From positions 29,101,615 through 29,165,614 of the forward strand of contig NC_091947.1 in the NCBI RefSeq assembly GCF_041260155.1: a stretch of 64,000 nt of DNA. Reading direction: 5' to 3'. The position numbers and the translations under genes are program-made. Source of the DNA: Ptychodera flava. Its lineage: Eukaryota; Hemichordata; Enteropneusta; Ptychoderidae. Below the pieces are notes generated by a model. The model did no database searches. It was not told where the DNA came from and saw only the letters and a program-made list of their open reading frames with translations. This document shows, piece after piece, positions 1-64,000 of the stretch (positions are counted from its first letter, which is position 1; every line of letters begins with the position of its first letter).

Positions 1-1749
1 TTCACTTCAACAATGAAAATTGGCTGTTTGAAAGGCTGTAACTATGGAAGATTGTTTGAATAAGAATAGACTTGACATTGGAGTGTATGTGGCGCGAAAT
101 AGAGGTAAATGATCATCTAAGTTAGTCAATAAAGATTTCCCGCGTTCTTCAGAGTGCCATGTTGAAAACACGCGCGAAAGCTTGCTTCAACCCGGAAGAA
201 TCGATCGTTGCTCTGTAGGTACATCTCGATTTTCAGAAAACAATTTTCGTGCTCGTCAAAACGTATGCTGTTTTGCAGTCCCTCGAACTACAGTAATTTT
301 GGGTCTTTCGGCGTTGCAGCCTTAGATAGAATTATTTGATAATATTATGATTGGTGGACATCGAATAAAATTCACATTGTCAGTGACAATGCAAAGGTGC
401 GTTATTACCTCTGATTCTGAGCCCTTCTCACACGATCACGGTGCTGGGATCGGTTCCTGTACACCTCACATTCGTCGTGGTCTCTCGATCTTGCAGGTGC
501 CATGATTAAATGAAGAAGAATCAAGTCGAGAAGAAATGATAAGTTGTAGTAAGCTCGTGCCTGCGGGACGATGTCACAGATGCCTATCGAGTGTTCAGCT
601 GATTTTGCTTGTTTTTGTGTAGGGTTTAGATTTGGCGCGGAATTTGCAGCGCAAGCGCACAAAAGTAATCCAGGGTACCTTGCGAATAGAACTTATAAAT
701 ATTCATCAACTTACTTTTCTTCTGGAAATATTGCTTATTTCTCTATAAAATCTTATTTAATTTTTACGTACTGAAAATTTCTTCAGTTTTTTATAACAAT
801 GGCATAAATAATTTCAATAAGCACCATTCTAGAATGCAAAATATGAATTTTCAGAATATTCTCTCTTGTGGTCGATACTATTTTTAGTTAGTTACAGCAA
901 TCAACGAACTTAGTGAAACCCTGCTTTTCTGTCAATTATAAATTCAGTGGGTAAATCTACCTAGACTTTAAAATATAAAGTAAAAGTTTTACTACTCCTC
1001 TGTCAGGCAAAATATGAAACATGTGTCCATGTACACGTAGATCACAACCGTCGGCTACCCCCGGCGCATCTCAATGGATTGCTCTATCCGGTATCCAGCC
1101 GTCTTGCATTCGTCCCTGGTTTCTCATTGGCTGTCGCGATGTTGTTTTTCAAACGTCAACCAAAGGCGGTTCTCTTGAAATCTCCTGGCAGCTGATCGTC
1201 AGAGGCGGCACTCACAGATCTCCACGCTGTCTATATCGGACGTTTCCTTCCCAATCAAGAGTGTTGCAGCTTGATCAGTCGACAGTTTAACTTCTTATAC
1301 ATTTACGTAGCTGTCTTTAAATTTTCAGTGTCTGTCGTTTGGTACAGCTGTCACTATTCGCCGTAACCTAAGTCGACAAAGCAGATTCTGGCGGACCCAC
1401 CTCTGCATACCACACCATACTACTACTGCAGAGGATTTAGACGATCGAATTACAAATATCGTTCGTTACCAAGATAGCCCGGTTAAAATTGCTCAGCTTC
1501 ACTGTTTCTACGAAGATGATGTTTTACTAAAGCAAGTAAGATCAACGATTTGAATACTGTGCTGGTAGAACTTATGGTACCGCTTTGGAAAAGTGCAATT
1601 TCTATACGTAACCAAGGTTTCGATTTGGTGACTGTGAGAGGCGGGTCAGCTTGATCTTGGAACCAGTCCAGAGAGCCCATTAGGATCGCGTCGCGTCACC
1701 TCAAACACAATTTTCACTTCTACAGAAAAAGGGCGAGTCAAATTCGAAA
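1..1749. other. 5' flank of cdc25, no gene recognised
   Basis: No convincing coding exon is seen; the open frames here (for example about 85-90 codons at 405-662 and 1021-1290) have no recognisable domain. The stretch holds a cluster of E2F-like motifs (described separately) and a reverse CCAAT box (ATTGG) at 1126-1130, as expected of a cell-cycle gene promoter. It may contain the untranslated first exon of cdc25, or the 5' end of a divergent gene lying outside the window to the left. Confidence 0.5.
90..179. promoter_or_regulatory. Cluster of E2F/DP-like sites
   Basis: Three matches to the E2F consensus TTTSSCGC (either strand) lie within 90 bp: TGGCGCGAAA at 90-99, TTTCCCGC at 136-143 and GCGCGAAA at 172-179. 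A fourth, TTTGGCGCGG, is at 631-640. E2F sites drive S/G2 genes in animals, and the next gene downstream is cdc25. The distance to its start codon (about 1.6 kb) needs an upstream untranslated exon, or the sites serve a divergent gene outside the window. Seen: the motifs. Inferred: function. Confidence 0.4.
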
Positions 1750-4700
1750 ATGACTGCAGAATCGACAAGAAGGAACAGTCTTGGCTTGCCCCTGTTGGGC
1801 GGACATGAAATGTTTTCACCTTCAGCATTTGTGGGCACAACAGTTTTATCACCAATGACAGATTTAGCAATGAATTTGAGTGGCTTGAGCACAAGGTATG
1901 AAGAAAGTTATCGCCATTTTTTTTTATTTTAACCTCGCTAGGTTTGCATCTCAGGAATTATTACAGTATATCTGATTCAATTATTGTTAAATCATCAATG
2001 CATCTTTAAAGAATCACAACCAACTCTGATGGCTATTACAGTATTACAATTGTAAGATTCCAACTTCGATCACATTCCCAAATATTTATAAAATTTTCAC
2101 TATTCACATTAACTTATACATCTCAACTCACGAAAATTGTATATTTTCATAATCGATTATTTTATTTCTTTAATGTAAGTAATTATTAGTTGCTGGTAAT
2201 TGCATTATTGTATTTGTGTAGCAGAACACATAAAGCTTTAAACTCTTGGTAAATATCATTAACACTTGATCCCAAATTATCAAAGGAGACCTTTACAATA
2301 AATCTATTGATTTAAATTTTTCAATGATTTTAAAGCCATATTTCAAATTAAGTGCCTTGACATAAGACAATTAAGTTAGATCATGGTACTAATCAAACTT
2401 ATACGTCTTTAATGGTTTTGGCTTTTGGTCTGATACTCTGAGGGCATGGAAAAGAGATAAGAGCAAAGTCGTGATAGGTTGATTCAAGTACCACAGCCTT
2501 GCACGCCCTTAAATTTGTTTGTTTAATATGTGTGGCCAGCTGTCATGGGTATTTGGGGTTAAACCATATCTTATTTGGCCATTAAAAAAATTTAAAAAAT
2601 ATTAATTGATGTTATTTTCACATCAAAATGTAAATCACATCCAATATGTATGTTTTTCTTTCTCTCCATAGCTTCGGAGCAACACCAAAACGACGATTGT
2701 CCCTCAGCAATACAGGAACACCCACGCCAGATAGACCATCATCGTTGAGCTCCGATGCAGGCAAGTGTACAGAAACAAGTCTTGTAAAACAAAGCTATCA
2801 ATCCACTAACAGGGTTATGATTTTGTTCGCAACATATCTGTTTGCAAAAACAAAACTGTATATTATTTATATAAGAAGAACACAAAGAAAGTAAAAGTTC
2901 ACAAGAAAAATAGACATTCTGTTCCTTCTTTAATTACACCATCTGTTTCAAAAATGTACCATTTGATACAAATTGGTAAAGAATCAATGTCTTCTATCCA
3001 GACAGTAGAGTATTTAAATGCTAATTTTTTCTAATGTTGATTCTATAATTCAGAACTGTACAAAGGAGCCAGGATTAAAACAAAAGAATTTAATCAGTGG
3101 CGTGTGCCACCAGAATTACTAATGACAATGCTTTGTTTTAAGGAAAGCAAGCTTGTATTAGACAAAAAGAAAATATGAAGATCAGTGTAAAGTGTTTAGT
3201 GGATAAGTGTGCCAGATGTTTTCAGAACATCAATGCGAACAGCCGGGACAAAGCCTGGTCAAAGTTCAAGCACATTATGCCAAAACTCAGAGTCCCTATG
3301 GTACAGCCTTGAATGGTGGTAATTCAAATTTTACAAAAGCACAGCCCACAAAGCACTCCCAACCTGCTGGCTGCCAGTATACATTTTTAATGGGGTGTAC
3401 CAGTTCCGGAAGTGTGGGTTTTTTCTCATGTAAATCATTTCCATAAAGGACCCGGCAAATTTAAAAGTGGCCCGTGCCCACTAGTGTATACCTTCCTTTT
3501 TTCAATTTATCTTTTCAATGTTACAAATGTTCAACCAGGCTGATCGCAAGCACAGCTTCTCATAAAATTTTAAGCCATCTTTTCATTAGATGGGATTAAG
3601 TGCAACTTAAGCCCTGTCAATGTTGTCAGTATGTCTGAGAACATTAATTTTTTATTAAATTTGATTTATAAAATTGTGTTTGCATTAAAATTGGACAAAT
3701 CACCAATTCTTTGCATGTGAATTGCATTTCAAAAGTAAGGTTTTAGCTGAATAAATTTACAGAAATTTCAGAATGAGGCCTTTGAGGGCATGTGGCAAGA
3801 TATTTTCGAAGCAATGAAGTTTTTTTACTTTAAAAAAAATCAATGTTGTCAAGTCTTTGTTGTTCTGGCAGCTGACTGGAGTGGTTTTCTTTGTTCCTCG
3901 ATAGGTTGCTGTCTGGATTCTCCAAGCCCTCTTGAATCGCCGTCACCTCTGTAAGTCTAGCAATTCTTTCTATTGCTTCAGTTTTTTAAACAAAATTTAT
4001 TTGTGCCTCTTCTTCATGAATGAATTAATCATTTCTATAACTAAAAATCTTACATATTTCCCAAAATGATAAAATTTGTTACTTTTCTTGACTCCATTGG
4101 TTGTCTTGAAATTCAGGGGAAAGGAATTTCACTCATAAAATATGATTAATGTACTGACAATTTTTTTTAATAATTACGCTTGACCAGGTTTGGACAACCG
4201 TTTACATTTACTGCAATCCACCAACCACAAAGAGACAATGTCTGTGAAAGTGAACACAATGAAAACAGTAATGGTAGTAGCAGCAGTGGCACATACTCAG
4301 ACAGTGAAACCTCCAACGACGGCGAAAACTTTTCAAATATCAAAGACAGAAAGAAGCTAATAATCAGGTAAGATTACATTACTCAAACCAGTCAAATTTT
4401 GAAAATGTGATAATATTTCTTTTTTTTTTTTTTTTTGTGCATGGAAAAGAAAAGTCTTTTCTTTCTAGAAGGGAGAGACTGATAAAAGTGATGTAAAAAA
4501 TGTAGAGTTTCAGAGTTCAAACTTTTTTTAGCACAAGACAAATCTTCCGTTTTCAGTTCACATGTTTGCATCAGTCGTAATGAGTGAACTGAAACATGAT
4601 GCTTTGACTAACTTCAAGTTATGGCAGCCATCTTGTTCCTTGAGTGTACCCTGGTGACCTTCTTTGTGCTCATTCATCGATTCAATTTGCATATGTGAAG

Positions 4701-7700
4701 GCCAGAGCCCTGGCTAATCCAAGGCTGCTGCTTTGTGTCATTGTGATACAGATCGACTGGACTGATCGATAAAATTCTCCAACAGCAAATGTTACCAGGT
4801 TTTTTTTATGTTTACACAAAATCAATGTTCAGACTGTTTTTTTGAGTAGGGAAGTTTATGGAATAGTTTGCAAGTTTATTCAAAGATTTTGTGATCTTGC
4901 TATAAAGGGATTGGTGAACATTCCATCATTTGTGATATCTTGATACTGTGTTGTGGCACAGTACCTCTACTATACTGTTTTGTGAAGGGACTTTGGTTGG
5001 GGGAAAATTGAACTATACTTTAATGTCTTCAGCTATTTTTACAGCTTTTTCCAACTTCTCTCTTGGGTTTCAGGAGACCATCAACATTCAGGAGAAATAA
5101 CTCAGTGCCTGCACGGTTACACAGACTGTCCAAAATACACTCACTTCCTAAAAGTGAGATCAACAGATTAGAAACAGATTACTCAGGGAAACAAAGTCCT
5201 GAAGCCCCGCACCCTGTAGTCAATGTGCAAGCAACTTTTTTCATTGGTGAAACTCAAGACAAAGAAAATATTACTCAGGTAAAGGAACAAAGAAATAAGT
5301 ACCCTTAATTTTGTTCCTATCCCAGGCAATCCAAATGACAATATATCTTTGCTACCTCTATATGTATTTCCATCTCCCATAGATGTTCATTTCTGAACAA
5401 AGCTGTTCGGTTGAAATAAGTTCAAAACTCAAAGTTACTTTTGGTTAACATAGCATTGAAAATGTAATTAAATACAGTTTTCAGATTATCATATGGAAAG
5501 ACAATGTACATATGTTATTTTTGCTTTAATGCCAACGTTGAAAAAAAAATACTGCAAGCAATGCCACTGAAGGCTAAATTAATTTAAATTCTTTAGTATA
5601 AAGAAAGATTGGCACCATACCTACAGAGATCATGGTTTATACTTTTTGTATTCTGTTGACAATTGATGATAATCAGATTGACATGTAGTGTCATGACTGA
5701 CATTGAAATCTTTTTGTCTCCTTCTTCAGGAAAGCACAGCCCTACCAAAATCTAAAAATGACGATTTCAACTTTGTTGCGCCACTTCCACCAAGAAGGCC
5801 ATTGGGAAATGGTAATTTTACCAGTTCAGGATACACGCCGCCAAAGAAGAGGCCAATTTCAGCCCCAGCATGTTTGGTAAGATATAATTTTGACATAGTA
5901 TAAATTACACTCAAAACCTTGTTCTTGTAATATTGTAAAGAGAATAGTTTTTTCAGTACAAAGAACACAAAAATATTTCAATGCTGTAATCCACGGATTA
6001 CACAGATACACTGAAAAAAGCAATATAAAAACCGACATATGAAACAGATTCAAATGTGAAAAATTGGCAATCTAGCGGTGGGCACTTAAAATAAGTTGTT
6101 GCTACAAAGTTTTAGATATGTTGTCTATCACATTGGTATTCCCTGTTTTCTGAGATCTAATGTTTTCATTTTTCTGTCAGATAGCAAGACAAATATCACA
6201 AAAATTTTCCAACACGCAGGCCTTTGTTTCCCATATTTAATATTACTTCAGACTTATTTTTGAACAGGAAAAATTGTTCAAAAATCGTTAAATTATATTT
6301 TTTTCCTTATTTTCAGCTCAATCAAGACAGTCCAGTATATTTGTCCAGGTCAAAGTTGACAAGTACTGAAGAAGAAGATGACGATGGTTTCTTAGAACTG
6401 ATTGATGACGACAATGACATTCAGGAGGTCAGTTTGACCCACAAGCAGTTTTTTATCCACCTGTGTACATCACTAGTTGATCAGTCACTGTGTGTGTACG
6501 AGAAAAAGTTAAACAAGTATTTATGGTTCAAGGAATTGTGGAGTCATAGTTTCATATGAACTTTGTAGTTTTGTGAAAGCAAGAGTGATGAAGCCTGAAA
6601 AACATTCAGAATTATACTCTAAACATTCACACTCTTAAAAACACTATCTGTCTTTCTTTTTGAACACACAGAATAAAAGCAGAAACATTCCAGATATGTC
6701 TGGCTTGCTTAGTGGAACACTCTTACACAAAGGATTTTCCCCCATTGGACCATCGAATGCAGGACAAGACAGCACCGATGGGCCCTCAGAACTTCTTATG
6801 GTCCCATCAAATTTTGACTTCAGTTTCACAGACAAATATGCGGAATTCTCACAATCTCAAGTCAAACAAACATCAGAGCCCAAATATGATGATACGCCAT
6901 CGGCAGGAACACGTACTAAGAGAGGACTCTTCAGATCTCCAAGCGTACCGGGAAATGACTCCAAAAATGTGGATAAAAGTTACTTTTTAAAGAGGCCAGA
7001 CAGGCCCTGTGATTCAAGTAGTCCAATAAAGAGTAAAAGAAGGTGTTCTGTCGCAAGTCCTCTGTGTTTATCTTCACAAACATCAAAGGTAAACATTTCT
7101 CATTTGATTCTTACAACATTTGCAATCACCCAGTATCTGAAGGTACATTTTGAATCCAAATTTCTTATTTCACAGGTACAAAAATATACAGGTGAATTTC
7201 TTCAAAGCCTGACAATGTGTCCTTTGTGAGTAGAAGTTGTGATGTGTCCCATCATGGTCACCATTGGTGGGTTTAATACAATTTCTTACACAAACTCATG
7301 TTACCTGTGAAACAATGTCTATGCTTTGGTTTACCCTTCAGGAAATTTCGCCATGAAATTGAAAACTTTAACTTAATTTTTGATATGCATATTTTATTCG
7401 GATGTGTGCGCTGTAAATATGGATTGGTTCAAGTTGTCTGTGCCAGTCTATGCAAAGTTTTGTACCTTTTAGTGAGTTGACTCACTTCTGTTTATTTTGT
7501 TAACAGGTTGGCAGGCCAGGTTTGTTCCGATCCAAATCTGTCATTGCAACAGACCACATTGATAGGGCGTTAATGGTCGGTGGTGATCAAGAAAATTTGA
7601 TTGGTGATTTTAGTGAGGTAAGAAGCTGAGAATTTTATTTCTTTTTTCCTCAGATCCTGTATTGTGAAAGAAATATTCAATAGGTCACTGTGTATGAAAA

Positions 7701-9774
7701 TGCACATTTGTGTGGATTTTCAAAGGGTTTTATTTACATGTAAAACTTTTGAAAGACTTTCTTCATTCTTTCACACACAAATCAGATGACCTTGGAATTT
7801 GCAAGTACAGCCTAGAATCATGTTCTGACACATCAAATCAACAATGATATGATTATTTTATCAGATGATAAAACTGCTGTACATGGCTAATTAATATTTA
7901 ACTTCAACAAATGGTAGAATTGTCTAACATAACACAGACATGAAACAGGTTATCATTTTGCTAGACCTATAAATTATATATCTTCTTGAAAGTCTGGCTG
8001 CAGAAAATCAATAGAATAGCAAACATTGCAAAGATATATATGTATCCTTTCCAAGGGGATTCACAATTCATTAGTGATAGAATTTATCAGAATAATGGGT
8101 TGATGACTCTGATTGACTATATGTATGTAACAGCTCAAAGATAGTATATAATTCTAACATAAACTTCACATGAACTTCACTTGGGTAGATCAATGACCCT
8201 TGAGTTTCCCTGTATGGTATACACGGTCTATGATAAGCTATGTTGTCCCACAACATGTAAATAAATTTCAAGAGTTTACCGGTAATTTTTTATCCTTTTT
8301 GTGTCAAAACTAGACGTGTATGTAAAAATAATCTTCATCACAACCAAACAAAGGTCACTGTGAACATAGTAACCCTTTTATCTCAAGATCGTACCATAAA
8401 GGAGCATGGCTCGCAATAAATTGAAAAATTTATATAAATAGAAATCATAAAATTTTACAAATAATTTATATTTCTTTTCTTCCAGTCCTTTGCTTTACCC
8501 TTAGTGAAGGGCAAACATCAGGATTTGAAGTCAATATCTCCAGCCACCATGAGAAGATTACTGAACAATGAATTTGACTCTGTAGAATACACAATAGTTG
8601 ACTGTAGATATCCCTATGAACACAAGGGTGGTCATATTATGGTAAGTACAGCCATACTTTACCCACTTTGTACGCTATAACAATATGACCAGCCTACTAG
8701 TACACACCACCTGTTTGTTTTTCTGTCTCATAGTTTGATATGTAAATGATCATGTTTTTGCATGTATCAATAATTGTAGTTAATGTATTTCAAAGTTTGT
8801 ATTAATCCTATGTAGTATGTATACTTTGTTTCCTAACATATTGTTGGGAATAGGAACAGAACGGCATGTTATACTTATGCTGAGTATATTTTAGTTGCAA
8901 TTGTGTTCATGTGATTTGGAATTACAAAATGACAGATTTGTGAGAAATTTTATTCATTTTTCTGTGCTCACTTCATATCAAGTTCAATTGTCAATTATTT
9001 TAACAATAGCATTTTTAGTTTATAGATTTCTAAAATAATAACAGAAAGTATGATTACCTTGTCTGTAACAAACTTATCAAGTGTAATTTTTTATAACAAA
9101 TAAATTTCTTATTTCTAGGGTGCCAAAAATATTTACACCAAGGGTGAAATCTTGGAAGAATTCCTGGGCAAGGAAAAGCTAAGAAGCCTGAGCAAATCAA
9201 AAAAGAAACACATTATTGTCTTCCATTGTGAATTCTCATCAGAAAGGGCACCAAATCTCAATAGGTTTCTCAGAAACAAAGACCGTGATCTGAACAAAGA
9301 CAACTACCCTGCCTTGCATTATCCAGAGTTGTATCTGTTGGAGGGAGGTTACAAGGCGTTCTTTCAAAGCTGTAAGGTAAGGACTAGGAGACCAAGAATA
9401 CCAGACCTCTTACTTTTCAACCATTATGGCTAGTTGTCAATCAGAAACAAGAAATTAGCAAAAGCAATGGCGCTATGGTTAGAGCTGTTAAAACTGAACT
9501 TTCTAAAACCTATGTGTCTCTGACAAATGAATCCATTGATAGTGCACTTGATAGGGTTAGATTTCCGATGCACGTTGCTGAATGCAGTCAACTCTTGAAT
9601 TGACTTGGATTTATCTGTGTGTCAACTTTGCAGGACCTCTGTGAACCACAGACATACATGCAGATGTTGGACAAGGACCATGCCAACGCCTACAAACACT
9701 TCCGGATGAAGTCGAAGTCATGGGCCGGAGAGAGAAGTCGAATGGGATTTGCTGCGAGGTTCAAGAATCTATAG
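1750..9774 (+). CDS. cdc25: Cdc25-family M-phase inducer phosphatase (12 coding exons)
   Basis: Dual-specificity phosphatase that removes inhibitory Thr/Tyr phosphates from cyclin-dependent kinases to trigger mitosis. Exons: 1750-1895, 2672-2760, 3905-3950, 4188-4367, 5074-5278, 5730-5876, 6317-6427, 6672-7088, 7507-7617, 8486-8641, 9119-9376, 9634-9774. They join in frame to 668 aa, within the usual family size. The rhodanese-type catalytic domain covers about residues 500-640, with the CX5R loop HCEFSSER (Cys573, Arg579), VDCRYPYE upstream and the conserved tail SWAGERSR. The N-terminal half carries known family regulatory motifs: SSDAG with LDSPSP, RIHSLP-like KIHSLPK, a KEN box (217-219), the beta-TrCP-type DDGFLE (293-298), and the 14-3-3/Chk site FRSPSVP (Ser399) followed by basic KSKRR. 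Start is the ATG at 1750. Intron 2 is GC-AG; all others are GT-AG. Invertebrates often have one Cdc25, so no A/B/C letter is given. Confidence 0.96.
2761..3904 (+). other. cdc25: GC-AG intron 2 of cdc25
   Basis: The donor reads GATGCAG then GCAAGT, a perfect consensus apart from C at +2, and the acceptor is ATAG before GTTGCTG. Using this GC donor joins SSDAG to CCLDSPSP in frame, a junction conserved with vertebrate Cdc25B (SSDAGLCMDSPSP). No nearby GT donor does so. GC-AG introns are spliced by the major spliceosome. Confidence 0.8.
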
Positions 9775-10767
9775 CGCTGATTTATTGTAGTGAAATTATC
9801 CACTGAAAATAAATAAACAAACAGTAATGCAATCAACTTCCAGTGTTAGTGCAATATTATTCAATCTCTGTGAAGATTGAAAAAAAGAACATAAGTGTAC
9901 AGCTTTTAAAAAAAATAATAAAAAAATTGAAGAGATAAACCTGTAGGGTAGTCTTTTGGAACAGTTTGTTTTATCTGTGTCTAGTGAGTGAATGATCAAA
10001 AATATGTTTTGTGAAAAAAATAAGGTGCACTAAGTGAAGTTTTTTTGTCGTTGTCCCTCAAAATTTTTTTAGTGTTTTCATAAATTATCAGTATTCCTCC
10101 GTTTTCATTTAATCTGTAGTATGAAGACAATTCTCAGGTGATAGTCTATAATCAGATGATTTTAATCATCATGTATTTTTTATTTGATTCATATTTCTAA
10201 ATGTGTAATTGCTTGATACTGAAATACAGAACAATTATATTGGTCTTCCAATATTTTGAGAGGAATTCTATGTTTTTTTAGAACAAGAACAATATTTTGA
10301 TGTGTAGTTGTGACTGACATGATCATGGTGATAGTGTTCATGCTGATTTTTGTAGCGAGATGTGACATATTTGCAGATTTGCTTTGTCTTTTTGAAAGGA
10401 TCGCATATTTTTTTCTGTACTGTCTGATTCCACTGTACAGTTCTGTTGACTTTCCAGTAGCATGGTAGTACACATTGGTAGCAGCCTCAAAGGAATGAAT
10501 TCCAGTGTTTTTCCATGCAAGTTACAGAACTGCACAGAGATCAATCAGTCGGTTTATTAGCTGCAATAATTTTATTGATGTGTAAAGTTTGTTCATTATT
10601 ATTAACCTGTAAAAATTATAATTTAAACAACTAAGAACCTATTTTGTTCCCTTTTTACACAAAGGATGTATTTGAGTGCTTTACTTTTATGTTATGTGCA
10701 ATGATATCTAGGCAAACAGCAAGAGCTTATTTTGTATTCTTTTTTAAAAATTACTAGTCAGAAAGTT
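9775..10767. other. 3' flank of cdc25
   Basis: AT-rich sequence between the cdc25 stop and the next mobile element. Apart from the polyadenylation signals I see no gene; the open frames are short and unrecognised. Confidence 0.5.
9808..9817 (+). terminator. Overlapping polyadenylation signals of cdc25
   Basis: Two overlapping AATAAA hexamers (9808-9813 and 9812-9817) begin 34 bp after the cdc25 stop codon. They are the nearest candidate 3' end; a longer 3' UTR is possible. Confidence 0.5.
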
Positions 10768-12596
10768 CATAGACCTTAAAACGGAAGGACAGGCAACTGC
10801 CAGAAAAGACAAAGAAACTTGCGTGTTTACCCGTACGATCTGGGTTATAATCCTCTGCGCAGTTATGTAAACGCAAAACACGTCACGTGATGACACAGTG
10901 ACGTCTTGGCAGCACTGGAGCTACACAGAAGACGCTATACCTGTGCTGTCGAGTCAAGTCGCGTTCTGTTCCGGGGTCTAGTTCACGTTGTTTTCAAGCA
11001 TTGTATTACCCTTTGATTTTTACAGACAATTTTGCTACCATTTTCGACAGATGAGTCACTATTAGGTATATTTATTGTTGTTGTTTTTTGTAATTCCCGT
11101 CAATTCATGATCGAGTCGGCAAAGTTAATTTTGCAATCTAATCATTGTACACCCCTGATAACTCTTCCGTTTATTTCTGATTCAATGTAATGCTGTAAAC
11201 TTTCTTTTACTTCATTATGTACTTCTTGCACTTCGGCACTGTAGTATTTTTAAAAACTCGTGCGTCTTCAGCCCGATCGGCCATTGTTGTTTACGAAGCG
11301 ACTTCATGTTTCAACTGAAAATTTCATACCCTGTCATATTTCTCTGCTGTAATGATAATGCATGTCAATGATAGTAAACGTTTCAACGTTAGGTATTTCG
11401 TCAACTGACTAGTATTTTGCGGGGCAAATCATGTTTACATTGTAAAACTTGTACCAAATTCACCAAATTTGTACCAAATTCACGTGCTGGCATCTCCAGC
11501 TCGATCGGCCACCATGATTGCTGTTGATGGTCGATCTTTTTGTGCGTTTCAACTAAGTAATTTTTTTACCCTCTTAATAATGCATGACAGTGCTAATGTA
11601 CGTTTCTACGTGTCTTATTTCGTGGATTGAACTAGTATTTTTTGGAGGAAGTCATGCGTACATTTGTAAAACTAGGACTATTCACGCGTCTCCGACTCAG
11701 TCGGCCATTGTTGTTTACAACACGACATTTTGTGCGTTTCCTCTGAGTAATTTTTCGTACCGTCTCATGTTTCTCTGTTGTAATAATAATGCATGACAGT
11801 GCTAACGTACGTTTCTACGTGTCTTATTTCGTGGTTTGAACTAGTATTTTTTTAGGAGGAAGTCATACGTACATTTGTAAAACTAGGACTAAATTCACGC
11901 GTCACCGACTCAATCGGCCATTGTTGTTTACAACACGACATTTTGTGCGTTTCCTCTGAGTAATTTTTCGTACCGTCTCATGTTTCTCTGTTGTAATAAT
12001 AATGCATGACAGTGCTAACGTACGTTTCTACGTGTCTTATTTCGTGGTTTGAACTAGTATTTTTTAGGAGGAAGTCATACGTACATTTGTAAAACTAGGA
12101 CTAAATTCACGCGTCACCGACTCAATCGGCCATTGTTGTTTACAACACGACATTTTGTGCGTTTCCTCTGAGTAATTTTTCTTGCCGTCTCATGTTTCTC
12201 TGTTGTAATAATAATGCATGACAGTGCTAATGTACGTTTCTACGTGTCTTATTTCGTGGTTTGAACTAGTATTTTTGGGAGAAGTCATACGTACATTTGT
12301 AAAACTAGGACTAAATTCACGCGTCTCCGACTCAATCGGCTATTGTTGTTTACAACACGACACTTTGAAAGAGACGCGAAAGCTTGAGCATGCGCTGATC
12401 GCAATGTTGTAGTGATTAACATAATCTCGCGTCTGACAAGCCTCTCAAATCACGGGAATTTCCGTGAGCTTGCGATACGAGAGATAAACAGTTACGTTTG
12501 TTTATGTTAATGAGTGTTCAAGTTTTTCACGGATTATAACCAGGATTACATGAAAGAAATAGCTAGTTGCCTGTCCTTCCGTTTTTAAGGTCTATG
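10768..12596. mobile_element. 1.8-kb non-autonomous TIR transposon with 7-bp target duplication
   Basis: The ends are inverted repeats of about 31 bp that begin CATAGACCTTAAAA and continue CGGAAGGACAGGCAACT, with one extra A in the right copy. The element is flanked by a perfect 7-bp direct repeat GAAAGTT (10761-10767 and 12597-12603). A TIR starting with CA and a 7- to 8-bp duplication fit the P superfamily loosely, but no transposase is encoded, so the superfamily is uncertain. The interior has a GC-richer left part and a 212-bp tandem array. A 32-bp remnant of the same TIRs lies at 55970-56001. Confidence 0.85.
11361..12370. repeat. Tandem array of ~212-bp units inside the TIR element
   Basis: About four good units plus a degenerate first one. 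The landmark GCATGACAG recurs at about 11582, 11791, 12004 and 12216 (spacing 209-213 bp), with a diverged copy (GCATGTCA) at 11361. Units include CACGCGTC, CAATCGGCCATTGTTG and TACGTTTCTACGTG. The middle units differ by only a few bases, pointing to recent amplification or homogenisation. Open frames inside (for example 11584-11796, 12218-12412) are by-products of the repeat. Confidence 0.85.
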
Positions 12597-14076
12597 GAAA
12601 GTTCAACAACTGCTCTATCCTCTTAATTAAACATTTAACTTCTAGTTGCTCTTTACTTGACCTTTTGAACTCCAAAGTCGACCTATTCTACTCTTTCAGT
12701 TTTCATGTTTTTGTGATAAACTCTCAGAGATTTGTTACACATCTTTTTTAGAGTGAAAATTTGGGAAGCATCATGATCAATTTAGTCATGAATGACAGTT
12801 TTATATGGTGCTACACATTTCATGTGTGTCTAGATACATGTTATCTGAAAAATGCTGCTGATGTATCGCTTATTGTCATGCATCAGAATTGGACTCAAAG
12901 AGACCTGTAGATTGCTAGGACATATTCCTTCAACAAAACAGGAATATTGCTGTATTATCACAGCCATACAAAACTAGTTTATAAACATTTTCTTACATAT
13001 GTGACTAAGATATGTGTCAGTGTCTATACCTCAGTGAGAAAATTACTCTGACATTTGTCCCTAGAGTATAAAAATTGTCAGAACATTTCAAGTTTCCCAT
13101 ATCGGTCATGAAAGCTAATGTACAGTGGTTCAGATAATTGTTTCAATCATTTGCACAAAATATTATATCAGGTCTTATTGTGAACATTTTAATGGGTTAC
13201 CAAAATCCAACTGCAGTCTGAATCACGACATGGTTTTCACAAAAAACAATGCATTGTCATTAAAACTATATCAGAAAAACACTGGCAGAATTGTATCTCA
13301 TACTCTAGCTCACAGTGACACATTTGTACACCAACCCTCACTTTTCAACAGTCGCCTTGACCGCACCACTGCAAACTCGAGGTGAACAGATCAAACCATT
13401 CACTCACCCCTGTGTTCAAAACTGCATTCCCTGAAATAGCTTGTACCATTTTTAGCACAAGTCAATCATTTCATTGTAAATAACCAAATACGTACATATA
13501 TAATATAACATACACTTTACTTGTAAATATGGAAAGAATAATGCTGACATTAATACTTTGACCTCAATTTTTCTGTATCCTATGACATGTATGTATATTT
13601 TCTTCTTTTATTTCCATGTTTGTATTGTACTTTCATTTCCTTTTAGCCAGAGCAGTTTTCTACACATATTTTTTTTTACAGGAAAGAGAAAGTGTTTTTG
13701 AAACTCACAACGAAATGGTGTAATATTGATATGATAATGTAATAAGATAAAAAAAATCATAACTTTTTTACAAATTATGTCTGTCACTGAAGTGGTCTTA
13801 ACTGAACAATGTGATTCCTGTATCCATTAAACACTATGTTATCTAAAAGATACCTTGAAATATTGTGTGTGTCATTATGAATATATTTTTTCCTTAAGCT
13901 CAGAAAATACTGGTGGCGTATCAACCATGTCACCATTTGTCATTGACCGGTGGTGACATGGTCACTATGTCACTCCTATTTCCTTTTGCTGAACAAAGAA
14001 AAATATTAGGGAAGTGAAGATCACGGTCCTTTGCTTGCAGATTGGCTGAAACTACGCATTTTGATGAATACTTTAA

Positions 14077-14399
14077 AGGGACGAAGTTGCTGTTTTCAAA
14101 TTATTTGAGTTATTTTCGTTTCATGCAAATAGCTGGTAATGGCATTTGGCTGACTGCAACTTGCTATATTTTCAGTCTCCTCCCTGCTTGCAGATACCAC
14201 AACAAATGCTATAATGACATAATTTATTGTACGTACCAGAAATTTTATCACTTTCATATTTACATCTGTACATGCAAGTTGTGAGTCCGGCTGTGATGAT
14301 TGATAATGCTACATGTTTCAATAAACAGAGCTACATAAATAACTTCTCACATGGCAAAAAATAGGCAAAATAATTCAAAAATATAGCGACTTTGTCCCG
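14077..14399. mobile_element. Probable ~320-bp MITE with GGGACRAAGT ends
   Basis: The left end reads TTAA then AGGGACGAAGTTGCT; the right end reads AGCGACTTTGTCCC then GTTA. The ends are inverted repeats of about 15 bp with 2-3 mismatches, and similarity continues inward (TTTCAAATTATTT against AAATAATTCAAAA). The terminal motif matches the palindromic elements at 48536-48851 and 57814-58085, suggesting one TTAA-targeting superfamily. The right-hand target copy has decayed. Confidence 0.5.
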
Positions 14400-17056
14400 T
14401 TATTTACACATCAGTAAGATGATAGATAAAGTAAAATATCCCAGCCATTCCAATATTTTCACATGTCAGACACTATATTTTTATGATCAACGATTTACAT
14501 GTAATGAAAGTGATAAGCTATTTATGGAAGGAGGCCCATAAATTCAGGCACTGAAAAAAATTGAATATTTGCTGCATGTTGCGTTGATATGGAACAATGA
14601 ATGCACCATGTGTTCCAATTTCACACTATTTTAATTAGCCCAAGGTGAAACAGCACAATAATGTTGTCTGGGTTCATGGAAATTACTCTGTGTTGTGCAA
14701 CCCTTTTACATAAGTGGTATTCAGCAACAGAAACCCCTTTTACAAGTTGAAATTTTCAAATTAATTTAATTTCCCAACTTCGTTATCATTCCATCAGTGC
14801 TAACAGTAATATATAAGCCTTATCTCTGGTAATTGGTGGTCAAAAATTTATATGGAAAAGTCTCCGTAATTTAACCTTGTCTTTGTCATGCCAGCAAGTG
14901 ATTTATCTTGAACTACCCTGGCTCTGATCCAACCTTGCTTTCAGAATCAAGACAAATGATTGGGAAAAATTTCAGGTGAAAAGTAAGCATTACATCTTTA
15001 ATCATTTCATACTGATAAACAGGGCTCACAAACAGTTGACCTCATCACTTTACTGACAAAGAGTAACATGACTAATTCTGCAAAACAAAAAAATGACCTG
15101 AATATTGATGAAATAGATGCAGTGTCAAAAGGTGACGACTTTTAGCCTTTGAAAATGTCATGGCTCATTACCATGTGTGAAGCTTTCGCTTATGAGTGAT
15201 AGTTGATGGTTGATTTCAAAGAGAAGGGACATTGACTGATACACACCTGAAAGTGACGAGAAAACCAGAAGAGGGGAACTAGCTGGCAAATTTTACTAGT
15301 TTACCACAATTTTACAATGACAAATAATCCATACCTAAAAAAAATATTTATATTTTGGTATTAATACCAATTATTTGTCATGTTACTCGGTGGGTATACT
15401 AATATGTCATAATTGAGGATAGGAAAAATCGTAGGAACCGTAGTTCCAAAATCATTTACGGTAAACATTGATATGTTCTCCGTCCTCAGTGAGAATACTG
15501 ACACTAAATATCTTACTCATCTACAATACCACCTCTCAAGGCATCTGTGCCAAACAAATATAACCATTTTTCAGCTGACAACAACAAACAAGCACAATTA
15601 TAACAGAATAGGGCTTGGAAATTCCTGAGAACAGTGAGGGTCCTCCAGTTAGTTATTTTAGTTTTTTTAACTCCATGCAAATCAGACATAGACATCACAT
15701 GAATAGAAAAAAGTTATTTCATAAAACCTATTTTCTTTGGTTGTCCGATGAAGGAAGATTGTTTCTGTAATATGTGACAATAGAGTAAGATATTGTCTAC
15801 GTGGGTTAATCACAATTATAATGGCAGTTTGTGCTAATGAGCGCCAGACCTTTCTCCGAACATGTGGTCATGAGTAATCTGATTAAAATCCCATACAGAG
15901 TCAGAGATGTGTTGGTCTTTTACACGATCGTATAATGGTCTTTTATTACTGCAGTCCTAGTGAGAAGATGACTGAAGCAAAAAGGCTGTAAGCGTAAAAG
16001 ACCGACCTATCAGATTGGATAACGAGAAAATACAGCAAAAGTTTACCGTCATGTGGAGAACTGGAAAGGCAGACAACATTAGGCTTAGCAAAATAAAGCA
16101 GTTTTACAAATTAACTTTTGTTTCAAATAATCTTGTCATAACATTCTTAACCCAAATTATACAATAAGGCCATGCAAGTACATGAAGTATTAATACTGGA
16201 ATATATGAAACTTGAAAGTTTTGGGGAAACTTTTAATAAACTTTTAACCAGCTCTTTCATTCTGGCTGTAATTATTTGCAGAAAATGATTACACAGTTCA
16301 ATGTGTTCTCCACAGTAACTGACCATAGGATCTAGCGAAAATGTCTTCCCCAGGGGTGGGGGTGGGATGTGTAGGTGATACTCAGAGTTGATTCACTATA
16401 CAACATTATTTGTGAAACTTGTGGAATGTTAAAGGGTTTGCTTCTTTCGAATTCGTTACATTATGGTATAGTATTGCAGGATATAGCCGGCGTAATTAAC
16501 CTTCAGCTCTTTATTCAGAAATTTTGTTTTGAATTTTCGGCCTATAGTGTCTTGTTCTATTCCCTATTTTTGATGAAATACCCAGTATTCAGCTCACCAA
16601 CAAAGCCTTTATATGGCATGTGTGGTAATAGAAAAATAAATTAATAGAAAAAATGTAACATCAAGGTCAACTGAATTGAAGGTGTAGAATTTGGGAAAAC
16701 GAGTGTGTATGCAGTGCAAAATTTAAAAATCAATCAAACTTTTGATTGTACAAAAAAATGCATGTCAGCACTCCGACCACCCCTCGGAAGATCTAATGGT
16801 ATCCGCCATTTAAAGTGGGACTTCCAATGACGGCGATGCACCAATCTTCCAATGTATCTGAATGGATGTTTCTTATTGTCTTCCTTCGTGTCGACATCCA
16901 GACAACAAACTTTCATGTGCATGGGACAATCTCTTCCAGAACAAAAAGAGTAAACCCTTTTTACGACAAGCAGTTGCTTTTGAATGATAATCCGTCATCG
17001 GCAGCGAGGTGCACAACAGTTCTGTCGGTCAAGCATATAGATGTATGTTCTGCACG

Positions 17057-17062
17057 TTTATT
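17057..17062 (-). terminator. Polyadenylation signal of clarin-like gene A
   Basis: AATAAA on the minus strand, 47 bp beyond the clarin A stop codon; the nearest good signal. Confidence 0.5.
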
Positions 17063-17108
17063 GAAGTCTTCTGTCACTTTAATTTTCAAATAATGATATC
17101 GTAGTTGA

Positions 17109-19710
17109 TCAAAATGAAAGATCGATATCGTAATCATTTTTCATGCTTTCCTTGGTGAAGGCACGCAGTTTACCACCACTGCTACGACGCATAATCCTTT
17201 TTTGCCGCTGTCTTTCCCTGCAATACAGATCGCAGTGGTACATGCTGACAAGAATGAGATTGAACAGAGAGAGCAGCCAACTCAAGCCGATCATCAGAAA
17301 GGTATAATCCAGAAAGACGCGTTCTTTCTGCCAAAGGACGCTGGTATCTTCTGATCCCAGTACACCGGTCGAGAAGTGATAGCGAAGTTGGTACAGGACA
17401 CATCCGATCAATCCAATTATCTCAATAGCTGTGAAAAAATAAGCATGATTTGAAAATCATAGTCAAAGAAAACAAACTTCATGTTATTCTCGATGTAACT
17501 TTGTCCCGAGTTTAAAAGCCGCAAACACCGTTATTTTTTTATGAGACACCCATTTTTAATTGGGTCGGGTATTTGTTCTGCCGTGTGAAACCCTTTCATA
17601 ATCTGCCCTTGGATGTTATGTACGTGTTCTTTGCGAGGACAAGCCCTGGCATCGTCTTTGCCAAGACAATTGTCCCCTCGATATGTGCCGCTGTCATTCC
17701 AGAGAGTTCGGTTCACTAACAAGCATAATCACACTATACCTCCCACATTTTTCGCTCCTGGACACCATTTCTTGTCCTGTAAATACATGCAACTACTGAA
17801 TACATATCATGTAGTTCTTTGTGTCCTGCAGTCTTGAAGATGAGTTAGGGGAAATGTCTGTTGTCGGACTTAACACTTAAAAGTTCTGTTTTGTTGAACC
17901 ATCTGTACTCCGATATATGTCTTTATAAACATGCACAACAAAAATATGTTTATCTATAAGAAACACGTGAACAATTCGTCTCCAAAGTCATTACGTCATT
18001 CCCCTAATCACATGGAAATGCTTAGTGTACAGATTACTAAATTGTCAATACAGTCTGTACAATACTATTGTACAGATGATGACAACTGATTTTTAGTCCA
18101 TCGGAGAATTTCTTCAGTAAGGTATTAAACGTTGCTATCGTACACAATGCATGGAGTTTACGAAGCTGATACTTCTTTTCAAAACATGTTAGGGAAAGGA
18201 GGAAGAAATTTTTACTTTTTTCTGGAATATATCGTTCAAAAAACTGTCATTACTTCAATTTAGCAAGTTTTATGAATGATGTACATCCATGCCAAAATAT
18301 ACGAATTCCCTGTCGCAAATACTATTTATGATCTCGCTATGAGATTGATAATGGACGTATCAATTTGATGTAACCCGTTCAAATATTGAACTAGCTGCCA
18401 AACCACTCACGTAATATGCAGGCCAATACGAAATGTGTCCTCATTCCAAGTGTGCTTCTTCGATGCTCTTTCGCCATGGCGCATAGGCTTAATATAGTCT
18501 CCAAAATCACAGAGACAACGATTAAACAGATCAGTGCAGAGGTAATAACCCAGAACCTAAAATGGTAAATGTTTGTCGACAGGTATCGAGCTGTAAATAA
18601 TAAATAAAAGAATAATAAAAAATATGAGGGTTATAACGATCAACAACTTTATATTGAATGTATGGGCTACCGATACCAAGTCAGTATGATATATCGTACT
18701 CGCTACAACGAACTGAAAGGCAGGGCCAAGAATGATCTGTTGATTATTTGAGCAGTAACGTCAACTTTGATATTTAAAACGATCATTTCATCGCGAACGA
18801 AACCTTCACTATCTGAGCACGGCCCGCTAATCGCATCGGAGTTAGAAGGGCGCCAATGATGATTGGGCCATGTAAGTTTTACAACACTGCTAATTTGTCG
18901 GACACCATGCTTTCTTAAACACACGTATATTCAGACTCCATTCACTTATACGACATCTCTTACATAGGTATTGAAAGTATTTCAATTTTGATTTCAACAT
19001 CTCATATTTCAAATCTGGAAGATTTTGTTATGAAGGCAAAAAGTGCGAGTCAGTGTTTTTTATCAAGTAGTGTATATATTGATGATGAATCTGTCCATGT
19101 GTATCTGATATTAATATACAATATTGATTTATGTAAGCTGCGCTTTTATTTCGCAATCCATCTGGCACCTATAAACGATGATGGTGTAAACAGAACTCGC
19201 AGGCTTAACTTGCTAATGGTTTGTGTTTTTGAATACCTGAAATTATAGAATCCACAAATGATATATTTGGAAGGTGGTCTTCAACTTGATCTTTTTAAAG
19301 GAACTTTCTGTTCATATTGACGATATGTTGTAAATTTCATGGCAACGAAACGGACACCATCTTATAGAGCTAATAAAATCAAAATTTTAACCCAAAACAG
19401 AAAGTAAAAGACAAAATTGTGGCTTACTGTTCAGATTAGTAATTCTCACACCCAATCCATAGTTGAGACATTTTGTACCGTAAAAGTGTCCAAAATAGAC
19501 AGTTCCCAGGAACGCTCCTCTGTCGCAGCTTTGAAGGGCGTCCGGATAACGACCAATGAATGACGATTCGGTGGTTGTGTTCCTCCAGACATACACCTGG
19601 AAAAGGTGTTGTGTGCCTAAGCTACCAGCGAACAGTAACAATCCAAATAAAGATAGATTCGCGGAGAAGAAATAAGTAACCCGATGCTTTTTGGATTCAC
19701 CGGCGTTCAT
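17109..19710 (-). CDS. Clarin-like four-pass membrane protein A (3 exons)
   Basis: Minus-strand exons 19428-19710, 18411-18590 and 17109-17428 join in frame to 260 aa (human CLRN1 has 232). Hydrophobic segments lie at about residues 11-33, 107-129, 147-169 and 195-218, giving the clarin four-pass layout. The first loop has an N-glycosylation sequon NTT (Asn44), at the place where CLRN1 has one, then the clarin signature VYFGHFYGTKCLNYGLGVR (YGLF-x-G...GLG-R in CLRN1/2). The C-terminus ends DIDLSF, resembling DLMY of CLRN1 and DILY of CLRN2. Known: clarins act in vertebrate hair-bundle and synapse maintenance. The role here is unknown, and assignment to CLRN1, 2 or 3 is not possible by eye. 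The exon 2 acceptor at 18590 was chosen because it alone keeps the frame. Both splice phases and the 180-bp exon 2 match gene B. Confidence 0.85.
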
Positions 19711-21170
19711 AACTATATCATGTATATAATCACAAAATAGGTGCTATCAAAACTGAGCGTTGGGAAACGCACTGCTTTTGGTATCTTCATAATGCGCCAT
19801 GTGTGCATCTGAGACTGATGAGCTAAAGCTCGGGACCTCTACATGCGAATCTATCTATGCTGAATAAATTAAGTTAAAAATAATATTCGCCCTGAATCGG
19901 ATCATCCCAGATACAAATTTACACATGTAAATATGTATCATAACATGTACTGGTTTAGAAGAGAACTCATAATAAAAGAAAATCCGTTTCAATGGAAATA
20001 AAGTTAATTATTGCATCCGCTAAAAACTTCTCTGTGTCGTTACAACGGTCAGCTGTGGATTAAAATACATAAAGATAAATTTTCATCGTCTCTTTTCTGT
20101 AAATGTTGACGGTTATTTTTAGAGGAACTGTGTTTTTTGGGTCACCTGAAATGACATCGTTTAAACGAAGCCGACAATTTGTATGCGTTTTGCGATGATG
20201 CTGTCTGCAGTGTCGCACTAATCCTGGTGAAAGTAATTGTGGCGCGGGAGCATATATAGCAGCTGCGCTGCATTGATAAATGTGTGGTAGTTACGCGGAT
20301 TACAATTACTTGGGACAAATATCATTTGTGTTGTACGTTTTAATATACTGGGTAAGGATTGCTGCACGACAATATATGAATTGGCTCCTTTCCTTGATCG
20401 CTCATAATTATCTCGATATTCATTTTGGTGAAATATTTAATATCGTTTACGGTAGAGTACACCAACATGAAAAGATTCCGTCGACTTCGGCAACAACACG
20501 TAGGCCTATAGGGAATATCAAAAGATTGCAGCTCATTGCAAATATCTGCCCATACAGACACTATCATTTCCTGGCATTGACAACGCCCAGAGGAAAATTT
20601 CAATTCCAGGAATTGACAACGCTCATGCACTGAATTACTTGTCCCATATTGTCCAAACTTACGAAAGAAATTAGTTTGCACAGCGGGATAGGTGGAAGCC
20701 GCGTGTGGTACAAAACAGACCGCTCATTATAGTCGTCGGACATTTTACGGAGAAGTTGTGTAACTTTCATCCATGCGATGGTTTATATATTCATGCTAAT
20801 CTGTGTTTAGCCGAGACTGAAAGATCCGAAGGATGGTTTAGCCTTTCTCTGGAAAAGGGGAGAATTACAAGAGCTTCATGCGTGAAGTGACTTTCCTGAC
20901 TCCAATTGCTAAATGAATGAATACTGAAAGCTTGTGCTTCGCTACGCATATGAATACTTATCTGCATCAAGGTATTTCTGATATACCCAGATATTTACTG
21001 TCATCTTGTTCTTTTGCAAACCATTTAATTTCTGCAAATTTATGACACTAATTTTTTACACCGACGTATGCGATAGAGAAATAACTCTAATTAAAGATAA
21101 TTGAAAGACTACCGCAGACTTTGCCTGAATGCAGCCTTTGTGACTCTGCTTGAGTGACAATGTCTTGATC
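19711..21170. other. Upstream region of clarin-like gene A
   Basis: No supported gene. Overlapping open frames of 113-117 codons on opposite strands near 20280-20681 have no recognisable domain. A TATA-like CATATATAGC at about 20251-20260 sits beside GGCGCGGG; read on either strand it could be a core promoter, about 540 bp upstream of clarin A. A short duplicated motif AATTGACAACG / CATTGACAACG occurs near 20578 and 20612. Confidence 0.35.
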
Positions 21171-21984
21171 AGTCCAGTCAAAATAGGGTTAGACCCACCA
21201 CAAATTGCAACAGAATTTTTTTCTTCAGAATGCATTTCAGAGAGGTACCCAGAACAACATATTAAAAGTTTACTCGAATCCACCTTGGGGAAATATGACT
21301 TATTTGCATAAATCAAATATGGCGGCCAACCATCCGACAAAATAACATAATTGGCTATATATAACATGTTAAACAAGCTATTTCAGTGATTTCAAAGTCT
21401 GACACAAGGAATTGGGCCCAGAGAATCATTTTGGAGGTATAATATTTCATATGGGCACTTCAATAATTTGCATAATACCAATATGACGGCCAACATTCCT
21501 ACAAAAGACATTTTTGGTCACATACCACGTATTAAACAAGTTATTTCAGTGATTTTAATGTTAAAAGTATATTTTTTAGGCATGGACGATTTTCGAGATG
21601 CAATGATTTGCATAGGTAATTTGGTAATTTGCATAAATCCAATATATTGGCCAACATTCCTACAAATCACATTGTTGGTCATATACCACGCATTAAACAA
21701 GCTATATCAGTGATTTTAAAGTTCTAATATTTTTCTTGGGTATGAAGAAACACTTTTAGTGGCTCAATTTTACAAAGGCCCTTTGACAATTTGCATAAAT
21801 TAAATATGGATGCCATATTAATGCCGCATGGCGTAATAGCTTCTAATATAAATAAGGGTTGTGTATAGTTTTTAGCACTAGGAAACTATCAAGAAGAAAC
21901 TGTTAAGTCCTTGGACATTCATTTTAAAAATTTTGATTTTTCTGTATATGACGTCTGTTAATGATTCTTAGTTTTCTGAATAAT

Positions 21985-22967
21985 ATATTCTCTTTCTGAA
22001 TATAACATTGGATTCATCTGTGTACGGCATTTTCGTAATTTGTAAGGGTGTTTAACACTGTACAGTGTCAAAACATGTAATCTGTAATGTTTACTGTTAA
22101 AAAAAGATGTGTTCAAATCTTAGGTTTTAATTAAGACTGACCCACCTTCTTATAGATGAGTGCATCTTTATAAGATCCCCTAGATGATAGGCAAGAAGAC
22201 ATCACACATAACAGCAAAAATACAATAAAAACAAAAAATCTAAAAAACAGAAAAAATGATATGACCAAAATAAAAAATACCATAATACATACGAATTGAA
22301 ACTTAGCACTATTGCAAACAATGTCACATTCATTAAAACTTAATGGACACACAAAATCAAAAAATCTGAAAACTGCATGCTTTAGTAAAGGCTTAAAATT
22401 AATCCAAACACAGAATCCTATTACTACACAATACAAACAAGTACATCTAAGTCATTTTTCCAAGTTTCACTTTTCCAGATGAATGTTTGTATCGTGTAAC
22501 AGTTGGATTCTGTTGGGCTAATGAGTTGTTTGAATTAATTTTAAGCCTTTGCTAAGCATGCAATTTTCAATTTTTGTGAGTTTGTGTGTTGATCAAGTTT
22601 TTAAGAGTCTGACATTGATTGCATCAGCGCTAAGTTTTAATTTGTCTGTACTGTGGCATGTGTTATTTTTGGTCACATTATTTTATTTTTCTGCGTTTTC
22701 ATTATCTTTGTTCTGTTTATTGAGTTTTTGCTGTTATATGTGATGACTTCTTGCCTATGGTCTAAGGGGATGTACCAAAGATGCGCTCGTCCATAAGGAG
22801 GGGGTTCAGTCTAAATTATAAACTAAAGATTTTGTACTCGAATTTTTTAAAACAGTAAACAATACAGATAACATGTTTTAACACTGTAGAGTATAAAACA
22901 CCTATGAAAATCACAAGTAATGCCATACACAGATGAATCCAATGTTATATTCAGAAAGAGATTACTA
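21985..22967. repeat. Inner palindrome of the foldback element
   Basis: Arms of about 430 bp (21985-22415 and 22527-22967), alignable throughout in inverted orientation and starting with TCTTTCTGAATATAACATTG on the left arm and its complement on the right. RNA from this block could form a stem-loop of several hundred base pairs. Confidence 0.8.
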
Positions 22968-23270
22968 TTAGATGACTAACAATCATTAACGGTTGCCATA
23001 TTTAGAAAAATCACAAAATAATTAAAATTGCATGACTATCTTACTTCTCAATAGTAAACGCATATCAACATATACGTATTTTAATCCGTTCGGAAGTCAT
23101 ATATGTAAGTCTACCAAATTTGCTTTAACATTCTTTTAAAAATACAATATATTTATGGAGTATTTTAATGAATTCAGGTATTAAAATAATCTTTTATTCA
23201 TAAATGGATCATTATTGTAAGGAAATTTATAGTTTATTTTCCACATTTGTAAGAATAAATGTTCAAGAAC

Positions 23271-23817
23271 TTAAGGTGGAGGTGTACGTCGCCAACACAT
23301 TTTTTCGAAGGAATATTTCTCATCTAAGATGACAAGGAAAACCGTAGAAACTATTTTGTAAAATGTAATATTTCACTCGAAACAAGAGTATATCCTTATT
23401 CTAAAATGGCTTGTTCTGAACCACTGACGCTCAAAAAGTGCTTAAAATCATGGTTAAAATAAAAATGCCTCCAGTTTAAAATGTAAGAATTTTAGTGAAA
23501 AACAAAATAGTTGTTTTGTTACATAGCATTTAAAAACATAACGTGAAAATTTCAGAAAATTTGACCCAGCCAGACTAGAGTTATATTCTTTGGAAATCTT
23601 GAAATTCGGATAAAAGGGAAGCAGGAAATCGGGTGATTTGCATACATTTGCATACATTAACCCTTCTATATCATGCAACTTACGACTGCTTGCCAAGCTA
23701 AAAGGTGAACCTAACCAATTTTTAATCTTGGGTTAACAAATTACTCAAAATTGGACGAATGTTTACAAAAAAATAATTTCGAGCACAATACGCTGCGTTG
23801 GGTGCAGTGCCCTCTAA
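23271..23817. mobile_element. TTAA element, shorter copy nested in the foldback right arm
   Basis: Starts TTAAGGTGGAGGTGTACGTC and ends near GGGTGCAGTGCCCTCTAA. It is a directly oriented, diverged copy of 26213-26942, sharing GCCAACACA near the left end, GAAATCGGGTGATTTGCAT in the middle and GTTGGGTGCAG near the right end. It lies where the left foldback arm has no counterpart, so it inserted after the foldback structure formed. About 180 bp shorter than the other copy. No coding capacity. Confidence 0.65.
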
Positions 23818-24148
23818 ACAGTTTTTTCGTTGATATTCCTATTGCTAAACTCTCTACAAGCTATTTGGGCATTAATTTGGCAGCCATATTTCATTTCTGA
23901 ACATTATCTAAGTGTGTTTTAAAAACATTGAACCGCAAAAGGTGTTTCTTCATGCTAAAGAAATATATGGCTGAAATAAACTGTTCAATACATGATATAT
24001 GACAGAAAATGTCTTTTGTAGGTATATTGGCCGGCCTATTGGATTTATGCAAATTAACGAAGTACCTATGTAAATCATTGCACCTCAAAATCATTTGTCC
24101 ATGCCAAAGAAATATACTTTTAACTTTGAAATCACAGAAATAGCTTGT

Positions 24149-24372
24149 TTAACCCTTTGACTGCTGTAATTTTTTACACTAAAATTTTAATGCAATATTT
24201 TACCAATTTCTGTGAATTATTTCTGTACGTGATTTTCATAATTTTGGACCGAATGGATATCATATTTCAGCAGCTACAGTTTTTTTATGAAAATTTTGGC
24301 AAAAAGCAGAAAAATTGACTGTGGTACATTTCTATATAAGTTGACAAAAATAGACTTTGGCCAAAGGGTTAA
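24149..24372. mobile_element. piggyBac-like MITE, copy 1
   Basis: 216-bp element (24153-24368) starting CCCTTTGACTGCTGTAATTT and ending CCAAAGGG, flanked by TTAA on both sides. It sits in a tandem unit whose neighbours read GCTTGTTTAATACG without the insert, so the empty site is visible. TTAA plus CCCTTTG ends is typical of piggyBac-derived MITEs. Non-coding. Confidence 0.8.
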
Positions 24373-24533
24373 TACGTGGTATATGACAGAAAATGTCTTT
24401 TATAGGTATGTTGGCAGCCCCATTGGATTTATGCAAATTAAGGAAGTACCTATGAAAATCATTGCATCTCGAAAATTGTTTGTCCATGCCAAAGAAATAT
24501 ACTTTAAACTTGGAAATCACAGAAATGGCTTGT

Positions 24534-24756
24534 TTAACCCTTAGATTGCTTTACTTTTTTACACCAAAATTTTAATGCAATATTTTACCAATTTCAGTTA
24601 TTTTTTCTGCACATTTTTTTCATTATTTTGGACCAAATGGATATCATTTTTCATCAGCTACATTTGTTAATGAAAACTTTGGCAAAAAGCAGAAAAATTG
24701 AGTGTGGTACATTTTATAAAGTTGACAAAAATAGACTTTGGCTCTCAAAGGGTTAA
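24534..24756. mobile_element. piggyBac-like MITE, copy 2
   Basis: 215-bp element (24538-24752) between TTAA copies, closely related to copy 1 and in the same position of the next tandem unit. It probably arose by duplication of a unit already holding copy 1, because position and orientation are the same. Confidence 0.8.
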
Positions 24757-25292
24757 TACATGGTATATGACAGAAAATGTCTTCTGTAGGTATGTTGGCC
24801 ACCATATTGGATTTATGCAAATTAACAAATTACCTATCCAAATCATTGCACCTCGAAAATCGTTTGTCCATGCCTAAGAAATATACTTTCAATTTTAAAA
24901 TTACTGAAATAGCTTATTTAATACGTGGTATATGACCGAAAATGTCTTTTGTAGGAATGTTGGCCGCAATATTGGAATTATGCAAATTACTGAAGTGACT
25001 ATATGAAACATTATAACTCAAATATGATTCCCTGAGCCAAATAACTAGTGTCAGACTTTGAAATCACTGAAATAGCTTGTTTAATACGTGATATATGGCC
25101 AATTATGTTATTCTGTCGGATGGCTGGCAGCCATATTTGATTTATGCAAATTAGACATATTTCCCCAAGGTGGATTCGAGTAAACTTTTGATATGTTGTT
25201 CTGGGTACCTCATTAAAATGCATTCTGAAGAAAAAAATTCTGTTGCAATTTGTGGTGGGTTAGGTGCCAAAATCTCGTAGATTGACTGGACT

Positions 25293-25615
25293 ATAAAGAT
25301 CGGGATCAGATGTGAACTTATTATTTCACTCTAAAAATTCATAAATTTACTCATATAAACTTCTTTAGCCATGCAATAAAAATTATTTCGCGTTCTCAAT
25401 CTGCGTTTACAAGTCATCTTTATAACATATGGTCCTACTCGAACGGATACAGATGACATCCAGCAGATCATTGATCATCTGGAAGTTGAGGAAGATGTTT
25501 AAATTTTTTCACCGCTGGGGGCGTCCACACAGACGACAAGCGGTGCGAAGTTTGGCGCGTTTGGCAAAGCTAGGTGTCGTTTTCAACAGGAGCGAGACGA
25601 AGGGTAGGACTGACG
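25293..25615 (+). other. Possible unresolved 5' exon(s) of the unknown gene
   Basis: A frame running to about 25500 reads VIFITYGPTRTDTDDIQQI and stops at TTTAA. It looks protein-like: a hydrophobic strand followed by TDTDD and an amphipathic helix, as in a von Willebrand A-type fold. A second frame (25429-25641) encodes a very basic stretch, and the third leads into the main open frame. The splice structure or a frameshift here cannot be settled by eye. Confidence 0.3.
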
Positions 25616-28600
25616 ATGGATGTTCCTTGTGCCCAGGACGGTGAAGAGGATACAGACGATCCTTGTGATGAATCTGCAGTGTCATTCGATGATGAAAATG
25701 CCGACGGAGGACACGAAGATGATGAGCACCGCTACCCGGATGTTACTAATAACCATTGCACCGAAGACGAGGACGAGGAATGTCTGGACTACAAAATGGG
25801 AAGATGCATGGTACCTGTGGAAACTAGCTGTCCAAAACATCCCCACATACTCTTCCCCTCAGCTCCAAACTGGGAAAGTTGCCACATGAACAGATTTCGC
25901 TTCAGGACGTATCAACAAGACGCAGGCAGCTTGCCAGAAGAACAAGTAATCTGCCACTGGCTCATGCAAAATACCTCTGACATATGTGTAGATAGCAACC
26001 ATCAATTGCCCTCGTATCCAGCCACACTGGATACGGCCTCATCTATCGTTAAGACACGAATAAACAAAGTGCAGTATCGTGCCCTGCTATCAACACATAG
26101 TGAGTGCTTGTTAAATGGCAATCAACAGCTGTCAATATGTTTACATGTAAACATCTGTATACTTTTTCATGTTAATGAAAATTACTGGAATATCTGTGAA
26201 CGCTCTTTAACTTTAAGGTGGAGCTGAATGTTGCCAACACAGTTTTTTCAAAGCAATATTTCTCATCAAAGATGACAAGGAAACCCCCTCATACTATATC
26301 TTTTCAAAAAGCAGAGATTTAAGTTTAGTATGGTAGCAGTAGTTTACTCGAAAGATGAAGTGGGTGTATATTTGGGGTTAAAAACCTCAATTTTGGTATT
26401 AGTGATAAAAATTAATTTAAGCCAAAAACTTGACACTATTTTCTGAAATGTAATATTTAACTTGAAAGAAGAGAATAAAAAAGAAACCGACTATTTTATT
26501 TTGAATTATCTATCCTCATCCAAAAATGGCAAGGGTTGAAAAACTGACACTCAAAAAAAGTGATTAAAATCATGATTAGTAAAATTCAAATGCCTCTTAT
26601 ATAAAATGTAAGAACTTTATTGCCAAACAAAATAGTTGTTTTTTAAAGAGCATTTAAAGAACATAATGTGAAAATTTCAGAAAATTTGACCTAGCCAGAG
26701 TGGAGTTAAATTCTTTGGAAATTTTCAAATTGGGAGGAAAAAGCAGCCAGGAAATCGGGTGATTTGCATTCATTTGCATAAATTAACACTTTATCAAGAA
26801 ACTTACTACTGCTTGACAAGCTAAAAGGTGAACCCCACCAACATTTTAATCTTGGGTTAACATATTGATTAAAATTGAATGAAAATTTGCAAAAACGCGA
26901 TTTTTGAGCAAAATATACTGTGTTGGGTGCAGCGTCCCTTAAGGAAAGCGTTTCTTTGAATTTTATTCCAATGAAGGGACCATTGTTTATTGGAAGTAAT
27001 TGCACTTTGTGTGCTAAATAGTGCTGAGATATGCTCAGTAGCTAATAGATACCTTTATTGTAAAAAAATCGGTGGGGGGGGGGGCAGTCCCCTGTAATAT
27101 TCTTCATCCACTGCCTCTCCCTCTCCACTGATCTGGCACCTCATGTTTTCCATCTACTCTTCGAACTAATATTGCTCTCACATTTTAGCATTGAAATTTT
27201 TGAATTATTTCTGTTTTAGATAAAACAGTATACTGCTTCATGAATGTTTCGTGCATATGGTTATGGTCTCTTTTCTATATGCGAATTTAGTTCAATACAA
27301 AGACAGCATGTCTGTTGCATGCATATCAAACTTCATGAACGTAGTTTTATTTCTGTTCCTTGCCTCTAATTCCCTTATTAATTCTCGAGGCCTCATCAAC
27401 TTTCCAATATTTTGTACTTTATTACTCTGCAGTCAAAGAACATCTAGAAGGAGACGCTTTTGTGAAGCTTTTGGTAGATTTTGCTGAAGCATACGATATG
27501 ACCAGCGATTACATACCAAGTCTGATACAGGCTTCTATGACATATGTAAGTCATATATCATTTTCATGCACGGTTGCTTGTTACTAATGATTGATATTTA
27601 ATAGGAGGGGGGGGGGTGTGGTGTGGGAACCGCCTGTGCGACTTTCTTGTTTACAAACATTGTATTTCATACACGATATCTAGACACATCATGTCAACAT
27701 AGCTGCAATATTTAAATTTCACAATGTACATTATGACAAACATGTTTTATACGTAACTTTCATCAATCGCCAACCATAGATACTGTGTTTACATTGGTTG
27801 TATGCATTACAGTTCCGACCACCTCCCTTTAAACTTACAGTTTAGTACTTAAGTTGCATGACACATCTTCCACCGTCTTGATTTGTCAGGGGGAAATCGT
27901 ATGGAAATGCTACATTTTAAAATGCTGTAGACTAAAGTCATGCCTACAGGAGTACCTTTAGCCCACTGCTGCATTGGTGTAGTGGTAGGTGAGATGGTGG
28001 CATAAAATGTCATGTATGAATGGCCCACACCAGTACTAGGTTAGCCAGGACTTAGGCTTGTGTAGACTGAAAGATCTCTTGCTCTTGAGGGGGAAGAGTA
28101 GAGAGCGCCCTCAATCCTTCAGTCTAGGGTTTGTGTAGATTGCCTAAAACTGAATTCTGAGCTTGGACCTAACTTACTCGCATGCATCGTGTGTGAATCC
28201 TGTACTAGAAAGAGGCCAATGGCTGCATAAACACAAAATAGACTTATGAGAAAACTTGGATGAAAATTAAAACTGATTTGCTCAAAAAGCAAATAGATTT
28301 TGTTTCTGTAATTTCACGCATCACTTCGAGACCTTGTTGTCTCTTCTTTCATTTCAGGTATGTTCAACAAAACTCCCTCCAAACAAATTCATAACAAAAA
28401 TGTAAATGATTCACAATTTATATCAGGGGATATAAGCAACACGATACATAATGTTAACAAAGAGGAGAATGTATTTTGCAGTCAGTGAAAAATAAAATTG
28501 CTGTCTCATAGCAAAGAAAATTGCATTGTCATATCATTTTGCGACAGTACCAGAAACAAAGTATTTGTCTTTATCCAAGCGTTTCCATCTAATTTTGACC

Positions 28601-31253
28601 AGACATATCCTGTCTATGGCAATTGTTGATCTTACAGGACATGCCAGGTGTTCTAGAAGACTCCAAGCCGCATTACAGACCAGCTTTGCTGAGATGGGTT
28701 TCAACCTTTGATTCCTACGTCAAATCTACCTTACAAGAATCATCCTTGGATCAAGTTTTGGTCAAGCTGATTGACGTCGCAGCGTATGAAACAAACTGTA
28801 CTGTGATGGTTGAGTGAGTAGCTTTGAATAAATTATCATCACACATAGAATTTGATATTCAGCATTATTGTTTCTTGAAGTAATGATCTCTTATAGATAT
28901 GGCACAGGAACTTGTTCATGTATGAATTGAAAGATGAGTCTGGAAAGAAACAATACCGGGTAAAAGTTAATAGTATGCAGACATTCTGTGTTGCCATTAA
29001 AGTACTGGGTATTTCAATATGCATAAAAGAGTAGACCTCAAACCTGGTCAACATCAGTTGAAACATTTAAAAACACTACAAAAAGTATATTTCACTAAAA
29101 TATATGTAGGTCAATTAAATATTAGTTATATGTATTTCATAGGCCATGCAATGTCAAAAAGTTATTATGTTAAAAACATTACAAAAAGCGTCCAATTCTG
29201 GGATTTAAGTCAGTTGCAGTCAAACTTTGAATATTTTGCTGTTGCAGGATCAGAGAGTCTACAGCACGTAAAATAGTATTATGTGGTAACAGACTCCAAG
29301 TGCAGAGTAACATTGAAGTGTTGTCGGTGGATGGTCAGAGTTTATTGCAAGTTGTAACATCTTCAGATGTAAGTATCAAAAGTTAGAATAATGTAACATA
29401 ATGTTCATGTGATTCACTGAAATGTATGCAGATCAATTAAATGTTCATTTAATGTATTTAATAGGTCAGGCAATGACAAAAAGTTATTTCTCAGCAGTGA
29501 AAGGGAGATTTCTTAAGAGAAAAAGTTATTGATGGCGATAATGCATAATTGTATGCAAGATGTGAGCAGATTGGGTGGCCCCACATGAAGTGCCACAAAA
29601 TGTTTTTCCAGACCAGTGAATTTGTAGTTACAGTAATGTGGTCTGGCAGAGCAGCCGTGCCCCCACTGTTCATTTGCTCACCTACCTCCTGGCTGAAGCT
29701 GAATTGAAGGTGAATTTAAAGCATTCCTTTCAGGGCAAGCTTGCGTAAATGCCAGAAGATACAGTGATTGAATGCCATAGATGAGCTTTCCTAATCTGCA
29801 GTACCACACTGCCTATGGTTATACGATATTGTAATGCCATACAGCCTATGGCAATATGACATTGTAACCATTTAGGAAAGCCCACCTTTGGCATTTAATT
29901 ACTTAATCCTCTGACTAGAAAACAAAACTGGAAGATCACTGAATGTTCCTTTGATGCTGGTACTTTGACAACCAAAGCTTGATTCATGGATTTACTGGAC
30001 TCTGTCGACCTTGTTTGTCATTTACCATGCAGTCTCCATCATCTACTATGTATACAATGAGGGTTCTCCTCAAAATTGTCACCATTGCAAAATCATCAAC
30101 TTCTGCACAAATCCACAAATCATTTCCAAAAGTTTGGTCAAATTTTGTTGAACTTATCGTTCAAGTCTGGTCAGCTTTCAGGGAACAACAAGGACATTTG
30201 TGAAATTTATCACAGCTGGAGTGATGAGTGATTGTCTCATACAGACATTTGGCATTGTAATAAGTACTCTACGTGATTTTTCAGCAGTAACCATGCCTTG
30301 AGGGTCTGCATTGTATTGCTTTCACTGCAATTTTGGTGTTCTAAGAATTAGAAGCCAGTGATGCTGAAAAATCTCAAGCCTATGGAATTGGGTTGCAAAT
30401 TGTGGATCTGTTGGGTTGCATCAACCAGAATATTCCTCATGTCAGAAATATTGACCATGGTCATTGCAATCGTTAAATCTTTTGCTCAGAATATAGTTCA
30501 TCTCAAGGTAGAATGTGCCTGGACGAAAGCTTTCAAATACTGAAATTTGTACAACACTTTTTTGGTCTGCTGCTTGTGGCAAATTATTTTGTCGCCTGTA
30601 AATGTTTTCACAGTGTTTTGTGAAAATAAAAAAATTAATTTTCCCCCACGGAGTTAATGAAGCATATAGTGGCCATTTTTAATTTGAAATATTGTTAAAT
30701 TTTAGATTCTGATATTTATTCTTGATAGATAAAAGAAAATGTTTTAAAGTTTCCGTAAGGAAAGTTTCAGCAACCATTTAAAACTGTCTGTTTGAGGCAT
30801 GTAATACCATAAGTCTTCCATCTTGTTTTCTCTATTGTATTCACACAGAATAGTGGAAATAGAAGAACCACTGATGTTACTAAAGTACTACCTCAGATGG
30901 CGTGTGAGGCACTCGCCATAGCTCCACACAGTCCCTTTGGTAATACCATGTACAAGACCGTGTACCAGTTGTTTGTCCAGAGTGTTCATTGTACAGAGAC
31001 CGACAGCATTCAGTTACACGTTATCCTCATCAAATGCTTTGTGTCAGTTCAAACTCTTCAGGGCATGTCTACATGTCCAATGGAAGGCTGCCCTCGCTCA
31101 TCTTACATAATGTATGAGAGGTTACCCTGTCCAGACTTCCACAGTCCTGGATTTGCGTCATTTCTTTACAAGACAGTCAAAGCAGTGTTGTTGGCATTCA
31201 AGGGATTTGAACAAGATGGACTGAGTGAAAAGTTCCTTGCGTCAAGAAGATAG
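25616..31253 (+). CDS. Unrecognised gene of at least five exons
   Basis: Exons 25616-26099, 27433-27545, 28638-28813, 29248-29368 and 30849-31253 join in frame through good GT-AG sites to 432 aa. The ATG at 25616 is provisional: the frame is open upstream to 25574 and earlier exons may exist. Residues 1-60 are strongly acidic (EEDTDD, DDENADGG, EDEDEECLD). A Cys/His-containing stretch follows (about 60-95, with TSCPKHPHILFPS), then mostly helical, moderately hydrophobic sequence. The C-terminal exon has QLFVQSVHCTETDSIQ and ends FLASRR. No signal peptide or membrane segment is obvious. Consistent phases and clean splice sites argue for a real gene, but I do not recognise the family. Intron 1 holds a TTAA element; introns 2 and 4 hold small hairpin repeats. 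Confidence 0.65.
26213..26942. mobile_element. 722-bp TTAA element in intron 1 of the unknown gene
   Basis: TTAA at 26213-26216 and 26939-26942 enclose 26217-26938. The ends are imperfect inverted repeats: GGTGGAGCTGAATGTTGCC against GGGACGCTGCACCC (complement of the right end), both followed by AACACAGT. A shorter copy is nested at 23271-23817. TTAA targeting points to piggyBac or Kolobok; no transposase is present. Confidence 0.7.
28063..28126. repeat. Short hairpin repeat, TAGACTGAAAG family
   Basis: TAGACTGAAAGATC at the left and ATCCTTCAGTCTA at the right are inverted around AGAGCG-rich sequence. The same ends occur at 57747-57813 with its continuation at 58086-58096, so this is a small mobile hairpin. 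It lies in intron 2 of the unknown gene. Confidence 0.55.
29770..29897. repeat. ~125-bp hairpin element
   Basis: The left end GAATGCCATAGATGAGCTTT is inverted at the right (complement AAATGCCAAAGGTGGGCTTT), and both continue with CCTAA. The central parts (GCCTATGGTTATACG, GCCTATGGCAATATGAC) are also related. Probably a small MITE in intron 4 of the unknown gene. Confidence 0.5.
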
Positions 31254-34200
31254 GATGTCTAATATTTACAAACTTTTAGGACATTGGTGAATGCGTGCCA
31301 TGTTTTTGACGGCATAATGCAACATGGACTTTCCTTCAGCTATGTTTAGAGCCATTTGTTGGTTAAGAATGGACAAATTTCTCAACATAGTTAATAAACA
31401 ACTCAGTATTATACCATACTTGTATATATCCTATGTCTGTTTGTCTGTAATCGAGGAGTCCCTGGTCTGTGAAAATGGCCTCTTTGATATCGGTCTGTCT
31501 TGATATGTTTTAATGCAATTACTGCACTTCATTTCTACAAGCCTGTCAACACACCTGTTCAACTTGTGACACCGTCAACAATTTTAGATGATTTTTCCAT
31601 AAATGTTTGCTTTCATTGATAATCTGTCATACAAAAACAATTACAAAATATATCCAAGTAAAGGCTTATTGACAAGGTACTAATTGGTATTTCAACATAT
31701 TTTAGACAGAAGATTTGTCGACATATTGAAGAAATATGATGATAAAATCATCAGTCTCTCCAGCTCTAAGTGGAGACTGAACTTTTGATAAAATCTGCGA
31801 ATTTAGATCACATTTTTGGAAATAATGTATGCAACTTTGAAGAAAATGCAATGTAATAGGCAAATTCTGGTTTTACAATGAACACTAAAAAAAGTCACTC
31901 AGACCTCATGCTGCAACAACAAAATCTGTCTGCATATTGGGCAGCAGTGTCTGTTGTCGTGCACATGCCGCTATATTTGTAACAAACCTATAACCACGAA
32001 TAGCGCTATCCAACATCCAAGCATGACTGTCAATAGCTCTACCCTTACATATTACCAGTACACAAGGTATTTCTACACATATCAGTATTTCTTTATTGAC
32101 AATTTGTAGAAGGTATACAATCTCATAATCCACAGTGCATTTCATTAACAGTTGAAAGTAATACTGCATAATGTAATTAAGTACTTTGAGTAAGACAAGT
32201 GTAGAAATCTCATGGCTGACTGTAAAACTGACTGCATAAACAATGAAAAGTACAATGTCAGTTTCCAGAATCTTGGCTGTATTAGCTACATGTACAGCTA
32301 TAATGTGTAATTATGTTTCCACAGTCAAATGAATATACAAATGATACCCAGTTCCAACTGTTGTTACTTAAGTGTGACCTTTGACCCAAGTACCTCAAAC
32401 TGCTGTGAAAATAGTCAATGGTTTTTCCCCGAAAGTTCCTGGCTTATTAATATCAAGTATTGTCATATTAATGAGCGTCAATTGTTTTCCTCAAATCAGG
32501 GGGTCCCAGCCACTATCCTAATTTTTTCAAGCAGAAAAATGAATTATGGATGGCATTCAGTACTTTACACCTGCTAGTAATATCATAGTTTCACTCAATA
32601 ATTAAGGCAACGAGGGTCTAGCTAGTACATCCATGATCAAAGTGAATGGGCTTCAGGGATATTTATTCAGATTCTCAAACATTTACAATACTTGTTTGTG
32701 TCTATCACTCGTGGGGGCTAATTTGAAGCTCATGGAGTTAAGTTTTCACTGGCCTATTTTTGTGAAAATCGAAGATGTTATTTTTCTCCATACAGTTTAC
32801 ACAGGGATGGCGGCCATTTTGAATATCACTTGTTGGTAAATATCAGGTAATTTGTTTTTCTGGTACCAAATTTTGCATAGTGACCCCAAATTTTTATTCT
32901 TGATTTCAAAAGGCAATGGTTTGAAGTGTCCTTCAGGAAAGTTTGGGCAAAAGTTAGTAATACAATTTCAATACACATGCTGCCTTAATGGGAAAGGAAA
33001 TGGGCTGAGACAGAGAATGAAGTACTCTAGGCATGCTATCCTTTTTGTTTTTAAACATTAGGTTTCCACAAAGCTGCAGCCGCATAATGGATATTGTTAA
33101 GGAAAACCAACTGTTTGAAGTCAAACAATTTTACAATATTTTATAAATACAGTATGTTTGAGGCTAAGTATTTTGCAATATACAAGTGCCTGTCACAGGA
33201 AATCAACAATGACAATGTGTACATGACACGTTTCTATATGCTGTGAACAAACAGGACATTGAGAAAACAAAGAGATGATATGACAGAATATACGCATACT
33301 TGATAATCATAGGTCACCTAATGCAAAATCCAATGATAGAATTTTACAACTGCCAATAGTTTGGCTTGCTGAACTGGTCAGTTTGTAATTTACTATGCTT
33401 CATTATGCTTAAACCATTACAAAGGATCACAAAAGTACAATCCAGTTTGAACTAAGATAGAAGCTCATATCCTGATGTTTTATTCTCACATCCGATACGC
33501 GTGCATAGCAGTTGTCCCTAGTTGAAGGGTTCAATTTTAACCTACACATTCTTTCACCTATTTTATCCTGTGTACCAACTACAATTTCTTTGTCTTCTTT
33601 CCAAACTGGTGAAATAGCAAGTATGTGCTTGTCAACACAGCCCGACTATGATATGCATGGTTACTGCTGCCAAAATGCATTCATGTCCTGACAAAATTAA
33701 CATATCGACAATGTCAGGGTCTGTCACACTGTAGATATGACAGTAGCGGGACACTGTCCATGGCCACACATATATAGTGAAATCTGTAACACGTGGGATA
33801 CATTGCATTTTGAAACCAACAAGTAGACAGAGAAATTGGAGTTGATATGAATAAAATTTTTGGGAAAACATCAAAAGTTCAAATCATTAAAGATGTTAAA
33901 TAAAACAGTTCAGATTGCAAAGTGCATACGAAATATATATCATAAAGTGAATGTAAATTCACTGGCTTACAATCACAGTGTTCATTTGTACATGCCACAT
34001 TTCTCATATAGAATACCAACAGCATTTGAAGGTGGTTGATACATTGAACATAATTGTTGAGATCTCCTGGTCCTGTGAAATCTGGTGGCAATATTGTTGT
34101 GCACCAGTTGTGTAACACAGAATTACGCCTACTGACTCTATAAAGTGAACTCTAGAGGGCGACATAAGCATTGTCTATGCATTTACATCAAACATTTTTA

Positions 34201-36913
34201 CAAGTAACCTATGATAGAACACAGTCCCTCCACTCACTTAATTCATTTGCTGCAGACAACAAGATGATAAACACTTGCATTCTGCATCTTCAAGTCACTT
34301 TTTACACTCATCCATTTCGTAGTATCTACTTATACTTTTTAGTAAAATATAAACTATTTCATATATATTTGAGATGTATATAAATCGGCAAGAATCAGAT
34401 GTTGATTAAAACCACTGATGGTACAGTGCGTTGAGCTCTTTACGGCTCTAAATCCATTTTACCTTATCCAAGATTGATGAAAAATATCTGAGTACTTTAC
34501 TGAATCCCACTGTATCATATGGTGCTTGCATAAATTAAAACATCTGGATCTAACTATACAGATGAATAAATGTATTTCAAATTTTATACATCGAGGATGT
34601 GCAGGAAAGTTCTTCAGAAAGTGTGCTTTTAAAAACAAATTTTCAATGCACCATTATTGCTGTTAATAAAAAAAATGCCATTTAAATTTGCAATTTAAAA
34701 GTTTTTCCACGTTAATTATAGTGCACATTTATAGTTGACCACTTTGGCAGTTGTCAATTGACTGCAATAAAATAAATTTCCACCTTTCAATTAAACTCCC
34801 TCAAAATAAAATTTTAACTGTTATACTAAACTGGTAATCTTTTCGTAAATACACATCTTGTTTTAAAAATGGGTGAGTTCAATATTTAATGTGCAAAGTC
34901 CATTTCTGTGCAATATAACAACAGCTCAATCAGTCATTCATATTTGTATTACTACTTTGTTTTGTTTTCTTTACAAAATATAATTGGAAGTGCATGTGTA
35001 ATTCATGAGGTTTCAAAAGTTCTGATATTATGTGAATATACAGCTGGGAAAACTAAATTTGGACAATATCCCCTCACAAAATACTGGGGATTTTGATAGA
35101 TCACCTAAAATCTAATGCCTTGATTTTGAATCTGACAAAATACACAAACTCTCAAATAATTTTAAACAATCTCATTTCAATATGTTTGCCTTGTTTTTTG
35201 TTTGCCCTGATCTATGACCTCTGACTTCATAAATCAATCATGATCACAAATATAGGTCGACATTGATGCCAGTTCGGTAAAATTTACGAGGCACATGTAC
35301 TCCATTTTACGTAAAAACCAAACTTTGTGGAAGCACGTTTCAATGTAGTTTGCCCACCCAAAACTTACAGCATAAACAAAAACACATGAATATTCATTAA
35401 GGGAAAAGATATACAAGAATACAGACTGTCTTGAGTAACAATGGTCTCATATCAAATTTCTGATGATTTTCAAAATTTTTGTTGCATGGTTTACTTGTAG
35501 GTACATTATATTTTTGCAACTGTCTCTTTCTGTTTCCCAACAAGACAGATCTGTTTCCTTTAAACACGACAGTTGGTAATAATATAATTCCACTGAAGTA
35601 CCAGTGATATTTTGTTACACTCTAAATATATAAATACAGGCATTTCAAAAATTTGCAATTTGTATTCAAACACTGTTACACAACTCAGGGTAGTCTGTAA
35701 TAATGTTTACAGGGCAAGGTTCAATAGAATGAGATGTTCATACACATTGATACTTTCATAACAGAACACACACATTGAACCTTCATCCTGTCAAGTTCAT
35801 CAGTCAATTTTCTGTCAAATTGGTTAAAACGAGTGAGGCATAACATGTTCAATATGTTGCATGTTAACAAAGATTTGAAATTTGAAAGCCTCGAAAACAT
35901 AGATACTGCAAACATGATTTTGACTGATTATATACCATATTCCAAGCAGGTGAAAATGCTTGTAGGTTTTACATGGCCCAAAACTGCTTTGTACTGACTT
36001 GGCTGACAGAGAAATGATAGGCTTGGCAGGGAAAAGATAAACCTTGCCACTCAAATTTTCCTGTATACTGGTAACATCACCCAAAATGTAAAACCATACA
36101 ATATACCAAGGTGAACAAATTAAGTCATATTTCTATTGCTTGTTTTTTCCAAAGTGTCACAATTTAACAGTGTTGCAGCCAGAAATTTTAAACCAGGGGA
36201 CATTGTGTCAAACTACCGTTTACTTTTGGGGAAATTTTGCACATTTAGGGGACAACATGCGTCAGTTGTCAATAGAATTTTGTATTATTTTATTATAAAC
36301 TGGTTTCACAAAACAAAATTCAAGCTTTACATGCTTTACATGTAATTTTAGGCATTTGTAACAGTATACCGTCACATGTATCTGCCTAAGATCAGTTTAA
36401 GCTCTGTTGGACAACACAGCGTTTTAGTTAATTTTTTATCACAGCTTCGAAAGTACGTAAATATATACCTTTGAAACAGTAATCATGCAAAACAAAGGCC
36501 ATCGTCAATTACAGATATTACTTGCAGACTACACCCATTGAACACAGTCAACTCATGAGTGCACCCAAGGTGACCCGCAGTGAGTGAGAATGAGGGACAA
36601 GGGGTTCCCTTTTTGGGACATTGTCACAAGGGTGTGTCCTGGCTGCAACACTGAATTTAATCTTCAGATATTGCAAGGAAAGATTTACAGCTTATAAAAG
36701 CTGGATTTCTAACGCACATATTTGATCACTCTAAATGAATTTACTGGTAACTTTAAATGCTGTTTGATTTCTGTGCAATCATGCAAAAAAAAAAATTGAT
36801 GTAAAAATTCTCATCACCCTTTTTCAACTTTTCCAAAATTTACTTTCTTTACACCAATAAACTTGAAAAGATAATTGCTTATCAGTACTGATTTTTTTTC
36901 ACAAGTGTTTGAA
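31254..36913. other. Intergenic, unknown gene to clarin-like gene B
   Basis: About 5.7 kb between convergent genes. All open frames are short (under 90 codons) and unrecognised. Segment 32790-32960 (GATGGCGGCCATTTTGAAT and following) is a diverged copy of 39605-39760, a dispersed repeat. Nothing else is definable by eye. Confidence 0.45.
31393..31398 (+). terminator. Polyadenylation signal of the unknown gene
   Basis: AATAAA 140 bp after the stop codon at 31251-31253; the nearest signal in the correct strand. Confidence 0.45.
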
Positions 36914-39900
36914 TCAGTACATAAGATCAAGCCCCATGTCTTTTTTGCCAGATTCTTCATGATAGTATATTGATGGCATGTGTATGTCTTCATCGTGGCC
37001 AAGTGAAGCAAGTTTCACAAATATGGCATTGAAAATGAACACGCAAAATGATGCGACAACCAACCAGAAGGAATAACCAAAGTGCACCCACTGGGATCGC
37101 CATCGATCGTCGTAATGTTCATCACTCAGTATTCCGTCTATGAGAGAGATGTAGTATTCTACGATGAACAGAACCATTGCTATTCCAGAAAGTAGAGCTG
37201 AAAGAACAAAAGTGGAGATATCATTGCTACTAAAAGACTGATAGTTTAAAAATCATGATGGATAAAGAACTGATCCAATGTCCAGTCACAGAACACTACC
37301 CGGTAATCAATCCCATAATGCATCATGGCATCATCATAGCTCTGAGCTGCTCAATCAAACATCCAAAATAACTCTTGATGACTGTTGATTTGTATTATTG
37401 ATATACAAACATTTTATACACAGGTAAACATAGACACAAATCTGTGTCCCCATTAATAACATCTATGGGACCAAAATGATTTTGAGAGGTTTAGTTGATT
37501 TTCAAGCAAAGGATGAGTTTAATTATTTTGAGCAGTAAGTGTAACAGGTGGAATGGTTTTAACATTGTTCTGATGTACACATAAGTAAAATTTCACTATT
37601 TAGAATGTGACATTGGAAAATTAGAAAAATTATTTCAGCCAACCAACATAGTGTTGGCAAGTTTCAAAATATGTTTGAATTGAGTCAGTTTTTATGGCAG
37701 CATATGGCAAATTATTTAGAAATCTGGAAAGTGCAGATGGCAAGACAGACGTTCTTTATGACTAAATCTGAAAAAACTTGCCTGGATCATGGATGTTTGT
37801 CCTGGTGTGCAAAAATGAAGTGCTATGACATAAAGGAAAGCATACAACTGCTTCCCTGGTGATCATTCAAGCCTTTAGTTTTGTCAGGAAGTAAAATCTA
37901 TGTTTGTCCATGTCCACTGCCTATTGTCTGTCAGTGGTTAATATTCAGTGTATTTCATGAACTATGCAATGCTCGGTTTTAATCTGGGACTTGATGTTTT
38001 TGAGGGACAATATCTGTGTACATTTGGGACCTGGTGTTTTTTCAGGAACCCATATCCTTCCTAGGATAAAATAACAGGAGCACAGAAATGTTTATATTGC
38101 CAGTTTCCCAATAAAATGATATCATGCACAAGAACTTTTAATTTGGTTGACTTTCTTTCATGACCATAATAAGTTTACAGTTTGTACGCCTTTCTATACC
38201 AGAAGATATCATATTGTGTTTTAAAATTATTCCAGTGTCATTTTGAAGCTTTAGTAAACAAGTCATCGTTGATGACACAGTCCCCACTTGTTAATGGGTA
38301 CTTTGATTACAGGTCCTCAGAGAGGATAGAGTCCTCTTCATTAGGTCTGTGATAAAAATACTTTTGAATAAATTCGCTTGATACATGTTTGAGTTGTAGT
38401 TCAAGACATGAAAAAATCGTAATAAAATTGCCACCAGCGGGCATATTGGATCGTATCACAAAACAAATCACTGTGCATATGTATGACATAGGTCATGTCC
38501 TTGTACCAACTTTGATTAAAGTCGGTTGAGATATGCCTGAGTTATGGCTTTGTACATGAAAAAAATCATAACAAAATGGCCGCACAGCAGCCATATTGGA
38601 TCGTATCACAAAACAAATTAAGGTGCATATGTATGACATTGGTCGATCTCCTTGTAACAACTTTGAATAAATTTGCTTGATACATGTATGAGTTATGGTT
38701 CTGGACACGAAAAAACGTAATAAAATGGCCACACGGCGGCCATATTGGATTGTATCACAAAACAAATCAACGTGCATGTGCATGACATATGTCAATGTCC
38801 TTGTACCAAGTTTGAATAAAATCGGTTGAGATATGCCAGAGTTATGGCTCTGTACATGAAAAAATCGTAATAAAATGGCCGCCTGGCGGCCATATTGGAT
38901 CGTATCACAAAACAAATTGACGTGCATATCTATGACATTGGTCAATGTCCTTGTACCAACTTTGAATAAAATCTGTTGAAACATGCCTGAGTAATGACTC
39001 TGTACATGAAAAAATCGTAATAAAATGGCCGCCTGGTGGCCATATTGGATTGTATCACAAAACAAATCGACGTGCATATGTATGACATAGGTCAATGTCC
39101 TTGTACCAAGTCTGAATAAAATCGGTTGAGATATGTCTGAGTTATGGCTCTGTACATGAAAAAATCGTAACAAAATGGCCGCACGGCGGTCATATTGGAT
39201 CGTATCACCAAAAAAATTGACATGCATATCTATGACATTGGTCAATGTCCTTGTACCAACTTTGAATAAAATCAGTTGAAACATGCCTGAGTTATGGCTC
39301 TGTACATGAAAAAATCGTAATAAAATGGCCGCCTGGCAGCCATATTGGATCGTACCACAAAACAAATCGACGTGCATCTGTATGACATATGAAGTAATCC
39401 TTGTACCAAGTTTGAATGAAATCGCTCCAGGCATCTCTGAGATATCTGCGTGAACGGACGGACGGACGCACGCACGGACGCACGCACTGACGCACGCACG
39501 CACGCACGGACATGACCAAACCTATAAGTCCCCCCGGACGGTGTCCGTGGGGACTAATAAAGTTTAAGTTTTCAATAGCTTAATTTGTAAAAAATTGGGA
39601 ATTTTACTTTCCTCCATAGAGATTATACAAGGATGGCGACTATTTTGAATTTCAAATATCAGTAAATATTGGCTTATTTGTTTCTCTTTAGTACCAACTT
39701 TGCATTCCGTGAACTTTAGGAGACAAAACAATTTTGTGCGATGTAAAGCACTGCTTTTCATATCAATTTTGAGAGAAATTTGTTTGACATGTCACAATGC
39801 AAACACATACCATATTGATCTGAAAAACACAAAGTCAAAAAATCTGAGCCACGCTTGGCAATGGACGAAAAACAAACACTATTGTGTAAATACAGGATTA

Positions 39901-42900
39901 TACAGTCAACACATACCTGCTGATCCAGTCCAGAGGTAGAGACCAAAGATGCCTGTCACCATGTTGACTGGGACAACACATGCGTTGTAAGTAGCAAATA
40001 CAGTTGTAACCGCTCCCATTATGATGGCTAAAATACAGAACACGATCACTGATATCCACAGGCCAATGTTGTATGTATCTGACAAGTAGTCAAAGGCTGA
40101 AATTTAAAAATAAACATCTGTATAAAAATATACACATGACTAAAAAAATATTCAAATACACAAGTCCAGTACCATTGGTATGATTAATGTTCATGTATCT
40201 GTTGTTTTTTGTTGTCATTCCCTGCAAAAGTGAGACAAGAAATGCAAAAATTATTTTTAGTTTAGAGTTTAGGAAGTTCTTCATGAAATAAATGTGAATC
40301 CAGGGATTAATAACAACATGCTTTGCTGCAACACAGTTCTTTTATTTGAAGGATATTACTACAGTCCTGGATTCTCCATACAGATTAGGAAACTTTAAAC
40401 CTTTCTTTTTCAAAATAAAGAATAAAAGTTAGGGGTCAAGGAGCAAATTTTGGCATTAGACAAATAAATTACCTAACATTTACATACACTAGTAGAAACT
40501 CAGTGATGCCACTATCTCTGTGTTAGCTCTACTGGGAGAAATTCAGTTTTTGATTTTGCTCAAAAATGAGATCGTGAAAATTTCTTTACTCCATGAGATT
40601 TGAAATGAGCCCACACACACACCTTAGACAAATGAGCCCACACAAGCCTTAGACCTGAAAAGTATTATCAAAATTTGAGAGTCCAAATATCTATACCTGC
40701 AGTGCATACTACAATGTTAACCTTTTTTTCATCTCACTGGAAATTCAAGAAAAAGAACCACAGTGATAGCTTGATTCAGTTTGACGTTAAATTAATTGTA
40801 CTCGTCAGTTTTGAAAAATATATCTACCGGCAAATCTGATTTTTTCATAATTTATATTCTTTTATATGTGGCATTACCATGAGAATGTATTAATAGTCAT
40901 GGAACACTCATAATAGTATGCAAATTATTTACCAAAATAAGCCTCAATTTGTATATTTCATATGCTGACAGTGCAATCCAAAACATCACCTGGTTTACCG
41001 AGCACTACAGCTGGCACCAAACTCACGCTAAGTTACCAGCACTGGGGCCTATACAGCACAATATACTGCTGGTACATCAAAATATGAAGCGACGATCATT
41101 TGACCTCTGCTCACATCTATAATGGGCATGTCAGTATTAACTATTAGCTAATGGAACACAGCTCAGTTTGTTAATGATAATACACCCAAAAATAATGGCC
41201 ACACTATATTGTGTAATGCAATTGAAACATTCATAGAATTGTCAGAATTTTTTCCCATCTGAAGGACAATATAGGCTACTGTTCTTAAAACACACCTCTA
41301 TAAAGTCTATGTTTTCCTTTGAATTTTCCATTCACTGAACAATTTGCTTCCTGTTCAAATTATCATCAGGAATATTCCTTTTTAATTAGTAGAATTATGC
41401 TTGTTTTATCATGTCTTCACCGCAGTCTGAGTCTCTAATACTAAACGGAACACTCACTGAGAGATGGCATCACACCTTGGCAGATAGTCTATGTAGCCGA
41501 CACGAACATGGGGTTACACGAAAAATATGTAAATGAGAAGACAATAATAGATGACACGGGCCTCTGCCCTCTTGGCAACTTACTTGACAACTGGAAAGTT
41601 GCGGGGACCTCTGCCAACTTGCCAACTTACTTACTTGCCAACTTTCATGGGTGGAAGTTGGCGGGGGCCTCTCCCAACTTGCTAACTTACTTGCCAACTT
41701 TCATGGGTGGAAGTTGCGCGGGGCCTGTGCCAACTTGCCAACTTACTTACTTGCCAACTTTCATACCGGGAAGTTGGCGGGGGCGTCTGCCAACTTGCCA
41801 ACTTACTTACTTGCCAACTTTCATGGGTGGAAGTTGGCGGAGGCCTGTGCCAACTTGCCAACTTACTTGCCAACTTTCATACTGGGAAGTTGGCGGGGGC
41901 CTCTGCCAACTTGCCAACTTACTTACTTGCCAACTTAAATGGATGGAAGTTGGCGGGGGCCTCTGCCAACTTGCCAACTTACTTACTTGCCAACTTTCAT
42001 GGGTGGAAGTTGGCAGGGGCATCTTCCAACTTGCTAACTTACTTGCCAACTTTCATGGGTGGAAGTTGGCAGGGGCCTGCGCCAACTTGCCAACTTACTT
42101 ACTTGCCAACTTTCATGGGTGGAAGTTGGCAGAGGCCTCTGCCAACTTGCCAACTTACTTGCCAACTTTCATACAGGGAAGTTGGCGGGGGCCTCTGCCA
42201 ACTTGCCAACTTACTTACTTGCCAACTTAAATGGATGGAAGTTGGCGGGGGCCTCTGCCAACTTGCCAACTTACTTACTTGCCAACTTTCATGGGTGGAA
42301 GTTGGCAGAGGCCTGTGCCAACTTGCCAACTTACTTGCCAACTTTCATACCGGGAAGTTGGCGGGGGCGTCTGCCAACTTGCCAACTTACTTACTTGCCA
42401 ACTTTCATGGGTGGAAGTTGGCGGAGGCCTGTGCCAACTTGCCAACTTACTTGCCAACTTTCATGGGTGGAAGTTGGCGGGGGCCTCTGCCAACTTGCCA
42501 ACTTACTTACTTGCCAACTTTCATGGGTGGAAGTTGGCGGGGGCCTCTGCCAACTTGCCAACTTACTTGACAACTTTCATGGGTGGAAGTTGGCGGGGGT
42601 TTCTGCCAACTTACTTTCTTGCGAACTTTCACGGGTGGAAGTTGGCGGAAGCCTGTGCCAACTTGCCAACTTAATTGCCAACTTTCATACTGGGAAGTTG
42701 GCGGGGGCCTCTGCCAACTTGCCAACTTACTTACTTGCCAACTTTCATTGGTGGAAGTTGGGGGGGGGGGGGGGGCCTCTGCCAACTTGCCAACTTACTT
42801 GCCAACTTTCAATGGGGAAGTTGGCGGGGGCCTCTGCCAACTTGCCAACTTACTTACTTGCCAACTTTCATGGGTGGAAGTTGGCGGAGGCCTCTGCCAA

Positions 42901-45900
42901 CTTGCCAACTTACTTGCAAACTTTCATACAGGGAAGTTGGCGGGGGCCTCTGCCAACTTGCCAACTTACTTACTTGCCAACTTTCATGGGTGGAAGTTGG
43001 CGGAGGCCTCTGCCAACTTGCCAACTTACTTGCAAACTTTCATACAGGGAAGTTGGCGGGGGCCTCTGCCAACTTGCCAACTTACTTACTTGCCAACTTA
43101 AATGGATGGAAGTTGGCGGGGGCCTCTGCCAATTTGCCAACTTACTTACTTGCCAACTTTCATGGGTGGAAGTTGGCGGAGGCCTGTGCCAACTTGCCAA
43201 CTTACTTGCCAACTTTCATACAGGGAAGTTGGCGGGGGCCTCTGCCAACTTGCCAACTTACTTACTTGCCAACTTAAATGGATGGAAGTTGGCGGGGGCC
43301 TCTGCCAACTTGCCAACTTACTTGCCAACTTTCATACAGGGAAGTTGGCGGGGGCCTCTGCCAACTTGCCAACTTACTTACTTGCCAACTTAAATGGATG
43401 GAAGTTGGCGGGGGCCTCTGCCAACTTGCCAACTTACTTACTTGCCAACTTTCATGGGTGGAAGTTGGCAGAGGCCTGTGCCAACTTGCCAACTTACTTG
43501 CCAACTTCCATACCGGGAAGTTGGCGGGGGCGTCTGCCAACTTGCCAACTTACTTACTTGCCAACTTTCATGGGTGGAAGTTGGCGGGGGCCTCTGCCAA
43601 CTTGCCAACTTACTTGACAACTTTCATGGGTGGAAGTTGGCGGGGGCCTCTGCCAACTTGCCAACTTACTTACTTGCCAACTTTCATGGGTGGAAGTTGG
43701 CAGAGGCCTGTGCCAACTTGCCAACTTACTTGCCAACTTTCATACTGGGAAGTTGGCGGGGGCGTCTGCCAACTTGCCAACTTACTTACTTGCCAACTTT
43801 CATGGGTGGAAGTTGGCGGGGGCCTCTGCCAACTTGCCAACTTACTTACTTGCCAACTTAAATGGATGGAAGTTGGCGGGGGCCTCTGCCAACTTGTCAA
43901 CTTACTTACTTGCCAACTTTCATGGGTGGAAGTTGGCAGAGGCCTGTGCCAACTTGCCAACTTACTTGCCAACTTCCATACCGGGAAGTTGGCGGGGGCG
44001 TCTGCCAACTTGCCAACTTACTTACTTGCCAACTTTCATGGGTGGAAGTTGGCGGGGGCCTCTGCCAACTTGCCAACTTACTTGACAACTTTCATGGGTG
44101 GAAGTTGGCGGGGGCCTCTGCCAACTTGCCAACTTACTTACTTGCCAACTTTCATGGGTGGAAGTTGGCAGAGGCCTGTGCCAACTTGCCAACTTACTTG
44201 CCAACTTTCATACGGGAAGTTGGCAGGGGCCTCTGCCAACTTGCCAACTTACTTACTTGCCAACTTTCATGGGTGGAAGTTGGCGGGGGCCTCTGCCAAC
44301 TTGCCAACTTACTTGACAACTTTCATGGGTGGAAGTTGGCGGGGGCCTCTGCCAACTTGCCAACTTACTTTCTTGCCAACTTTCATGGGTGGAAGTTGGT
44401 GGAGGCCTGTGCCAGCTTGCCAACTTACTTGCCAACTTTCATTGGTGGAAGTTGGCGGAAGCCTGTGCCAACTTGCCAACTTACTTACTTGCCAACTTTA
44501 ATGGGTGGAAGTTGGCAGAGGCCTCCGCCAACTTCCCCATTGAAAGTTGGCAAGTTGGCAAGTTGGCAGAGGCCCCCGCCAACTGCGGCCCATGAAAGTT
44601 GGCAAGTAAGTAAGTTGGCAAGTTGGCAGAGGCCCCCGCCAACTTCCCCATTGAAAGTTGGCAAGTAAGTTGGCAAGTTGGCAGAGGGTCCCACGAACTT
44701 GCCAACTTCCACAACTTGGCAAAGGGCGCCACCAACTTCCACGCATGAAAGTTGGCAAGTAAGTAAGTTGGCAAGTTGGCAGAGGCCCCCGCCAACTTCC
44801 CCATTGAAAGTTGGCAAGTAAGTTGGCAAGTTGGCAGAGGGTCCCACGAACTTGCCAACTTCCGCAAGTTTGCTATTGAATTATGTAACAGACGATAGCC
44901 ACCGACTTGGTATTTCAGAGATTGAAGTTGTACCCAAGAGGGGGAAGTTGGTCGACAAAACCTGAAACTTGTACATTCTGCATATCATTAGCATCTTATT
45001 GTCGGCTACATTGACTGTCTGCCGGAAGTTGGCGGGGGCCTGTGCCAACTTGCCAACTTACTTGCCAACTTTCATGGGTTGAAGTTGGCGGGGGCCTCTG
45101 CCAACTTGCCAACTTACTTACTTGCCAACTTTCATGGGTGGAAGTTGGCGGGGGCCTCTGCCAACTTGCCAACTTACTTACTTTCCAACTTTCATGGGTG
45201 GAAGTTGGAGGAGGCCTCTGCCAACTTGCCAACTTACTTGCCAACTGTCATACCGGGAAGTTGGCGGGGGCCTCTGCCAACTTGCCAACTTACTTACTTG
45301 CCAACTTTCATGGGTGGAAGTTGGCGGGGGCCTGTGCCAACTTGCCAACTTACTTGCCAACTTTCATGGGTGGAAATTGGCGGGGGCCTCTGCCAACTTG
45401 CCAACTTACTTTCTTGCCAACTTTCATGGGTGGAAGTTGGTGGAGGTCTGTGCCAGCTTGCCAACTTACTTGCCAACTTTCATGGGTTGAAGTTGGCGGA
45501 AGCCTGTGCCAACTTGCCAACTTACTTACTTGCCAACTTTAATTGGTGGAAGTTGGCAGAGGCCTCTGCCAACTTCCCCATTGAAAGTTGGCAGAGTAAG
45601 TTAGCAAGTTGGCAGAGGCCCCCGCCAACTTCCCCATGAAAGTTGGCAAGTAAGTTGGCAAGTTGGCAGAGGCCCCCGCCAACTCCCCATTGAAAGTTGG
45701 CAAGTAAGTTGGCAAGTTGGCAGAGGCCCCCGCCAACTTCCACGCATGAAAGTTGGCAAGTAAGTAAGTTGGCAAGTTGGCAGAGGCCCCCGCCAACTTC
45801 CCATTGAAAGTTGGCAAGTAAGTTGGCAAGTTGGCAGAGGGTCCCACGAACTTGCCAACTTACACAAGTTTGCTATTGAATTATGTAACAGATGATAGCC

Positions 45901-48900
45901 ACCGACTTGGTATTTGAGAGTTTGAAGTTGTACCCAAGAGGGGGAAGTTGGTCGACGAAACCTGAAACTTGTACATTCTGCATATCATTAGCATCTCATT
46001 GTCGGCTACATGGACTGTCTGCCCACACCTTTGGTACAGTATTATTTCAAGTTGTCAGAGGTGAAATACAAGTGTGTGCATGTGTATGATATCTCTCATT
46101 CTCTATAAATCATTAACAGCAAAGCGCTACTTATCCTCAAATATTCTAACTACCGTCATTCAAGCTAGTCTACAATTTATTACTGCTTCTGTGTATTACA
46201 TATCTCCATAAAGTAATATATGGTAGTCCGATGCCACAGATCCTAGATTTGATATCGCGTATACCACTCTGACAGTCACTACACTGATATGTCACGTTAT
46301 CTGCTTTTGTAGTCTACATGTCATACCATATTTCATGCAATACACTGTGTTCTTGTCTACACGATATCTTACGCGTCATTTAACTAAACTGAGTTTCAGA
46401 TATAAAAAGGGCTGACCAATGAGAAAGATGGCAGCGAAAATGGTCTTTGTATGTGTCAGGTACGGTAAAATGGAAGTACTGTATGGGTTAATGGATCTCA
46501 TATTGCCAACATGAAGTTTTACAAAAAATTAAGTTCCTTTTTGCAATATTTGCAAAATGAATAGGCTATATATAGCAGCTTTATTTTTTCTTATCCCTTT
46601 TGTTAAAAGAAGTATAATTGTGCTATTACCATACTTTGAGAAAAGGTATATATATAAAATAGATTTTGTCATTTTAGTTGCACTACAGAAGAGTATGTTT
46701 GTGCTTGTCAGCTCTGTATCCATAGTAACAAGATCAGTCATACACTCTGCCAGTCTCAGATTTTGATGTCATTCCAATTCAGGCCAAACAAAATATTTTT
46801 TCTGGTACTCTGACCCACCTTATTTTACATCTGACCCTGATATCTATTTTGAGTATTTTCAAAATACAGCCTTTGATTTTATCATTCTGTTCTCTTTTCT
46901 CTGGGTCCACAGCGAGTAAAACTAATTAGCCAAGCTCCTAACTTCTTTTTCCAAGCTGAAACACTGGAAACACAAACAATATGTACTGACGCCTTCATAA
47001 ATTATCTGCATGAATGAAATATCAATATCAAAATATCTTGCCAATTAACTCTCATTTAAAATACCTTAACCCTTGAACTGCAAAAGTCAATTTTTGTTGC
47101 CTTTGTAGAATATAACACCAACAATTTTTTTTTCAGATTTGGACATTTATTTGAAAACTGTAGCCAATGAAAAGTTATGTTCATTTGGCCTAAAATTATC
47201 AAACAATATTAAAGAAAAATTCATAAAAATTTGTAAAATGTTGCCCTGAAATTTTGGTGGGGAAAAAATTACAGCACTCAAAGGGTTAAAGGCAAGTATG
47301 CAGTTTCATCACCTCTATGGACAGATATAAATAATTTACAAGCCATTCAGCATTAAAAGAGTCAGTTTACTGTACATTGCTATACTTGACATTGGTGAAA
47401 CTCCCCGAGTTACATGAAATGTGTGCTGTATAACTTTACTATTCAAATGGACAGTTCTTAACAGAAGCATATACACTGTCAAGTATATCTCTACTCAACT
47501 TTGGATAATTCTAGGCCAACAGATGATCAAAATTTGAAAAGAGATGTACATGTACCATCACGTCCCGATTAAGGAACAGTCATAATGTATATTATTATTA
47601 ATTGTAAAATGTCACGGGTGTACAACAGTTTGTTCTAATGTGGATCAGCTGATGTGAAGTTGATGCTGACCTATAGACTCAACGGGAAGTTCAAAATTTA
47701 CGGGACACATGTTCTTAGGTTTGATATAACTTCTTATTAATATATCATTGCATTGTATTTGCTGCAAATGAAAATGTTGTTCGTAATGCACATAATGCAT
47801 TTCAACTGGTGTATACCTATAATACAGAACCTGGTATACTTTCCGGGTCAAATTCTTCTATAGTCAGTGATATTACCGTATCTCCATTCTTTTAAGATTA
47901 GCAGTTTGGTTGGTTTTGATAAAGGGCAAACATAAGTGGCACATTCAAAATGTAAATTACAGATCCATATGTTTAGAGAGTGGTTGTACACTAGGTGCCA
48001 AGCCCAGAAATCAAACATAAACCCTGCAATGACCAATTCCCCCCCCCCCCCTCCTCCAACATTTCATAGGTAAACTGTCAAATAAATCTTTCTTGGCAAT
48101 TCGTCAAATTTAACAAAACCAGTTTTCTGCATTGCAGAAAACTGGTCTTGCAGCAAGACTGTGGATCTTGAGCCAGTTAACACGGGGAAACTGAAACATC
48201 CCATAGTTAAATAACATTAACATGAACAGTTCATCACACAGATTGTTATCTTATTAATTCTGATAATTTGGGTCAACCATCTCAGGTACTCAGCATGTGC
48301 TCCAAATGAAAGGCATTTGCATGTCCTAGCTGTCCCCATTTTGATGCACCAGGCCACTTTATCTTGTCAATTGATGTAATAATTTTACTCTTTTCACATT
48401 TTGTTGTATGAAGGATCAAAGAAATTTTGAACTCTGCAAGTTAAGAGGAGAAATGCTATCAAAAATAAAAACTACTTCTATTACTTCTAACTTGTTACCG
48501 GACAGGTAACTACAATCACTGACCTGCCTGATTAAAGGGACAAAGTCGGCCATTTTTCATGAATTTTGTTTGATGCGAGATACTACTTAATATATTGTTT
48601 GACATTTTGAAAGATACTGAATGAATGGGCGACCATGCATTGACCCCGGTTTTAGACACGATAAACAAAACCATCGCGAAAATGAATGGTAATGACCATT
48701 AATTTATTTTCGCGATGGTTTAATTGATTGTGTCTAAAACCAGGATCAAATATATGCAGGGTCACCCATTCAGTATCTTTCAACATGTCAAACAATATAA
48801 GTAGTATCTCGTATCAAACAAAATTCATGAAAAATGGCCAACTTTGCCCCTTTAAAATCATGGTAAAATGAACACCGGTAGAAAACACAAAACTGTCATG

Positions 48901-51900
48901 AAATGAGAACAGAAACTTTTAAATTACTTTGTAAATAAGATAGACAAAGACATGATATATCTATAAATAATGAAATGTATTGGCTGGTATGTTGATGGTT
49001 TTCTTATCTATCCATGCTTGTTAAAATCCATCACAACAGAAGTCTACACAATGGTTCATTATGTGACTGGATCTACTCACAATAGATTTGGGAAGTGATA
49101 GAATATTTTGACTTGTCTACCATGCGACCTGGCTATGCTTGAAAATTTTCGATGAACTGTCAGTATCAGCTAGTGCAGTCGTGATAAGTACTGTGGCATG
49201 ATAGCATGCCTACAGCAGAATCTAGCCCATCATAGTGGGTAAACAACAAACATTCTATTCTACATCATTTCACTTCTTGTACCGTTACTGAGTGATGTTT
49301 CTGAGAACTCTACCAACTGCACATTTGCAACTTTGTTAATGTGACAAGCCAAGTTGCTGCTTTAACTATAGGAGTTACAGTACCTGTTTTTTTAATTCCG
49401 TATTTTTCCGTGCTAAACAATCGAAAACCCTAGAGATATACTCATCTATGGATCAACCACACTTCTTCATAGAACAGTAAAATCACAGGTATTCTATTGA
49501 GGACCATGGTAAAATGTTTCAAATAAACTGTCTACATAACTACCCTTTAGCTATGCAGCAGATAGAAGGCAAGGCCTTGGAGACTCTAGTGATCGATGCC
49601 AATCTTTCATTGTGACCATATCACAACCTTTAAGAAATCACTACAAAACAATTTCAAGAAGCCACTTGACCTTATTCACTTGTCTACAAATATTCTCCAT
49701 GGGTCACCGCTTCCACAAAAAAAGCCGGGTCCACAAAAGCTTGTCAACAAAACCATTATTATCCAGACACAGGAGGAGATGAAAACAACACTTCTACAAG
49801 ATTTGTGACCTCTTGAAATTTTTTGTGCATTTGCTATCCAAGACCCTGGCACCACTAGTGAAAGTTATGCACCCAAGTCCTGGGCATTTAAAGCAAAGGC
49901 TGATATTGTGTTTCCAGGATAGTAACTTGGTAAGGCTTGGAAATTCTTAGTCTGGCAAAGACTACTCAATGAAATCTGTGGTTATATGGCCAAAAATCAA
50001 ACCTTCACTTTCCGAAGGTCATAGGTCACACTTGCCAATTTGAATGTAGCACTGGTGTAGCCACAGTGCAAATCGTATTTCTTTTCCTCTATGGTGAATT
50101 ACACTTGTAGGACCAACTGCAACATTTATCATATATATATTCCATTTGCCATGTGATTGCAAAAATTACATATCTGTAAGTATCAAGTGGTCTTGCAAAA
50201 ATTACCCGATGTCCAAAATTGAGACTCCTGCTACCATGGTCATAAGTAAATTTTTCTTGCTTCAATTGATATTAGCCAATCAGTAAAAAGAAAATTTCGC
50301 TTGTCAATTCAGCTTGACTTAGTACATGAAATGAGATGAAAGCAACAGTACCACACATATGAATTAAACCTAGCTACCAATATTTTTTTAGTATTGTTAT
50401 CCATCTATCATCTACACTTTGTATAGCATTTAGAAATACAAAGTATTTGGTTTATCAATGCAGCTTTTCAGTGCATGCATTGTTATTGTTGATAATTGAA
50501 TTCAAGCTAGAAACTGTTGCTGACATGGCATTCAACAAAAACTCTGAAAAGCCATTGTCAAAAGTCAACAGTTACTGGGACTCTCATATCAATAGAAATC
50601 CATTACTTTTGATTTTGTTTATATACAAAGAGACAGCTGTGCAATTGTAACTTTCACCTTTCAGAAGCTAAAAAGTTTGAAAAATATACACGAAAATGCA
50701 CAACACACAAGCAGCAATGCCAGTGTTATGGAAAAGTTTAACCCTTTGCGTGCTGTAATTTTTACCATCTAAATTTTGCATTTGGTGCAACATTTTACAA
50801 ATTTATATGAATAATTGTTTGGATAATTTGGATCAAAGAGACATTAGTTTTCATTAGCTACAGTTTTTATCAAAATTTTGGAAAAAATCTGAAAGAAAAA
50901 GTTGTCCGGATCTGAAAAAAACTGTCGGCTTCACATTTTATGTAGGGGGCAAAAAATGACTTTGGCACTCAAAGGGTTAATGTTCAACAAGTGATCACCA
51001 CATGAAATGATTATACCACAAGTAGGCACAGAATGTAACCATTTGATTTCCTCCTATTTCTACATATTAAACTCCACATTATCAGGCAAATAATCCTAAC
51101 AAACAAGTTTCACACCTCTGTTTGATGTAATGGATACAATTTCAAGTTTTTATACAGATACAGAAAAAACCTTGTCTCTCCATTCAATTTCTGATTATTG
51201 ACCTCAATGACCTCCCTTTGTATTTAATCGTTATATATCAGTGTATAATTTATACGTTTCCAGCTAATTTGCACATCAGTCCCATGTGATATCTTTATAC
51301 AATTTACAGTTTATTTTCTTCTGTGTTCATAAACTTAGTAACATAGCAAGATGAGAGAATATGTTTGTACATCTCTGTTCTCTACCAACTACACCAATTA
51401 GTGTCACATTTGAGGTTTGTTCTAAACTAATTTGCAAAGAGTAGTCATTGACTGTAAACTTTACCATATTGTCTGTGAATGCTACATCTTCTGTTGGAAT
51501 GTTTTAATACCTGTCTCTGTCAAACAATGTCTCCACAATATTGCTAACTTTTGCTAACTCACATCAATAACTGAATTGCAAATTAAATTTTGCAGTGTCA
51601 AAAACTGGCTTTTATTTTCACTTTTGTGCACATTTTCTTTCTCATTTGCCAGGCTAATAATTGAGCAACTAAGCAAGAGTAAGAGCAAGACTAAGAAATA
51701 AATGTAACACTAACAGTATTGCGTCAGCATATCTATAATTTCATTAGTGCATGAGTAATGGTGGTGTTAAATTAGAAATGGTTTTGCCATCTTCTATAAT
51801 TTCATGGCACTAAAACTTTGGGAAACTTGTCTGTGCACACTAAAGAGGGACTTGGGCACTTCTGAAAATTATTTTCAGAATGTAAGAGACATGATCCAAG

Positions 51901-53433
51901 TCCAACAGACTGCAGTTTGAGTGCAATTCAACTGGTGATATGCTATGAAATAATCTGTAGAATGCCATGGTGACATTGTCAGTAAGAGATGCCCATTAAC
52001 TTTTGGAGGGTGATAGGAAAATAGCACAAAGACTCTGTGCTATCATTTGATCTCATGTGGCAGGTCAAAATGAACGAAATGCTAGCAATAGTGTTAGACT
52101 GTTCATGGTTTATTTGAACCATAGTTTCTTTAAACCGTGATGAACTATCTAACAATGCTGCCACACCTATATGACAATGGTATGCGCCAAACTGTATCTA
52201 AGTCATTTAACAAGGATGGCAGTGTCACCACCCTAAATGGGAAAATGTCTGACACAAACCTACATGTATTTGAGGACCTTGAAAACCAAATTTCAACGAA
52301 TCAAACAAGGGATTTGTGTAATTATGAAAAGTAAATAGATGCTTTCAGATATCAGCTACACAGTGACCACATTTGAAGTCTACCTAAGGAACTTGCATAC
52401 CAATTTCCAAAGTAATCTGACCAGCAGTTGCATATTTAAGTAATTATAACTTCATTTGAACAAATAATTTTAAAAGCATGCATCTTCACAGTAAATACAA
52501 ATAAAAAAGGTGAAATGTGCAGCTGTTCCAAAGTTTTTGCAATTTGACAAAGAAATGAGATATTTGGTATTTTTCGTCCAAAAACAGAAAAACATTGCCC
52601 CGAAATACAAATTTACAATACTGCAGGTTTGAAAGTCATGATTTGAACAAAACTGGAATGTATCATCTGTAGGGACCTTCATAGCAAGTTCAAAACAATT
52701 GGACAAGCAGTTTCATAGAAGATTTTTGGACCAAAACAGGGGAAAATGCGAAAACCCCATAAATATGCAAATTTCAGCACAATTTGAAGAAATCCAACAA
52801 AGATAATTTCTAAATGCCTACACATCAAATTTCAATGCAAGTAGACAAGCAGTTCAGAGATTTTTTTACCAAACCTGGAAAAAAATTACAGTAAAAATAC
52901 AGATATGCCGATTTCACCACAATATGACCAAACTTTAATAAGATCAGATCATGGGGGGGGGGGGGGGGGGGGAGGGGGTTGAAATGAATATCCTAATTCT
53001 GACCAATCCCTCCTAAGATCTAAAGACAATGGTCGAAATTCAATGTGGAAGGGTCGAGGTGTATATTTCGGCGTGCATGACAGACGAGATCTAGGTTAGA
53101 TATAAAGATCTACACTTGGATTGTGCCGGTGCATGTTTTGTATGATTAAATGAAACTTTACTCACAACTTAGCTCATCTGTTCGCAAGCCACCGCCCCAG
53201 TTTAAATACGAAATTCCATTGAATAGTCCGAAATACATTGATCCATACAGACCGCCCCTGTCATTGGGGTCTGGACTTCTGTTTCGTCCATAATCGTCCG
53301 GGTTTGTCGACGAGTTGCGTACGACGTACGACCATACCCAGTGAGTTGTGGCAGTGCTGGTTATCATCATTGCGGTCCCAGCGAGAGCAACTACCGCGAC
53401 TAGGAAACAGAAACCTTTCCGAAGTGGTTGCAT
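36914..53433 (-). CDS. Clarin-like four-pass membrane protein B (3 exons)
   Basis: Minus-strand exons 53166-53433, 39917-40096 and 36914-37197 join in frame to 243 aa. Membrane segments lie at about residues 7-27, 101-124, 137-163 and 190-212. The first loop has sequons NSS (Asn40) and NRS (Asn51), then MYFGLFNG and GGGLR, matching YGLFHG and GLGAR of CLRN1. Exon 2 has FATYNACVVP and GIFGLYLWTG, aligning with FFMYNAFGKP and GPLGLYLLSF. Exon 3 has YSFWLVVASFCVFIFNAIFV and ends LDLMY; CLRN1 ends ADLMY. This is the closer of the two genes to CLRN1/2. The known vertebrate role is hair-cell bundle and synapse upkeep; the role here is unproven. Intron 1 is 13 kb and holds most of the repeats of 40-53 kb; intron 2 holds the Helitron-like element. 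Confidence 0.9.
38341..39440. repeat. Seven ~150-bp tandem units
   Basis: CATATTGGA recurs at about 38442, 38592, 38741, 38891, 39041, 39191 and 39341, a period of 149-150 bp. Units share GGCGGCCATATTGGATCG, ATGACAT, TCCTTGTACCAA and GAGTTATGGCTCTG. Because 150 is a multiple of three, the minus strand shows a spurious 336-codon open frame. Confidence 0.9.
39453..39509. repeat. ACGG/ACGC microsatellite
   Basis: Imperfect GGAC/GCAC tetranucleotide tract directly after the tandem units and before the 3' hairpin of the Helitron-like element. Confidence 0.85.
41594..44519. repeat. Minisatellite array 1, forward units (about 50)
   Basis: The unit is 60 bp: GCCAACTTGCCAACTTACTT, then ACTTGCC, AACTTTCATGGGTGG and AAGTTGGCGGGGGCCTCT. 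A 56-bp variant lacks one ACTT. The two alternate often, giving a 116-bp higher-order period. Each unit holds an 8-bp stem hairpin (GCCAACTT, loop TCATGGGTGG, AAGTTGGC). Variants include TCATACAGGG, TCATACCGGG and AAATGGATGG in the loop. Stop codons are rare in every frame, so open frames up to 444 codons appear; they are artefacts. Confidence 0.95.
44520..44840. repeat. Minisatellite array 1, inverted units
   Basis: From about 44520 the unit continues in the opposite orientation (CAGAGGCCCCCGCCAACTTC, then CCATTGAAAGTTGGCAAG), about five units, some interrupted (CACAACTTGGCAAAGGGCG). With the forward array it makes a long inverted repeat. Confidence 0.9.
44841..45023. repeat. Non-repeat tail with internal TIR copy
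   Basis: 183 bp ending in a copy of the right TIR (45000-45023). It aligns without gaps to 45841-46023, exactly 1000 bp downstream, with 8 mismatches (about 96 percent). It has no matching left TIR beside it, so it marks an internal duplication rather than a second whole element. Confidence 0.9.
45024..45840. repeat. Minisatellite array 2, forward then inverted
   Basis: About nine forward units (45024-45570) followed by four to five inverted units (45575-45840), repeating the organisation of array 1 on a smaller scale. The inverted part ends in the same GTCCCACGAACTTGCC junction as array 1. Confidence 0.9.
47066..47289. mobile_element. piggyBac-like MITE, copy 3
   Basis: 216-bp element (47070-47285) flanked by TTAA, starting CCCTTGAACTGC and ending CACTCAAAGGG. 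Same family as the copies at 24 kb, more diverged. It lies in intron 1 of clarin B. Confidence 0.8.
48119..48145. repeat. 27-bp perfect palindrome
   Basis: CCAGTTTTCTGCA, one T, TGCAGAAAACTGG: a perfect 13-bp stem around a single base. It is not attached to a recognised element; it could be a cruciform or the remnant of two joined TIR ends. Confidence 0.8.
48532..48855. mobile_element. 316-bp palindromic MITE, copy 1
   Basis: TTAA (48532-48535 and 48852-48855) encloses an element starting AGGGACAAAGTCGGCCATTT and ending with its near-inverse. The whole element is a near-palindrome centred on ACCATCGCGAAAATGAAT and its inverse. A second copy is at 57814-58085. TTAA with AGGGACAAAGT ends suggests Kolobok- or piggyBac-type mobilisation. 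Confidence 0.8.
50738..50980. mobile_element. piggyBac-like MITE, copy 4
   Basis: 235-bp element (50742-50976) flanked by TTAA, starting CCCTTTGCGTGCTGTAATTT and ending GGCACTCAAAGGG. About 20 bp longer than the other three copies. Confidence 0.8.
52400..52940. repeat. Degenerate ~141-bp tandem repeat
   Basis: The motif A(C/A)(C/A)AGCAGTT recurs at about 52422, 52705 and 52846, with similar surroundings (TTCAAAACAATTGGACAAGC, TTCAATGCAAGTAGACAAGC, then TTTTTGGACCAAAACAGG / TTTTTTTACCAAACCTGG). Spacings of about 283 and 141 bp fit a decayed array of the Helitron core-repeat kind. Low certainty on the limits. Confidence 0.4.
52952..52978. repeat. Poly-G tract
   Basis: More than 20 consecutive G followed by AGGGGG. 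It could form G-quadruplexes and is prone to length errors in assembly. Confidence 0.9.
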
Positions 53434-55962
53434 TTTGCCTGTGGGACCTTGATAAAGTTACCGTAGACTCGAACGATGAGTGTATATTTTTTGCTTTTCG
53501 CTTTCTCTTCACTAGTCCACGGTGGTAGAGGGACCGTGACCAGTCGAATCTTAGTCAAATTTCGAAATAATCTTGCGTCTTATCAGATTCCGTGCTAAGT
53601 ATGGGATGGGTGGGTCCGGCAGGTTACACCTTGATTATCAATAGTGTTCAAGTATTCCCTCCAACTTCCACTAAAATGTTAAAAACTGCAGCAAAGAGTT
53701 ACCATATCCATTCATGAAACTAATAACATTCTTGATCGCAAAAGACCGTCTTCCGTACATAAAATATATTCCGATTAGGGACAGGACCGGACCGAATCTC
53801 CTCCCGTGGCGTATAAACGTCGACTGCGGCCTGCGAACTGTTCTTCGATGACCTTTGACCAGATACCGAGACCGCGCCTGCGTTATTCACGCCAAATATC
53901 GTAGCCTTTGTTTGTTGTACTTTACCGTTTCAGGCAATAATATAAGCAGGAATTCTACAAATGATACTACCAGTTCGACGTGGGCAAAGATTCAAATACT
54001 ATGTAAAACCTAGAGTAATACGTACAACTGGTTAAACTCCTACAGGTGGCTGTAAGGCGAAACCAAATGCATGGCGCATGACTAAGCTTCGGTTTCGGAT
54101 TCTGTATTGGGACACTCAGCCTGTCAAATTAAAGGCGACCCCTCCCGGTGCACATAAGAAATACCCTCGAGGAGTAAGACATTACTTCCTCGTAATGAAC
54201 GACACCGTCAAGAAGCACTGAAGGTGTAGAAAATTACTCAACGAGTAAGAACTTTAGTGACTCTCTTAAAGTTTGTCTAAACGCGTCCAGGAGTCATGCG
54301 CGTGGATTTTTTCAATATTTCACCAGAATGGTTACCTTCTACGACCAATGAAAAAAGTGGTTAGAAGTGTAAAATTCAAAAATCACTGTCATCCAGTCAC
54401 TCTGCAAGAAGACTATTTAGGTGTCACTACTTTGCTTCTCTTACTGTTTGATTACATTGAGAAATCCTTCTGTCTATCATTTAAATTAATGAACTTTATG
54501 AATAGCTCAATAAGAAGCGACATTCTATGGGCTGAGATGAAATTCATTACCGCCTTACTTTTATTTTTGACAAAAAATACTTATAGCATTTCCGCTTTCG
54601 CCAATCTTGATGATATTATATTAACTAAATAAATGTTCTCTGTATGAGGTGACTGGTTAAGTTTTGTTTGATTTAAAATCTCTTGTTGTCGGGTTTAAGT
54701 GTGTAAAATTTCACCGATCGACACTGAGGTCGCTCCAAACAGTCTGCTCATATACTTCTGGCAGTTTCAATAATTTGCTAGTAGCTTTCTCAATACAGCT
54801 TGCTCAAATCGGGTGCGGAGATATAATTTTGTTGGAAAAGTCAATAAAATCTCGCGCTCCTTGAAGACACAAAGTGTTAAGAAATAGGAACTTCCATCCT
54901 CTGAAAGTGATTCAGACAAATGAAACTATATTGTGTCAAAAATTAAAACTCTTGAGGTGGGCCATGACTTGAAAAGTGGTTGACAATTATGACGGCAGCT
55001 ATAGTTGCTACAAAAAGGCCTGATGGCACTGTTCATGGAGCGTCCTCCGCGTTGTACAGTTTCTTCACAAACACCTGAGCATGGCACTGCAGCGCATGCA
55101 GATTAATGGATCTATGAGTATGCTCTGTTGTCCATTTCACTAAATCTCACTGTCACAAATGAATTGTTATACACCAATGTAAGAAAATTCTTCACCAAAA
55201 TGCAGCTTGTGGTCTCCAGATCCCAGCTAAAACTTTTATTTGTTTAAGTTAGGCGGCATTTGTCCACAGTCGCCAATTGGCTTGGTAGTCTGCTTGATCG
55301 ATTGATTGTCTGCTCGATCTATGGATCGCGTACTTGATCTGCCCTCCACTGCAACCTAAATATCGAGTAGCGATCGATGGATAGGACAATCAATCGATTA
55401 AACTGACTATCTCCAGCCCACGGCGCCCGCGCATTTGTCGGATGTAGTGAACCAGATGGAACTGGGTGCCTTTGTGTCAAAGTATACAACTGCGACACTA
55501 ACTATACACAATTGTCTTCTTGTCCTCACAGCCAGGCCACGACATCGCTTATAATTACTAAAACTTTAATTCACGTTTTCATCGATACAAATAATGCTAC
55601 CAACAATATCTTTCCAAATAAGCTTAAAGTGACCTACATCGTTTTTAGCATATTACCAAACTTTGAAGAAATCAAATAAATAATGAATAAATAAATATTT
55701 CAAGCTAGTTTTCGGTATGATAACAAATGCCCCAAGTTTCTTTGTGTTTTAATCTTTTGAGAAAATCAAGTAAACGTTGTAGGTATTTTAAACAATAAGG
55801 GCAGAATTGGATACATTTGATTTTGTGTTTTAATCTTTTGAGAAAATCAAGTAAACGTTGTAGGTATTTTAAACAATAAGGGCTCCGAGCCTTCCTATAC
55901 GTTCTCAAGCTCAGCACTTCGAGGCGTTCTTCTGCAACTTGTGCAAGAATTTTCTGTACTCT
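53434..55962. other. Divergent intergenic region, clarin B to UBLCP1
   Basis: About 2.5 kb between two divergently transcribed genes; it must hold both promoters. No coding exon recognised. It includes 13-bp inverted motifs TCGATTGATTGTC (near 55300) and GACAATCAATCGA (near 55386), and a 62-bp direct duplication (55741-55883). Confidence 0.5.
55741..55883. repeat. Perfect 62-bp direct duplication
   Basis: 55741-55802 and 55822-55883 are identical, with offset 81 bp. Perfect identity in non-coding DNA indicates a recent duplication, about 170 bp upstream of the UBLCP1 start codon. Confidence 0.9.
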
Positions 55963-55969
55963 TGAAAAC

Positions 55970-56001
55970 CATAGACCTTAAAAACGGATTTAAGGTCTAT
56001 G
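55970..56001. mobile_element. 32-bp remnant: two TIR tips of the CATAGACCTTAAA family
   Basis: It reads CATAGACCTTAAAAACGG then ATTTAAGGTCTATG, i.e. the outer ends of the TIRs of 10768-12596 with all internal sequence gone. A perfect 7-bp direct repeat TGAAAAC flanks it (55963-55969 and 56002-56008), the same duplication length as the full element. It sits 49 bp upstream of the UBLCP1 start, probably in the promoter or 5' UTR. Confidence 0.85.
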
Positions 56002-56049
56002 TGAAAACGAAGTATATACAATTCTAAGCACGATGAGGGCGCACATTTC

Positions 56050-59000
56050 ATGATGGCGGACCCCGTAACTATTGTTGTGAAATGGAGTGGAAAGGAGTAC
56101 ACAGTGTCAGATTTGAGTCAAGAAAATACTGTAGGAGAACTAAAGGAAGCTATAAAGTCTCAAACAGGTGTGCTACCAGAGAGACAAAAACTGTTAGGAT
56201 TGAAGTACAAGGGTAAGTGACACAATTATCCAAAATAATGGTATCCGGTTTGTACACCATCCCACAGGGAAGGCATCCCTTGCTCAACTGTGTACACATG
56301 TCCATACTCCAACATGCTCAAGATCAGCTCAGTGATGCGACTGTTGATCCCCTTGGATGCAGGCACAGGCGATCGACTCACTATATTCGAAGCTCAGTGT
56401 CAGAGGCATCGCGTACAGTCAGACGAACGCACTGCAGCTGCAGTGAACGTGTGCACGTTACCATAAAATATTGACCATGTTGACTGACAGTGTGAGCCAG
56501 CTTGCATTACAGTGTGAGACATGCAGGACATGTTTTGTGGAGGGACCGTGCTGTTACGTATCTTCACCGTCCCTCCACGGTGGTATCTTCCATTAAAACA
56601 TGCGCCATTTTACGAATTTTCTAACGCATCATGACGAGCAACATGTGTAGGTCAGGTGTGAGAGTTTTGGATCAAGCCTCGAAATTGTTCATAGTCTCCT
56701 TTCCACAGGTAAAATTTTGTCAAGACAACATATTGATGTGAGGTGGAAGTGATAACGATTACGTGTTATCAAGAAGCAGCTTTCTTTAAATTGCATTTTT
56801 TTCAAAGTTTTCATTTTGCATCAAGACACAAGACATGACTCCTGGTGGGGAGATATGCATATTTCCCCAGTATAACACAGCAGAATAATTCTGAGGAATT
56901 CAAACTTTATTGTCCTCATCATGATGAAAACATCATTACAGAAACAAAGGGTACAACGGGATTATTCTACTGATCTTGTGCTTTGAAAAGCATGTGTGCG
57001 AATTTGAAATAAGTTTTGTGGAGGGACCATGTGCTATTTATTATACAGTTCCTTTTGTCTCAAAATCTCTGGCAAGCTGAAGTCATCAAGCAGTTCGGTA
57101 AAGTAAACATGTACTTTGAGTTTGAAAGCTATTGTTAATGTCAAACCACTTTATAATTTGAAGTGGAGTACATTATTTCATGTCTATTCCACATGTCAGG
57201 GAAATCCCCAGATGATGATGTTGCATTGTCGGCATTGAAATTAAAACCAAACACTAAAATCATGATGATGGGGACAAGAGAAGAAACGATTCAAGCAATT
57301 ATGGAACCACCTAAAGACATTGGTGAAGTTGTTGATGATTTTGACATCGAGGAAGAGGAAGTCCTTATAGAAAACAGGTGAATTCATGTCATAATTATGT
57401 ACTACCGTTAAAGTCATTTTATAAGACGCGTCTTTTATTATGATGTTGCAAATTTTGAACTCGAATTATTTCTCCAGAGAAGGGGTGCGACTTATAATAT
57501 GTACCTTTGTGTTTTTTAAAGAGGTATACTCCTTCGTCAACCAGTAGGATAAAGTATCAACTTTTGATGAACAGAGCCAACCTAAATGGTGGCCGGTAGT
57601 GTGACAGATCTGATGAAAAAGGGGTGCGACTTATAATGCATACATTCTCCATTTTCAATTTTTTAAGGATTTCATCCCACGCAAGTCAATCAAAGGAGGG
57701 TGCGACTTATAATACAGATGCGTCTTATAAAATTACTTTAACGGTACATAGACTGAAAGATCCATCGCTTGAGAGCGCTCTAGGGGAGCTTTATAGAGAG
57801 CGATGGATCTGAAAGGGACACAGTCGGCCATTTTTTCATGAATTTTGTTTGATGCAAGATACTACTTATATTGTTTGACATCACAAATTAAATTAAACCA
57901 TCGCAAAAATGAATTAATGGTCATGACCGTTAATTCATTTTCGCGATGGTTTCATTTATTGTGTCTAAAACTGGGGTCGAATATATGTACAGTCACCCAT
58001 TCATTCAGTACCTTTCAACATGTCAAACAATATAAGTAGTATCTTATATCAAATAAAAGTCATGAAAAGTGGCCACTTTGTCCCTTTAAGTCTATGTAGT
58101 TCAGCGTCTTGCTGTAAATGACCATTTCTGATATGCAAACCTGTTGAGGGTGGTCACTCCATGACCAAGACGATGTGACTGCCGTGAGAAGGGCAGGTCT
58201 TCCTCTTGACCAGTGGGTGTGGCATAAATTCTCTGACAGTGTGCAGTCTTTAACTTCTTTTCACCCCAATGGTTCAGCCAAAACTCATTATCACCAATGA
58301 TGGGTGTGGACATGTGTATGGAGAATCAAAGATACACAGCTTAAAATGCTACACATGATTTTCACCGACTTGATCTGCAAGACATACACAAATATGATGA
58401 GTTTGACTGACATGACATGATGACAACAGTGTGTGGCATACCAGTATCTGTCAAAATGATTTTGACAATAGTTGTAACTTTGAGTTTTATTTTTACAGGT
58501 AAGGAGTTTATTTTCATATCTCTCTGTTCCATTTCTCACTTATTTCAGGGAAGAAAATCTACAGAAAATAGCCAGAAGAGTCAAAGACTATGAAATCAAA
58601 ATTTTGAACCCACCAAGACCTGGCAAGAAACTCTTAGTATTAGATGTTGATTATACATTATTTGGTAAGTACATGAATTATTTTGGCAGTATTTCATGTT
58701 AAGATAGCTGTTTTTGACCTTGAATACATTATCACCTAGCCAGCTTTTCAACATTGTGATGTTGTTGACATGTCATTCATATCTGTGTGTAAATGGTTGT
58801 AAGCCAACTATAAGAAGAAAGTGTTTGTGATGTGTTTCTAACAGGATTTGCTGTGTAAATTCTTCAGGCAGGTTTTGTGAATCAGTCAGCAGGTAAGGTG
58901 TACACCGCTCACACAAAATCTACATCAGTTTGTCTCTAGACTATGATCGCTTCATGTTTTGACAGACTGATAATTCTGTTTATTAACATAGATTACACAT

Positions 59001-62000
59001 GAAATATATTTTTACTCTGCCTTGCTACGTTTCACAGAAAATGTGTTTGTCATTTGAGCATTTTTCATATTTACTGGAATTATTTTGTGCATCCCATTCA
59101 GTTTCCATTGACATCTGTTTACATTACAGATCATAGATCCTGTGCTGAGACTGGGGTTGAATTAATGAGACCTTATTTACACGAGTTCCTGACAGCAGCA
59201 TATGAAGATTACGACATTGTAATCTGGTGTGAGTATTCCATGACTTGCAATATGATGATATGGGCAGGGATGAAGATGTGCCTCAGTGGTTTTGTGCACT
59301 TTCTTACTGTGCCTGAGGTCAGGGGTTCAAGCCCTGCTTATCCCAAATTTCCAGTAAAGAGGTCCACCATCACCATTGATAACACTGGGTTTGGGCTGAA
59401 CCATTGAGGTGGAAGGGTTTCAAGACACCTATATAGGTCAGCATGCTTGAATATGTTTGATGAGAGTGAGGTAACTGGTCCAATGCATGCTGCAGAAAAC
59501 AGACTGATAGTTGAGGAATATTTGTGTGACATGATTCAATGTAATTATTAATTTTTTGTGAACATGATTGTAAGTAGAACTTCGGTGTCCATAGCCAACA
59601 AAACATACATTTTATCATGAGAGCATTCCAAACTGATTAAATAAATTGACCTTCATTTAGAAGCAAAACCAAATTTACCCTTTCTGTGTGCTACCGCATC
59701 ATTTGGTAATTCTTGTTTCCTTCAGCTGCTACAAGTATGAAGTGGATTGAAGCTAAGATGAAAGAGTTAGGTGTGACTGGTAATCCCAACTATAAGTTGA
59801 CTTTCATTCTGGACAGTGCCGCCATGATCACAGTCTTTACTCAGAAATATGGAGTCGTAGAGGTAAGTCGTCCTTTATCAGTTAAATTGTTGAAATATTA
59901 TTTTAACAGCGGAAAACAACTTGCTTGAGAATATAACTGTGGACTCTACTGGTCAATACCTTGCGTGGGCATGATTTGAATTTGTTTAGAAAATTGAGTT
60001 TCCATTGTCAAGGTTGAAAGGAAATGAATAATTCAGTCTGTGCTCAATACCCTTACCATAGAGAGTGGAAGCCATTTTGAATTTCGAAGATTGTGGAAAA
60101 TTTTAGGTAGTTTTCCTCTATGATACAAAACTTTGATAGTCAATGATTTTAATTCTTTACTTTGAAAGCGAAACCTTTGTAAGTCTTCATCCACAGAGTA
60201 TGAAAAAATTACAAAGAGTGTATTACCACAACTAGACAAGGTCACAAATGCCTAATATTCTCTCTTCATGTTACTTTCTGATGTTTGTGGTTTGAACAAT
60301 CACTTTTTGTCGTCTGGATTGATTCCATAAATACATTTTGTCACACTATGCCATGTGGATACAGTACATATACAAACACTTCAAAGTGATGCAGATAGCA
60401 TAAACTTAAAGAAATGATGGTGTGACATCAATGATATTTGGTGATACACTATCACTGCCTCCAGTAATTTATAAATAGATCATTTGCAACTCCACAAATG
60501 CTGCAAACAGAAAGCAAACCAAGAAGCAGTCATCATCATCATCAAACAGCTACAGGCACATCTAAGAATGGCTGCCAGGCAACCAGTTTGAGTCACATCA
60601 CTTTTAAAAAACTGATGTACATGTATGTGCTGTTCGATGAAAGAAATTCACTAGCATATGCCTGTGAACAAATTGAATCAAAACTGTAGCCAATTAGTCA
60701 TTCAGACTTTACTTCAAACCAGAAGTCATGAGTTTCCAAGTCTGCATCTTCCCTAACTTGTTTGCAAATATTCGTGATCATTTCCAGACCAAACCCCTTG
60801 GAGTTGTTTGGGGAAAGTTTGAAGAATACAGCAGCAAGACGACAATCATGTTTGATGACATCAGGAGAAATTTTTTGATGAATCCACAAAATGGACTGAG
60901 AGTAAGTAAAGTCATCCAAATTAGCAATTTCATTAAACTCCCACAAGAATATCAGTCCACCAATGTAGCAATTCCGTAATATAACTAGCATGTATACCTT
61001 TTTTCTCAAGTCTCAACGTTTATGGAGTAATGATAATATTTATGATTCCTTTCATAGTATGATAATTTCTTATTGACCAGTTCACCATTTTAACTCCTGT
61101 GACGTTAACCTCTGACAATGATTCTACTCCGGAATAAAAAGGACGCGATGCGTTCTACAGACTCAGTACGCCCAAGAGATCACGTGATTGCGGTAAAAAC
61201 AAACCCACATGTGCTCTCACGTGTGTGGAAATACATGTTCGTCTATGCGCGTTTACACATGTGGGTTTGTTTGTACCGTGGTCAATTCGAATTCCGGGTT
61301 TGACCTATTGTGTCACTATTTCTGTTCACTGTATCAGCTACAATTTCTTGGTCTGCTTATGATTATACTCATTCATGTTAATGTCTGGAGTAGACAGATA
61401 TTCCATCGTTAACAACAATGTATCATGCCAACAATGTTGACTTGCAAATACTAAATGTTTCAACATGTAGAATAGGAGACTGTGGTGAAACATTGAGCAA
61501 CATTGCTGAAAAATTGCCGAGCAAGATTGCAAATTTTTTCTCAGCACAGTATATTCCAAATTTAGAAAGCATGGAATCAAATGTCATTTTGTCTCTTCAT
61601 TGTTTGTTAAGATGATAATTTATTGTATTGTTTCAGTGTCATCTTTAGTGGCAGGCACATGAGCAGTAATTCACTTCCAGATTCGTTACTTACAAAGATA
61701 GTTGGGGTGAAAAATAGTACAGACGTTTGAGTTTTGATAACTGCACTGATTCTTGTTTGGCTTGAGCATGGATTTGAAATATTTTTGCACAGATCACTGT
61801 CTGTTTGAATCACAATGCAGACTGTTGTGAATGATGGCTGTAACATTCTGTAGTAATATTGGAGTTATAAGGCCCATGAAAATTGTAGCAATGAGCGTTA
61901 ATTTAGGCAAAAACACCTCTGGGGTGCTATTTTCATCACTAACTCAAAATTTCTATAGGAAAAATTTATTAGTACTCAAACTGATATTGTTTTAACACCT

Positions 62001-62844
62001 GTCAAGAGGATTTGTGCCGCTGAATGTTTTAAGATAAGAGAATTTAACTCAACACTACTGTGGTGGCCTATGGAAAATCAATTACAGAACTTGTACAAGT
62101 GATAGACTCTATTCAAATAAGTTATCATTATCAACTGCGTGTATATCATTATCAAAGTTTCCTGGCAACATGGTTCAAGTTTTCCTTGTGATCATTGTGT
62201 TTCTCTGACAAAATTCATGATATTAATATTTGTTTTAATGGTTGACATTTGTGTTGTATGACCTTGAAAGTTGTTACTCTTGATTCATTTACAATATCCG
62301 ACAGAACTGTAAGGTTCTATACAATAAGTACTATATTATTTATTCATAATATTATGAAATATTTCAATAATTTTCATTATCTGCTATTGTTTATGTGCAA
62401 CAGTTATAGCAACCTAATATTCTGTAATGTCAGAAAAGGATTAGAATCTTTGTTGAATTTCACATGTACTTAGAATGTATAAAGAAGACAATGCATTATT
62501 TTGGTAAACAAGTTCTTCAATTCATTTAATGGTATGTCCTTTCACTTGAACTAATGATATTCCGGTAATCCTTGAATTTCCTAGGGACAGTGTCTTGGTT
62601 GGAGTGAACCACTTGATGATATGTTTTGGTGCAGCAGTTAAAAATGTTCAATATTAAAACATTAATAGTCTTCTGGTTTGTTTCCCCTCAGATTAGACCA
62701 TTCCGAGAAGCTCATCTAAATCGGCAGCATGACAAAGAACTACTTAAGCTATCCAAGTACCTGAAAAATATTGCATCTCTGGATGATTTTAGTCACCTTA
62801 ATCACAAACACTGGGAAAAATACCGACCGGAAAGTTCATCATAG
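56050..62844 (+). CDS. UBLCP1: UBLCP1, ubiquitin-like domain CTD/proteasome phosphatase (7 exons)
   Basis: Nuclear HAD-family Ser/Thr phosphatase that binds the 26S proteasome and dephosphorylates its regulatory particle, restraining nuclear proteasome activity. Exons 56050-56212, 57200-57377, 58549-58664, 59130-59228, 59726-59862, 60788-60901, 62692-62844; all junctions are in frame with GT-AG sites. Two adjacent ATGs (56050, 56053) give 319 or 318 aa; human UBLCP1 has 318. The ubiquitin-like domain covers about residues 1-80 ([30 protein letters not shown]). The phosphatase domain follows, with DVDYT (145-149, nucleophile and acid/base Asp), [30 protein letters not shown] (motif II) and [18 protein letters not shown] (motif III/IV). 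Nearly identical to the vertebrate protein in the catalytic core. Introns are rich in small mobile elements. Confidence 0.98.
56537..56578. repeat. Small hairpin GTGGAGGGAC
   Basis: GTGGAGGGAC (56537-56546) and GTCCCTCCAC (56569-56578) form a perfect 10-bp stem around about 22 bases. GTGGAGGGACC recurs singly near 57018, and GAGGGACCGTG at about 53528, so the motif belongs to a small dispersed repeat. Confidence 0.6.
57413..57746. mobile_element. Tc1/mariner-type MITE in UBLCP1 intron 2
   Basis: Ends of about 30 bp, TACCGTTAAAGTCATTTTAT then AAGACGCGTCT, are inverted at the right side (CTTTAACGGTA) with 2-3 mismatches. The target dinucleotide TA is present on both sides. The interior repeats GGGTGCGACTTATAAT three times, as in pogo-type MITEs. 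Non-coding. It abuts the next element directly. Confidence 0.75.
57747..58096. mobile_element. Hairpin element split by a palindromic MITE
   Basis: CATAGACTGAAAGATCCATC begins a hairpin whose right half (AGCGATGGATCT) is cut off and resumes as GTCTATG after 58089. It is the same family as 28063-28126. The interruption is the TTAA MITE at 57814-58085. Confidence 0.6.
57814..58089. mobile_element. 272-bp palindromic MITE, copy 2
   Basis: 57814-58085 is homologous to 48536-48851 (AGGGACACAGTCGGCC at the left, GGCCACTTTGTCCCT at the right; shared ACCATCGC-AAAATGAATT and inverse). The target is TGAA at the left (a decayed TTAA) and TTAA at 58086-58089. Confidence 0.75.
58240..58330 (-). repeat. 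Dispersed repeat, SINE-body related, copy in intron 2
   Basis: The complement of this segment matches the body after the tRNA-like head at 59345-59425 (shared GGTGATAATGAG-like core and TGGCTGAACCATTGGGGTGA). No tRNA head is attached here. Confidence 0.4.
59267..59425 (+). mobile_element. tRNA-derived SINE in UBLCP1 intron 4
   Basis: 59267-59344 folds like a tRNA: acceptor halves GGGATGA and TTATCCC, a T arm with perfect 5-bp stem CAGGG / CCCTG around GTTCAAG, and Pol III boxes A (TGTGCCTCAGTGG, 59277) and B (GGTTCAAGCC, 59324). A non-tRNA body follows (AGGTCCACCATCACCATTG onward), and related bodies occur in reverse at 58240-58330 and 62868-62945. The continuing body and the imperfect anticodon arm favour a SINE over a working tRNA gene. 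Confidence 0.6.
61118..61295. repeat. ~170-bp hairpin-bearing repeat, copy 1 (UBLCP1 intron 6)
   Basis: It shares GTTCTACAGACTCAGTA, GATCACGTGATTG and GTTTGTTTGTACCGTGGTC with 63276-63447, about 75 percent identical by eye. The inner part is a stem-loop: ACAAACCCACATGTG against CACATGTGGGTTTGT (perfect 15 bp). Confidence 0.7.
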
Positions 62845-62867
62845 AGAGTGAACTAACGTTTGTATTT

Positions 62868-62945
62868 TAAACCCTTTCACCACCATGGTTTGGCCGAAAG
62901 CCATTGTTATCAATGGTGATTGTGGACCTGTTTACAGGGAATTGG
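62868..62945 (-). repeat. Dispersed repeat, SINE-body related, copy after UBLCP1
   Basis: The complement reads AGGTCCACAATCACCATTGA and later CCAAACCATGGTGGTGAAAG, matching the SINE body at 59345-59425. It lies in the probable 3' UTR of UBLCP1. Confidence 0.45.
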
Positions 62946-63275
62946 GGGTGAACATTTTAAAAGACTGCACAATGCAAAATCTGTATCAGCAGATTGATAA
63001 GTTTGTTGCTTGCAGATGGATATTGGAACGGAAGATGCAACAATCATGAAGAGATGTTGATTTTCACATAATGGTGTGAAACAGTGGCTTTTAGGGCTGG
63101 ATGTATTTCACTGCATTTGATGTTCATATCCCATGCAGTCTCTTAAAATTATTACAAGACTGCATCCTTCTCAGCACAAACTGTATCAGTATTATATTTC
63201 ATCCCCTTCCCTTGCTACAGATCAGATTCATCATCTCCCCAATTTGATTCAGAGATATGTATGCAAAACTGTGAT

Positions 63276-63447
63276 GGAAGGGTTCTACCCTGGAATAAAC
63301 TGGACCAGATGTGTTCTACAGACTCAGTATGCCCAACAGATCATGTGATGGCAGTACAAACAAACCTATGTGCACAAACGTGTATGGAAATACACATATT
63401 TCTGAGCATGTTTGTGCACATGGATTTGTTTGTACCATGGTCACAGT
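63276..63447. repeat. ~170-bp hairpin-bearing repeat, copy 2 (3' of UBLCP1)
   Basis: Direct copy of 61118-61295, with arms ACAAACCTATGTGCAC and GTGCACATGGATTTGT. The arms have changed less than the loop, as in hairpin MITEs. Confidence 0.7.
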
Positions 63448-64000
63448 AAGTGAGGCTACCCACAATTCCACAACCTAGAATTAAAGGCTTTTTCAATTTT
63501 ATCAGTTTCTTAACATTTTTTAGCTTACAGGATTATTTGTTTAAACTATGTTCCAAAATTATTGATTATGTATAAAATTCAAGAGTAAATTCAATAAGAA
63601 GTCGATGTTTGGAGGTGCTAAAAATTGCACACTTGTCAAGGTAAAGTTATCAAAAACTAAGATGGTCTCATCATACCACCTGCCAGACATGCAAATTTCC
63701 TTTGTTACAAACATAACAAAAATCAATACCCTTTCTTTTGGCAACACAGATGAAACTTATTCCCTTAGTTTCCTTGAAAATATTGTGTATGGCTGACAAA
63801 AATCTCTGTCGACAAAATTACAAAATTGCTATCCGCAGAAAAGGGGTTGATCTTCTCATAATTCACAGTGAGAAATCAGAAAATTATGGTTATCAGAACT
63901 ATGTTGCCAGAATTTTGAAATATGGACCGAGTCGTTCTGTGTACAGAAGAAATTTGCTTCAGTTCAGTGAGTGATCTCCGTGTGTACAGATCATGGAGAA

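Follow-up and report, generated by a model that had tools for sequence, protein, structure and literature searches.

A probable nonautonomous foldback-type DNA transposon with a minisatellite body and a doubled right end in the hemichordate Ptychodera flava

Three described transposons, Tetris, Tm1, and Galileo, come closest in build to the element presented here. Tetris, a foldback transposon of Drosophila virilis, is like our element nonautonomous, with tandem repeats inside long inverted ends and 8-10 bp target duplications; its repeat number differs between alleles, and its published account reports no autonomous copy (PMC4079207). According to the same account, the Tetris unit measures 220 bp and has 37 bp in common with the terminal domain, the flanking domain reaches up to 866 bp, and there is a middle domain (PMC4079207). 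On the contrary, our element has a 56/60-bp unit, short ends, no separate middle domain that we could see, and a doubled right end. Tm1, a Mutator/Foldback family of root-knot nematodes, resembles our element in its composite terminal inverted repeats (TIRs), its variable number of tandem units, and its 8-10 bp (mostly 9-bp) duplications, and its authors suggested crossover between copies; as described, it differs by a 13-15 bp unit, by non-inverted 7-bp terminal motifs, and by the putative transposase found in some members (PMC3169594). Galileo belongs to the P superfamily and shares with our element long TIRs, internal tandem repeats in variable number in some subfamilies, and chimeric copies; it is unlike it in its repeats of about 210 bp, present in up to three copies (F subfamily of D. 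mojavensis), in its 7-bp duplications (PMC3573991), and in its known transposase sequence (PMC3573991, PMC3688188). The THAP domain of the Galileo transposase is reported to bind sites in the TIR-internal repeats in vitro (PMC3573991, PMC3688188).

Some Merlin copies of Symbiodinium carry tandem repeats as well, but Merlin members are recognised by a transposase domain (PMC8101967), which is unseen among the 20 open reading frames (ORFs) scanned here. Like our element, BrickBuilt, a bacterial MITE of Porphyromonas gingivalis, carries minisatellite (PMC4596501), and the Xstir and miDNA4 MITEs of Xenopus have minisatellite or satellite inside them (reviews PMC9659126, PMC12628747). The units of these three differ from ours, and opposed arrays go unmentioned in the descriptions at hand. 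The 'mirage' minisatellites of amphioxus, described as duplications of intron-exon boundaries, were ruled out as a comparison.

We analysed a window of 64,000 nucleotides, i.e., the whole stretch of P. flava DNA under study, and located in it the features listed in Table 1. The element is flanked on both sides by an exact copy of the 8-bp duplication CACACCTT, as the sequence-only reading of this DNA had claimed. The 24-bp TIRs of that reading are real inverted ends, but imperfect ones: the left TIR and the reverse complement of the right TIR are equal at 22 of 24 positions. We compared this match with chance by scoring, for inverted inner 24-bp ends, 59,725 pairs of identical 8-mers lying 88-10,000 bp apart (8-mers with 2 to 60 occurrences in the window, commoner ones being excluded). 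One pair only, at 48564/48823, has better inner ends (23/24), and since its 8-mer, TTCATGAA, is itself palindromic, this pair simply extends an inverted repeat. Among pairs with a non-palindromic 8-mer, the CACACCTT pair gives the best inner-end match, and the best match in 20 dinucleotide-preserving shuffles ranged from 15 to 17 of 24. Together, the TIRs, the exact duplication, and inner ends above those of the 20 shuffles support the earlier claim that the block moved as a unit. A single locus, rich in repeats and with no relative in the searched collections of viral and prokaryote sequences, could also be an artefact of assembly, or a minisatellite flanked by repeats through chance alone. 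However, the TIRs and the exact duplication coincide with the edges of a compositional change (G+C of 0.31-0.34 in profile windows wholly outside the element and 0.49-0.54 in those wholly inside), and an internal right end repeats the same terminus. We consider a non-transposon origin very improbable.

Table 1. Features of the element and its flanks (positions in the window; a dot marks features without strand)
Feature	Position	Strand	Remarks
Left target site duplication copy	41471..41478	.	CACACCTT, 8 bp
Element	41479..46023		4,545 bp
Left TIR	41479..41502	+	24 bp, begins GG
Left subterminal stretch	41503..41596	+	94 bp, inner part a degenerate array unit
Forward array A	41597..44520	+	49 units scored, mostly 56/60 bp, block duplications; boundaries by eye
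Two edge-type units inside array A	42585..42692	+	variants ACTTTCTTGC; GGCGGAAGCC
Exact direct repeat	43430..44213	+	316 bp; copies begin at 43430 and 43898, 468 bp apart
Inverted array A	44521..44866	-	unit in reverse; boundaries by eye
Turn axis, array A	between 44521 and 44522		
Internal second right end	44867..45023	+	157 bp, unique sequence; internal TIR 45000-45023
GGAAGTTG directly behind internal TIR	45024..45031	+	putative surviving target duplication copy
Forward array B	45024..45562	+	9 units
Turn, array B	45548..45577	.	perfect 30-bp palindrome
Inverted array B	45563..45866	-	boundaries by eye
Outer right end	45867..46023	+	157 bp, unique sequence; right TIR 46000-46023
Right TIR of element	46000..46023		within outer right end
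Right target site duplication copy	46024..46031	.	CACACCTT

Merlin elements are described as having TIRs of 24-462 bp that start with 5'-GG and duplications of 8-9 bp (PMC8101967). Here, the TIR starts with 5'-GGCAGA and the duplication is of exactly 8 bp, and to judge from these structural marks the element would fit Merlin. Its duplication also lies within the 8-10 bp foldback range of Tetris and Tm1. Mutator elements, which encode a MULE transposase, make duplications of 8-10 bp, so that the length fits and membership is possible. In hAT elements, the target duplication follows nTnnnnAn and the TIR starts with CAG, whereas CACACCTT has A at position 2 and T at position 7 and our TIR starts with GG, which speaks against this superfamily. 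The P superfamily, with its 8-bp duplication and a TIR starting with CA, fits in duplication length but not in TIR start.

A Pfam scan of 20 ORFs, five of which lie in or reach into the element, revealed no transposase. Some of the long ORFs inside the array gave E-values as low as 4e-06. Among their matches, DUF3147 lies above its curated cut-off, and so does a TAT_ubiq match outside the element (38493-39521); as no stretch passes on its own, we regard these matches as repeat noise, the long ORFs in the array being produced by the repeat itself. The window further contains exons resembling a CDC25-type M-phase inducer phosphatase, of which two pieces exceed the cut-off, and, just below the cut-off, an NLI-type phosphatase; these resemblances indicate an animal genome.

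The repeat unit of the element can be written GGAAGTTGGCGGGGGCCTCTGCCAACTTGCCAACTTACTT(ACTT)GCCAACTTTCATGGGT, and measures 60 or 56 bp with or without one ACTT; 46 of the 49 units of forward array A and all nine of forward array B have one of these lengths. It is built from the half-sites AAGTTGGC and GCCAACTT, which occupy 44% of the element. Within the window, all 18 matches of the unit pattern, all 83 occurrences of AAGTTGGC, and 169 of the 170 occurrences of GCCAACTT lie inside the element. With boundaries set by eye, forward and inverted arrays make up 90.5% of its length, in agreement with the nearly complete 56/60-bp tandem repeat content announced before. The succession of forward and inverted arrays was also correctly seen, and a second forward/inverted pair comes in addition. 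As in foldback elements, opposed tandem repeats adjoin both ends, forward at the left and inverted before the right end, with very unequal arms in module A (about 2.9 kb forward against 0.35 kb inverted).

We also compared the unit with the ends of the element. The segment 41503-41600 aligns to the unit with a score of 23, equalled by none of 500 shuffles, and 41503-41560 alone gives no signal (439/500 shuffles as good). No significant likeness was found between the right subterminal stretch and the unit (54/500) or between the left and right subterminal stretches (70/500), and the unit bears no resemblance to the TIR (168/500). These shuffle comparisons do not support the idea that the unit derives, in the manner proposed for Tetris, from the terminal sequences, whether TIR or right subterminal domain. 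The unlikeness of the unit to the TIR, and its non-significant similarity to the right subterminal stretch, would suit a pre-existing genomic minisatellite that a TIR element took up as cargo, a capture of the kind proposed for the miDNA4 MITE of Xenopus (per review PMC12628747). Nevertheless, the window holds zero copies of the unit pattern outside the element, and the opposed arms fit a structural role; we consider such a capture quite improbable.

The sequence-only reading had not included the compound structure of the element, in which an internal right end with its own TIR is followed by a second forward array, an inverted array, and a right end. The modules run in the order left TIR, left subterminal stretch, forward array A, turn, inverted array A, right end, forward array B, turn, inverted array B, right end. 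The internal right end stops at the last base of the TIR, and a unit of array B follows without any spacer. The two modules can be aligned over about 1 kb. Inner and outer right ends are equal at 151 of 157 bases (6 differences), inverted arrays A and B at 308 of 314 aligned bases (51 gap columns), and the last three forward units of the two modules at 171 of 176 bases; the last seven are collinear, with 394 of 407 aligned bases equal and 1 gap column. Set against the collinear place in A, the last three units of B reach a score of 166, while the 47 other unit starts tried give no more than 152, and each of these three edge units ranks its collinear partner 1 of 49. For the six units to their left, the collinear partners rank 2, 9, 8, 1 (a place shared with seven others), 27, and 20 of 49, and the shared unit order is thus clear for a few units, not for the whole array. 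Since edge units, inverted array, and unique end are all shared (96-98% equal over ungapped positions), a forward and an inverted array with their edge variants are older than the split between the modules. Hence, the two modules suggest that the array belongs to the mobile body and is not solely a product of later local expansion.

One copy of the element has most likely inserted into the array of another, the exact junction being the one basis for this proposal. A second copy would have been inserted by the transposase, presumably supplied in trans, into the array of the first copy at GGAAGTTG, and recombination between like-oriented arrays would then have joined these into one, with loss of the inner left end. 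The main rival to this self-insertion is a local duplication of the ordinary sort, spanning about 1 kb from array B to the right end, which concerns this one step only and overlaps the other readings. The alignment of the modules across about 1 kb agrees with it, and so does the similar divergence of the unique end (6/157) and the edge units (5/176). On the other hand, the junction coincides precisely with the terminal base of the TIR, a point that the random break of an ordinary duplication rarely reaches and at which a transposase-made insertion does end; moreover, no long homology was seen at the junction, as judged by eye. For the first of these reasons we favour self-insertion, and we hold the local duplication to be a doubtful, though serious, competitor.

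Array A has in addition undergone later local amplification of unit blocks over this older structure, as attested by its long exact repeats (211 bp and 169 bp, besides the one of Table 1) and by the 8 copies of an identical unit type, F. Unequal exchange or slippage may have amplified these blocks. The variants ACTTTCTTGC and GGCGGAAGCC each have three occurrences on the window's + strand, and other than inside array A they are found only at the right edges of both forward arrays; the two edge-type units inside array A are perhaps the trace of an earlier fusion. The earlier reading had offered a choice between a small MITE that expanded after insertion and a minisatellite that is itself the mobile cargo. 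The evidence points to a mixture of the two, in which a forward-inverted array formed part of the mobile body before the module split, and the middle of array A was amplified later. If a small MITE had been inserted with a few units, and slippage and unequal exchange at the locus had later produced all array growth, the amplified blocks of array A would be explained. But both modules possess the right end, the inverted array, and no fewer than three edge units whose variants are private, which places the forward and inverted array before the split. This objection is weaker if the split was itself a local duplication; all in all, we find entirely local growth unlikely.

The orientation switches where the palindrome within the unit has its dyad axis. 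A hairpin or a template switch at this axis may have created the inverted arm. Several observations weaken this idea. At the turn in array A, no more than an 8-bp core of the palindrome is still perfect, as in three other units, and a like palindrome at 42123-42148, perfect over 26 bp, turns nothing; hence, a palindrome alone is insufficient for a turn. Measured from the axis, the arms of module A are equal at 92.5% of ungapped positions (64 gap columns), whereas in module B the arms align best when displaced from the axis by one unit (95.5% ungapped, 26 gap columns). A hairpin origin of the inverted arm is weakly indicated at best, and the odds of the explanation that we prefer for the element as a whole are independent of it. 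The element does have a strong capacity to fold: the segment 44200-44870 reaches -329 kcal/mol against -116.7 +/- 4.4 for 20 shuffles (z about -48), which supports the giant foldback earlier proposed. Single units fold modestly (z of -2.4 and -2.7), folding is stronger for a unit dimer and for the A turn (z of -5.6 and -7.4), and both ends of the element alone fold no better than shuffles (z of 0.22 and -0.37).

Searches for relatives covered viral, phage, and prokaryote collections. A 20-mer of the unit had no match in viral contigs and two single matches in prokaryote contigs (L002 and L003), which we take as chance: each record has only two half-site 8-mers, and the one alignment place among the first 8 rows, in L003, is 23 nt long. 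The one match of a degenerate 20-base TIR pattern (L001) is also taken as chance, because its similarity stops at about 20 bp. Nothing was found by blastn of 44500-45100 against phages, and Rfam gave 0 matches at the gathering threshold. In the full-text literature, two unit strings had no occurrence among the matches listed. TIR and unit strings led to no transposon paper, by title, among the matches listed, where a TIR piece occurs in an orchid SSR-marker paper (again by title). Topic searches of the literature, mostly non-subscription, returned no title naming the element among the matches listed, and the one directed at the TU elements of sea urchins led to the Tetris paper only. The suggestion that no described family has this unit agrees with the string searches, but the foldback kind itself is described, in Tetris, Tm1, and Galileo. 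The element is apparently an unnamed family of this known kind, with an unusual compound structure.

In conclusion, with a rough probability of 0.7, we interpret the element as a nonautonomous cut-and-paste foldback-type DNA transposon that has its array in the mobile body and became compound through probable self-insertion. All evidence for this foldback element comes from one locus, and an assembly error within the repeat array may count against our explanation. By analogy with the Galileo THAP domain, which binds TIR-internal repeats, the half-sites are candidate transposase-binding sites, and may act as extra ones. More tentatively, and at odds that we put well below even, the element may grow by self-insertion, its array serving as landing pad and recombination track: each round would add a module of forward array, inverted array, and right end, and the edge-type units inside array A would date from a previous such round. 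If true, such growth would add modules while the outer ends remain mobile. The apparently unnamed family joins the transposons with a mostly tandem-repeat body, which have been proposed as a source of dispersed minisatellites and satellites, and its doubled right end and turn points constitute a readable record of array turnover and inversion.

Inside the foldback-type transposon, one forward unit of its 56/60-bp tandem repeat carries an expanded G run and has the terminal sequence TCAATGGGG, which is found elsewhere in the window only as the reverse complement, within the inverted arrays. Two further inverted-repeat elements of the window are related to each other; the ends of the left one resemble AAAGGGACAAAGTCGGCCATTTTTCATGAA, and TTAA was seen by eye on both of its edges. 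Among the exon-like ORFs, the Pfam match to M-phase inducer phosphatase comprised two pieces above the cut-off, that to a NIF-type phosphatase fell just below it, and the clarin-like and claudin-like matches were weak and below it.

Window features
Feature	Positions
Exon-like ORFs	6185-7229, 59003-59407, 19387-19743, 36914-37252
Foldback-type transposon	41479-46023
Variant forward unit	42753-42815
Related inverted-repeat elements	48532-48859, 57806-58090
Tandem array, 150/300-bp period	38363-39424
Tandem array, 212-bp period	11575-12367
Inverted pair, arms	21193-21696, 24753-25260
Tandem array, 384 bp	23987-24921

For the 150/300-bp and 212-bp arrays, the inverted repeats listed in the stretches searched were short and imperfect only (17-25 nt, 76-84%), and no TIR-like pair bounding either array was seen among them. 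The 384-bp array lies between two inverted arms of about 500 bp each, 89% alike, the right one overlapping its end. The 21193-25260 region is another inverted, repeat-bearing block in the window.
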